From: Asterias amurensis
Taxonomy: Eukaryota; Echinodermata; Asteroidea; Forcipulatida; Asteriidae
DNA: 64,000 bases
Assembly: GCF_032118995.1 (NCBI RefSeq)
Contig: NC_092648.1
Location: forward strand, 759,001-823,000
Reading direction: 5' to 3'
Under the pieces are notes generated by a model. That model did no database searches and was not told where the DNA came from. It saw nothing but the letters and a program-made list of their open reading frames with translations. Positions 1 through 64,000 of the stretch are shown piece by piece. The stretch's first letter is position 1. Each line of letters begins with the position of its first letter. Made by a program: the position numbers and the translations under genes.

Positions 1-129
1 GCCGCCAGGAAGAGCCCCCAAGGAACTGCCCCAGGAACTGCCCCAGGAACTGCCCCCTGCCCAGGAACCATCGTGGCCTGTAGCAGGATAGGGACAGCTT
101 CCTTTTTGAGTTCCATTAGCAGCAAGTTT
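1..129 (+). repeat. P0 block, cut by window start
   Basis: Only the right part is present: repeats of caggaactgcccc, then the conserved tail that translates as DRDSFLFEFH and stop, followed by a consensus donor gtaagtg. The left part lies outside the window. X1 follows. Confidence 0.75.
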
Positions 130-870
130 GTAAGTGAAGATTTGTATTTTATCAAACTTCAAGTAATAAACCACAAGGAAAGCTGATTCCCTGGCTGCTG
201 CTTCCCAAATTTACATAAACGGTTTCTCTGAAAACCTTGGACAATAGAAATGCGCACTAATCTATTATAACAAAACTGAATTGTGCTCAGAGAACAACTG
301 AATGTTAAAATATATTGTACTAACATGTTGACTTTTTCTCCCATAACAGATTCATCTCTTGGATGCAAGACAATCATCTTCTGGACTTTTTAGGGTGGTA
401 AGATGAGCAGAAATGGTACTAAAATTTTGCCTGTTGGGCTGTATGTATTATTTTCTCACCAGAACAGGGTCATCTATTGCCCGATTGAAAAAAATATTTA
501 AAAATCCCATTAACGGTACCTTATTATTCTACAGCAGTTTTATACTTGATGCAGACCTGCAAGTGAGATGATTTCAGTTTTCCAACGAGGTGGTGCTCTG
601 TGAACAGGATGTTGGTGAAACCTGCCTCATAAAGGATGTACTTAATATTCAGCTGTTGAAGGTAAACTAGAAGCGAAAGAAAACATATTTTCTTTTTAAT
701 ATGTTTTTAATTAAACCAAACCTAATTATATCGCAGTAATGCGGCTTGAGAAGTTTTGAGGACTTACCCCGGGAAGTGGTGCTTGGTGAAACCTTGCCTT
801 ACCATAAGTAAAATGGGCAGGGCCCAGTTTCAACAAGCATAAGCACAGAAAATTGCTCAGCACAGTAAAA

Positions 871-975
871 CTCTTGCTTAGCGAAGGAAAGCTCTTGCAT
901 AGCGAAGGAAAACTCTTGCTTAGCGAAGGAAAACTCTTGCTTAGTGAAGGAAAACTCTCTCTTAGTTAAAATAGG
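871..975 (+). repeat. 21-bp minisatellite in X1, about 5 units
   Basis: Unit ctcttgcttagcgaaggaaaa. It lies inside sequence related to the GGGCCCAATTTCA fold-back family (caagcataagcac before, taggttaccagcc after), so it looks like an internal expansion of that element. Confidence 0.85.
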
Positions 976-1355
976 TTACCAGCCAAAATACCATACTTTT
1001 ACCATAAATGTAACTCAACTCTTGGGTGCGCACCAGCATGTAGACGTTTTTATTTTGCTTATCCGATATGAGGGCAACTTCATTAATTTAAATCTACATT
1101 GCCTTTGGGGTTGAACCACTAATGTGAGCTTTTCGCTCCCTTACCGGGTATTCTAGACCAAAGACTTGTAATCAATATCATTCTCTTCTTAAATCAAAAA
1201 AGTGATTTTAGATAAGAACATGTAAGAAAAGATAACAGATTACTACAATCAAAAGAGTCTATTTCAAAAGGTGAATGTGGCCATTTGGGACTGTATTAAG
1301 AAAATAAGTAGATAAAGTTTTTCTGAAATCACAGTGCAAGATGATTAGTTGTTCA

Positions 1356-1750
1356 TTATTTCATACGTCTGACTCACTGCTTAGACGTATGACTCTTTAG
1401 TTAGCTGCTACTTGCTGTCTAACTATTACACACTTTTAATGAAAACTTCTATGTACGGGTCATTTCTCGTACATATAAGTTATTTACCTATTATATGTAC
1501 ACAAGGTTGATGTCTTGTGTACAATTTATCATGTATCATGTACAACTGATCATTTCGTACGTATCATTTATTATCTCATACATACGATTCATTTTCATAC
1601 ATATGATTTATTTGATATGTATGACTTATTAAATCGTAGTGTCAGACTTTTTATTTACGTACGACTTATATGTTTGTACATGTACATCATGATACTTAGT
1701 ACAATGTTCAACTTATTATCTTGTACATGGATTTATAATAAACAATATTG
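1356..1750. repeat. Y block in X1, palindrome-rich degenerate repeat
   Basis: Roughly 16-18 bp units built on self-complementary cores (cgtacg, atacgtat, gtacatgtac, catatg) joined by attta or ttatt spacers, for example catttcgtacgtatcattta. A clear hairpin pair is acgtctgactcactgcttagacgt at its left end. Confidence 0.75.
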
Positions 1751-2060
1751 TTCAAGTTTGCAGCAACAATCTTCAGTATGGATTGATTTTATCCAATGAT
1801 ACTTGCTTTACATGGCAGTAGTTGTAACTGAAAACTTTTGGCATTGGAATTAAGTATAGAACTGGTGATTGTGTGTGTTGGTGATCGTAAAGTGGACAGT
1901 GAATGTGTGTAGTGATTGTATGCATTTTTGTCATCTGTTTTCAGGAAACTTCTACTGCCATATCATTGTGACTATTTTTATTAACAGATTGTACCAATGA
2001 AGACTACAGACCCTTTTTGGAATATGGCCATGTTCCCTTTTGTTTTGTGATCATAACTGA

Positions 2061-2255
2061 ATACAGCGATATGCACCTTTAGAGTCGTGTGATAAAATAA
2101 TACGCAAAGCATTCCTAGATGAAGAGATTTTCAATAACCTTCAAATTGATTCTGAAAAGAGTATTGATATGCTTACAAGTCTTTATATGAAACAGCAGTG
2201 TATTACCAGACATTTTCACTTGGAGAGGGGGCAAGCAAGGAAAATGCTAATATAA
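2061..2255 (+). pseudogene. Z frame in X1, 64 codons, unknown
   Basis: Open from just after a stop to a TAA, with no ATG at the start. It reads KAFLDEEIFNNLQIDSEKS then MLTSLYMKQQCITRHFHL, a charged, plausibly helical peptide. An acceptor-like ttattaacag lies about 75 bp upstream. The same frame is open in all four X copies, but the differences I can see between copies are mostly amino-acid changing, which argues against present selection. No family recognised. Confidence 0.4.
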
Positions 2256-2442
2256 AAAAAGGAAATCATTAAGAGGTACAATTTGCAGGCAGATTCACCG
2301 TGCCTACCTTCTGTTGTAAAAAATAAGATAAGCAATTTAACATCTTGCCAACTTTTTGTTTTAGCAGATTCGTCTCACTAGTGCAAGAAACTTCATTATC
2401 TTCTAGAGTTCAATATTGGTAAGAGATAAGGTAACATTTGGT

Positions 2443-3241
2443 ACTTCTGTCCTTGCAATTACTAATAGTTGTCTTGGGAAGGCGAGTATGTTTCTTTTTC
2501 TCCTACAGATATTGCTCCCTGTGATGGTAATTGACTCAAATATTGCAACGTCTTCCCACTGAAGAGTTCCCTCGGAGGACGATGGTAATTGAAACTCTTT
2601 GATGATTGAGTGGAGTTTGGAAACATCTTGAATGCTGAGGATGGCATGACAAATGGGTGCATTTTAGCGATCGTAATCATTGACTGTTCAGGTTGAATTG
2701 GCCATTGATTAACCACTGGCCAAAGACCAAAACAATTGGTTATGACCGCAAAAATGCACCCCAGGTTTGTGTCAATTTGACATAACTTGTAAACTTTAAA
2801 AATTGATCAGCTAGCACACACCATCATAGGAACATAGTGCATGAAAATTGCTTTAATACTGTGCCCTGGGTGTGTGCATCACACAACATATTCTGACCTC
2901 TAACAGCAATTTTTTCTTCATCAAATACATGCTATGTGAAACAGTTTTGTCCATGTTGCTGACCTGTAAAAAGGCAACTTGTTACAATGAACAATCACCT
3001 GTCATGCTACAAAAATGGAAAAGAAAAATTAATGTTCATTTGATCCACAAACCTGAGCGGCACAGTTCATGTTTTAATCATGAAAATGTGTAGGTGTTTG
3101 AATAACTAACTGCATAGGATTTACTAAAAAAGACAATTTGTTGCAAAACTATGAATGACATCTAGTGTTTATAAATAATTAACTGTAAACATTTTTGTTT
3201 AAGTTTTTTTGGTTGAACTTACATTCCCCCATGTGCCACAG
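2443..3241 (-). repeat. Q1 module plus linker
   Basis: The reference Q block (2,443-2,794). On the plus strand it has a good acceptor (tttctttttctcctacag). On the minus strand a frame reads NQWPIQPEQSMITIAKMHP and continues open past 80 codons, and related minus frames occur in the other Q copies. Which strand was ancestral is undecided. The linker (2,795-3,241) holds no recurring frame I can name. Confidence 0.6.
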
Positions 3242-3443
3242 GAAGAGCCCCAAGGAAGAGCCCCCCAGGAAGAGCCCCCAGGAAGAGCCCCTCGGGAAGA
3301 GCCACAAGGAGAGCCCAAGAAGACCCCCAAGGAAGAGCCCAAGGAAGAGCCACAGGAACTGCCCCCCTGCCCTGGAACCATCTTAGGTGGCCTGAGGCAG
3401 GATAGGGACAGCTTCCTTTTTGAGTTCCATTAGCAGCAAGTTC
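3242..3443 (+). repeat. P1 block, proline-rich exon-like minisatellite
   Basis: This is the reference P block. It begins after an acceptor-like gtgccacag and ends at a strong donor gtaagtg. The first half is a minisatellite of variants of ggaagagcccc (11-12 bp), which reads as Pro/Glu/Lys/Arg-rich peptide in several frames on the plus strand and Gly/Leu/Ser-rich on the minus strand. The second half is non-repetitive; in one frame it gives PPCPGTILGGL, then DRDSFLFEFH and a stop, a tail kept in most copies. Exon structure with both splice signals suggests descent from a coding exon, but no family is recognised and the frame changes with repeat number. Confidence 0.7.
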
Positions 3444-3616
3444 GTAAGTGAAGATTTGCACTTGTATCAAAATTGAAGTAATAAACCACAAGGAAAACTG
3501 ATCCCCTGTCTGCTGCTTCCCAGGTTGTATCAAGCTTGGGTACAACATGGCTTATGAGTGGCACCCCTAACATAAATATAATATATTATTGACTACTAGG
3601 GAGACTGCCAACATAA

Positions 3617-3688
3617 GGCTGGATAGCTCAGTTGTTAGAGCCCTGGCACGTTGATCCGGAGGTAGTTGGTTCAAGTCCTGCATCAGTC
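3617..3688 (+). mobile_element. tRNA-derived SINE head t1 in W1
   Basis: A box (tagctcagttgttagag) and B box (ggttcaagtcc) of a pol III promoter are both kept. The acceptor stem is degenerate, so this is a SINE head, not a tRNA gene. The flanks (ctagggagactgcc before, agtcaattct after) match SINE remnants in the single-copy region near 53,220 and 59,850. Confidence 0.7.
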
Positions 3689-3917
3689 AATTCTTCTTTA
3701 CTCATACCCTAGTTGCTTAAAATCTACCCAGTCAGTTTCCCTTGTGGTTTATGACTTGATTTTTATCAATAAAAAGTTGCGTCCTCTAAAAGTGACCCTG
3801 TGGCTGACGCTTCACAGCTTATTGTGAACTTGTGTGTGATCTTTGGCTCAATGGCAGTTAAGGGTTGTTTGGCTTATGTGACTGGCACCCCCGAACAAGA
3901 TATGGAATTAAAAGGAG

Positions 3918-3988
3918 GGCTGGATAGCTTAGTTGGTAGAGCAGCGGTACATTAATCTATAGTCCGTTGGTTTATGTCCCACTCCAGT
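3918..3988 (+). mobile_element. tRNA-derived SINE head t2 in W1
   Basis: A box tagcttagttggtagagc is good; the B box is weakened (ggtttatgtcc). Preceded by ggcacccccgaacaagatat, the usual left flank of the family. Confidence 0.65.
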
Positions 3989-4744
3989 AAATTTTTCTCT
4001 TTCAAACTAATCTTTTTTATAAAACATGACAAACTTAGAAAATAAATAAATAGCTTTTATCGTGCGTAAAAGCACACTAGCTATTGTTCTTATAACGGTG
4101 AATCTATTTGAAAGTGAGTTAATCACAAAACTAAATTTGATCTGGAGCCCCCTCTTTAATTAATTAACAACTGCAATAATATTATTTTTGGAATCACTGA
4201 TGCAGTGATGTAATAAACAATGTCTAGGCCTAATTGGCATATTTTAAAAAGTACAGCCCCCCCCCCCCCCCCCGCCCCAACAATAAACTCCGATAATAGG
4301 TTATGTCCCCTAATTATTCAATCAATTCTCAATATATCCATTGTAAAACATCGGTAGTGGCTTTCGTGGAATAAGTGGCATAAAAGCTTTCCTGATTAAA
4401 GCTCTTTTGTCTTTGTACTATGTTTGTTACAGAAAAGGGGATTTGTCTTCAGCTGTGAGTGTTTCTTCAGATGTGGTGTTTCTTCAGATGTGACGCCGGT
4501 GTGGTAACTACGTTATCGTGACCTTTCAGACTTAAAACTATTAATAACAAACAACCTTGTCATGTGATTAGAGGATATTTGGTCATGTGACATTCATTTA
4601 TCAATTATGCAAGTTAATCACACCCAATTTAAACTATTGCAAGTTAGAAAACATTATTTTTACACGCCAGTACAAAATACCCTCTCATTGGATGCCAGAA
4701 CAGTCTTCAAGTACATTTTGTTAATTCTTCATAATTTAATCTCA

Positions 4745-5100
4745 AATTAAAGGTTTACCAGGATGTTGTATAATATACAAATAATGAGTGTTTATAAGCC
4801 TGTGCAGTGGTGGTAATACTTTCATGAGTTGTTATATGGAATTTTCCATTCATCATGGCCAAGTTGAATGGAACGTTCCGTGTCTCAATAAATGAATATA
4901 TTTTCGCCATTGGAAACAAAAATGCACACTGAATCGAACAAAATGCAAACTTAATGTATAGGGTGAAATGGTGTAAATAATGAAACCGTGTGACCAACAA
5001 TCCTCCAATCAAATGACAAGGTTTTTTATAGATCAAAGTGTTAACTCTTTTCAATATGGGTTACATGTTGTTTATTTAAAAACTAGATGGCTTGCTTTTC
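4745..5100 (-). repeat. V segment in W1 with conserved minus frame
   Basis: Reference V copy. The minus-strand frame 4,755-5,054 (99 codons) contains NVPFNLAMMNGKFHITTHES and ends YYTTSW and stop. The core of this frame survives in most V copies. It could be an exon or the end of a dispersed element; I do not recognise it. Confidence 0.55.
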
Positions 5101-5410
5101 TTCCCCAAGGATGAAAGTTTATTCCATCACTTAAAAAAAATCAAAAAGAAGTTGTAGTTGTTAAGAGCTGTTCAATTCAAGATGGAAAGTTACATTACAA
5201 TACTGCATAATTTTGTGCAAACTTTAAAGTGTCCCTTCCGAACAAGTGAAGTTTAAAAACTGTTGTAGTTTTCAAGTGTATAATGCAGAAAATGACTTCT
5301 CAGTAAATAGCAGTTCCTCTTCTTTAAGTGTCCGCAAGAAAAGTGACACACAAGGTGTGGTGGGGCATTCAGTTGTGTATGTTTTCAATCCATTTATTAT
5401 TTCATTTGTT

Positions 5411-6253
5411 ACTTCTGTCCTTGCAATTACTAATAGTTGTCTTGGGAAGGCGAGTATGTTTCTTTTTCTTCTACAGATATTGCTCCCTGTGATGGTAATT
5501 GACTCAAAGATTGCAACGTCTTCCCACTGAAGAGTTCCCTCGGAAGACGATGGTGAATGAAACTCTTTGATGAATGAGTGGAGTTGGGAAACATCTTGAA
5601 TGCTGAGGATGGCATGACAAATGGGTGCATTTTAGCGACCGTAACCATTGACTGTTCAGGTTGAATTGGCTATTGATTAACCACTGGCCAAAGACCAAAA
5701 CAATTATTGGTTATGACCGCCAAAATGCACCCCAGGTTTGTGTCAATTTAACATAACTTGTAAACATTAGTAATTGATCAGCTTGCATACACCATCATAG
5801 GAATATAGTGCATGGAAAACACTCCAATAATGTTGCCCTGGGTGTGTGCATCACATAACATATTCTGACCTCTAACAGCAATTTTTTCTACATCGAATAC
5901 ATGCTATATGAAACAGTTTTGTCCATGTTGCTGACTGGTAAAAAGGCAACTTGTTACAATGAACAATCACCTGTCATGCTACACTAATGGAAAGGAAAAG
6001 TTAATGTTCATTTGATCCACAAACCTGAGCTGCACAGTTCATGTTTTAATCATGAAAATGTGTGTGTGTGAGAAACTAACTGCATAGGTTTGAGGAAAGT
6101 TAACTGGTTCAACTAAAAAAGGCAATTTGTTCCAAAACTATGAATAACTTCTAGTGTTTATAAAAATGCCCATCCATAAAACGCAGAGAATAATTAGTTG
6201 TAATCAATTTTGTTTAATTTTTGTTGTTGAACTTACACCCCCATGTGCCACAG
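5411..6253 (-). repeat. Q2 module plus linker
   Basis: Same subtype as Q1 (gacaaatgggtgcat, one G fewer than Q3, Q4 and Q7), so the minus frame differs downstream of that point. The linker includes a small tgtgtgtg tract at 6,060-6,069. Confidence 0.6.
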
Positions 6254-6444
6254 GAAGAGCCGCCAGGAGGAGTCGCCAGGAAGAGTCGCCAGGAAGAGCC
6301 CCTGAGAAGAGCCCCAAGGAAGAGCCCAAAGGAAGAGCCCCAAAGAAGAGCCCCAGGAACTGCCCCCCTGCCCTGGAACCATCTTATGTGGCCTGGAGCA
6401 GGATAGGGACAGCTTCCTTTTTGAGTTCCATTAGCAGCAAGTTC
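6254..6444 (+). repeat. P2 block
   Basis: Same layout as P1, with a gccaggaggagtcgcc variant near the left end and the reading TILCGLEQDRDSFLFEFH in the tail. It precedes X2. Confidence 0.7.
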
Positions 6445-7210
6445 GTAAGTGAAGATTTGTATTTTATCAAACTTCAAGTAATAAACCATAAGGAAAGCTG
6501 ATCCCCTGGCTGCTGCTTCCCAAATTTACATACACTGTTTCTCTGAAAACGTTGGACAATACAAATGCGCACTAATCTATTATAACAAAACTGAAATGTG
6601 CTCAGAGAATAACTGAATGTTAAAATATATTGTACAAACTGTGTTGACTTTTTCTCCCATAACAGATTCATCTCTTGGATGCAAGACAATCATCTTCTGG
6701 ACTTTTGGGGTGGTAAGATGAGCAGAAATGGTACTCAAATTTTGCCTGTGGGCTGTATGTATTCTTTTCTCACCAGCACAGGGTCAATTGCCCCATTGAA
6801 AAAAATATTTAAAAATCCCATTAACGATACCTTATTATTCTACAGCAGTTTTATACTTGATGCAGACCTGCAACTGAGATGATTTCATTTTTCCCTCGAG
6901 GTGGTGCTCTGGGAGTGTGATGTTGGTGACACCTGCCTTATGAAGGATGTACTTAATATTCAGCTGTTGAAGGTAAAATAGAAGAGAAAGAAAACATGTT
7001 TTCTATACTTTTGAATATGTTTTTTAAGTAAACCAATACCTTATTTTGCCACAGCACAATGGCTTGAGATGTTTTGACGACCTGCCACTCGATGATGTAA
7101 CTTATACCCAAGGAAGTGGTGCTTGGTGAAACCTTGCCTTACCATAAGTAAAATGGGCAGGGCCCAATTTCAACAAGCATAAGCACAAAAACTTGCTCAG
7201 CACAGTAAAA

Positions 7211-7288
7211 CTCTTGCTTAGCGAAGGAAAACTGTTGCTTAGCGAAGGAAAACTCTTGCTTAGTGAAGGAAAACTCTCGCTTAGTTAA
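7211..7288 (+). repeat. 21-bp minisatellite in X2, about 4 units
   Basis: Same unit as in X1, at 7,211, 7,232, 7,253 and 7,274. Confidence 0.85.
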
Positions 7289-7675
7289 AATAGGTTACCA
7301 GCCAAAATACCATACTTTTACCATAAATGTAACCCAACTCTTGGGTGCGCACCAGCATGTTGACGTTTTTATTTTGCTTATCCGATATGAGGGCAACTTC
7401 ATTCATTTAAATCTACATTGCCTTTGGGGTTGAACCACTAATGTGAGCTTTTCGCTCCCTTACCGGGTATTCTAGACCAAAGACTTGTAATCAATATCAT
7501 TCTCTTCTTAAATCAAAAAAGTGATTTTAGATAAGATTATCTAAGAAAAGATAACAGATTACTACAATCAAAAGAGTCTATTTCAAAAGGTGAATGTGGC
7601 CATTTGGGACTGTATTAAAAAAATAAGTAGATAAAGTTTTTCTGAAATCACAGTGCAAGATGATTAGTTATTCAT

Positions 7676-8064
7676 TATTTCATACGTCTGACTCACTGCT
7701 TAGACGTATGACTCTTTAGTTAGCTGCTATTTGCTGCCTAACTATTACACACTTTTAATGAAAACTTCTATGTACGGGTCATTTCTCGTACATATAAGTT
7801 ATTTACCTAGTATATGTACACAAGGTTGATGTCTTGTGTACAACTTATCATGTATCATGTACAAGTGATCATTTCGTACGTATCATTTATTATCTCATAT
7901 ATACGATTCATTTTCATACATATGATTTATTTGATATGTATGACTTATTAAATCGTATGTCAGACTTTTTATTTACGTACGACTTATATGTTTGTACATG
8001 TACATCATGATACTTCGTACAATGTTCAACTTATTATCTTGTACATGGATTTATAATAAACAAT
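7676..8064. repeat. Y block in X2
   Basis: Near-identical to the X1 block, so the palindromic structure has been copied with the module. Confidence 0.75.
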
Positions 8065-8387
8065 ATTGTTCAAGTTTGCAGCAACAATCTTCAGTATGGA
8101 TTGATTTTATCCAATGATACTTGCTTTACATGGCAGTAGTTGTAACTGAAAACTTTTGGCATTGGAATTGAGTATAGAACTGGTGATTGTGTGTGTTGGT
8201 GATCGTAAAGTGGACAGTGAATGTGTGTAGTGATTGTATGCATTTTTGTCATCTGTTTTCAGGAAACTTCTACTGCCATATCATTGTGACTATTTTTATT
8301 AACAGTTTGTACCAATGTAGACTATAGACCCTTTTTGGAATATGGCCATGTTCCCTTTTGTTTTGTGATCATAACTGAATACAATGA

Positions 8388-8573
8388 AATGCACCTTTAG
8401 AGTCGTGTGATAAAATAATACGCAAAGCATTCCTAGATGAAGAGATGTTCAATAACCTTCAAATTGATTCTGAAAAGAGTAATGATATGCTTACAAGTCT
8501 TTATATGAAACAGCAGCGTATTACCAGACATTTTCACTTGGAGAGGGGGCAAGCAAGGAAAATGCTAATATAA
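8388..8573 (+). pseudogene. Z frame in X2, 61 codons
   Basis: Same frame with I-to-M, I-to-N and C-to-R changes relative to X1 and a slightly later opening. Confidence 0.4.
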
Positions 8574-8760
8574 AAAAAGGAAATCATTAAGAGGTACAAT
8601 TTGCAGGCAGATGCTCCATGCCTACCTTCTGTTGTACGAAATAAGATAAGCATTTAAACATCTGGCCAACTTTTTGTTTAAGCAGATTTGTCTCACGAGT
8701 GCAAGACACTTCATTATCTTCTAGAGTTCATTATTGGTAAGAGATAAGGTAACATTTGTT

Positions 8761-9482
8761 ACTCCTGTCCTTTCAATTAATAACAGTTGTCTTGGGAAGG
8801 CGAGTATGTTTCTTTTTCTCCTACAGATATTGCTTCATGCGATGGTAATTGACTCAAAGATTGCAACGTCTTCCCACTGAAGAGTTCCCTCGGAGGACGA
8901 TGGTGAATGAAACTCTTTGATAAATGAGTGGAGTTGGGAAACATCTTGAATGCTGAGGATGGCGTGACAAATGGGGTGCATTTTAGCGATCAGAACCATT
9001 GACTGTTCAGGTTTAATTGGCCATTGGTTAATCACTGGCCAAAGACCAAAACAATTATTGGTTATGACCGCAAAAATGCACCCCAGGTTTGTGTCAATTT
9101 GACATAACTTGTAAACTTTATTACACGACATATTCTGACCTCTAACAGCAATTATTTCTACATCAAAAACATGCTATATGAAACAGTTTTTTCCATGTTG
9201 CTGACCTGTAAAAAGGCAACTTGTTACAATGAACAATCACCTGTCATGCTACACTAATGGAAAGGAAAAATTAATGTTCATTTGATCCACAAACCTGAGC
9301 GGCACAGTTCATGTTTTAATCATGAAAATGTGTAGGTGTTTGAGTAACTAACTGCATAGGATTGACAAAAAAAGGCAATTTGTTGCAAAACTATAAACGA
9401 CATCTAGTGTTTATAAATAATTAACTTTAAACATTTTTGTTTAAGTTTTTTTGGTTGAACTTACATCCCCCATGTGCCACAG
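8761..9482 (-). repeat. Q3 module plus linker
   Basis: Carries one of the two longest minus frames of the family that stay within Q (8,835-9,131, 98 codons), with the alternative reading ICHAILSIQDVSQLHSFIKE and LQWEDVAIFES. The linker is shortened by about 100 bp compared with Q1. Confidence 0.6.
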
Positions 9483-9630
9483 GAAGAGCCCCAAGGAAGA
9501 GCCCCCCAAGAAGAGCCCCCAAGAAGAGCCCCCAAGAAGAGCCCCAGGAACTGCCCCCCTCGAACCATCTTAGGTGGCCTGGAGCAGGATAGGGACAGCT
9601 TCCTTTTTGAGTTCCATTAGCAGCAAGTTT
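9483..9630 (+). repeat. P3 block, short
   Basis: Shortened minisatellite of about five units and the usual tail. It is followed after only 230 bp by a second P block (P4), the only P-P doublet in the array; the spacer resembles the start of X. Confidence 0.7.
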
Positions 9631-9862
9631 GTAAGTGAAAATTTGCACTTGTATCAAACTGAAAGCTGATCCCCTGGCTGCTGCTTCCCAAATTTGCATA
9701 AACTGTTTCTCTGAAAACGTTGGACAATGAAAATGCACACTATCATCTATTATAACAAAATTGGAGGCAAAACTTACAAATTGTGCTTAACTCAGAGAAT
9801 AATTGAATGTAAACATTGTTGTTCTTTTCTTTTGGTTGAACTTATATCCCCATGTGCCAAAG

Positions 9863-10022
9863 GAAGATCCCCAGGAAGAGCCCCAAGGAAGAGCCTGAGG
9901 AAGAGTCCGAGGAGCCCCCAAGAAGTGCCCCCAGGAAGACCCCCCTGCCCTTGGAAACATCTGAGGTGGCCTGAGGCAGGAAGGGGACAGCTTCCTTTTT
10001 GAGTTCCATTAGCAGCAAGTTC
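9863..10022 (+). repeat. P4 block, diverged
   Basis: The most diverged P copy: the acceptor-like site reads gccaaag rather than gccacag, and the repeat units include gaggaagagtccgag. It leads into W2. Confidence 0.65.
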
Positions 10023-10195
10023 GTAAGTGAAGATTAGCACTTTTAAAAAACTTCAAGTAATAAACCACAAGGAAAACTGATCCCCTGTCTACTGCTTCCC
10101 AGGTTGTATCAAGCTTGGGTACAACATGACTTCTGAGTGGCACCCCTAACATAAATATAATATATTATTGACTACTAGGGAGACTGCCAACATAA

Positions 10196-10268
10196 GGCTG
10201 GATAGCTCAGTTGTTAGAGCCCTGGCACGTTGATCCGGAGGTAGTTGGTTCAAGTCCCGCATCAGTCA
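10196..10268 (+). mobile_element. SINE head t1 in W2
   Basis: Same as W1 t1, with ggttcaagtcccgcatcag. Confidence 0.7.
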
Positions 10269-10473
10269 ATTCTAGTTGTTTAAAATCTACCCAGTCAGTT
10301 TCCCTTGTGGTTTATGACTTGATTTTTATCAATAAAAAGTTGCGTCCTCTAAAAGTGACCCTGTGGCTGACGCTTCACAGCTTATTGTGAACTTGGGTGT
10401 GATCTTTGGTTTAATGGCAGTTGTATGGTTTATGTGACTGGCACCCCCGAACAAGATATGGAATTTAAAGGAG

Positions 10474-10544
10474 GGCTGGATAGCTTAGTTGGTAGAGCAG
10501 CGATACATTAATCTATAGTCCGTTGGTTTATGTCCCACTCCAGT
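10474..10544 (+). mobile_element. SINE head t2 in W2
   Basis: Same as W1 t2 with one change in the D-loop region (gcagcgatac). Confidence 0.65.
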
Positions 10545-11284
10545 AAATTTTTCTCTTTCAAACTAATCTTTTTTATAAAACATGACAAACTTAGAAAATG
10601 AATAAATAGCTTTAATCGTGCGTAAAAGCACACTAGCTATTGTTCTTATAACGATGAATCTATTTGAAAGTGAGTTAATCACAAAACTAAATTTGATCTG
10701 GAGCCCCCTCTTTAATTAATTAACAACTGCAATAATATTATTGTTGGAATCACTGATGCAGTGATGTAATAAACAATGTCTAGGCCTAATTGGCATATTT
10801 TAAAAAGTACAGCCAACAATAAACTCCGATAATAGGTTATGTACCCTAATTATTCAATCAATTCTCAATATATCCATTGTAAAACATCGGTAGTGGCTTT
10901 CGTGGAATAAGTGGCATAAAAGCTTTCCTGATTAAAGCTCTTTTGTCTTTGTACTATGTTTGTTACAGAAAAGGGGATTTGTCTTCAGCTGTGAGTGTTT
11001 CTTCAGATGTGGTGTTTCTTCAGATGTGACGCGGGTGTGGTAACTATGTTATCGTGACCTTTCAGACTTAAAACTATTAATAACAAACAACCTTGTCATG
11101 TGATTGGAGGATATTTGGTCATGTGACATTTATTTATCAATTATGCAAGTTAATCGCACCCAATTTAAACTCTTGCATGTTAGAAAACATTATTTTTACA
11201 CACCAGTACAAAATATCCTCTCATTGGATGCCAGAACAGTCTTCAAGTACATTTTGTTAATTCTTCATAATTTAATCTCAAATT

Positions 11285-11640
11285 AAAGGTTTACCAGGAT
11301 GTTGTATAATATACAAATAATGAGTGTTTATAAGCCTGTGCAGTGGTGGTAATACTTTCATGAGTTGAAATATGGAATTTTCCATTCATCATGGCCAAGT
11401 TGAATGGAACGTTCCGTGTCTCAACAAATGAATATATTTTCTCCATTGGAACAGAAAAGCACGCTGAATAGAACAAAATGCAAACTTAATGTATAGGGTG
11501 AAATGGTTTAAATAATGAAAACCGCGTGACCAACAATCCTCCAATCAAATGACAAGGTTTTTTATAAATCAAAGTGTTAACTCTTTTCAATATGGGTTAC
11601 ATGGTGTATATTTGAAAAACTAGATGGCTTGTTTTTCTTC
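11285..11640 (-). repeat. V segment in W2
   Basis: Core frame 11,291-11,476 intact (61 codons). Confidence 0.55.
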
Positions 11641-11929
11641 CCCAAGAATGAAAGTTTATGCCATCACTTAAAAAAAATCAAAAAGAAGTTGTAGTTGTTA
11701 AGAGCTGTTAAATTCAAGATGGAAAGTTACATTACAAGACTGCATAAATGTGTGCAAACTTTAAAGTGTCCCTTCCGAACAAGTGAAGTTTAAAAACTGT
11801 TGTAGTTTTCAAGTGTATAATGTAGAAAATGACTTCTCAGTAAATAGCAAAACTATTTACAGCACCAATACAGTAAACTAAGGCAGTAAACCCGATGTAT
11901 AACAATAGCATTTTGAGATTTTTACTTCC

Positions 11930-14780
11930 AGGGGCTGCGGACAGTCTTCTGCAAAAGTGTTTCTTTTAATTGAACTCTAAGTATCTAAGATCTTCAACTT
12001 TTGATGCCGGCTTAAAAATCAGCAACTGAACTCTCCGTCGTTCCTCCTCTTTAAGTGTCTGTTGCATAGAGGTTTCACTCTTCAGTGCGTGGCGGTGGTA
12101 GCACTGATTTACAAAGAGTTCCTCTTTTGCTAACAAGACGACTACTAAAAAGGATGGAACAATCAAAAGTCTTCATCTTTATCGGCCAAATGTCTTCTTC
12201 AAAAATGTCTCCATCACTTGAAGCTCATCTTTAGTAAATCGCATCTCCAGTAAATCCCATCTCCAGGGTGCATCATTCATCAACTTCAAACACCAACAAT
12301 CTTGAGACAACAAGTTTGATGGGTCAACTTTTCCAACAGTATTTAAGATCTTCATCATTCGATGCCCGTCTTAAAAATCAACAACTGACGTCTCTGTCGT
12401 TCCTCCTCTTTAAGTGTCTGTTGCATAGATATTTGACTATGGTGGGTAGGGTGGTAGCACTGGTTTTCAAAGAGTTTATGTTTTGCTAACGAACAGATTA
12501 CTGAACGGGATGGAACAGTCAACAAATCTTCTTAGGGGGCTCAGACTGTATGATCAAACAGTCTTCTTCAAAAGTGTTTCTTTCAACATAAGATCTTCAT
12601 CTTGTGATGCCCTTCTTAAAATCAGCAACTGAAGTCTCCGTCGTTCCCCCTCTTTAAGTGTCTGTTGCATTGAGGTTTCACTCTTCAGTGCATGTCGATA
12701 GCACTGACATTCAAAGAGTTCCCTTCTTTGCTAAAAAGCAGATTACTATAAAGGATTGAACAATCAAAAGTCTTCATCTTTATCAGCCAAACGTCTTCTT
12801 CAAGAATGTCTCCATCACTTAAGCTCGTCTTCAGTAAATTGCATCTCTAGTAAACTACATCTCCAGGGTGCATCAGTCATCTACTTCAAACACCAACATT
12901 CTTGAGACAACCAGTTTGACGGGTCAACTTTTCCCATGGTATCTAAGATATTCATCATTCGTTGCACGTCTTAAAAATCAACAACTGACGTCTCCGTCGT
13001 TCCTTCTCTTTAAGTGTCTGTTGCATAGAGGTTTCACTCTTCAGTGCATGGCGATAACACTGATTTTCAAAGAGTTCCCCTTTTACTAAAAAGCAGATTA
13101 CTATAAAGGATTGAACAATCAAAATCTTCAACTTCATCAGCCAAATGTCTTCTTCAAAAATGTCCATCACTTGAAGCTCATCTTCAGTAAATCGCATCTC
13201 TAGTAAACTACATCTTCAGGGTGCATCATTCATCTACTTCAAACACCAACATTCTTGAGACAACAAGTTTGATGGGTCAACTATTCTCCAGATTTCTTCA
13301 TCATTTGATGCTTGTCTTAAAAATCAACAACTGACGTCTCTGTCGTTTCTCCTCTTTAAGTGTCTGTTGCAAAGATGTTTGACTCTTCGGTGCAAGGTTG
13401 TAGCACTGGTTTTCAAAGAGTTTCTTTTTGGATAAAATTCATGTTACTGAACGGGATGGAACAATAAACAAATCTTCTTCAGGAGCTACAGACTGTCTTC
13501 TTCAAAAGTGTTTCTTTCAACTAAGATCTTCATCTTGTGATGCCCATCTTAAAAATCAGCAACTTAAGTCTCCATTGTTCCTCCTCTTTAAGTGTCTGTT
13601 GCATAGATGTTTGACTCTTTGGTGCAAGGTTGTAGCAGTGGTTTTCATAGGGTTACTCTTTTGCTAAAAAGCAGATTACTAGAAAGGATGGAACAATCAA
13701 AAGTCTTCATCTTTGTCGGCCAAATGTCTTCTTTAAAACAGTCTTCATCACTTGGAGTTCATCTTCAGTAAATCGCATCTCCAGGGTGTATCATTCATCT
13801 GCTTCAAACACCAACACTCTTGATACAACAAGTTTGGAGGGTCAACTTTTCCCATGGTAGGCCTACCTAAGATCTTCATCATTCGATGCCCGTCTTAAAA
13901 ATCAACAACTGACGTCTCCATCGTTCCTCCTCTTTAAGTGTCTGTTGCATTAGATGTTTGACTCTACGGTGCAAGGTTGGAGCACTGGTTTTCAAAGAGT
14001 TTCTTTTTTGCAAAAAAAAAAACAGATTACTTTGCGAGATGGTACAATCGACAAATCTTCTTCAGGTGCTGCGGACAGTCTTCTTCAAAAGTGTTTCTTT
14101 CAACTAAGATCTTCATCTTTTGATGCCCTTCTTAAAAATCAGCTACTGAAGTCTCCGTCGTTCCTCCTCTTTAAGTGTCTGTTGGAAAGATGTTTGATTC
14201 TTCGGTGCAAGGTTGTAGCACTGATTTTCAAAGAGTTTCTTTTTTGCTTAAAAAAACAGATTAATGAATGGGATGGAACAATAAGCCAATCTTCTTCAGG
14301 GGCTGCGGACTGCCTTCTTCAAAAGTGTTGCTTTCAACTAAGATCTTCATCTTGTGATGCCCATCTTAAAAATCAGCAACTGAAGTCTCCATTGTTACTC
14401 CTCTTTAAGTGTCTGTTGCACAGAGGTTTCACTCTTCAGTGCATGGCGATAGCACTGATTTTCAAAGAGTTCCTCTTTTGCTAAAAAGCAGATTACTTAA
14501 CAGAATGGAACAATTAAAAGTCTTCATCTTTATCAGCCTAATGTCTTCTTCAAAAATGTCTCCATCACTTGAAGGTCATCTTCAGTAAATAACATCTCCA
14601 GAGAATTGCCATCTCCAGTCTGCAACAATCATCTACTTCAAACACCAACATTCTTGAAGGTCATCTTCAGTAAATTTGCATCTCCAGTACGATCACATCT
14701 CAAGGGTGCATCATTCTTCTACTTCAAACATCAATAATCTTGACAACAAGTTTGATGGGTCAACTTTTCCCACGGTTTCA
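11930..14780 (-). repeat. Satellite S1, left part
   Basis: Tandem copies of a core read on the minus strand as LFENQCYRHALKSETSMQQ then TLKEEERRRRQLLIF. Core phrase tttaagtgtctgttgc recurs at about 12,056, 12,415, 12,658, 13,015, 13,361, 13,586, 13,939, 14,176 and 14,410. Two unit types alternate irregularly: long (about 345-360 bp, carrying the phrase cttgaagctcatcttcag) and short (about 225-245 bp, carrying cttcttcaggggctgcgg). They encode slightly different core peptides (ENQCYRHALKSET in long, ENQCYNLAPKSQT in short units). A 176-codon plus frame (13,954-14,484) arises because two short units are multiples of three. Confidence 0.75.
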
Positions 14781-14784
14781 GTAA

Positions 14785-15110
14785 TCTCAAATTGAAGGTT
14801 TACCAGGATGTTGTATAATATACAAATAATGAGTATTTATAGGCCTGAGTCCAGTGGTGTTAATACTTTCATGAGTTGTTATATGGAACTTTCCATTCAT
14901 CATGGCCAAGTTGAATGGAATGTTCCGCCTTCCAACAAATGCATATATTTTCTCCATTGGAACAAAAATGCACGCTGAATAGAACAAAATGCAAACTTAA
15001 TGTATAGCGTGAAATGGTTTAAATAATGAAAACCATGTTACCAACAATCCTCCAATCAAATGACAAGGTTTTCTAAAAATCAAAGTGTTTACTCTTTTCG
15101 ATATGAGTTA
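14785..15110 (-). repeat. V segment inserted in the W2 satellite
   Basis: Interrupts the satellite between cccacggtttcagtaatct and a T12 run at 15,121. Its frame ends differently (GLRPINTHYLYIIQ) because of a small length change. Confidence 0.6.
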
Positions 15111-15120
15111 TTCTACATGT

Positions 15121-17460
15121 TTTTTTTTTTTAAAAAGATGCCCGCCTTAAAAATCAACAACTGATGTCTCTGTTGCTCCTCCTCTTTAAGTGTCTGTTGC
15201 ATGAGATGTTTGACTCTTCGGTGCAAGGTTGTAGCGCTGGTTTTCAAAGAGTTTTTTTTGTGTGCTAAAAAGCAGATTACTAGATAGGATGGAACAATCA
15301 AAAGTCTTCATCTTTATCAGCCAATTGTCTTCTTCAAAAATGTCTCAATCACTTGAAGGTCATCTTCAGTAAATAACATCTCCAGAGAATTGCCATCTCC
15401 AGTCTGCAACAATCATCTACTTCAAACACCAACATTCTTGAGACAACAAGTTTGAAAAACAGATTACTGAGCGGGATGGAACAATCAACCAATCTTTATC
15501 AAGGGCTACGGACTGTCTTCTTCAAAAGTGTTTCTTTCAACTAAGATCTTCACCTTTTGATGCCCTTCTCAAAATCAGCAACTGGAGTCGCCGTCGTTCC
15601 TCCTCTTCAAGTGTCTGTTGCATAGAGGTTTCACTCTTCGGCGCAAGGCGATAGCACTGAGAGTTCCTCTTTTGCTAAAAAGCAGATTACTTTTAACAGA
15701 ATGGAACAATCAAAAGTCTTCATCTTTAACAGCCAAAACAAATGTGTTCTTCAAAAATGTCTTCATCACTTGAAGCTCATCTTCAGTAAATCGCATCTCC
15801 AGTCTGCATCATTCATTTGCTTCAAACACCAACATTCTTGAGACAACAAGTTTGATGGATCAACTTTTCCCACTGTTACTTCATCATTCGATGCCCGTCT
15901 TAAAAATCAACAACTGGCGTCTCTGTTGTCCTCCTCTTTAAGTGTCTGTTGCATCAGAAATGACTCTGCGGTGCAAGATTGTAGCACTGGTTTTCAAAGA
16001 GTTTCTTTTTTTGCAAAAAAGCAGATTACTAAACAGATTGGAACAATCAAAAGTCTTTATCGGCCAAATGTCTTCTTCAAAAATGTCTCCATCACTTGAA
16101 GCTCATCTTCAGTAAATCGCATCTCCAGTAGGATTGCATCTCAAGGGTGCATCGATCATCTACTTCAAACATCAACAATCTTGAGACAACAAGTTTGAAA
16201 GGTCAACTTTTCTCATAGTTTCTTCATCATTCTATGCCTGTCTTAAAAATCAACAACTGATGTCTCTGTCGCTCCTCCTCTATAAGTTTCTGATGGAAAG
16301 ATGTTTGACTCTTCGGTGCAAGGTTGTAGCACGGGTTTTCAAAGAGTTTATTTTTGCTAAAAAAACAGAATTACTGAGCGGGATGGAACAATCAACCAAT
16401 CTTCTTCAGGGGCTACGGACTGTCTTCTTCAAAAGTGTTACTATCAACTAAGATCTCTATCTTTTGATGCCCGTCTTAAAAATCAGCAACTGAAATCTCC
16501 GTCGTTCCTCCTCTTTAAGTGTCTGTTGCAAAGAGGTTTCACTCTTCAGTGCATGGCGGTAGCATTGATTTTCAAAGAGTTCCTCTTTTGCTAAAAAGCA
16601 GATGACTAAAAAGGATGGAACAATCAAAAGTCTGCATCTTTAACAGCTAAATGTGTTCTTTAAAAATGTCTCCATCACTTGAAGCTCATCTTCAGTAAAT
16701 CGCATCTCCAGGGTGCATCATTCATCTATTTCAAACAACAACATTCTTGAGACAACAAGTTTGATTGGTCAACTTTTCCTGTGGTATCTAAGATCTTCAT
16801 CATTCGGTGCCCATCTTAAAAATCAGCAACTGAACTCTCCGTCGTTCCTCCTCTTTAAGTGTCTGTTGCATAGAGGTGTCACTCTTCGGTGCAAGGCGAT
16901 AGCACTGATTTTCAAAGAGTTCCTCTTTTGCTAAAAAAGCAGATTACTAAACAGAATGGAACAATCAAAAGTCTTCATCTTTATCGGCTAATTATAATGT
17001 CTTCTTCAAAAATGTCTCCATCACTTGAAGCTCATCTTCAGTAAATTGCATCTCCAGTACGATCACATCTCGAGGGTGCATCATTCATCTACTTCAAACA
17101 TCAACAATCTTGAGACGACAAGTTGGATGGGTAAACTTTTCTCACAGTTTCTTCATCATTCGATGCCCATCTTAAAAATCAGCAACTGAAGTCTCCGTCG
17201 TTCCTCCTCTTTAAGTGTCTGTTGCATTAGTTGTTTGACTCTTCGGTGTAAGTTTGTAGCACTGGTTTTCAAAGAGTTTCTTTTTGGCTAAAATGCAGAT
17301 TACTGAACGGGATGGAAAGATAAACAAATCTTCTTCAGGGGCTGCAGACAGTCTTCTTCAAAAGTGTTTCTTTCAATTGAAACTTAAGTATCTAAGATCT
17401 TCATCTTTAGATGCCGGCTCAAAAATCAGCAACTGAACTCTCCGTCGTTCCTCCTCTTTA
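15121..17460 (-). repeat. Satellite S1, right part
   Basis: Continues after the V insertion with core copies near 15,193, 15,613, 15,949, 16,286, 16,519, 16,859 and 17,216, ending where the core runs into gtccgcaagaaaagtgacac at 17,460. Confidence 0.75.
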
Positions 17461-17542
17461 AGTGTCCGCAAGAAAAGTGACACGCAAGATGTGGTGGGGC
17501 ATTCAGTTGTGTATGTTTTCATTCCATTTATTATTTTATTTG

Positions 17543-18319
17543 ACATCTGTCCTCGCAATTACTAATAGTTGTCTTGGGAAGGCGAGTGTGTTTCTTTTTC
17601 TCCTACAGATATTGCTTACTGTGACGGAAGACTCAAAGATTGCAACGTCTTCCCACTGAAGAGCTCCCTCGAAGGACGATGGTGAATGAAACTCTTTGAT
17701 GAATGAGTGAAGTTGGGAAACATCTTGAATGCTGAGGATGGCATGACAAATGGGGTGCATTTTAGCGGTCGTAACCATTGACTGTTCAGGTTTAATTGGC
17801 CATTGATTAACCACTGACCAAAGACCCAAACAATTATTGGTTATGACCGCTAAAACGCACCCCAGGTTTGTGTCAATTTGACATAACATGTAAACTCAAG
17901 TAATTGATCAGTTAGCACATACACATGCAAAGGAATATAGTGCATAGAAAACGCTCAAATAATGTTCCCCCTTGTGTGTGCATCACCCTGCATATTCTGA
18001 CCTGTAACATGTTTTTCTACATGGAATACGTGCTGTGAAACAGTTTTTTCATGTTGCTGTCCTGTTAAAGTGCAACTTGTTACAAAAACGATTATCTGTC
18101 ATGCTACACTAATGAAAAGGAAAGTGTTCATTTGATTCACAAACCTGAGCTGTACAGTTCATGTTTTAATAATGCAAATGTGTAAATGTGTGAGTAACTA
18201 ACTGCATAGATTGAGGAAAGTTAACTGGTTCAACTAAAAAAGGCAGTTTGTTCCAAAACTATGAATAACTTGTAGTGTTTATAAAAATGTTGTTGAACTT
18301 ACAGCCCCATGTGCCACAG
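17543..18319 (-). repeat. Q4 module plus linker
   Basis: The longest minus frame of the family (17,536-17,889, 117 codons), running through the Q3-type reading into SNICRRKRNTLAFPRQL. Continuing on the minus strand, the border leads into the satellite core reading TLKEEERRRVQLLIF (17,373-17,558). Confidence 0.6.
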
Positions 18320-18510
18320 GAAGAGCCGCCAGGAAGAGTCGCCAGGAAGAGCCCCAAGGAAGAGCCCCCAAGAAGAGCCCCCAAGAAGAGCCCCCAAGAA
18401 GAGCCCCAGGAACTGCCCCAGGAACTGCCCCCCTGCCCCTGGAACCATCTTAGGTGGCTTGGAGCAGGATAGGGACAGCTTCCTTTTTGAGTTCCATTAG
18501 CAGCAAGTTC
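18320..18510 (+). repeat. P5 block
   Basis: Resembles P2, opening with gccgccaggaagagtcgcc, and carries two ggaactgcccc units. The tail frame is intact through DRDSFLFEFH and stop. It precedes X3. Confidence 0.7.
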
Positions 18511-19247
18511 GTAAGTGAAGATTTGTATTTTATCAAACTTCAAGTAATAAACCAGAAGGAAAACTGATCCCCTGGCTGCTGCTTCCCAAATTTGCATAAA
18601 CTGTTCTCTGAAAACGTTGGACAATACAAATGCGCACTAATCTATAATAACAAAACTGAATTGTGCTCAGAGAATAACTAAATATTAAAATATATTGTAC
18701 TAACATGTTGACTTTTTCCCCCCATAACAGATTCATCTTTTGGACGCAAGTCAATTATCTTCTGCACTTTTGGGGTGGTGAAAGATGAGCAGAAATGGTA
18801 CTCAAATTTTGCCTGTGGGGCTGTTTGTATTCTTTTCTCACCAGCACAGGGCATCTATTGCCACATTGAAAAAAATATTTAAAAATCACACTAACGGTAC
18901 CTTATTATTCTACAGCAGTTTTATACTTGATGCAGACCTGCAACTGAGATGATTTCAGTTTTCCAACGAGGTGGTGCTCTGTGAACCTGATGTTGGTGAA
19001 ACCTGCCTTATGAAGGATTTAATATTCAGCTGTTGAAGGTAAAATAGAAGCGAAAGAAAACATATTTTCTTTTTTTATGTTTTTAATTTAACCAATACCT
19101 CATTATGCCGCAGCACTTTGGCATGAGATGTTTTGAGAACTTACCCAAGGAAGTGGTGCTTAGTGAAACCTTGCCTTACCATAAGTAAAATGGGCAGGGC
19201 CCAATTTCAACAAGCATAAGCACAGAAACTTGCTCAGCACATTAAAA

Positions 19248-19392
19248 CTCTTGCTTAGCGAAGGCAAACTCTTGCTTAGCGAAGGAAAACTCTTGCTTAG
19301 CGAAAGAAAACTCTTGCTTAGCGAAGGAAAACTCTTGCTTAGCGAAGGAAAACTCTTACTTAGCGAAGGAAAACTCTTGCTTAGTGAAAATA
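19248..19392 (+). repeat. 21-bp minisatellite in X3, about 7 units
   Basis: The longest tract. Because 21 is a multiple of three, it opens repeat frames on both strands (KLLLSEG on plus, SLSKSFP on minus); neither is taken as a gene. Confidence 0.85.
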
Positions 19393-19833
19393 GGTTACCA
19401 GCCAAAATACCATACATTTACCATAGGTGTAACCCAACTCTTGGGTGCGCACCAGCATGTAGACGTTTTTATTTTTGCTTATCCAAAAAGAGGGCAAATT
19501 CATTTATTTAAATCTACATTGCCTTTGGGTTTGAACCACTAATGTGAGCTTTTCGCTCCCTTACTGGGTATTCTAGACCAAAGACTTGTAATCAATATCA
19601 ATCGCTTCTTAAATCAAAAAAGTGATTTTAGATATAAGACAATCTAAGAAAAGATAACAGATAGTAGTTATACTACAACCAAAAGTGTCTATATCAAAAG
19701 GTGAATGTGGCCATTTGGGACTGTATTAAGAAAAAAAGAAGAGCAAATTCTTACAAATTACTTATTGCTGCAAACTTGAAAAACTTAAGATTCTCTGAAA
19801 TCACAGTGCAAGATGATTAGTTGTTCATTATTT

Positions 19834-20225
19834 CATACGTCTGACTCACTGCTTAGACGTATGACTCTTTAGTTAGCTGCTATTTGCTGTCTAACTATTA
19901 CACACTTTTAATGAAAACTTATATGTACGGGTCATTTCTCGTACATATAAGTTATTTACTTAGTATATGTACACAAGGTTGATGTCTTGTGTACAATTTA
20001 TCATGTATCATGTACAACTGATCATTTCGTACGTATCATTTATTATCTCATACATACGATTCATTTTCATACATATGATTTATTTGGTATGTATGACTTA
20101 TTAAATCGTATGTCAGACTTTTTATTTACGTACGACTTATATGTTTGTACATGTACATCATGATACTTCATACAATGTTCAACTTATTATCTTGTACATG
20201 GATTTATAATAAACAATATTGTTCA
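19834..20225. repeat. Y block in X3
   Basis: Same structure; ends with ggatttataataaacaata as in the other copies. Confidence 0.75.
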
Positions 20226-20531
20226 AGTTTGCAGCAACAATCTTCAGTATGGGTTGATTTTATCCAATGATAGTTGCTTTACATGGCAGTAGTTGTAACT
20301 GAAAACTTTTGGCATTGGAATTAAGTATAGAACTGGTGATTGTGTGTGTTGGTGATCGTAAAGTGGACAGTGAATGTGTGTAGTGATTGTATGCATTTTT
20401 GTCATCTGTTTTCAGGAAACTTCTACTGCCATGTCATTGTGACTATTTTTATTAACAGATTGTACCAATGAAGACTACAGACCCTTTTTGGAATATGGCC
20501 ATGTTCCCTTTTGTTTTGTGATCATAACTGA

Positions 20532-20726
20532 ATACAGCGATATGCACCTTTAGAGTCGTGTGATAAAATAATATGCAAAGCATTCCTAGATGAAGAGATG
20601 TTCAATAACCTTCAAATTGATTCTGAAAAGAGTATTGATATGCTTACAAGTCTTTATGTGAAACAGCAGTGTATTACCAGACATTTTCACTTGGAGAGGG
20701 GGCAAGCAAGGAAAATGCTAATATAA
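20532..20726 (+). pseudogene. Z frame in X3, 64 codons
   Basis: Same length as in X1, with R-to-C, I-to-M and M-to-V changes. Confidence 0.4.
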
Positions 20727-20922
20727 AAAAAGGAAATCATTAAGAGGTACAATTTGCAGGCAGATTCACCGTGCCTACCTTCTGTTGTAAAAAATAAGAT
20801 AAGCAATTTAACATCTTGCCAACTTTTTGTTTTAGCAGATTCGTCTCACTAGTGCAAGAAACTTCATTATCTTCTAGAGTTCAATATTGGTAAGAGATAA
20901 GGTAACATTTGGTACTTCTGTC

Positions 20923-21716
20923 CTTGCAATTACTAATAGTTGTCTTGGGAAGGCGAGTATGTTTCTTTTTCTCCTACAGATATTGCTCCCTGTGATGGTA
21001 ATTGACTCAAAGATTGCAACGTCTTCCCACTGAAGAGCTCCCTCGGAGGACGATGGTGATTGAAACTCTTTGATGATTGAGTGGAGTTTGGAAACATCTT
21101 GAATGCTGAGGATGGCGTGACAAATGGGTGCATTTTAGCGATCGTAACCATTGACTGTTCAGGTTGAATTGGCCATTGGTTAACCACTGGCCAAAGACCA
21201 AAACAATTATTGGTTATGACCACAAAAATGCACCCCAGGTTTGTGTCAATTTGACATAACTTGTAAACTTTAATAATTGATCAGCTAGCACACACCATCA
21301 TAGGAACATAGTGCATGGAAATCGCTTTAATAACGTTGCCCTGGGTGTGTGCATCACACAACATATTCTGACCTCTAACAGCAATTTTTTCTTCATCAAA
21401 TACATGCTATGTGAAACAGTTTTGTCCATGTTGCTGACTTGTAAAAAGGCAACATGTTACAATGAACAATCACCTGTCATGCTACACTAATGGAAAGGAA
21501 AAATTAATGTTCATTTGATCCACAAACCTGAGCTGCACAGTTCATGTTTTAATCATGAAAATGTGTAGGTGTTTGAGTAACTAACTGCATAGGATTGACT
21601 AAAAAAGGCAATTTGTTGCAAAACTATGAATGACATCTAGTGTTTATAAATAATTAACTGTAAACATTTTTGTTTAAGTTTTTTTGGTTGAACTTACATT
21701 CCCCCATGTGCCACAG
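20923..21716 (-). repeat. Q5 module plus linker
   Basis: Close copy of Q1 with a 96-codon minus frame at 20,933-21,223. Confidence 0.6.
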
Positions 21717-21918
21717 GAAGAGCCCCAAGGAAGAGCCCCCCAGGAAGAGCCCCCAGGAAGAGCCCCTCGGGAAGAGCCACAAGGAGAGCCCAAGAAGACC
21801 CCCAAGGAAGAGCCCAAGGAAGAGCCACAGGAACTGCCCCCCTGCCCTGGAACCATCTTAAGTGGCCTGGAGCAGGATAGGGACAGCTTCCTTTTTGAGT
21901 TCCATTAGCAGCAAGTTC
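21717..21918 (+). repeat. P6 block, near-identical to P1
   Basis: The minisatellite has the same unit order as P1, so the proteins read from 3,195-3,386 and 21,670-21,861 are identical. The offset is 18,475 bp. It precedes W3. Confidence 0.75.
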
Positions 21919-22091
21919 GTAAGTGAAGATTTGCACTTGTATCAAAATTGAAGTAATAAACCACAAGGATAACTGATCCCCTGTCTGCTGCTTCCCAGGT
22001 TGTATCAAGCTTGGCTACAACATGACTTCTGAGTGGCACCCCTAACATAAATATAATATATTATTGACTACTAGGGAGACTGCCAACATAA

Positions 22092-22164
22092 GGCTGGATA
22101 GCTCAGTTGTTAGAGCCCTGGCACGTTGATCCGGAGGTAGTTGGTTCAAGTCCTGCATCAGTCA
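22092..22164 (+). mobile_element. SINE head t1 in W3
   Basis: Identical in both boxes to W1 t1. Confidence 0.7.
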
Positions 22165-22392
22165 ATTCTTCTTTACTCATACCCTAGTTGCTTTAAATCT
22201 ACCCAGTCAGTTTCCCTTGTGGTTTATGACTTGATTTTTATCAATAAAAAGTTGCGTCCTCTAAAAGTGACCCTGTGGCTGACGCTTCCCAGCTTATTGT
22301 GAACTTGTGTGTGATCTTTGGCTCAATGGCAGTTAAGGGTTGTTTGGCTTATGTGACTGGCACCCCCGAACAAGATATGGAATTAAAAGGAG

Positions 22393-22464
22393 GGCTGGAT
22401 AGCTTAGTTGGTAGAGCAGCGGTACATTAATCTATAGTCCGTTGGTTCATGTCCCACTCCAGTC
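22393..22464 (+). mobile_element. SINE head t2 in W3
   Basis: The B box here is ggttcatgtcc, closer to consensus than the other t2 copies. Confidence 0.65.
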
Positions 22465-23224
22465 AATTTATCTTTTTTCAAACTAATCTGTTTTATAAAA
22501 CATGACGCATGTAGAAAATATATAAATAAATGAATAAATAGCTTTAATCGTGCTTAAAAGCACACTAGCTATTGTTCTTATAACACTGAATCAATTAATC
22601 ACAAAACTAAATTTGATCTGGAGCCTCCTCTTTAATTAATTAACAACTGCAATAATATTATTTTTGGAATCACTGATGCAGTGATGTAATAAACAATGTC
22701 TAGGCCTAATTGGCATATTTTAAAAAGTACAGCCCCCCCCCCCCCCCCCGCCCCAACAATAAACTCCGATAATAGGTTATGTCCCCTAAATATTCAATCA
22801 ATTCTCAATATATCCATTGTAAAACATCGGTAGTGGCTTTCGTGGAATAAGTGGCATAAAAGCTTTTCTGATTAAAGCTCTTTTGTCTTTGTACTATGTT
22901 TGTTACAGAAAAGGGGATTTGTCTTCAGCTGTGAGTGTTTCTTCAGATGTGGTGTTTCTTCAGATGTGACGCCGGTGTGGTAACTACGTTATCGTGACCT
23001 TTCAGACTTAAAACTATTAATAACAAACAACCTTGTCATGTGATTGGAGGATATTTGGTCATGTGACATTCATTTATCAATTATGCAAGTTAATCGCACC
23101 CAATTTAAACTATTGCATGTTAGAAAATGATATTATTACACGTCAGTACAAAATACCCTCTCATTGGATGCCAGAACAGTCTTCAAATACATTTTGATAA
23201 TTCTTCATATTTTAATTTCAAATT

Positions 23225-23580
23225 AAAGGTTTACCAGGATGTTGTATAATATACAAATAATGAGTGTTTATAAGCCTGTACAGTGGTGGTAATACTTTCA
23301 TGAGTTGATATATGGAATTTTCCATTCATCATGGCCAAGTTGAATGGAACGTTCCGTTTCTCAACAAATGAATATATTTCCTCCATTGGAACAAAAAAGC
23401 ACGCTGAATAGAACAAAATGCAAAATGTATAGGGTGAACTGGTGTAAATAATGAAAACCGCGTGACCAACAATCCTCCAATCAAATGACAAGCATTTCTA
23501 TAAATCAAAGTGTTAACACTTTTCAATATGGGTTACATGTTGTTTATTTGAAAAACTAGACGGCTTGTTTTTCTTCCTCA
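23225..23580 (-). repeat. V segment in W3
   Basis: Minus frame 23,231-23,491, 86 codons, same core and same C-terminus as W1. Confidence 0.55.
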
Positions 23581-23854
23581 AGGATGAAAGTTTATTCCAT
23601 CAATTAAAAAATTCAAAAAGAAGTTGTAATTGTTTCAATTAAAGATGGAAAGCTACATTACAAGACTGCATAAATGTGTGCAAACTTTAAAGTTTCCCTT
23701 CCGAACAAGTGAAGTTCAAAAACTGTTGTAGTTTTCAAGTGTATAATGTAGAAAATTACTTCTCAGTAAATTGCAAAACTATTTACAGCACCAATACAGT
23801 ACACTGAGGCAGTAAACCTGATGTATAACAATAGCATTTTCAGATTTTTGCTTC

Positions 23855-26800
23855 CAGGGGCTGCGAACAGTCTTCTTTAAAAGTGTTTCTTTCAATTGAA
23901 GTATCTAAGATCTTCAACTTTTGATGCCGGCTTGAAAATCAGCAACTGAACTCTCCGTCGTTCTCCCTCTTTAAGTGTCTGTTGCATAGAGGTTTCACTC
24001 TTCAGTGTGTGGCGGTAGCACTGATTTTCAAAGAGTTCCTCTTTTGCTAAAAAGCAGATTACTAAAAAGGATGGAACAATCAAAAGTGTTCATCTTTATT
24101 GGCCAAATGCCATCTTCAAAAATGTCTCCATCACTTGAAGCTCATCTTAAGTAAATTGCGTCTCTAGTAAGTCGCATCTCCAGGGTGCAACATTCATCTA
24201 CTTCAAACATCAACAATCTTGAGACAACAAGTTTGATGGGTCAACTTTTCCCACGGTTTCTTGATCATTCGATGTAGTCATAAAAATCAACAACTGACGT
24301 CTTTGTTGCTCCTTCTATGTAAGTGTCTGTTGCATAGATGTTTGACTCTTCGGTGAATGTTTGTAGCACTGGTTTTTGAAGATTTTCTTTTTTGCTAAAA
24401 TGCAGATTACTGAAAAGGATGCAACAATTAAAAGTCTTCATCTTTATCAGCCTATAATATCTTCTTCATAAATGTCTCCATCACTTGCAGATTATCTTGA
24501 GTAAATCCCGTCTTAGTAAATCGCATCTCCAGGGTGCATCATTCATCTACTTCAAACACGACCAATCTTGAGACAACAAGTTTCGAGTGTAAACTTTTCC
24601 CATGGTAGGCCTACCTAAGATCTTCATCATTCGATGCCCGTCATAAAAATCAACAACTGATGCCTCCGTCGTTCCTCCTCTTTAAGTGTCTGTTGCATTA
24701 GATGTTTGACTCTTCGATGCAAGGTTGTAGCACTGGTTTTCAAAGAGTTTTTTTGTAAAAAAAAACAGATTACAGAACATGATGGAACAATCAGCCAATC
24801 TTCTTCAGGGGCTACGGACTGTCTTCTTCAAAAGTGTTTCTTTCAACTAAGATCTTCATCTTTTGATGCCCTTCATAAAATCAGCAACTTAAGTCTCCGT
24901 CTTTCCTCCTCTTTAAGTGTCTGTTGCATAGAGGTGTCACTCTTCGGTGCAAGGCGATAGCACTGATTTTCAAAGAGTTCCTCTTTTGCTAAAAAGCAGA
25001 TTACTTAACAGGATGGACTATTATAAGTCTACATCTTTATCGGCCAAAACAATTGTGTTCTTGAAAAACGACTCCATCACTTGAAGCGCATGCTCAGTAA
25101 ATCACATCTTCAGTAAATCGCATCTCCAGGGTGCATCATTCATCTACTTCAAACACCAACATTCTTGAGACAACAATTTTGATGGGTCAACTTTTCCCAC
25201 GGTTTCTTCATCATTTGATGCCCATCTTGAAAATCAACAACTGATGCCTCTGTCGCTCATCCTCTTTAAGTGTCTTTTGCAAAGATGTTTGACTCTTCGA
25301 TGCAAGGTTGTAGCACTGGTTTTCAAAGAGTTTCTCTTTTGCTAAAAAGCAGATTACTAAACAGAATGGAACAATCAAAAGTCTTCATCTTTATCGGCCA
25401 CAACAAATGTGTTCTTCAAAAATGTCTCCATCACTTGAAGCTCATCTTCAGTAAATTACATCGTCAGTAAATCGCATCTCCTGGGGGCGTCGCTCATGTA
25501 CTGCAAACATGAAATATCATGAGACAACAAGTTTGATGGGTCAACTTTTCCCACGGTTTCTTCATCATTCGATGCCAATCTTAAAAATCAGCAACTGAAG
25601 TCTCCGTCGTTCCTCCTCTTTAAGTGTCTGTTGCATAGAGGTGTCACTCTTCGGTGCATGGCGATAGCACTGATTTTCAAAGAGTTCCTCTTTTGCTAAC
25701 AAGTAGATTACTTAACATGATGAAACAATCAAAAGTCTTCATCTTTATCAGCCTAATGTCTTCTTAAAAAATGTCTCTACCAGTTGAAGCTCATCTTCAG
25801 TAAATTGCATCTCCAGTAAATCACATCTCAAGGGTGCATCATACATCTACTTCAAACACCAACATCAATGAGACAACAAGTTTGACTGGTCAACTTTTCC
25901 CACGGTTTCTTCATCATTCGATGTCGTCATAAAAATCAACAACGGACGTCTTTGTTGCTCCTTCTATTTAAGTGTCTGTTGCATAGATGTTTGACTCTTC
26001 GGTGAAAGGTTGTAGCACTGGTTTTCAAAGATTTTCTTTTTTGCTAAAATGCAGATTACTGAAAAGGATGCAACAATCAAAAGTCTTCATCTTTATCAGC
26101 CTAATATCTTCTTCAAAAATGTCTCTTCCAGTTGAAGCTCATCTCCAGTAAATCACATCTCCAGTCTGCATCATTCATCTACTTCAAACATCAACAATCT
26201 TGAGACAACAAGTTTGATGGGTCAACTTTTCCCACGGTTTCTTGATCATTCGATGCCCATCTTGAAAATCACAAAACTGATGCCTCTGTTACTCCTCCTC
26301 TTTAAGTGTCTTTTGCAAAGATGTTCGACTCTTCGGTGCAAGGTTGTAGCACTGGTTTTCAAAGAGTTTCTCTTTTGCTAAAAAGCAGATTACTAAACAG
26401 AATGGAACAATCAAAAGTCTTCATCTTTATCAGCCAAAACAAATGTGTTCTTCAAAAATATCTCCATCATTTGAAGCTCATCTTCAGTAAATGACATCTT
26501 CAGTAAATCGCATCTCCCGGGGCGTCACTCATGTACTTAAAACATCAACAATCTTGAGACAACAAGTTTGATGGGTCAACTTTTCCCACAGTTTCTTCAT
26601 CATTCGAGTCCAATCTTAAAAATCAGCAACTGAAGTCTCCATCGTTTCTCCTCTTTAAGTGTCTGTTGCATAGAGGTGTCACTCTTCAATGCAAGGTTAT
26701 AGCACTGATTTTCAAAGAGTTCCTCTTTTGCTAAAAAGCAGATTACTTAACATGATGGAACAATCAAAAGTCTTCATCTTTATCAGCCTAATATCTTCTC

Positions 26801-27147
26801 AAAAAATGTCTCCTTCAGTTGAAGCTCATCTTCAGTAAATTGCATCTCCAGTAAATCACATCTCAAGGGTGCATCATTCATCTACTTCAAACATGAAAAT
26901 CATGAGACAACAAGTTTGATGGGTCAACTTTTCCCACGGTTTCTTCATCATTCGTTGCTCGTCTTAAAAATCAACAACTGATGCCTCTGTCGCTCCTCCT
27001 CTTTAAGTGTCTGTTGCAAAGATGTTTGACTCTTTGGTGCAAGGTTGTAGCACTGGTTTTCGAAGAGTTTCTTTTTTGCTAAAATGCAGATTACTGAACG
27101 GGATGGAACGATAAACAAATCTTCTTCAGGGGCTGCGGACAGAAACC
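23855..27147 (-). repeat. Satellite S2, left part
   Basis: Same satellite in W3. Core copies near 23,967, 24,314, 24,683, 24,922, 25,270, 25,624, 25,973, 26,308, 26,659 and 27,008. Mostly long units; pairs such as 25,200-25,560 and 26,250-26,600 are especially alike, suggesting a higher-order duplication of about 1,035 bp. Confidence 0.75.
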
Positions 27148-27392
27148 AGGATGTTGTATAATATACAAACAATGAGTATTTATAAGCCTGTGCAGTGGTG
27201 GTAATACTTTCATGAGTTGTTATATGGAATTTTCCATTCATCATGGCCAAGTTGAATGGAACGTTCCGTTTCTCAACAAATGAATATATTTTCTCCATTG
27301 GAAACAAAAATGCACGCTGAATAGAACAAAATACAAACTTAATGTATGGGGTGAAATGGTGTAAATAATGAAAACTGTGTGACCAACAATAA
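27148..27392 (-). repeat. V segment inserted in the W3 satellite
   Basis: Begins abruptly after ggggctgcggacag and ends at an A13 run. The minus frame 26,948-27,307 runs from V straight into the satellite core (KKLFENQCYNLAPKSQTS), giving a fused 119-codon frame. Confidence 0.6.
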
Positions 27393-28390
27393 AAAAAAAA
27401 AAATAGATTACTGAGCAGGATGGAAGAATCAACAAATGTTTTTCAGGGGCTACAGACTGTCTTCTCAAAAGTGTCTTTTCAACTAAGATCTTCATCATTC
27501 GATGCCCATCTTCAAAAACAACAACTGATGTCTCCGTTGTTCCTCCTCTTTAAGTGTCTGTTGCATTAGATGTTTGACTCGTCGATGCAAGATTGTAGCA
27601 CTGGTTTTCAAAGAGTTTTTTTTGTGTAAAAAAAACAACAGTTTACTGAGCGGGATTGAACAATCAAGCAATCTTCTTCAGGGGCTACCGACTGTCTTCT
27701 TCAAAAGTGTTTCTTTCAACTAAGATCTTCATCTTTTGATGCCCTTCATAAAATCAGCAACTGAAGTCTCCGTCGTTCCTCCTCTTTAAGTGTCTGTTGC
27801 ATAGAGGTGTCACTCTTCGGTGCAAGGCGATAGCACTGATTTTCAAAGAGTTCCTCTTTTGCTAAAAAGCAGATTACTTAACAGCATGGAACAATCAGAA
27901 GTCTTCATCTTTATCAGCCAAAACAAATGTATTCTTCAAAAATGTCTCCATCACTTGAAGCTCATCTTCAGTAAATTACATCTTCAGTAAATCGCATCTC
28001 CAGTCTGCATCAATCATTTACTTCAAACATCAACAATCTTGAAACAACAAGTTTGATGGGTCAACTTTTCCCACGGTTTCTTCATCATTCGATGCCAATC
28101 TTAAAGATCAGCAACTGATGCCTCTGTCGCTCGTCCTCTTTAAGTGTCTGTTGCAAAGATGTTTGACTCTTTGGTGCAAGGTTGTAGCACTGGTTTTCAA
28201 AGAGTTTCTTTTTTGCTGAAATGTAGATTACTGAACGGGATGGAACGATAAACAAATCTTCTTCAGGGGCTGCGGACAGTCTTCTTCAAAAGTGTTTCTT
28301 TTAATTGACACTTAAGTATCTAAGATCTTCATTTTTAGATGCCAGCTCAAAAATCAGCAACTGAAATCTCCGTTGTTCCGCTTTTTCAAG
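27393..28390 (-). repeat. Satellite S2, right part
   Basis: Resumes after V with cores near 27,554, 27,795 and 28,142 and ends at the W/Q border phrase caagaaaagtgacacac. Confidence 0.75.
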
Positions 28391-28462
28391 AAAAGTGACA
28401 CACAAGGTGTGGTGGGGCATTCAGTTGTGTATGTTTTCAATATATTTATTATTTCATTTGCT

Positions 28463-29309
28463 ACTCCCGTCCTTGCAATTACTAATAGTTGTCTTGGGAA
28501 GGCGAGTATGTTTCTTTTTCTTTTACAGATATTGCTTCATGCGATGGTAATTGACTCAAAGATTGCAACGTCTTCCCACTAAAGAGTTCCCTCGGAGGAC
28601 GATGGTGAATGAAACTCTTTGATGAATGAGTGGAGTTGGGAAACATCTTGAATGCAATGGATGGCGTGACAAATGGGGTGCATTTTAGCGACTGTAACCA
28701 TTGACTGTTCAGGTTGAATTGGCTATTGATTAACCACTGGCCAAAGACCAAAACAATTATTGGTTATGACCGCCAAAATGCACCTTAGGTTTGTGTCAAT
28801 TTAACATAACTTGTAAACTTTAGTAATTGATCAGCTTGCATACACCATCATAGGAATATAGTGCATGGAAAACACTCTAATAATGTTGCCCTGGGTGTGT
28901 GCATCACATAACATATTCTGACCTCTAACAGCAATTTTTTCTACATCGAATACATGCTATATGAAACAGTTTTGTCCATGTTGCTGACTTGTAAAAAGGC
29001 AACATGTTACAATGAACAATCACCTGTCATGCTACACTAATGGAAAGGAAAAATTAATGTTCATTTGATCCACAAACCTGAGCTGCACAGTTCATGTTTT
29101 AATCATGAAAATGTGTAGGTGTTTGAGTAACTAACTGCATAGTATTGAGGAAAGTTAACTGGTTCAACTAAAAAAGGCAAGTTGTTCCAAAACTATGAAT
29201 AACTTCTAGTGTTTATAAAACTGGCCATGCATAGAACTCAGAGAATAATTAAATGTGAACGTTTTTGCTTAAGTTTTTTTGGTTGAACTTACACCCCCAT
29301 GTGCCACAG
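28463..29309 (-). repeat. Q6 module plus linker
   Basis: A hybrid subtype: gacaaatggggtgcat as in Q3, but a linker like Q2. The minus frame 28,482-28,751 has 89 codons. Confidence 0.6.
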
Positions 29310-29511
29310 GAACAGCCCCAAGGAAGAGCCCCCCAGGAAGAGCCCTCAGGAAGAGCTCCCCAGGAAGAGGCACAAGGAGAGCCCAAGAAGACCCCCAATG
29401 AAGAGCCCAAGGAAGAGCCACAGGAACTGCCCCCCTGCCCTGGAACCATCTTATGTGGCCTGGAGCAGGATAGGGACAGCTTCCTTTTTGAGTTCCATTA
29501 GCAGCAAGTTC
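29310..29511 (+). repeat. P7 block
   Basis: Has the P1/P6 type of right half (aagacccccaatgaagagcc) with a different left half. It precedes W4. Confidence 0.7.
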
Positions 29512-29678
29512 GTAAGTGAAGATTTGCACTTGTATCAAACTTGAAGTAATAAACCACAAGGAAAACTGATGCCCTGGCTGCTGCTTCCCAGGTTGTATCA
29601 AAAGCTTGGGTACAACATGGCTTCTGAGTGGCACCCCTAACATAAATATATTGACCACTAGGGAGACTGCCAACATAA

Positions 29679-29753
29679 GGCTGGATAGCGCAGTTGGTAG
29701 AGTAAGGCAGCACGTTGATCCGGAGGTAGTTGGTTCAAGTCCTGCATCAGTCA
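29679..29753 (+). mobile_element. SINE head t1 in W4
   Basis: Variant with tagcgcagttggtagag in the A box and a short insertion after it. Confidence 0.7.
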
Positions 29754-29963
29754 ATTCTAGTTGTTTAAAATCTACCCAGTCAGTTTCCCTTGTGGTTTAT
29801 GACTTGATTTTTATCAATAAAAAGTTGCGTCCTCTAAAAGTGACCCTGTGGCTGACGCTTCCCAGCCTATTGTGAACTTGGGTGTGATCTTTGGCTCAAT
29901 GGCAGTTAAAGGTTGTTTGGCTTATGTGACTGGCACCCCCGAACAAGATATGGAATTTAGGGG

Positions 29964-30034
29964 GGCTGGATAGCTTAGTTGGTTAAGCAGCGGTACAATA
30001 ATCTATAGTCCGTTGGTTTATGTCCCACTCCAGT
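29964..30034 (+). mobile_element. SINE head t2 in W4
   Basis: Same family; A box end altered (ggttaagcag). Confidence 0.65.
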
Positions 30035-30777
30035 CAATTTATCTTTTTTCAAATTAATCTTTTTTATAAAACATGACACACTTAGAAAATGAATAAATAG
30101 CTTTAATCGTGCGTAAAAGCACACTAGCTATTGTTCTTATAACGATGAATCTATTTGAAAGTGAGTTAATCACAAAACTAAATTTGATCTGGAGCCCCTC
30201 TTTAATTAATTAACAACTGCAATAATATTATTTTTGGAATCACTGATGCAGTGATGTAATAAACAATGTCTAGGCCTAATTGGCCTAAGTACAGCCCCTC
30301 CCCCCCCCCAACAAAAAACTCCGCCAATAGGTTATGTCCCCTAATTATTCAATCAATTCTCAATATATCCATTGTAAAACATCGGTAGTGGCTTTCGTGG
30401 AATAAGTGGCATAAAAGCTTTCCTGATTAAAGCTCTTTTGTCTTTGTACTATGTTTGTTACAGAAAATGGAATTTGTCTTCAGCTGTGAGTGTTTCTTCA
30501 GATGTGGTGTTTCTTCAGATGTGACGCCGGTGTGGTAACTACGTTATCGTGACCTTTCAGACTTAAAACTATTAATAACAAACAACCTTGTCATGTGATT
30601 GGAGGATATTTGGTCATGTGACATTCTTTTATCAATTATGCAAGCTAATCTCACCCAATTTAAACTATTGCAAGTTAGAAAATGATATTTTTACACGCCA
30701 GTACAAAATACCCTCTCATTGGATGCCAGAACAGTCTTCAAGTACATTTTGTTAATTCTTTATATTTTAATCTCAAA

Positions 30778-30954
30778 TTAAAGGTTTACCAGGATGTTGT
30801 ATAATATACAAATAATGAGTGTTTATAAGCCTGTACAGTGGTGGTAATACTTTCATGAGTTGATATATGGAATTTTCCATTCATCATGGCCAAGTTGAAT
30901 GGAACGTTCCGTCTCTCAACAAATGAATGTATTTTCTCCATTGGAACAAAAGAC
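30778..30954 (-). repeat. V segment in W4, truncated
   Basis: Only the left half is present; it joins gtgtataatgcagaaaatg directly, losing about 300 bp seen in W1. Confidence 0.55.
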
Positions 30955-31090
30955 AAGTGTATAATGCAGAAAATGACTTCTCAGTAAATAGCAGTTCCCC
31001 TTCTTTAAGTGTCCGCAAGAAAAGTGACACACAAGGTGTGGTGGGGCATTCAGTTGTGTATGTTTTCAATCCATTTATTATTTCATTAGC

Positions 31091-31806
31091 TACTTCTGTC
31101 CTTGCAATTACTAATAGTTGTCTTGGGAAGGCGAGTATGTTTCTTTTTCTCTTACAGATATTGCTTCATGCGATGGTAATTGACTCAAAGACTGCAATGT
31201 CTTCCCACTGAAGAGTTCCTTCGGAGGTAGATGGTAATTGAAACTCTTTGATGAATAAGTGGAGTTTGAAAACATCTTGAATGCTGAGGATGGCGTGACA
31301 AATGGGGTGCATTTTAGCGACCGTAACCATTGACTGTTCAGGTTTAATTGGCCATTGGTTTATCACTGGCCAAAGACCAAAACAATTATTGGTTATAATG
31401 TTACCCTTGTGTGTGCATCACCCTGCATATTCTGACCTGTAACATGTTTTTCCACTTGGAATACGTGCTGTGAAACAGTTTTTTCCATGTTGCTGTCTTG
31501 TTAAAGCGCAACTTGTTACAATAAACGATTATTTGTCATGCTACACTAATGAAAAGGAAAGTGTTCATTTGATTCACAATCCTGAGCTGTACAGTTCATG
31601 TTTTAATAATGCAAATGTGTAAATGTGTGAGTAACTAACTGCATAGATTGAGGAAAGTTAACTGGTTCAACTAAAAAAGACAATTTGTTCAAAAACTATG
31701 AATAACTTCTAGTGTTTATAAAAATGCCCATCCATAAAACTCAGAGAATAATGAATTGTAATCATTTTTGTTTAATTTTTTGAACTTACACCCCCATGTG
31801 CCACAG
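31091..31806 (-). repeat. Q7 module plus linker, internally deleted
   Basis: The match stops at ttattggttataatg (about 31,399) and jumps into the linker, losing the stretch that reads TNLGCIFAVITNN elsewhere. The linker is of the Q4 type (cctgtaacatgtttttc). Confidence 0.6.
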
Positions 31807-31978
31807 GAAGAGCCGCCAGGAAGAGTCCCCAGGAAGAGCCCTAAGGAAGAGCCCCCAAGAAGAGCCCCAAGGAACTGCCCCAGGAACTGCCCCAGGAACT
31901 GCCCCCTGCCCAGGAACCATCGTGGCCTGTAGCAGGATAGGGACAGCTTCCTTTTTGAGTTCCATTAGCAGCAAGTTC
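31807..31978 (+). repeat. P8 block, same subtype as P0
   Basis: Ends with three ggaactgcccc units and ccaggaaccatcgtggcc, exactly the variant seen in P0 at the window start. It precedes X4. Confidence 0.7.
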
Positions 31979-32744
31979 GTAAGTGAAGATTTGTATTTTA
32001 TCAAACTTCAAGTAATAAACCACAAGGAAAGCTGATTCCCTGGCTGCTGCTTCCCAAATTTACATACACTGTTTCTCTGAAAACGTTGGACAATACAAAT
32101 GCGCACTAATCTATTATAACAAAACTGAAATGTGCTCAGAGAATAACTGAATGTTAAAATATATTGTACAAACTGTGTTGACTTTTTCTCCCATAACAGA
32201 TTCATCTCTTGGATGCAAGACAATCATCTTCTGGACTTTTGGGGTGGTAAGATGAGCAGAAATGGTACTCAAATTTTGCCTGTGGGCTGTATGTATTCTT
32301 TTCTCACCAGCACAGGGTCAATTGCCCCATTGAAAAAAATATTTAAAAATCCCATTAACGATACCTTATTATTCTACAGCAGTTTTATACTTGATGCAGA
32401 CCTGCAACTGAGATGATTTCATTTTTCCCTCGAGGTGGTGCTCTGGGAGTGTGATGTTGGTGACACCTGCCTTATGAAGGATGTACTTAATATTCAGCTG
32501 TTGAAGGTAAAATAGAAGAGAAAGAAAACATGTTTTCTATACTTTTGAATATGTTTTTTAAGTAAACCAATACCTTATTTTGCCACAGCACAATGGCTTG
32601 AGATGTTTTGACGACCTGCCACTCGATGATGTAACTTATACCCAAGGAAGTGGTGCTTGGTGAAACCTTGCCTTACCATAAGTAAAATGGGCAGGGCCCA
32701 ATTTCAACAAGCATAAGCACAAAAACTTGCTCAGCACAGTAAAA

Positions 32745-32822
32745 CTCTTGCTTAGCGAAGGAAAACTCCTGCTTAGCGAAGGAAAACTCCTGCTTATTGA
32801 AGGAAAACTCTTGCGAAAACAG
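32745..32822 (+). repeat. 21-bp minisatellite in X4, about 4 units
   Basis: Same unit with ctcctgctta variants, followed by a short deletion of the element's right flank. Confidence 0.8.
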
Positions 32823-33191
32823 GTTAACAGTCAAAATATCATACATTTACCATAAATGTTGGGTGTACACCAGCATGTAGACGTTTTATTTTGCTTATCC
32901 GATATGAGGGCAACTTCATTCATTTAAATCTACATTGCCTTTGGGTTTGAACCACTAATGTGAGATTTTCGCTCCCTTATTGGGTACTAGATAAAAGACT
33001 TGTAATCAATATCATTCTCTTCTTAAATCAAAAAAGTGATTTTAGATAAGATTATCTAAGAAAAGATAACAGATTACTACAATCAAAAGATCTATTTCAA
33101 AAGGTGAATGTGGCCATTTGGGACTGTATTAAAAAAATAAGTAGATAAAGTTTTTCTGAAATCACAGTGCAAGATGATTAGTTATTCATTA

Positions 33192-33580
33192 TTTCATACG
33201 TCTGACTCACTGCTTAGACGTATGACTCTTTAGTTAGCTGCTATTTGCTGTCTAACTATTACACACTTTTAATGAAAACTTCTATGTACGAGTCATTTCT
33301 CGTACATATAAGTGATTTACCTAGTATATGTACACAAGGTTGATGTCTTGTGTACAATTTATCATGTATCATGTACAACTGATCATTTCGTACGTATCAT
33401 TTATTATCTCATACATACGATTCATTTTCATACATATGATTTATTTGATATGTATGACATATTAAATCGTATGTCAGACTTTTTATTTACGTACGACTTA
33501 TATGTTTGTACATGTACATCATGATACTTCGTACAATGTTCAACTTATTATCTTGTACATGGATTTATAATAAACAATAT
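33192..33580. repeat. Y block in X4
   Basis: Same structure with a few changes (gtacgagtcatttctcgtac improves one inverted repeat). Confidence 0.75.
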
Positions 33581-33914
33581 TTTTCAAGTTTGCAGCAATA
33601 ATCTTCAGTATGGATTGATTTTATCCAATGATACTTGCTTTACATGGCAGTAGTTGTAACTGAAAACTTTTGGCATTGGAATTGAGTATAGAACTGGTGA
33701 TTGTGTGTGTTGGTGATCGTAAAGTGGACAGTGAATGTGTGTAGTGATTGTATGCATTTTTGTCATCTGTTTTCAGGAAACTTCTACTGCCATGTCATTG
33801 TGACTATTTTTAAAACTATTTGAACCAATGTAGACTATATACCCTTTTTGGAATATGGCCATGTTGCCTTTGTTTTGTGATCATAACTCAATACAGTGAA
33901 ATGCAACTTTTTAG

Positions 33915-34082
33915 CCGTGTGATAAAATAATATGCAAAGCATTCCTAGATGAAGAGATGTTCAATAACCTTCAAATTGATTATGAAAAGAGTATTGATAT
34001 GCTTACAAGTCTTTATATGAAACAGCAGTGTATTACCAGACATTTTCATTTGGAAAAGGGGCAAGCAAGAAAAGTGTCATGA
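33915..34082 (+). pseudogene. Z frame in X4, 55 codons
   Basis: Opens later and ends in a different C-terminus (QARKVS and stop) because X4 is fused to a W-type border. Confidence 0.4.
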
Positions 34083-34142
34083 TTGGAGGTGTGGCGGTGC
34101 ATTCAGTTGTGTATGTTTTCAATCGATTTATTATTTCATTTG

Positions 34143-34924
34143 GTACTTCTGTCCTTGCAATTACTAATAGTTGTCTTGGGAAGGCGAGTATTTTTCTTTT
34201 TCTCCTACAGATATTGCTCCCTATGATGGTTAGACTCAAAGATTGCATTGTCTTTTCACTGAAGAGCTCCCTCGGAGGACAGTCTCTTTGATGAATGAGT
34301 GGAGTTGGGAAACATCTTGAATGCTGAGGATGGCATGAGCTTCATCAGCAGCGAGATGGTAGACAAACAGGGTGCATTTTAGCGATCAAAATCATTGACT
34401 GTTCTGGTTGAATTGGCCATTGGTTAATCACTGGCCAAAGACCAAAACAATTATTGGTTATGACTGCAAAAATGCACCCCAGGTTTGTGTCAATTTGACA
34501 TAACTTAAAGTGCATGAAAACTCTTAAATTTTGTTGCATCACCCTGCATATTCGGACCTCTGAACAGCATTTTTTTTTTCTAAATGGAATACATGCTATG
34601 AAACAGTTTTTCCATGTTGCTGTCCTGTAAAAATGCAACTTGTTACTATAAACGTCATCTGTCAAAGAAACAATGTTCATTTGATTCACAAACCTGAGCT
34701 GCACAGTTCATGTTTCAATCAAGAAAAAGTGTAGGTGTTTGAGTAACTAACTGCATAGGATTGAAGAAAGTTAACGGGTTGAACTAAAAAAGGCAATTTG
34801 TTCCAAAACTGTGAATAACTTCTAGTGTTTATAAAAATACCTATCCATAGAACTCAGAGAATAATTAAATGTTATCATTTTTGTTTAAGTTTTTTGGTCG
34901 AACTTACACCCCCATGTGCCACAG
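34143..34924 (-). repeat. Q8 module plus linker, diverged
   Basis: The most diverged Q copy. The minus frame 34,345-34,704 (119 codons) runs from the linker into Q but ends early within Q. A second minus frame at 34,033-34,248 crosses the left border. Confidence 0.55.
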
Positions 34925-35303
34925 GAAGAGCCCCCAGGAAGAGCCCCCCCAGGAAGAGCCCCCAGGAAGAGCCCCCAGGAAGAGCCCCCCCCCCCCCCCC
35001 CCAGGAAGAGCCCCCAGGAAGAGCCCCCAGGAAGAGCCCCCCAGGAAGAGGCACAAGGAAGAGCCCCCCAGGAAGAGCCCCAAGGAAGAGCCCCCCAGGA
35101 AGAGCCCCCAGGAAGAGCCCCCAGGAAGAGGCACAAGGAAGAGCCCCCCAGGAAGAGCCCCAAGGAAGAGCCCCCCAAGAAGACCCCCAATGAAGAGCCC
35201 AAGGAAGAGCCACAGGAACTGCCCCCCTGCCCTGGAACCATCTTAGGTGGCCTGGAGAAGGATAGGGACAGCTTCCTTTTTGAGTTCCATTAGCAGCAAG
35301 TTT
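34925..35303 (+). repeat. P9 block, expanded
   Basis: The longest P copy, roughly twice the usual size, from expansion of the ggaagagcccc units. It holds an uninterrupted run of 18 C at 34,985-35,002. The expansion opens long overlapping frames on both strands (for example 34,875-35,417 minus), which I read as repeat artefacts. Confidence 0.75.
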
Positions 35304-35565
35304 GTAAGTGAAGATTTGTATTTTATCAAACTTCAAGTAATAAACCACAAGGAAAATGATCCCCTGTCTGCTGCTTCCCAAATTTGCATATACTGTTTCT
35401 CTGAAAACGTTGGCCAATGCAAATGCACAGTAGAATCTTTTATAACAAAAATTTGTACTATGTTCGTTACAGTAAAGGCACTTGTCTTCAGCTGTGAAAA
35501 TTCTTCAGATCGGGTGTTTCTTCAGATGAGATGCTGGTGTGATAACTACATTATCAAGATCTTTG

Positions 35566-36682
35566 GCAGAGAATCAGTCAACAGAGTAAGAGGTATATAA
35601 AAGAGACTGACTTCAAACAGATGTTTAACACTCTTTGCAAAAAGAAAGACTTCAGAGTTACAAGTTCATTTATAACTATGAAGGTTGTAAAGTAGCACTT
35701 TAAGACTAATTTATAAAAATTGCATTTTTTTTAAAGCTTTCATAGCAACAACCACTTCATTTGTTGTTGCTACCAAAGCATCAGTAGTTTTTATGTTAAT
35801 AGTTATAGTCTTTAAAGGACATTGGTCATGATGGTCTTTGAAAAGCCTTCTGTAACCGTTTGTTATAAAACGCATATGGATACACAAATATGCCTCAAAA
35901 TTGCATGGTTATTATTTTACCTCGTCGACTAGCACGGTCGGCCATTAATGGGAGTCAGTTTGTTGACTCCCATAAATGGCCGACAGTGTTGGATCGCGAC
36001 ATAAAAGGAAAACCGTGCAATTTTGGGTGATACTTGTGTGGATCATTATATTCTACTTTTTATAACAAACGGTTTAAAATGCTTTTTATAGACCAACTCG
36101 TCCGATCCAAGGCAACGTGGTCCTTTGAGTACTACTACAACCTTCCTTGTTTTATCTATCAGAAAAACACAGTTATCTTTTATTGAGGTTATTCATGAAA
36201 AAATAGGAAAACTATATATTATATAATTTTGAAGAAATGTGTTTTATTGAGTGAAACAAAAAAAATATTTGAGGTTTGACCCAGACACTCAAACAATGGA
36301 AAAGTGGCTAGTATTGCCTGCCACCTTCACCAGACAAAACAAAACCAAACTCTTGGTTGTGTAATTTCCCTGGTGCAGCCTGTCCAAAAAGTGGTTAAGA
36401 AGTTATGATGTACTTTGCCTTTGCTACCATCAAAACTATGATTGTTTTCTAAACAATTAAGAAACTCAGAACATTGTCTATTTGTTTCCAGATACATTGC
36501 AATCATTAAGTGGAATAAACAAAAATTCAAGAAAGATAAGAAGCAGAGCTATTTAAACAATATGGACAATTATTTTTTTGTTTTATAACTTACCATGTTT
36601 TTGTTTTGTTTTTCGCAGGAAGACTGTACATCCTGGGAGTGACCAATTGCCGGACCCTTGCTCGAGATCATCCCCAGGGAGT
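35566..36682. other. Non-array DNA splitting W5
   Basis: The sequence has no match elsewhere in the window apart from being interrupted by a fold-back element. No convincing gene; the minus frame 36,327-36,530 shows no supporting signals. Confidence 0.6.
35814..36126. mobile_element. Fold-back (MITE-like) element, about 313 bp
   Basis: A long imperfect palindrome: aaaggac at the left end and gtccttt at the right; ccgtttgttataaaa faces ttttataacaaacgg; caaaattgca faces tgcaattttg; and at the centre a 21-bp arm (35,937-35,957) pairs with 35,964-35,984 with one mismatch around a 6-base loop. Too short to code; non-autonomous DNA-transposon type inferred. Confidence 0.75.
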
Positions 36683-36904
36683 CAGACTTAAAACTATTAA
36701 TAACAATCAACCTTGTCATGTGATTGGAGGATATTTAGTCATGTGATATTCATTTATCAATTATGCAAGTTAATTGCACCCAATTTAAACTATTGCATGT
36801 TGGAAAACATTATTTTGTACACACCAGTACAAAATACCCTCTCATTGGATGCCAGAACAGTCTTCAAGTTCAATTTGTAAAATTCTTTTTATTTTAATCT
36901 CAAA

Positions 36905-37270
36905 TTAAAGGTTTACCAGGATGTTGTATAATATACAAATAATGAGTGTTTATAAGCCTGTGCAGTGGTGGTAATACTTTCATGAGTTGATATATGGAAT
37001 TTTCCATTCATCATGGCCAAGTTGAATGGAACGTTCCGTGTCTCAAAAAATGAATATATTTTCGCCATTGGAAACAAAAATGCACACTGAATAGAACAAA
37101 ATGCAAACTTAATGTATAGCATGAAATGGTGTAAATAATGAAAACCGCGTGACCAAAAATCCTCCAATCAAATTACAAGGTTTTCTATTAATCAAAGTGT
37201 TTACTCTTTTCAATATGGGTTACATGGTGTATATTTGAAAAACTAGATGGCTTGCTTTTCTTCCCCAAGG
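36905..37270 (-). repeat. V segment in W5
   Basis: Minus frame 36,913-37,167, 84 codons, with the full core. It is the last recognisable array module before unique DNA. Confidence 0.55.
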
Positions 37271-37647
37271 ATGAAAGTTTATTCCATCACTTAAAAAAAA
37301 TCAAAAAGAAGTTGTAGTTGTTAAGAGCTGTTCAATTCAAGATGGAAAGTTACATTACAATACTGCATAATTTTGTGCAAACTTTAAAGTGTCCCTTCCG
37401 AACAAGTGAAGTTTAAAAACGTGACCACCTTTTAAAACGAAATTTAGAGAAGTTAGTTTTATTGTATACAAATATTTATTTAGGATTAAAATAATTGAAC
37501 ACCCTAAAAAGCAAAGTATAAATTGCAAATACAGGTCCCCAAAACTAAGGCATTTATAATTTGTCATTTTAAGTTTCAATCAATTTTACAGTCATGTAAC
37601 AGTCATGCAACAAAGAGTATGAAGGATTGGAATCTATGTTTGATATG

Positions 37648-37770
37648 TAAAATGTTGGTATTTAAATATTTGTACTTCATTTTTAAATGAAAATTGTTGA
37701 AAGTGCTACTTTTGGGGAGGGAGGTGGGAGGGCCCTCAAAAGTAGTACTCTCTGTGCAACCTACTTGAAC
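37648..37770 (+). repeat. Direct repeat, left copy
   Basis: About 122 bp shared with 38,110-38,232 (gggaggtgggagggccctca in both), with small changes. The copies are about 460 bp apart; a local duplication. Confidence 0.8.
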
Positions 37771-38109
37771 ACTTTGGAGGGTCCCTAAGTGAAGATGTCT
37801 TAAAGGGAAGGTATGCATTTGGTAATTACTCCCAAAGTTGAGTGCCAGTCAGAACTATTGGTTCTATAGAAGCATACAGCAGCTTTGGGTTGGATATAGC
37901 GTTTTGAGAAACAGATTGTGAGTATCAGCAGTATTTTCGGCCACAAACACGACCACTCTTTTGAAATTGATATTTTCAGATATTTTTTAAATTAAGGCAT
38001 TCAACTTATTTGTCATTATAAGACCATGTCCAAAGTTTTCAACACTCTCACAGTCGTAAAAAAGTATGATGGGTTAGTGGGTTGTAGAACATATTTGACT
38101 TTAATGGTG

Positions 38110-38232
38110 TAAAATGTTGGTATTTAAATATTTGTACTTCATTTATGAAAGAAAAGTGTTGACAAGTGCTACTTTTGGGGAGGGAGGTGGGAGGGCCCTC
38201 AAAAGTAGTACTTTCTGTGCAGCCTACTTGAA
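38110..38232 (+). repeat. Direct repeat, right copy
   Basis: Partner of 37,648-37,770; carries actttctgtgcagcc where the left copy has actctctgtgcaacc. Confidence 0.8.
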
Positions 38233-38636
38233 AAATTCCTTCTTTGAGGATTGCTATTCAAGTGATTGCTGTCTTCAAATGAATTAAACAAATCTGGCCT
38301 GTACCACTGAAAATTGTTTAGTTCATTCAACTGAATAAACCTTAGCCGATGTATGAAGGTAACAATTTGGTTGCCTAAAAGAATTGGAGCAGAAAACGGG
38401 TAACTTGTGCAATGTTTCTCTCTTTTCTCTCAGCTTTTTGTCTAATTCATTGTGATGGAACTTAATTTTTGTGAAAGTTCAAGAGCTCATGCACTTCCTT
38501 TGTTGACAGACACAGTGTAAGAATCTGGGGTAAGTGTTCAATCACATTTATAAAGAGGGTTGGTGCAGAGTTACAGGTTTTCCCATTAATTTTTCACCTG
38601 TTGTTTTATTCCAGATAAGTATTTGACAATCCTTGT

Positions 38637-38970
38637 TTAAGGCACTGGACACGCTTTGGTAATTGTCAAACCTGTGAATATTTTGGCTCAATTTGTCATC
38701 AAATTTGTAAGAGAATAATGTAAGAAATACACCCTTTGCACTACTTTGTGTGCTTTCACATGCATCATAAAAGGCCTCAGCTGAAGTCTTTTATTATATG
38801 AGTGAGAATATACCTCCATTTCAAAAAGTACGCTACTTCAGAGGGAGCCATTTCTCACAATGAGTTATATTATCAACAGCTCTTTATTGATCGTTGCAAA
38901 GTAGGTTTTTATGCTAACAATTATTTTTATATAGTAATACTAATTACCAATAGTGTCCAGTGCCTTTAAT
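38637..38970. mobile_element. TIR fold-back element (GGCACTGGACAC family), diverged
   Basis: Ends ttaaggcactggacac and gtgtccagtgcctttaa are inverted; inner parts (aattgtcaaa, tttctcacaat) match the elements at 39,219 and 44,989. Confidence 0.75.
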
Positions 38971-39147
38971 GACAGAATCGGATTGAATTGTATAAATTAT
39001 GAATCATTGATGTTTTGTATTTCATAAAATCAAAATATGTGTAGTATAGTCTACTATATTAATATATCAACATGTAAATTTAAAAAAAAAATTGATAAAC
39101 ATGAATAAATTTAAAAACACTTAGTTTCGTTTGATAGCTACATTTGT

Positions 39148-39173
39148 CAGTCTGTCTGTCTGTCTGTCTGTCT
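39148..39173 (+). repeat. (TCTG)n microsatellite
   Basis: Six perfect tctg units just left of the next fold-back element. Confidence 0.9.
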
Positions 39174-39218
39174 AATATAACAAGGAAGTGGCTTATTTTC
39201 CCAAATTGATGAAACTGA

Positions 39219-39613
39219 TTAAAGACAGTGGACACTATTGGTAATTGTCAAAGACTAGTCTTCACAGTTGGTGTATCTCAACATATGCATAAAATAACAA
39301 ACCTGTGAAAATTTGAGCTCAATCAATCGTCGAAGTTGCGAGATAATAATGAAAGAAAAAACTCCCTCCGTCTCATGGATTTGTGTGTTTCTGATGCTTG
39401 ATTTCGAGACCTCTTCGAGACCTCAAGTTCTAAACTTGAGGTCTCGAAATCAAATTCGTAGAAAATTACTGATTTCTCGAAAACTACGTCACTTCAGAGG
39501 GAGCTGTTTCTCACAATGTTTTATACAATCAACCTCTTCCCATTACTCATAATCAAGAAAGGTTTTATGATGATAATTATTTTGAGTAATTACCAAGTGT
39601 CCACTGCCTTTAA
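39219..39613. mobile_element. TIR fold-back element (GGCAGTGGACAC family)
   Basis: Inverted ends (agtggacactattggtaatt and aattaccaagtgtccact) and a central palindrome around gacctcaagttctaaac / ttgaggtctcg. Frames in it, such as 39,313-39,552, are by-products. Confidence 0.85.
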
Positions 39614-40882
39614 GCTTGAAATCATTATTATAGAATAATTATAGTAGAATAACCCTACTGAAATGGATATGCATTCATTTCTGCTTGATAATATTCAATC
39701 GCAATGTTGGTGGGGACACACGGTTATCTGTTATGGTATGGACTTGCTGTTTCTATCTTTGGGATTTGTTTATTAGCCCAATCTTTCGATCGGGCAGCAA
39801 AAAATTAGTCTATAGACTCATTAAGTTGTTCCTCTGCACGGAAATCTTTAGTAAAAGGCGAAAGATTTATGCGAATGCGGTGAAACCAGAGTAACCTTAA
39901 CAGGTTGAATTTTGATAGCGATCAAACTACTGTACACTTAAACTCATGGTGGTAAAAATTCCATAAAAATAATAAAATTTATTTTTAGTTGTATTACTTC
40001 ATTACTTTAATAAAATGATAATTTAATGCTCATATAAATCTAAATTTTACTAAACCATAGCTGTTGATATTGTGTTTTATCAGAAATATAGTTAAAAACA
40101 ACCACCTATTCCGCTGCATACCTCTGCGCACATAAACTCAATGCAAGGTTAACGCTGTAATTTATTCACGATGATGACCTATTTGAATATTCATCACCAC
40201 GCAAACGCTGGGGAGGACGCCCTCTTTCATCACCATAGTTTATTTATTTATGCCCTTTTACAGGGTAACCATAGAGCTGATAATCTATAGTCTGCAGACC
40301 GGGCAAAAATTATTTTGTTTCGAAGAGCGATAATTTGATGGCGACAAAAATAGGTTATATATTATATATTTAAACAAATTAAATTTAATGAAGTTACTCT
40401 ATAAATCTGTTACTTAACAGCTGGCTTTGACTAAACCACGAAACAAATGTTTCGCATATTTTGCAGGCTATGAAAAATTAACCCCACGTCTGCATTTTTG
40501 TACTGTTTGGCGCGCCATAGTTTCGTTCAATCAATCAACTCTCTATAAAGTGTTTGCTGTTGCACACAATGCGTCAAAACCGTGTTTTGGGTAGCGAGAC
40601 AACGAGATTGATTTTTACTTAATAATTTAGTCTTTTTGTGTGAGTTGCTATCACACCTCATTCAAGAGGATTGAACAACTTTCAGAAAGTTCAGTAGGAT
40701 GTTTATTTGACAGCTGTTTTACTGGACGAAGTCAGCGGGACCATCAGTCACAAAGTTTGGCCTTACTAAAATCCCTGGCTAGTCACACACACACACACAG
40801 TGAATGAAGACTGAAACGAGTTCCTAGACCACAGCTAAAACTAAAAATGTTTTGTTGGTGACTTCCTAGGATTTAAACAAGC
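39614..40882. other. Intergenic and presumed 5' region of the CFAP97-annexin gene
   Basis: No repeat family or gene recognised. A (CA)8 tract lies at 40,784-40,799. The transcription start cannot be placed from sequence alone. Confidence 0.4.
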
Positions 40883-43800
40883 ATGTTGAAGATGCCTCGA
40901 CAAACTGGTGCCTTTCCTCCGGCTAACAACCTCTTGCAGAAGAAATGGAACGAAAGAGCTTACAAACAACATTTGGAAAAGGTAGGCCTAATTTGAACTT
41001 TTCAAAGAGCTCTGATTTGATGTTGATTTTGACAATTTACGGAGCAGTGTCAGTACAGTGTTTTCTTTTGATAAATTGTTTTTAAAATACTTTTATTGAA
41101 TATTATAAATTTACTTTCAATTTGGCTGATATTGCGATTTTTTTTATATTTTATTATAAACCATGGATGAATGATGAATGAGTGAAAGAATGCTATGATA
41201 TGATGTTGTGTTTAACTCTTCTTGTTTTGTGCAAGGAAGCGGGTTAACTGGTACTGCGCGCACCCAACCCGTACTCCAGTCAACTTGTGCTCATGTTGGT
41301 CAATTCGTACTCCAAAGACCAACGAGTGTGAGATGCTCATGAGGGTTGAGTACCAGTTGGTTGGAGTAAGAGCTGACTCAAGTTCTTTTGCATTTAAAGT
41401 TATGATTTAGTATCTCTCCTTTCAAAAGGGGGCCGTTTGTAGGAGATTTCAATTTACCACGTTCTTCGTCAAATATGCATTGTAGGGTAATTATTTCTTT
41501 GTAATGTGCTAGGCTTGCGCCAATATGCAAGACTAGTTGGCGTATAGTCAAAGTGTACAGGATGTGCAATTGGTCATGCAAGGTTTTTTTGTTCTGACTA
41601 CGGACCAATAGGAGACCCCCTTTTTGTTCTGGCGCATTTACATTTATTGTCAGAAGATGCACAGTTCTAGAAGAATGTCTCTCTTTCGTCACAGCCATGG
41701 CTAGGAGCAACATCTTTCACAGATCACCATCCTCTGCTCCTCCGCTAGTTGAGATTATTCAGATGGCGGGTTTCATTTTGGCCTATTTTCTATGGAATTT
41801 AAGACTGACACTACCAAAATTTATATGCTTGACAAAAGCACAGAATTCTATTGTTTCGTAAGCCTAGATTCTTTTCTGACAGTAAGCATAGCCATGAAAT
41901 TAGGCCTGGCTGGCCCCTGGATAAATACCAATTTGTAATAACAGTGTGCTAATTTCTCTGGATTCATTACATACAGCTATGAGCTTGAGCTACTGTACCC
42001 AGACAAACTCAAGTATGACTTGATTGGAAGGGAAATGATATTGTGTACTTTGGTCACACTTCCTTCCGAATTTAATAAATACTGGGTTAAATATATAAAC
42101 AAAACTTGCCTTTTTATGTCAAGGTGTAATTTTTTTACAATCGGTCAACTAAAATCAAAACGACATTCTTTGGCAAATGTGATACGTGCCAAAATAAAGG
42201 AATATTATGAGTAGTGTGTACACAAGTAGGGCACGTTCTTCAGGCCATGAAGTAGTAACTGATGGTTGTCTAGGTAACCCTATTGTGTACGGGTCATAGG
42301 TTGTTTACCAATGGCTTCTGGTTACACATGCCGCTAGATCTAGACAAACTGAGGGAAAATAAAACACTCCAAATATATTGCCAACTGAATTGGCCATACT
42401 TGAATGTCATTTGGAAAACATTCTGGACAAGTGATTTTTGATTAATTGCTAGAAATTCAAAATCACTTCCAGGATTTTAATTGTTATTGTTTGATTTTTT
42501 AATGTACTTTACAGATTGCTCAGACTATTTCTTCCTGTATTTAAATGTCCTTATTTTTCTTGTCTACTTCCAGAGGAAAGCAATGACTACTGGTCTGAAT
42601 ACCAGGAAACCTAAATCTTACCTGCATATGCAGTTGAACCTCAAGAAAATACAGGTTGGTTATGTCTTATAATAAATAACATTACAAAAAACATTCAGAT
42701 AAGGTCTATGAGTTCGGGCATAATTGTAAATAAGCCTAAAAAATAACAAATACATTCATTTGTGCCAACAGAGATTCACAATTGATTGTTTATAACAATT
42801 TTATGGATGCACTTTGGTTGTTACCATGGAGGATTGATGTTTTTGCTTTTAAATTTATTCATCGTAAAATTGTACCGAGCTAGAGTTGACTTGTTTGTGT
42901 GACTAGCCCCCCCCCCCAATATTGCCCAGTGACCTCCATGGTGACACTAAGCTAACCTAGACTCTTATCTAAAGCGACACAACTAATTTTATGTCAATGT
43001 TATTGTTCTTAAATTGTTCAAATGGAGGCATGAATTTCATGTAACTATACCTTTTAAGAGGATCTGAACAGACCATAACTACCGCCACACTATTTATTTG
43101 TTATTAGTTACTGATTAGTTTACAAATAATGAATGATTATCCTTTGATGAATGATATAATCTTTTCATTCAACAATCGTTTTATAACATCCAAGTAGACC
43201 TTTGTCATAAATCTATAAGCGTATGTAAACAGTGTGCAAGATTGTTCCCTGGCATCAACTATATTTTGGCATTGTAAACACGTGCATTTACTTAGTGTGC
43301 AATAGTTTAAAAAGGGACAAAAACATATTGATTTGATCAATGAATGCTGCTTGCCCAACAATCTTCAATCTTATCTTATATAGGCACCCTATATGAGTAA
43401 ATTGTAAATTTCTACTGCAGCATTTCGAAGGCACCAAGGCAATGACCCAGGGAGCATGGAGGCAATTACCTTTGTTGCCTTTGTGAAGTATCAGGCCTGC
43501 TTCTTGAGTATTCAATAAAAGTACCTTCTTCCATCAACTATTCTAGAAGTCTCAATTCTTATAAGCTATCTTATTTTCATTCAGCTTGAAGAAGAGAGAC
43601 AAGAAGCGATTGACCAGGAGAATCGGATTCTTCTAGCTAAACTGACCACAGTCATCAGGTCAGCTGGACAACTAGACAACTGGAATGAGGAATATGATGA
43701 CCTCCCTAAAAGGTTGGTTTAGAATCTTGTTGTCAACCAGAGCCCAATTTCAGAAAACATTACTTGACATGTTTCTGCTTAGCAGAAATGAGCATGACAC

Positions 43801-46381
43801 CGTCATTGTACATGTGGGATGGTAGTTTGGCTGGTAACCTTATTCTGGTAAGATTAATTTTGTTGTGCTTACAGTGTAAGTGTAGCTGCCTTTTTGTGCT
43901 TAGCAGCTCTATGAAATTGCGCCCAGGGCTCAATTTCAAAGCCTATTACGCACAAAAACTTGCTGAGCACGGAAAAGCATTGCTTAAACAGAACTAGGTT
44001 ACCAGCCCAAATTAGGTTTACATTGTTGTGACCGGTGCCCCACTCAATTTTTGCTTAGCAAAGAAATTTGTCAAACAGTATTTTCTGCTTTTTTAAAACA
44101 GCTCTGTGAAATTGGCCCCAGGAGTCAAGATAGGTAAACAACCTTCAAATGAAATAGTGCAGTCCTCTTATATTTCCGAATGAAATCCAGACCAGTGTGA
44201 ATTGTTTTGACAGCTGGTGGTACTTGACATTTTGCCAGCGGGCTCTCAACATTGCAATGGACTAAATGCCAACATCTGTTCTCTTCTTTAATTCATTTGG
44301 GTGGACTGTGTAGTGCAGTCATCAAATTACTCAGTATTTAGCGCTAATTAATTGGTGGGTAATTAATGGGTTTATCATGCTATTGTTGCATATTTTTCTT
44401 GTACATGTTTAATGCTTCCCATTTCCATCCCCAATGCAGTGTTACATCTATTTAAATGATTTCCCATGTACATTGTTTGAATTAACCTCTTGTCACTGGG
44501 CAAGCTTGTCGGTCTAGAGGTAAGACATCTGCTCTAGAATGACGTAGGTCTTAGGTTCAAATTTATCCCTCTTAGTCTTGAGTATGCCTGTAGTTTTTTA
44601 CAAAGGACCCTGGAACAAATTGAGACATACAGTGGTTATCACACACACATTGAAGGGTTAAACCAAACAATATTCTTGACGCGTTTATGATCTCATAAAA
44701 GTGGTGATTTACACCTCAAACGGCTTAAACTAAATATAAAATTTCCCTTTTTTTATTTCTAGTTTGAACAAACCTCACATGCAGCGAGAACAGGAGAGGA
44801 TTGCAACCGAAAATAGTAAATTGACAAAGAAACTGACTAAAGTTACCGCAGAATATAATCTGGATCAATGGGTAAGATAAAGACAGACAATTACACTTAT
44901 TGATATCTACCTTTATTTGTTAGAACTGTTACATGTATTTGTTGTCACGCTTGTTTCTTGGCTATAACGAGTAACCTAGCACAGTTTCTTAAAGGCAGTG
45001 GACACTATTGGTGATTACTAAAAATATTTACTAGCATAAAACCTTTCTTGGTGACGAGTAATGGGGAGAGGTAGATGGTATAAAACATTGTGAGAAACGG
45101 CTCCATCTGAAGTGCCATAGTTTTCGAGAAAGAAGTAATTTTCCACGAATTTGATTTTGAGACCTCAGATTTAGAACTTGAGGTCTCGAAATCAACCATC
45201 TAAACACACACAACTTCGTGTGACAAGGGTGTTTTCTTCTTTCATTATTATCTCACAACTTTGATGACCGATTGAGCTCAAATTTTCACAGGTTAGTTAT
45301 TTTATGCATTAGTTGAGATATACCAACTGTGAAGGATAGTCCTTGATGACAATTACCAATAGTGTCCACTGCCTTTAAGCCATTGACTGCTCAAACTTTT
45401 GGTTTTCCGGGGGTCGATTTCACAATAAGTAAGGACTAGTTCTAACTGAGGACTAGTCTGAGGAGATATTCAAAGCTTAAGGTTAGTCTTATGTTAGGAC
45501 GATTAACTCAAAACAGGACCAGTCTTAACTCTTTGTGAAATTCACCCAGGGCAACTCATCTGTTTTTCCTGGACTGTCCAGATTTCCAAGAAGTAATTGA
45601 CATCTTTGAACCATAGCCATCTATTATATATCAGCACCTATAATTGGTCAATATCTCCTTGACAAGGATCAATAGTCCAATCAATAGTTAACTGTTTGGA
45701 ATGTTTGGCATTGACGTCATCACAGCTCCAATGTTAGAGGCAAAGCAATGACAACACAAAGGAAATGCACAGCTACGTAGTACCCTAGGAGCAAAGGATG
45801 GCTAAAGAGCAATGTTTGGTTATTTCTAGTGGAGGGCACAATGTTCAATGATTTGCATAGTGTTTCAGGCCTCAAAATAACCCACGGCACCCACAGCAAT
45901 TGCTATTGTGCCCTGTGCTTTTGATGTGGTGCCATTTGCAAAGCTTCAATAATTGAAGTTTTCCTCATATTACAAGTTCCCCTAATCAGAGGAAAAACAA
46001 AGTTCAAGGCCTGGTGTTTTTTCTTTAATTTTCTTCAGTAGCTTTTCTGAAACATTTGGCAAAATTCCTTGCAAGATTTGAAGGTATTTGATTAAATATC
46101 TAATCAATGAGTAATCTCCTTTTTATCTCTTGGTGAGTGCGCCATACTCAATGATAATACTCAATACTCAACATTTGGCAAAATTCCTTGCAAGATTTGA
46201 ATGCATCTTATTTAATATCCTTTGATTTTATTGTTTGTAGGAGGATGAATATCTTCTTCATGGATACTATCTCTCATTGAAAGCTCAAGAAACTAAAGGT
46301 TTTGAAGTGGATACCAGAGGCTTTGAAGATGATGAGCCACATTTCTATAACAGAGATAGAGAGGTTGCGACGGCTAATGGA
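40883..46381 (+). CDS. Part of the fusion gene: CFAP97/Hemingway region (exons 1-5)
   Basis: Key family features in order: a Trp-containing start (KKWNERAYKQHLEK), PKSYLHMQLNLKK (residues about 45-57), the coiled-coil-like EEERQEAIDQENRILLAKL, LDNWNEEYD at about 90-98, KSLNKPHMQREQERI, and EDEYLLHGYYLSL. Short vertebrate members such as CFAP97D1 have the same succession. Intron phases are 0, 0, 2, 0 and 0. Introns hold SINE and fold-back elements; intron 1 (40,982-42,573) has a 111-codon minus frame without other support. Confidence 0.85.
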
Positions 46382-49300
46382 GTGAGTTCAGTTAATGGGA
46401 CTTTGGGCTTTGGAGTACAGACCTGGGAATACACCAAGGCCAACTGTTGCCCCTGGTCTTGGCCTTGGTGCCCCTTCAACAGTTTCCTATAGACTTTAGG
46501 ATTTTCCAATGAAAGTGCCCTTTGCGAGAAAAAAAAATGGCCTTGCCCTCTGAAGAAAGGTGCAAATCCAACCCAAATCGCCGACTACTCTTTGTAAATT
46601 GGTGAAAGATTGGCTTCAACTTACAGTTGTGAAGTGAACAATTATATAATTTTTGTATATATCTATTGACTCTACTGAAGCGCTATACACACATTGTACA
46701 TTACATCCATGAAGAGTCAATAAATTAAAGTACGATCTTTATTTTGTAGTCTGTGTCTCAGTTTGATGGTGGACGAAGCGAGACTGAGGAGCAAGCTGAT
46801 GAACTTAGTACCACTACAGGGAGTACAAGCAAGCCCAAGACAACAACCAAGACAACGGTGAGTGCCTTCTCTAGAAGGGCACCGGACTCAAGCTCTGGTG
46901 TTTCTGTTCAGCAGAGTGGGGGTTCAAGTCCTGTTCTTGACACTTGTCTATTATTGCTGCGTCCTGTGGATGGGACGTAAAGCTGTAGTTCTTGTGTTTT
47001 GTGTAATGCACGTAAGAGAACCCGGTGCACTAATAAATCATAAAGAGAAGTTGTTCGGTGTTTCTGGTCTGATCGTAGTGATTCAACTCTGTATCGTCAG
47101 CCCTCAAGCACTGTTATAAAGAGGTTGTGCTTACAAAGAGAACATTCTGAAGTCCTGACACTCACTTTACTTCAAGCTTCTTTTTGTCGCTGTCCTCTAA
47201 AGAGTTAAATTGGCAGGTCCCAGCGATCTTGTTATAAGGAAAGAGTCGACTGTGTATTTTTCTTTTTATACAAGACTTGAAGGTCAAGACATGTTTTATA
47301 GTTTAATTATTTTGCTTCTTGATGCAGCAGCAATCTAAGAAGGCACCAGGACCATTCCGAAGGGTCAAGCCCCAGCCGCGACTTCCTCTTCTTGGACAAC
47401 CAAGGAAAAAGGAAGAAGAAAAAAGAAAGGTAAGATTTTATTAAAAGATGACAGGCAAATCAATATCATGGGCCAAATTTCATAAAGCTGTGGAGCAGAA
47501 AGTACTGCTTGACAAATTTCTTTTGTTAGCCAAAACTTGGTGGGGCACCGCCCACATCAATGCAAACTTAATGTAATTTTGGCTGGTAACCTGTTCCTGC
47601 TAAGCAATATTATTCTGTGCTTAGCAAGTTTGTGTGTTTACAGGCTTTATGAAGTTGTGCCTCATTGATTTTTTCAAGAGAACTATGAAAAAGCTAAACA
47701 CAGTGCTTCATAAATGTCAATACAAAATCGAGTGTAAAAGGAAAATTATATGTTATGGTTCTTGTCTTGCATGCTGCGTCGATTAATAAGATAATAAATT
47801 GTGTTTCCACTTGATTGATTTTGCAATAACAGAAAGAACTAGCGAGTAAACCCGCACCTTACAATGACAAGGAAGATGCAGCTAAACTCTTCAAAACAAC
47901 TAAAGAAATGTGTAAGTACTTGATGTGAAATTAGACATTGTTTAATTCCAAAATGAATTTTATTTTTAGGATTTGACTTTGTTTAGTGATATAATTCATC
48001 AGAGTGTTTTTGTTACATTTCTGTGAGCTAGGAGCACAATTTGTGTAGGTTAGTTTTCTTTCACTTGTTGTCAAAATTGATTGTTATTTCAAGTAAAAAA
48101 CCACAAGGGAAACAGACTGGATAAAATGTTATTAGTTTGGGTTAAACTGAGAAAAATTTCTGGGAGCAGGATTTGAACCTGCAACTTCAACAATAACGTG
48201 CTGGAGGTGTCTTAAGCTGTTGGTGGTCTACCTATTTGTAAATATGTTTGTTCAGGGAGGCCAGTTGTTAGAAGCCAATCTACCTGTAACTGCCAAATAT
48301 AGCCAAGGGTCACATCTAAGTTGATTATACAACCTGGGAAGTGGCAGCCAGGGGATCAATGTTTTATTTCAAATGTCAATTTAACAAAATCTCAAGGGAT
48401 TCTAACTAGGTGAATTTTGAGATTATTATTTGTCAATGTTACTACAACAAAAGCTCTTTGTCTTTAAAAATAACCACAGCCATTTTTAATTTTTTCTTCT
48501 GAATGCAGCAAGAGCCGATCCAGTGCTTACAAAGACACTTGCAAGACGGACCTACAGTCAGAGACAGCAAACAATGACTACATTTGAGAAGCAGTATGAG
48601 CTGGTAAGATACTCAGACTAAAATCCCCTCAGTTCTCTAAGTCTCCCATCGGTTTGTTTTCATAAACAGAACTCTTCAAAGTAATTAATAATATTAGTCT
48701 GATTTTAGAAAACTAATCACTTTAATGCTGAAAAGATATAAAGAAAGTTTTGTGGAGTTCCTTTTGATTGTTTTAAAAGATTAAACCCCAAAGAAAGTGT
48801 TGTTTGAAGATTAAACAAAGTTTATATGACACATTCACAAAATCGTGATAGTGTGATTGGTCACCATCATAACGGCAACATTTTCTTTGGTGAAGTTTCC
48901 TGAATATTTCATTATGTCTACTGACTAAAAATGATTGACCTTTTTGTGCTTGCTAATTGTTTGCAGGGAACTTACGTGTATGGCAGTGATTTTTATAAAA
49001 CTGTATTTGCAAGAAAAAGTGAATGGCTTTTCAACCCTAGCAGAGCCTTTCTTGGTCGAAACGTCAGGCCATGAACCAGGTCCTTGCGGTTGGTAAACAG
49101 TTTGCAACAGCTACTTTATTCAAAACTGTTTTTGTTGATTTGTTTTCAGGATCTTGAAGTGGAATTAATCGAAATAATGGATGATGAATGGAATGAATTT
49201 ATCACAACTCTTCTTGCAAAACGAGAAATGATTGATGCTACAGCATGTCATCAAGCACTCAAGGTATGCCTCAATAACTGCTGTCTTTGTGTAAAAAAAC

Positions 49301-52300
49301 ACATTATAAATTACCTTCAAAATGATGTGTGGATTGTTGGTTCAAGTCCCGCTCTCGTTGATTTTTCTTTTACAACCCCAAATAATTAATTACATATTTA
49401 AAACTTATTGTTTGTCCTCTGTGTGACCCACACTATTGATTCAAATTTATTTCTATTATCTATTTCTCTTCACAGGGTGGCCTACCTCTCACAGATACAA
49501 TGATTGAACTCCTGTGTACACGAAATAACTCAGTAAGTCAGAAATAAAAACAATAGATAGTTCCAGCTAGATGCCATCTTTACCGGCAACTTGGGTTTTG
49601 GCTTTGAGTTGCATTAAGTGTTCAAATTTGTCTACGCAGCCAAGTAATTCACCGACCGATTATGCAAGGAATTTGATAAAACTCCTGCATGCAATATTTA
49701 CACAGAAGGCATACTTGTGTGTTCATAGAATGACTAACATTGCCTATAAGTCGCTGGTTTTGATCCAGTCCCTACAGCACTCCACCAGCCATTCAGTGAA
49801 GTCCCTTTAATCCCCTGGCTTAGCAGATTATCTTAGTTTAGAATTCAAAAGCTGATTTCATTTTAGTGGGATCCTTTAGAATAGTCCCTTTAATCCCCTG
49901 GCTTAGACAGATTATCTTAGTTTAGAATTCAAGAGCTGACTTAATTTTAGGGGATCCTTCAGTGCGGTTTCTCTAATCCACTGGCTTAGCAGATAACCTT
50001 AATTTAGAATTCAAAAGCTGATTTTATTTTAGTGGGATCCTTCAGAGCATTCCCTTTAATCCCCTGGCTTAGACGGATTGCCTCAACTTAGAATTCAAAA
50101 GCTGATTTATTTTAGGCAGTCAGGTTGGCGTTCTGGTATATTTCCTCACCTTCCATCTCTGGAACCCAAGTACAAATAAGGTTTAAATTCTGCTGAGGGC
50201 ACTTTGTGGATTGGGTTTTCAGTCCCTACCTGACTGTGTGGGTTTTCCCTGCAATAATTCTCGGGGTTTTCCTCCCACAACTAACCCTGAACCCTCTTCC
50301 ATTGTCTTCTCTTCATTGGGTTCTTGGCGAGTACAGTGATTAAGTTTACTTTTCTGTGAGTCCTGTGCTTCACAACCATAATTAATCATTGAAATTAAAA
50401 TGAAATGTACATTGAGTCTTTCATGGCCAGCTTACATCATTGATGATTCTCTCTGTTTCTATCACCAGGCACTCAGTTCAATCAAGAAGACGTATAATAA
50501 GGAGTATTCCACTAACTTAATGGATGACATTAAGAGTGAAACCAAGGGTCAACTCAGACATCTCTTCCTTGCTCTAGCTAAGGTAGGTTCAGCTTTGACT
50601 ATCGGAGCAAAACACTTTGATTGATGAGAGAATGGTTGTGTTCATATTGTAATATCACTTGGATTGAAAGTCGGTAATAATTTCAGAAAGGAACAAGGTA
50701 TAACCACAGTGCATCCCGATTGACGCATGTATTATAAAGTAATTTCACATGAAGCAATTCACAGGAAACTAGTTCCAGGCAATCTCCAAGAAGAGAATCC
50801 ATTCACATTTAGATATTCACATATTATTCTTGGGGATCGTGACACGTTACTCATGTGCTACCAGAGTGGTTCTGTAGCATGCACTACAAGTGGTAGCCTC
50901 AAAATTGCCTGTAAAAAGTTGCCTCTTTGTGACAAGTCCCCTTAACTTCAGCAATTGAACCAGAGTCTTTAAAAAAAAAAAGTGTGTCCTGGTGGCTGTA
51001 TTTGCAATATACCTCCTGTAAAGGTTTCCTGATTTTATCAGAATCGGTGAGCCGGGAAGTTTAAAATGTCTATGACTGACTAGTTGTTTATAGCATATCC
51101 AACTGGAGAGTATTGCTGTAATTGTTATTTTCCTGTTTTAATCATAGTCAATAAACATGGAAGTTCAAGTTTTCCTTTCTGTGTATTTATTTGAAAGATT
51201 TACTATAGTTATATTTAGGGTACCCACATGGAGAGTCGGAGTACATCAGTCGATGCTTAGAGCTTCCTTGTTTTAGTCATCGCAGTTAACATAATTAAGA
51301 TTTTGAACGATTGATTGTTGTTATTTGTAGGGTACCCGTATGGAGAGCACAGCAGTGGATGCTGATAGAGCTGAGCATGATGCAGAGATCTTGATGGGAG
51401 AACCTGATAATGAGAGATGGAAAGCAGACTCGGGCAAGATGGCTGAGTTGTTCAGAATAGCAAGCTTTGCTCAAATTAGAGAAGTGCTGGAACATTATGA
51501 GCAGGTCAGTAATTGACTACCCCCATTAGCTTGTGCACAGTGTACGGGCCTTGGTGAACCTGTGATTTAGCAATACTTGTGTACGCATTTCTTATGCCCA
51601 GTGTATGAGCCTTGGTGAACCCTGAAGAATCAGTGGCAAATAACTCTTTCTTTTTAACCCCTGGTTCTTCTTGGAACCAGCACAGCTCATTGAGATCTTT
51701 ACTCAAATGGCGTCTCTGCAAACCTCCCATGATTGGTCTTATGCAACAGTCCAGTGGGTTATTATACGCCTCTCTTAATATTCATGCATGACATCATAAT
51801 TCTTTCCCAAAATGAGGCTAAAGGCGCACGCCCGCCACCACCTGCAGTGGCTGCGCCCATAGCATCGTTTTGGGTTAGGATTGTAACGTACCTCATGCAT
51901 AAATAAGAGAGACGTATTAATACGGATTGTTGATGACTCTATTGAAATGAATGGAGTTGTATAACTTCACTCAAGAGGAAAAAAACTAATGATGTTATTT
52001 GGTTTTGATTATTAGCTGACTGAGAGCAGAGTCCAGGATGAGTTTCGCTCGACGCTAGCAGGAGACTATCGAGATGCAATGCAAGCATTGGGTAAGTTCT
52101 TATAGTTCCTGTAGACCCTTACAAGGAAACTGGGTGTTTATATTAACTGTGTTTAGATTTGTTGCATGTTGTGGCCAAGCGGTCTAGTTAAGCTGGACCC
52201 AAGCTCTGTTGTTGTCAGCAGCAGGGTGTGGGAAGACGCCCACATGGAAAGTCACTTTGGTTTGTTTTCCCCATGAATAAGAACGTTGGTTTTCTCTATG

Positions 52301-55300
52301 TGCATCTATTGTCATCTTTGCCATAATTTACCCTTGTACAACTTTTAAACCATGTGATAATTGAATGGATTCAGTTCATATTGTGTCACTATAATTGACC
52401 ATTGTACAACTGTTATGCCATATATTAATTGACTGTATTTTTTGGATCACTGCACTGACTGCACAATAAGGTATAATACTATTGCACCACAGATGTACAT
52501 GTATCTTTCTCAACATATTTTAGGCCTATGCACAAACATAACAATATGATATAATACCTTGTAATTCAAAGCCAATTGTGCATTTGCAAAAGTACACAAC
52601 CCTTTTGCACAATGTATTTATTCTGTATTGTAATTTAATATGATGGTCTTTTGTGATTATTTGTGGTAATTGCACAAATAAAAAAAACACAAGTTATGAA
52701 GTGATTTAGATCTAATAAGAATGTCAACAATGGCTGATTTGATCTTTCAGTTAAGTGTCTGTATAACTGTGCTATGTACATGGCAGAGAGACTTCGAATT
52801 AGTCTAGTCAGGAAGAACAGCTCCAGCTTAATCCGCCTTCTTGTCACAAGATCTGAGGTGAGGTTCTACTTAATTTATACTGATTTTCCTACATTTTAAA
52901 AATTATTATCATTATGAATCTTATTTTGTATTGATAAATCTGTTTGATGCATTTTTACCTAATATATTTAAGGTTTATATGATTTGTAATACACAGGGTA
53001 AATTTAAATAGTTTTGGGAAATTGACTATAGCTGGATTTGAATCTGTAACCTCTGGATCAATGCGCCAGTACTCTAAGTTGCATCCCCTCAAGGTGATCC
53101 ATCTGCTGCCGATTCCAAGGTTGTAATGTAAACCTTGGTGTGATACCTGGCCATACGGCAGTCACGGGTTGATTGGCTTCTGACTAGCGCCCCGAAACAA
53201 AGATATTGACAAACTAGGGAGAGTGTCAACATTAGGTATAGACAGCTCATTTGGTAGAGCATCTGCACAATAATCCCAAGATCACAGGTTCAAATCCTGT
53301 TCTAGTCAATTATTCACTGTTAAACCCAAAATTGTTTTGGGTCAGAGTTTAAGTTTATTTAAAGACCCCACACCTATGTGTTAGAATAAGTGTAGAGTAC
53401 CTGTAAAGTTGTGATACTATTAGGTAAGATTGCTATATATATATGCCAAGATTATTATTTGTATTATTAATCTTACAGATTGAAATGTGTTACTTTAAAA
53501 TAATAAATAGTTTGTGTAAACAGTCAAGTTAGTCCATGAACCTTAAGCTGCTTTGAAATTCATGTAAAGAAAGATGACCAGGCATATTTAATAACTTTTT
53601 TATATGCTAAAAGGGACTAGTAATCTTTCCTCATCATTGTGAAATTAATTTGTTTTTAATTTTTCTGTGTGTACATTAGATTGATATGCCACAGATAAGG
53701 AAGGCTTACAGACAGCGTTATGGTGAGACATTGATGGATGCTATAGAGACTCTATGTAAGGAGCCTTGTAAGAAAGCTCTGGTCAGTATGGTTCTTGTAC
53801 ATGGAGCTCTCAAGAATCAACAAGATCAAGAAGAAGATCAGAAGGTAAGCTTTTTTTTATTCAACACACCCTCTTTGGGAATAGTTAAAGCTATAGTAAA
53901 TAGTAAACTTGCACATTCAACCATTTATAAAATCTCTTTTGGAGTGTTGGCTCTGAAAAGAGTAGGTGTGGTCTCGACATTTTGAACAGTATACTCTGCT
54001 CATCTTCAGGAGACATTGGTGTGGTCAGGTTGGCATAGTGGTATCTTTCCTCACCTTCCACCTCCAGGACCCTGGTTCAAATCACGCCGGGGTACTGTGT
54101 GTTGATTGGGTTTCCAATCCCTGCCTGATCACATCGGTTTTCTCTTGTTATGTAAAAGTCTCTCGGGTTTTCATCCCACAACTAAAACCTTCCTTGTCTT
54201 CTCTACATGGGGGTTCTTGGGAAGTATTATGAGTATAAGTCCAATTTTCCAAAAAGAAAATCATTCCATCACATTCAAGTAAATGAATAAATAAATTATG
54301 GATGAACTCAAAACAAATTCTCTGATCTCAGAAAAAAAACAGTTTATGAAGAAATATGCATGAAATTTGGACCAGTGTCCAACTTCTTTCAAACTGATCC
54401 AGGGTCTGGCTTTAAACACAGCAACAAAATTCAGTTCCAGGACATAAGAGTATATTATGGTCTTGTTTATGATTTTAACATTTTTTAATTTTTTTACAAA
54501 ATATAAACTTCTACATGTGAAATAAAACATCTTGTAAATCAGCTTTGAGTTATGTTACAAACACATGAATCGACTTAATTTCAATTGAATTTCCATTTAA
54601 TTAATAATTATTTATTTTCTTTGCAATGATTTCTCTTCAGGCACGAGGTGCTTTCAGCGCCACTAAGGTGCCAACCCTCCCTAAGGTGGCTCCTCCTAAA
54701 GCGAAACCCCTACGACGTCCCTCACCTAACAAAGCAGCCATACTGAAACCAAGCAACCCTCTGATGCAAAGTATCAAGACACAAGCTGCAAAAGAGTCAA
54801 TCCTTGTACCTCCTAGGAGGGTCGTCAAACCTAAGAAGACTGTGACTGTGGTGGACCCTAGAGCTAAACAGGTAAGGTTCTCAGGTTCTGGGTGAACACT
54901 ATACATATTTGGTTCCACTCAGTGTTTTAGTTTAATGAATAATAAATAAATAAATAATAATATTAAACCATTTTTATATAGCACAATACACATAGTGATA
55001 AAACATGTCCTTTGTGCTTTTGAAAATACAAATACAAGATGTGCAAATACCTAATACAAGATGTACTGGGTCTGAAGGTATATTAAACAGGATTGGTAGA
55101 GCTGACAAAATAGTCAGACAGTGTTCATGTTTAATGTGATCAATTATGCACATGAAATGACCAACTGGTTGCAACCTGTAAAAAATGGGGCTGAATTAAA
55201 TAATAATAATAATAATAATAATAATCCGTTTTTATATAGCGCTTTTCACACCCGGAGGGCGTCCCAAAGCGCTTCACATTATTAGCTCTGGTCACTTAAT

Positions 55301-56425
55301 GTGCGCTACTCGGCTAAATCAATCACAAGAACCATCTGTGCCCTCACAGGTACCCATTTACCCCTGGGTGGAGAGAAGCAATTATAGTTAAGTACCTTGC
55401 GCAGGGACACTTTGTAGTGTGAGCTATGAGAAAACAGTGAAAAATCATGCACAGTTTTCCTTATTGTTGGTATTTTTTTAAAAGGTTTTAAGATACTTTT
55501 ATTCTCAAATATGACCTCGTTACAGAGGGAGATATTTCACCGAAATAGTTCCAACTTAAAAATCAGTCAAGCTTTCAGACTAACGCTAAACACTGATGTT
55601 TTTTATCCCAACAAATCCTGCATAAAACCTTTGAGATATGAAACTCTGCGTTTTTACAAGAATACAGTCTTGTAACATCTGCAGTAACACCATGGAAGTA
55701 ATTTCTGATAAATTGTGATGATTTTGATAATAAACAATTGTGTAGCAAATTCCTTTGTGTAACATTATCTGACGACCTGCTTTTATTGCTTGTTGTTACA
55801 GTCTCCACCATCTTCAGGCCAGAGATCAAATACTTCAAGACAAAGTCTCTTTAAGGCTAAGAGACCTTTACCAGTGTCTTCAAGAACATCCTTAAACTCA
55901 CCAGGAAAGTCTTCAGTCAAATCAGCTGAAACGAAGGGAAGGGAAGAGAAGACTGAAGAAAAACCCACATCAGCAACAAGAGCTACGTCAGGTGCATCTC
56001 AGAAAGATGTAGTGGACCCTGAAACTGCCAAATCTGAAGCTGCATCTGATAAAACATCTCAAGGAATTGATAACGAGAAAGATGCTACTCAAGAAAAGAT
56101 GATAGAGAACAAGGACACTTCCAATGAAACTGAAGATGCTGGTATTGAATTTACAAAAACTAATGAGAAAGAGTTAGTTCAGACAGAGAGTGATGGAGAC
56201 AAGACGCAGACAATTGAAGAGGATCAGTCAGATAAGACTGCTGCCGAACCACAAGATAAGCCTAAGGCTGTTGCTGCTTCACCTGAAACCAATGCACAGG
56301 TTGAGCAATCTATTGAGCCAGTTAAACCAAACTCACCAACAGAAAAACCAAGTCAAGATGATAACTCAAGGGCAACAGTGAGCCAACAAGGAGCAAAGAC
56401 TAAACAGGAGAAAGAAACTTCTTGA
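40883..56425 (+). CDS. CFAP97/Hemingway-domain protein fused to a degenerate annexin core, 867 aa, 18 exons
   Basis: Exons: 40883-40981, 42574-42654, 43585-43712, 44763-44871, 46241-46381, 46750-46857, 47328-47429, 47833-47911, 48509-48603, 49150-49263, 49476-49532, 50469-50582, 51331-51504, 52016-52091, 52751-52857, 53680-53844, 54641-54871 and 55802-56425. Every junction is GT/AG and the phase is kept throughout. The ATG has A at -3 and an in-frame TAA three codons upstream. Residues 1-186 match the CFAP97/Hemingway family known from cilia and flagella; about 187-256 is a Ser/Thr/Lys linker; about 265-572 is a four-repeat annexin; 584-867 is a basic, Pro-rich stretch and then an acidic, polar tail. 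A ciliary role with membrane or scaffold binding is inferred, not shown. Exon choice was made by eye, so small errors are possible. Confidence 0.85.
43739..44121. mobile_element. Fold-back element (GGGCCCAATTTCA family) in intron 3
   Basis: Starts gagcccaatttcag, ends tgaaattggccccag, with tgcttagca motifs in both orientations and a mid-copy restart at cagggctcaatttcaaag. The X-module minisatellite segments belong to the same family. Confidence 0.75.
44497..44645 (+). mobile_element. SINE-like tRNA-derived fragment in intron 3
   Basis: gtcggtctagaggtaagac (A-box-like) and ttaggttcaaatttatcc (B-box-like). Confidence 0.5.
44989..45378. mobile_element. TIR fold-back element (GGCAGTGGACAC family) in intron 4
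   Basis: The best-preserved copy: ttaaaggcagtggacacta at the left and tagtgtccactgcctttaa at the right are perfect inverted ends, with a central palindrome around gacctcagatttagaac. TTAA may be part of the target site. Confidence 0.85.
45411..45547. mobile_element. Short fold-back element in intron 4
   Basis: gggtcgatttcacaa at the left and ttgtgaaattcaccc at the right, with ggactagt motifs between. Confidence 0.65.
46382..46749 (+). other. Intron 5 with possible alternative 3' end
   Basis: If intron 5 is retained, the frame runs 36 more codons to a stop at 46,490-46,492, and an AATAAA follows at 46,719-46,724. That would give a CFAP97-only protein of about 222 residues. The signal lies only 25 bp before the exon 6 acceptor, so it may be accidental. 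Confidence 0.3.
46860..47105 (+). mobile_element. SINE remnant in intron 6
   Basis: gggttcaagtcctgttcttg (B box) followed by attgctgcgtcctgtggatg, ggacgtaaagc and gcacgtaagagaaccc, a tail I remember as common in marine invertebrate genomes. Confidence 0.6.
47325..47330 (+). promoter_or_regulatory. NAGNAG tandem acceptor at exon 7
   Basis: The acceptor reads gcagcagcaa. Use of either AG keeps the frame and only adds or removes one Gln in the linker. Confidence 0.6.
47469..47663. mobile_element. Fold-back element (GGGCCCAATTTCA family) in intron 7
   Basis: gggccaaatttcataaagct at the left and ctttatgaagttgtgcctc at the right. Confidence 0.7.
47833..53844 (+). CDS. Part of the fusion gene: four annexin repeats (exons 8-16)
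   Basis: Repeat 1 (about 266-335): DKEDAAKLFK, LARRTYSQRQQ and FEKQYELDLEVEL. Repeat 2 (about 338-409): HQALKGG, IELLCTRNNSALSSIKKTY and LMDDIKSETKGQLRHL. Repeat 3 (about 418-492): EHDAEILM, FRIASFAQIREVLEHYEQ. Repeat 4 (about 496-572): AERLRISL, LLVTRSEIDMPQIRKAY, LMDAIETL. The hydrophobic and Arg pattern is clearly annexin. The type II calcium loop (GxGT plus a distal acidic residue) is missing in all four: EMSRADP, KGGLPLTD, RWKADSGKM and VRKNSSS take its place. Calcium-dependent membrane binding is therefore unlikely by this route. Confidence 0.85.
48096..48372 (-). mobile_element. SINE in reverse orientation in intron 8
   Basis: The B box appears inverted (ggatttgaacctgc), and cctgggaagtggcagccagg mirrors the ctgctgcttcccagg phrase in the W modules. 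Confidence 0.6.
49803..50116 (+). repeat. About 83-bp tandem repeat, four copies, in intron 11
   Basis: Units start with ccctttaatcccctggctta at 49,803, 49,886, about 49,967 and 50,052; each contains agaattcaaaagctgattt and gggatcctt variants. It ends where a SINE begins. Confidence 0.85.
50117..50400 (+). mobile_element. SINE in intron 11
   Basis: cagtcaggttggcgttctgg, tttcctcaccttcca, ttgggttttcagtccctacc and tcctcccacaactaaccc recur in order in the intron 16 copy at 54,019-54,245. Confidence 0.7.
50583..51330 (+). other. Intron 12, nothing recognised
   Basis: A plus frame at 50,727-50,945 lacks any supporting signal. The phrase gggtacccacatggagag (51,219-51,236) resembles the start of exon 13, a possible decayed duplicate of its edge. 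Confidence 0.35.
51762..51920. mobile_element. Fold-back element in intron 13
   Basis: ttatacgcctctcttaatat at the left pairs with aaataagagagacgtattaa at the right; atgcatga / tcatgcat lie inside. Confidence 0.7.
52175..52310 (+). mobile_element. SINE-like fragment in intron 14
   Basis: gtggccaagcggtctagtta resembles a tRNA-Ser/Leu type A-box region; the B box is not clear. Confidence 0.4.
53091..53345 (+). mobile_element. tRNA-derived SINE in intron 15
   Basis: tagacagctcatttggtaga (A box) and ggttcaaatcctgttctagt (B box), preceded by gcgccccgaaacaaagatat; the same layout as t1 and t2 in W. An inverted SINE fragment precedes it at about 53,020-53,090. Confidence 0.7.
54019..54245 (+). mobile_element. 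SINE in intron 16
   Basis: gttggcatagtggtatcttt and ctggttcaaatcacgcc give both boxes; the tail includes ttcatcccacaactaaaacc. Confidence 0.7.
54641..56425 (+). CDS. Part of the fusion gene: disordered C-terminal tail (exons 17-18)
   Basis: Exon 17 is rich in Pro, Lys and Arg (PKVAPPKAKPLRRPSPNK). Exon 18 starts Ser-rich and then becomes a Glu/Asp/Lys/Thr/Gln tail ending at TGA 56,423-56,425. No domain is visible; disorder is inferred from composition. Confidence 0.75.
54938..55160 (+). mobile_element. Diverged copy of the TTTTTATATAGC repeat in intron 17
   Basis: An AAT-rich start and ccatttttatatagcacaat mark it as kin of the next element. Confidence 0.5.
55198..55418 (+). mobile_element. 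(AAT)n-headed dispersed repeat in intron 17
   Basis: (AAT) tract, then ccgtttttatatagcgcttt, cccaaagcgcttcacatt, acccatttacccctgggtgg and accttgcgcagggacac, a repeat I remember as widespread in marine deuterostomes. Confidence 0.65.
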
Positions 56426-57374
56426 ATTGTTTGAACAACTTTGAGTCAAGCCCAACTCGTCCATCAACAAAACATACGCTTTTGCCCGTTGAGTCTCCTC
56501 AAATTGTACCCCCTTAAATCACGGGTACCGCTCCCATCACAGCCCGTCTTTCCAGTGCTGCTGCTTTGAGTTTGGTTGTATCACAACCTGACCACTTTGG
56601 GATGTTGTCCAAACAGCATATCTTTGGTTTGCCCAAGGAACGATGGCATTTCTTTGGCATTTCATCCACAATGGCTGCTGCCAAGCTGCCTTAATGAACC
56701 ACATTGCTTATTGGCAATCAAACTAAAATGCAAATCAGGAAAAAAGCTTGAGAGCAGCAAGAACCCAACAAGGAACAATGGAGAAAGAATCTTCTTGAAT
56801 GATTTGAACATCATTGGGTCAAGTCTAACTCAGCCATCAAACTAAAAAGCCAATCAAGAAGATTGCTTAAGAGCAATCAGTGAGATTCAGATATAACAAT
56901 CTTCTAAAAGCAGCCTTCAATCTAAAAAGCAAATCATGTCAAGACTGTAAGTTGTACTCGACCTTTTCATGACAATATTAATCTGTCCAAATTAATATTT
57001 TTGTACATTAAACAAATTTGTATCATATTTTTAATATCAAGAACTTGTAAGTAGTTTGGGATGCTTCCAAAAGTTCTACAATCCATATGACTAGTATTTC
57101 TCTGACTCTTGCCACAACTCGGTATGGTTTATTTTTTACTAGTATTTATAAAGTGAAAGTAACGGTATACACTTCAAGGTTATTTGCCGTACTGTCTGGA
57201 TCATTATTTCAAGTCAAAGTTTGTTTATATTAATAAGTACCCCGGTCAGTTTACGTTACATTGGGGTGTTTAAACGGCTGATAAAGACATAGTTGAAGCC
57301 AAATAAGACTCGCTGGCTGCGCGTGTTGGGTGCGCCAATTTACACATGGGTATGCAATATATATCTAAAATGAG

Positions 57375-57490
57375 GTAAGACTCGATCTATTGGAAAATGA
57401 GTCCATCACAAAACTGAATTTGACCTTGGAGCCCCTGTTGAAGATATAAACATGTACATAACATTACATGCCTGTGTATTATCATTGGAA
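57375..57490 (+). repeat. Dispersed repeat shared with W modules
   Basis: atctattggaaaatgag, cacaaaactgaatttgacct and ggagcccct correspond in order to 4,091-4,152 in W1 (atctatttgaaagtgag, cacaaaactaaatttgatct, ggagccccc), showing that parts of W are dispersed repeats. Confidence 0.6.
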
Positions 57491-58015
57491 TTCACACGTC
57501 AAATCATGAGCATGGCCTGATTTGTGGGCTTTATTTTAAATGAAGCCAATTTTTTTTTAGAATAAAAAGGATAGTAAGAGGTATATAATAAAGCTGATTA
57601 ATTATTTATCCATTACAAAGTTTTACATGGCATACAGACAAGGTAGTACGGCACATTTCTTAAAGTCTGTAAAGAAAGCTTTTTTTATTTATTGGTATTT
57701 TGAAAAGGAATTCAGAATGATTCTGAAGTGGCAATTTGTTTCTCTACTGACTTTAGACATGAGCTCTTTACTTTTTATCATATGCCATTCTAAATACATC
57801 TCTAGTGCATGTTACAATATGATTGTGGTGGGATTGGTGGTATTTAAGATTTTTTTCATTTGATTCTACACCAACAAGAAAACAATTCTTATGACCTTTT
57901 TAATAAAAATATTTGCAGCAGCATGCTAGTTAGGCATGTTTTGCACAAATTAAGGTCAATTATGCAGCTATTGTTGATAGATAAACATGATTGGAAACAT
58001 CAACCAAAATGACTT

Positions 58016-58190
58016 GGGCCAAATTTCGTAGAGCAGCTTTGAGATAAAATATTGCTTAATAATACCTGCTAAAGCAAAATGAGCAGGATATTAGTCATAA
58101 ATTGTAAATGTGACGTGGTATGTAACTTGTAACCTGAATTTGGTAAGCATAGTAGTTTTGTGCTTAGTTTCTTTTGTGCTTAAAATTAAA
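58016..58190. mobile_element. Fold-back element (GGGCCCAATTTCA family), partial
   Basis: gggccaaatttcgtagagca at the left with later tttgtgcttag motifs; the right end is missing. Confidence 0.6.
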
Positions 58191-58397
58191 AAACAAAGAA
58201 TCAAAGGATGCAAAAATGAAAACATTCCAGTGAACAAAATTGAAGATAAAATTAGTTTCGTATTATACTTTTTATTCAATTATTGGGAACGGGTGTTTGT
58301 CATCTGTAAATCATGCGAATGATTTATCAGAACCATGTTTTAAAACATAGCTCAACCGTCTGTTGTCTGAGTAATTTAAAGTCTAAATTGAGTAAAT

Positions 58398-58750
58398 AAC
58401 ATCGAAACTGATGCTTTTACAATTTTATAAAATGAAATATTCATAAACTACTCAATTATGATAATCACATCTTCCAGAATAACATTTAAAAAAATAACAT
58501 CATTGCTCATCACATTTGTATATATTTGGGTTATATACATTGTACATACTTGTCATCTTAGTAAATAAAAATATAATCTGAACTTGACATCTAAATTGAT
58601 GATTTGTACAATTTTATAAAATGAAATACATATATGCATCACTATTTCAATTATGATCAACTTGACATCTTAATTGATGATTTTTACATTTTTATGAAAT
58701 TAAATATGCATCACTACTTCAATTATGATCAACCAAATCTTCCAAAATAA
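58398..58750 (+). repeat. AT-rich imperfect tandem repeat, three units
   Basis: Units at about 58,398, 58,581 and 58,661 share aattttataaaatgaaat and tcaattatgat phrases. Confidence 0.65.
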
Positions 58751-59117
58751 AATCAAAATAAAATGATAAACAGTACACCACCTTTGTATATATTTGTTGG
58801 ATTATATACATACTTTTGTTTTATATTTGATACAAAACCTTTCCGTAATGCCACTTGTAAATAAACTTGGTCTTATAAACTATGTAGATTATGAAATATC
58901 AGTAAACAGATTATTAAATATGTATTAATCATACTTCATTCAAGGGTACACATAAAATAAAGGTTGCAGTTTTTAAGAAACTTTGTATATTTGCTCATAG
59001 TTTAAAAATGTGCTGTTTTGAAGATATATTCTAATTGATTGAAGGGTTTTTAATACAAAAGTTTACAAATAATATGAAAAGCCATCTGGATACAAATTCA
59101 TGCCATTGTACACACAC

Positions 59118-59190
59118 AGTGGTATCTGCACTAGAATGCAGAGGTCATTGGGTTCGAATCCTGCCCAAGTAATGTGCCGGTGTTTTTTTC
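59118..59190 (+). mobile_element. SINE head fragment
   Basis: ggttcgaatcctgcccaagt is a good B box; the same head recurs in the oxidase intron at 61,081. Confidence 0.55.
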
Positions 59191-59216
59191 AATGGCTGGG
59201 GGAGCTCTGATAAAAC

Positions 59217-59342
59217 AGGGCCCAATTTCATGGCTCTGCTAACAGTAAGCAAAACATCAGCGGTTAGTACAGTAAGCATAATATAGACTGGTAATCATAA
59301 GCACAGAATTTGGCGGTAAGCAGAGCCATGTAATCGGGTTCT
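59217..59342. mobile_element. Fold-back element (GGGCCCAATTTCA family), short
   Basis: cagggcccaatttcatggct pairs with agccatgtaatcgggttctg; gtaagca and cataagcac motifs inside. Confidence 0.7.
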
Positions 59343-59744
59343 GGTGTCATGTGTTCTATCTTCCTGACTGAAGTTTGCAGCTAAATTGATGGTGCTATGT
59401 AGTTGTTTGTGATCTTTGGTTTGGTGAAAAAAATAATCTACAGAAGGAGCACTATCTTAATAGTCGGAAACTGGACTTTAGTATGCACAATTACACTATT
59501 TGTTGACATATGTATTGCCATGATATGAAAAACCCAGGGCTAAACATACCATTGAAGCTTCCAGTCGTGTCTATGGTGGTCAATCTGATTATAGGAATGG
59601 GTCTGAAGGTTAACAGGTTACAGATTACTGGGATGGCCTCTAATCAGCATAGATGGACTCAAATCATTCACTGACGCACAACCTGAAAATAGTAGCACAA
59701 CATTTATAGTTTATCATCTGTTTGTAACATTAATCCAGAGGTTT

Positions 59745-59930
59745 TGGTTCAAATTCCGCTCTAGTCAATTTTGTGATCTACATGGCAGTTAATGATTGTA
59801 TGGATTCTGAATGGCACCCCGGACAAAGTTGCCAAAATAGGGAGACCGCCACATAAGGCTAGATAGATCAGTTGGTCCGTAATCTGGAGGTCATTGGTTT
59901 AAATCTGTTTTGTTATCAAATTGGTAAATT
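59745..59930 (+). mobile_element. Nested tRNA-derived SINE remnants
   Basis: ggttcaaattccgctctagt ends one head; then ggcaccccggacaaag, ggagaccgccacataaggct, agatagatcagttggt and ggtttaaatctg form a second, diverged head of the same family as t1. Confidence 0.6.
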
Positions 59931-60049
59931 TATCGATCGATTGACCGGGAGCCATTCCAAATGTCGACAAGATTGGTTCTTCTTATTAGCAATCTTCAAC
60001 AATACAAGGTTTATTTGACACATTTGTATAGTCTTCATTCAAGGCTCTA

Positions 60050-63000
60050 TCAGACAAGAACTATATGTGTACCTGAAAGGGCCATGGCCAGACTCAATTC
60101 ATCTCGGAGAAGCTCAAGTACTTGCCTCACTCCTTCCTCACCCTGAGAAAGACAAACATACATTAATCCATCTTAAGTGTACATACTGACTGTACACAAT
60201 TATATGTAGTCATAACATTATGTTGTAAACAGTTTAAGAATAATGATGTGCTAGAATAAGTTGCAGCACTACAAGTTAAAAAAACTTCACATCTTTATGG
60301 ACTTGGTTCTAATGGTGATCGATCTGGTCCTTGCTTTATGTTCTGACAGAGATAACTTTTTAACAATTTGGTTTGGAATTTCCAAGAAAAGTTATTGAAA
60401 GATGGAATATTTGTTGAATGGTCACATTTCTCTTTAACTTTTGTAGATTGTAGGATATTAGAACACAATAAAGAGGTCAGGGGTTCCAAAGTGCAGTAAA
60501 GGGACAAAGCTAGTAGAATATCACAGAGCACTGGCCTTGGGACAGATACAGTGATGGGATAGGAAGGTAGGACAACATGTGTGCAGTATTGCAAGTACAA
60601 AGTAAGACGCAATGTGCAGCCTAGGTTCTTTCCTAGTCACACCATGTAGTAGGAATTAAGACAATACATACTTTGTAGGTTAGACCCCACCATACAGGTC
60701 TTCCAATGAACACTGCCTTGGCTCCTAGAGCTAATGCCTTCAAGACGTCAGTCCCAAGACGGACTCCACCGTCTAAGTATACTTCTACATTAGTGCCTTG
60801 AGTTACAGCAATGACTTCTGGTAGTATATCAATCTATGATGAGAAAATATGAGTTATCAATAACTTTGCATAGTGGGGATCTAGTAGTTTGCTAGCTCAA
60901 TTATAACATTAAAGTTATTACATGTACACCACCACTTCTTGTCACAGCTACAGCAACGGAAGAATTATTCATTTTATCAAATTTATGATCAAATAAATGC
61001 TTTATTCTCTTAATCTGTGTGTTCCATGCTTGGATCGGCAATTACCGTGCTAAAAAAGGTTCAAACTGCCTCTAGCTATTAGGCAATCTCGGTGGTTTAG
61101 TTGCCAAGGCATGTGCTCTTGAATAGCAAATGTCATAGGTTCGAATCCCACCCAAGTAATATGGCTATGGATTTTTTTCACAGGACTCGGACAAAGTACT
61201 AAGCGTACAATGCATTTCACACATCCGTGTGTGGTTCAAAGCAAATAATAAGAACAAATAATGTTCAGTATTTTACGGCAAAACCTATCCACAACTATAG
61301 ACACAATGAACCACATGAATAGCATTTCTGTTTTGATGGGGATAAAGATGATTACTACTAGAACAGAAAATACTGTGATTGGAATAGATTGTGATAAAAT
61401 ATAAGTGTTTTATCAAATATAAGGTTATTCCTATAAACATTAACATACACTTGCTAGAACACCATCTAATTGTCTTCCACCATGATTTGACACCATTATC
61501 CCATCCACTCCAGCCGCCACTGCTTCTCTTGCACTATCTCCTGGATAAAGATCAATACAAAATACAAATCAAAATTCTAAGTTTTACAACCCTTCTATGA
61601 CATTTTGTTTCTAGGTACATATATTGTTGTATAAGTCCATTGCTCAAAAGATCTGGGGTTGAGTTACTGTTTAAAAAAAAATACAAAGCAGGATAGTTCT
61701 TTTCAGAGCTTATATAAGCTTAGAAGTCTCATGAATTCCGAAAATCTACTCAGCGGTAGTAGACTATAAAGCAAGACAAGTTCTCTAAAGAACATAATCT
61801 ACCCATAAGTAGATATACACATGGTGTAACTGCAAACTAAATATACATAAATACTTCACCCCGCAATGCTTTAGGTCACGAATACAAAGGCACTTCTCAT
61901 GGGCGACCTTTACACTTCATTGCTTAGCGCTTTGAAATTGGTGCTGTGGGCACAACCAGTCTTTCTAAGCTCACGTTCCTATACCAATTCAACGCAAAAA
62001 GATTGGAACTATAATAACAGAAAGTTGTTGACAGACTTTTGGTTTAGCTTTTAGGTGACCTCTTGGTGCTGTGGATGTTCGGTTAACAATGGGGGATATT
62101 GAAGAGTATTGAAAAGCTCCATTAAATAATTTCCCAGTCTGAAGTACGGTGTATTGGGCATTTTTTAGCAACTGATCATTGAGTCATTAAACTTGGATGA
62201 GCAGTTAATCTTCCTGAGGCAGTCAGCAGCCTTACTGGTTTGTGCATGATTCAATTAATGTCCTTATGTTTTCATAATTATTATTATACACGACTATTTC
62301 ATCACATATTCTTTGTGTTTTGGAAAACTGTTTGTTAAAGGAATTACATTGAGATAACTAGACTTGATATCAAGTCGTTAGGCGCTGCCTATTTGTTACT
62401 AACTCACATTCTGCCGTTCATGCAACAGTGACAGTGCGATTATACACTTGCAACGGTCATATGTAGCGTGTGGCAGCTCTAATTGCGACTGACTCACACA
62501 CATACTGGGATCGAGGGTGTGTGTACCGTCCCCGCGCTTAACTATTACCGTCTTGACTTCAAGACTAGGAGATAACAGGTGTCAATTTAGAAGTTTATTA
62601 TCCCATTCCAAAATGTATTGTTTATTTTCTTTGAATTGATTTTGATTAATACCTGACATGATTCCTTTGATTATGACTGGTAGACTTGAGAGACTTTGAA
62701 TCCATCTTATATAAGACCAAGTAACTGACGGTGATATTTCTGATGAGCCATATGAAGATTGACCAGAACTGCTTTCTACGTTGGGACATCTGAAAGTAAA
62801 AGTGTCAAAAAGTCTATGGAAAGTAATATGATAAAAAACATATTTATATTACTTTCTTTAGCCATTCTTGATTTGGTCAACCAGTTCGATTCAAGAAATG
62901 GTTCATTCAAGACTTGGGCCATCATTTAAGAATTTAATTTTTCAAAGGCTCATCAATACCTGACTGTGGGTTTAAATCCACCTGATCGCTCGTCATTTAA

Positions 63001-63852
63001 TTTCCTGCCGGCATATGGAGTGTCAGCTGTAAATACAATGGCTTTATATCCAGCCTTCTCGGCTCTGCAAACAAGCCTTGCTGTCTTTTCCCGATCTTTA
63101 AGGACGTAAAGTTGAAACCAAAGATGGCCGGTTGGTGCTGCACTTGCAACTTCTTCGAGGCTAGTAGAGGAATATGTGCTGAGAATCATTATGGACTCCA
63201 TGGAGGATGCAGCTTTAAATGTGCAAAAAAAAACATCATTAGAAATTCAACTTAGAGATTGGTGTAATTAGTCCGTTTGAAAAAGCTTCAAGATAATAAC
63301 TCTTCAAAAATAATTATAAAATGAGAAAACAATGACTGTGTAGTGTTTTGTTTCATGAAACATTTCAAGACCATTGTCTTTAATTTATATTTATTAGAAA
63401 ACTCATTAAAAATAGCTATATCAGAGCAATTATAAAAGTAATAAGTCTTTCTTCTGGTGTAGATTCTGAGAAAAATATTTCATAAAACATGAGTTCCACA
63501 AAATTCTTGATGCTGACTCTCTGCAAGTTTGCACTTTTAGAATCTCTCTTAACTGTACTAGATACAAGCTATAGTATTATTTGTATTGATTTGACCTACT
63601 CCTAGAACTATGAGGTTTGTTCTGCTATCGTCTGCGTTATCGTGGAGCAGGGAGTGGAGACGATAGCAGAACGAACCTCCTAGGAGTAAACTTGACCTAC
63701 CTTTTGCTGTGGCCATCTCCCCATCACTGCCATTATGTTTCTGAATGGCTGATGGGCAAATACCAATTGGAAATGGTACATGCTGGCCGAGAATAGTTGC
63801 TGATAGATCTCTCTTGGAAACATCTCTTAATACCCGGGGACGGATGCGAAGT
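60050..63852 (-). CDS. HAO1-like: FMN-dependent 2-hydroxyacid oxidase (glycolate oxidase type), 5' exons outside window
   Basis: Exons in reading order: 63852-63701, 63212-62960, 62789-62653, 61540-61449, 60833-60672 and 60142-60050 (or to 60073). Phases agree throughout. The enzyme class oxidises short 2-hydroxyacids such as glycolate with O2, normally in peroxisomes. Visible hallmarks: [31 protein letters not shown] with the active-site Tyr; [23 protein letters not shown] with the flavin Lys; [11 protein letters not shown] with the catalytic His and Arg; [17 protein letters not shown]; and [10 protein letters not shown]. About 288 of some 370 residues are seen; roughly 80 at the N-terminus are missing beyond 64,000. 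The end is uncertain: the last exon either reads SGTHIVLV and stops, or splices at tcag/gtacac to an unseen exon, so a peroxisomal C-terminal signal cannot be judged. HAO1 versus HAO2 is not settled. Confidence 0.9.
61081..61250 (+). mobile_element. tRNA-derived SINE in an oxidase intron
   Basis: ctcggtggtttagttgccaa (A box) and ggttcgaatcccacccaagt (B box), then ggacaaagtactaagcg and cacatccgtgtgtgg. Confidence 0.65.
61541..62652 (-). other. Oxidase intron, nothing recognised
   Basis: 1.1 kb of unique-looking AT-rich DNA between two oxidase exons; a minus frame at 61,989-62,171 has no support. Confidence 0.4.
63591..63700. mobile_element. Hairpin insertion with 9-bp direct flanks at a splice donor
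   Basis: Inverted arms gaggtttgttctgctatcg (63,612 on) and cgatagcagaacgaacctc (63,661-63,679), each flanked by tcctag, enclose a loop of about 30 bases. The element is bounded by ttgacctac at 63,591-63,599 and again at 63,692-63,700. On the minus strand that 9-mer is gtaggtcaa, the donor of exon 63,852-63,701. Confidence 0.7.
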
Positions 63853-64000
63853 CTATCAAATATAAGTAAAATATAGCAACTTTTATTACAAATATATATA
63901 GTATTATCTGAAGACTCAAATAAAAAATTCCCCACCCCCTTAATGGCGGCTCTTGTCTTGATAATTGTAAACATTGATTGATCATGTTTATTGAAAAATG

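Follow-up and report, generated by a model that had tools for sequence, protein, structure and literature searches.

The plus strand of the window, by which we mean the whole 64,000-nucleotide stretch analyzed here (positions 759001–823000 of contig C1), carries at 40883–56425 a gene model in which a CFAP97/Hemingway N-terminal half is joined to a four-repeat annexin core in a single reading frame of 867 amino acids. The fusion and the names of its two domains are well supported computationally. Judging from the sequence, it is likely that the frame belongs to one gene, because a single frame covers both domains, the introns are typical of the respective families, the linker exons resemble coding DNA, and the distribution of in-frame ATG codons fits this reading.

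The 18 exons, spliced from the window DNA, form an open frame with one terminal stop. The gene spans 15.5 kb, all 17 introns are of the GT-AG type, and the phases are consistent throughout. The start codon lies in exon 1 (40883–40981, aa 1–33), just downstream of an in-frame TAA stop at 40874. The CFAP97 half continues through exons 2 (42574–42654), 3 (43585–43712), and 4 (44763–44871), each placed by the spliced frame and by spliced alignment, into exon 5 (46241–46381), where the frame, a PDB match, and spliced alignment agree and where CFAP97 homology ends at about aa 155. The linker is encoded by the polar exon 6 (46750–46857) and the basic exon 7 (47328–47429), which were assigned by frame and codon score. 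Annexin repeat 1 begins in exon 8 (47833–47911) and continues in exon 9 (48509–48603). Exon 10 (49150–49263) covers repeats 1–2, exons 11 (49476–49532) and 12 (50469–50582) repeat 2, exons 13 (51331–51504) and 14 (52016–52091) repeat 3, exon 15 (52751–52857) repeats 3–4, and exon 16 (53680–53844) repeat 4. These exons rest on the frame and on spliced alignment, and exon 12 is in addition the only exon of the window matched by the annexin Pfam profile in the search of the genome. The tail comprises exon 17 (54641–54871), which is basic and rich in P and K, and exon 18 (55802–56425), which is basic, then acidic and polar, and closes with the stop codon TGA; both follow from the frame and are without a Pfam match at E up to 1. 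An end of exon 8 at 47909 was rejected because the frame is lost there, and the donor two bases further on, at 47911 (AAATGT/GTAAGT), leaves the frame open.

At the protein level, the CFAP97/Hemingway half (aa 1–186) is followed by a polar linker (187–265), the annexin core (266–575), and a basic and then acidic tail (576–867). The Pfam profile Hmw_CFAP97 (PF13879) matches aa 30–127 with an E-value of 7.7e-16 (59.1 bits against a cut-off of 25.6), and the domain is complete, covering profile positions 1–99 of 100. The Annexin profile (PF00191) matches four stretches with an E-value of 1.3e-35 (121.7 bits, cut-off 25). Nothing else exceeds the Pfam cut-off in the 867-aa protein, linker and tail included. 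A match of the linker to CFAP298 (E 0.082, under the cut-off) was judged to be due to chance. Among PDB sequences, the chain nearest to the CFAP97 half is 8snb_4T, annotated as "Cilia- and flagella-associated protein 97" (E 3.1e-26, aa 11–155), from a structure that we take to be of sea urchin sperm. It is followed by CFAP97D1 chains; in total, five of the 12 rows are of the CFAP97 type, and the remaining seven, with E-values from 0.034 upwards, are weak. For the core, the nearest chain is annexin VI (1avc, E 3.2e-65); the best 60 of its 75 PDB matches carry the name annexin or ANXA2 without exception, and engineered fusions are among them. The calculated pI is 10.1 for the linker, 6.1 for the core, 11.1 for tail residues 576–720, and 4.3 for residues 721–867. 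An earlier note on this DNA had read 18 exons at 40883–56425, the junctions 46381/46750 and 47429/47833, and a CFAP97-type N-terminus, four annexin repeats, and a polar tail; the present model reproduces each of these in one predicted frame, and both profiles that the note named for a check match the protein above their cut-offs.

Independent support for the exon borders was obtained from spliced alignments made with our own script, in which each query was confined to its own part of the gene. The ANXA6 query, aligned to 47001–55000, returned nine annexin exons with the inner borders of the model. The 8snb_4T query, aligned to about 40–48 kb, returned exons 1–5, again with the inner borders of the model, exons 1 and 5 being clipped at the ends of the query. 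When each query was aligned over 40801–56500, ANXA6 scored 305 against a maximum of 141 among 20 shuffles, and 8snb_4T scored 268 against 102 among another 20. Consequently, chance is excluded for both halves.

Intron positions also link each half with its family. In the CFAP97 half they are 24/0, 51/0, 91/2, and 127/0 in 8snb numbering, and the CFAP97 paralogue on contig C12 has three of these four (24/0, 51/0, and 91/2). The CFAP97 gene on C6 has only the 91/2 intron in common with the CFAP97 half. The gene on C4, with spliced alignment scores of 73 and 95, gave no convincing model and was left out of the intron comparison. The introns of the annexin core lie at 18/1, 49/0, 87/0, 106/0, 144/0, 201/0, 227/1, and 264/0 in ANXA6 numbering. 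All eight are present in each of four of the nine annexin models from the same genome (C20a–d), which carry two further introns at 118/1 and 167/0. Of the other models, C21b and C10 have seven of the eight, the partial C20e has six, and C21a and C7 have four.

An alternative is that the frame belongs to two neighboring genes. In that case, a CFAP97D-type gene would end at 46490 or 46978, and a separate annexin gene would start from the ATG at 47322. This codon lies just upstream of exon 7 and in frame with it, so that an annexin gene starting there is conceivable, and the AATAAA motifs at 46719 and 47032 leave room for such a gene or for a short CFAP97-only isoform. Two acceptors are weak: of all AG in the gene, 13.8% match the score of the exon 6 acceptor and 13.3% that of the exon 8 acceptor. 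Two donors are middling, those of exon 5 (matched by 4.5% of GT) and exon 8 (5.0%). However, AATAAA is common in the window, with 153 copies in 64 kb on both strands, and the ATG at 47322 is not unusual, since exons 2, 12, and 17 likewise have an in-frame ATG upstream before a stop is reached. At the −3 position of a start codon, A or G is favored; the ATG at 47322 has T there and sits inside a good acceptor, whereas the ATG at 40883 has A. Going upstream from exon 8, the frame meets a stop at 47827 before any ATG. Exon 6 contains no ATG in its frame, and a stop lies ahead of it at 46747; if this exon is coding, an upstream coding exon is therefore needed. Exon 6 looks coding, and its donor is strong (0.7% of GT are as good). 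With exons 1–5 and 8–16 in the training set, none of 5837 overlapping open windows from introns reached the codon score of exon 6, and 13 reached that of exon 7; with a slightly smaller training set, the counts were 1 and 29. Continuing the frame beyond the ends of exons 5 and 6 gives intron-like scores, with 5457 and 2398 of the 5837 windows being as good. Open blocks of 60–250 nt with a length divisible by three and splice sites at least as good as those of exon 6 occur seven times in the gene, and each of the seven is either an exon of the model or such an exon with another acceptor. In the tail, the codon scores of exons 17 and 18 are reached by about 68 and 11 of the 5837 windows, for windows of 105 nt. 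Of the three frames, the modeled one scores highest in codons in all 18 exons, a result that is independent only for exons 6, 7, 17, and 18, because the others belong to the training set. On balance, two separate genes are quite improbable.

The CFAP97 half is 32–38% identical to five relatives, and the annexin core is 24–29% identical to 11 other annexin rows. Profile searches of the genome (491.5 Mb in 23 contigs) were run exon by exon, so the counts are lower bounds: there are at least four CFAP97 matches, on C4, C6, and C12, and at least 32 annexin matches, on C7, C10, C20, and C21, and once on C1 in the window, none of the 32 being on C4, C6, or C12. The CFAP97 profile missed the fusion gene itself, in which the domain is split over four short exons. 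The paralogue on C6 is 73% identical to 8snb_4T, which makes an echinoderm source plausible if that chain is from sea urchin. There was no sign of a recent duplication as the origin of either half: apart from the window, the query with the N-terminal half hit only the C6 gene, and the query with the core hit nothing beyond the window. Both searches go exon by exon and are insensitive; other annexins of the same genome, 24–29% identical, escaped the one with the core. Subfamily placement by tree failed for both halves. Because both form long branches, neither tree gives a sure nearest relative or a supported neighbor; the annexin tree included 11 of 12 rows, the partial and poorly aligned C20e having been dropped beforehand, and the C10 annexin also has a long branch. 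The shared long branches were considered as a sign of co-evolving halves, judged weak, and set aside. On C20, five annexin models, four of them with the ten-intron structure, lie within about 0.45 Mb (438–474 kb, 795–803 kb, and 850–892 kb).

The annexin core differs from ordinary annexins in its calcium sites. The GxGT type II loop is found in none of its four repeats, and the acidic cap in only one (repeat 2). The nine annexin models of the same genome, one of which lacks repeat 1, keep the loop in 7/8, 9/9, 8/9, and 9/9 cases for repeats 1–4, and the acidic cap in 7/8, 9/9, 9/9, and 9/9. Losses of single loops are ordinary, as the ANXA6 rows show: in the first half, repeat 1 has GFGS in this place, and in the second half, the loop of repeat 3 is lost. 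Because all four type II loops are gone and the other annexins keep nearly all of theirs, the core is probably calcium-blind. Ordinary calcium-dependent membrane binding is not expected, and calcium-dependent phospholipid binding is predicted to be absent. Thus, where the earlier note proposed a scaffold using an annexin fold, the annexin identity of the core is supported, but the accompanying hint of membrane binding is weakened. A similar case, by description only, is annexin A9, in which the type II calcium sequence is lost in all repeats according to PMC3588008. The same review states that about a third of annexin domains lack a calcium site, that annexin A9 reaches membranes by other mechanisms, and that a K/H/RGD motif is found in the loops of annexins lacking type II sites.

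For the role of the protein, an axonemal scaffold is the reading that we prefer, at about an even chance. The CFAP97 segment would bind the doublet microtubule, like CFAP97D1 in mouse sperm. The annexin core would act as a calcium-independent scaffold for protein or tubulin, not as a calcium-switched membrane clamp, and the basic tail (pI 11.1) might add a contact to microtubules or other anionic surfaces. That the protein acts in a cilium or sperm tail can reasonably be proposed from the CFAP97 family, with its mutant and doublet data for CFAP97D1; a scaffold function of the core is suggested by analogy only, with flagellar annexins of diplomonads. CFAP97D1 is associated with TSSK6 and EFCAB3 on mouse sperm doublets, and Tssk6-null doublets lack CFAP97D1 and EFCAB3 and keep all MIPs (PMC13066092). 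CFAP97D1 is also listed among additional MAPs of sperm (PMC11779644), which would place it on the outer doublet surface. Its loss is accompanied by unstable axonemes in mouse sperm (PMC7444823) and, in the chordotonal cilia of the fly, by broken ones (PMC10425847). In diplomonads, a Spironucleus annexin is reported to label outer doublets, and an interaction of alpha-14 giardin with tubulin is reported as well (PMC4863580). Counting against the axonemal reading, a strict RFX X-box has no match in the window; the relaxed form has two candidate matches on the minus strand, at 42278 in intron 1 and at 59621.

Several other roles may be considered for a genuine fusion. The core might still bind membrane independently of calcium, in which case the protein would tether membrane to axoneme. 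The strongly basic tail would suit such a tether, as would annexin A9, which is described as interacting with membranes without type II sites (PMC3588008); against it, the K/H/RGD motif is absent from the whole 867-aa protein, and we regard the tether as possible but doubtful. The CFAP97 segment might also have drifted to another partner, so that the protein acts off the axoneme, for example at the basal body, in the acrosome, or in the general cytoskeleton. Its low identity to the five relatives and its long branch allow for this, but the complete Pfam domain and the axonemal defects seen in those family members whose mutants the cited papers describe make it unlikely. Finally, the lost calcium loops and long branches could indicate a decaying or non-functional fusion. 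This is very improbable, considering that 2.6 kb of spliced frame contains no inner stop, that every splice dinucleotide is intact, and that the modeled frame scores best in every exon, including the four outside the training set.

The usual view of annexins is that of membrane proteins switched by calcium, and CFAP97 proteins are seen as small stabilizers of the axoneme. The fusion protein resembles CFAP97, CFAP97D1, CFAP97D2, and Hemingway (PF13879) in its complete domain and in the introns common to the C12 paralogue, but the five CFAP97-type PDB chains are short (158–231 aa), whereas in the fusion protein aa 186 is followed by a linker, an annexin core, and a tail. With annexins (PF00191; among solved chains, annexin VI and III are nearest) it has four ordered repeats and canonical introns in common; it differs from them in its divergent core without type II loops and in the additional CFAP97 head and long tail. 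We know of no annexin A9 fused to CFAP97. The diplomonad flagellar annexins, alpha-14 giardin and Spironucleus annexin 3, are located at axonemes and offer an analogy of place only (PMC4863580). The string "CFAP" is absent from the text of PMC4863580, and "Annexin" from the texts of PMC11779644 and PMC10425847. In the open-licence literature, no CFAP97–annexin fusion was found by titles and abstract starts among the matches listed, in agreement with the earlier note, whose author knew of no described protein with both. As far as searched, this is an unpublished domain architecture built from two known families. More tentatively, and at clearly less than an even chance, the protein may be an axonemal component specific to its lineage, with a calcium-blind annexin core that was recruited, by fusion to a doublet-binding CFAP97 segment, to serve the doublet microtubule as a structural module; it would then be the first annexin known to us that is built into an animal axoneme. 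One protein with both domains would be a natural tool for asking whether the annexin fold can serve as a plain axoneme scaffold, and sperm doublet maps of related animals could be examined for it as an extra component.

A local array of diverged direct repeats occupies window positions 1–37200 and, on C1, about 727600–793500; it stops a few kb before the fusion gene. A 300-nt probe from 5403–5702 has 13 copies, itself included, that are spread over about 66 kb of the C1 plus strand and are 81–100% identical; its other 23 genome matches are pieces of about 50–84 nt. Within 11984–28223, a 151-nt unit occurs in 27 copies, mostly 230–360 nt apart and in two blocks, and neither of the two open frames checked within it matches a Pfam family at E up to 0.01. 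Inside the larger repeats, a C-rich minisatellite with a unit of 13–14 nt (CCCCCAGGAAGAG-like) lies at 34905–35213, with shorter stretches of the same type near 3222, 9463, 18313, 21697, and 29290. On the other side of the fusion gene, an exon-like open frame on the minus strand at 62956–63246 matches FMN-dependent dehydrogenase (PF01070, E 2.6e-24) and is probably part of a gene running towards the 3′ end of the fusion gene.
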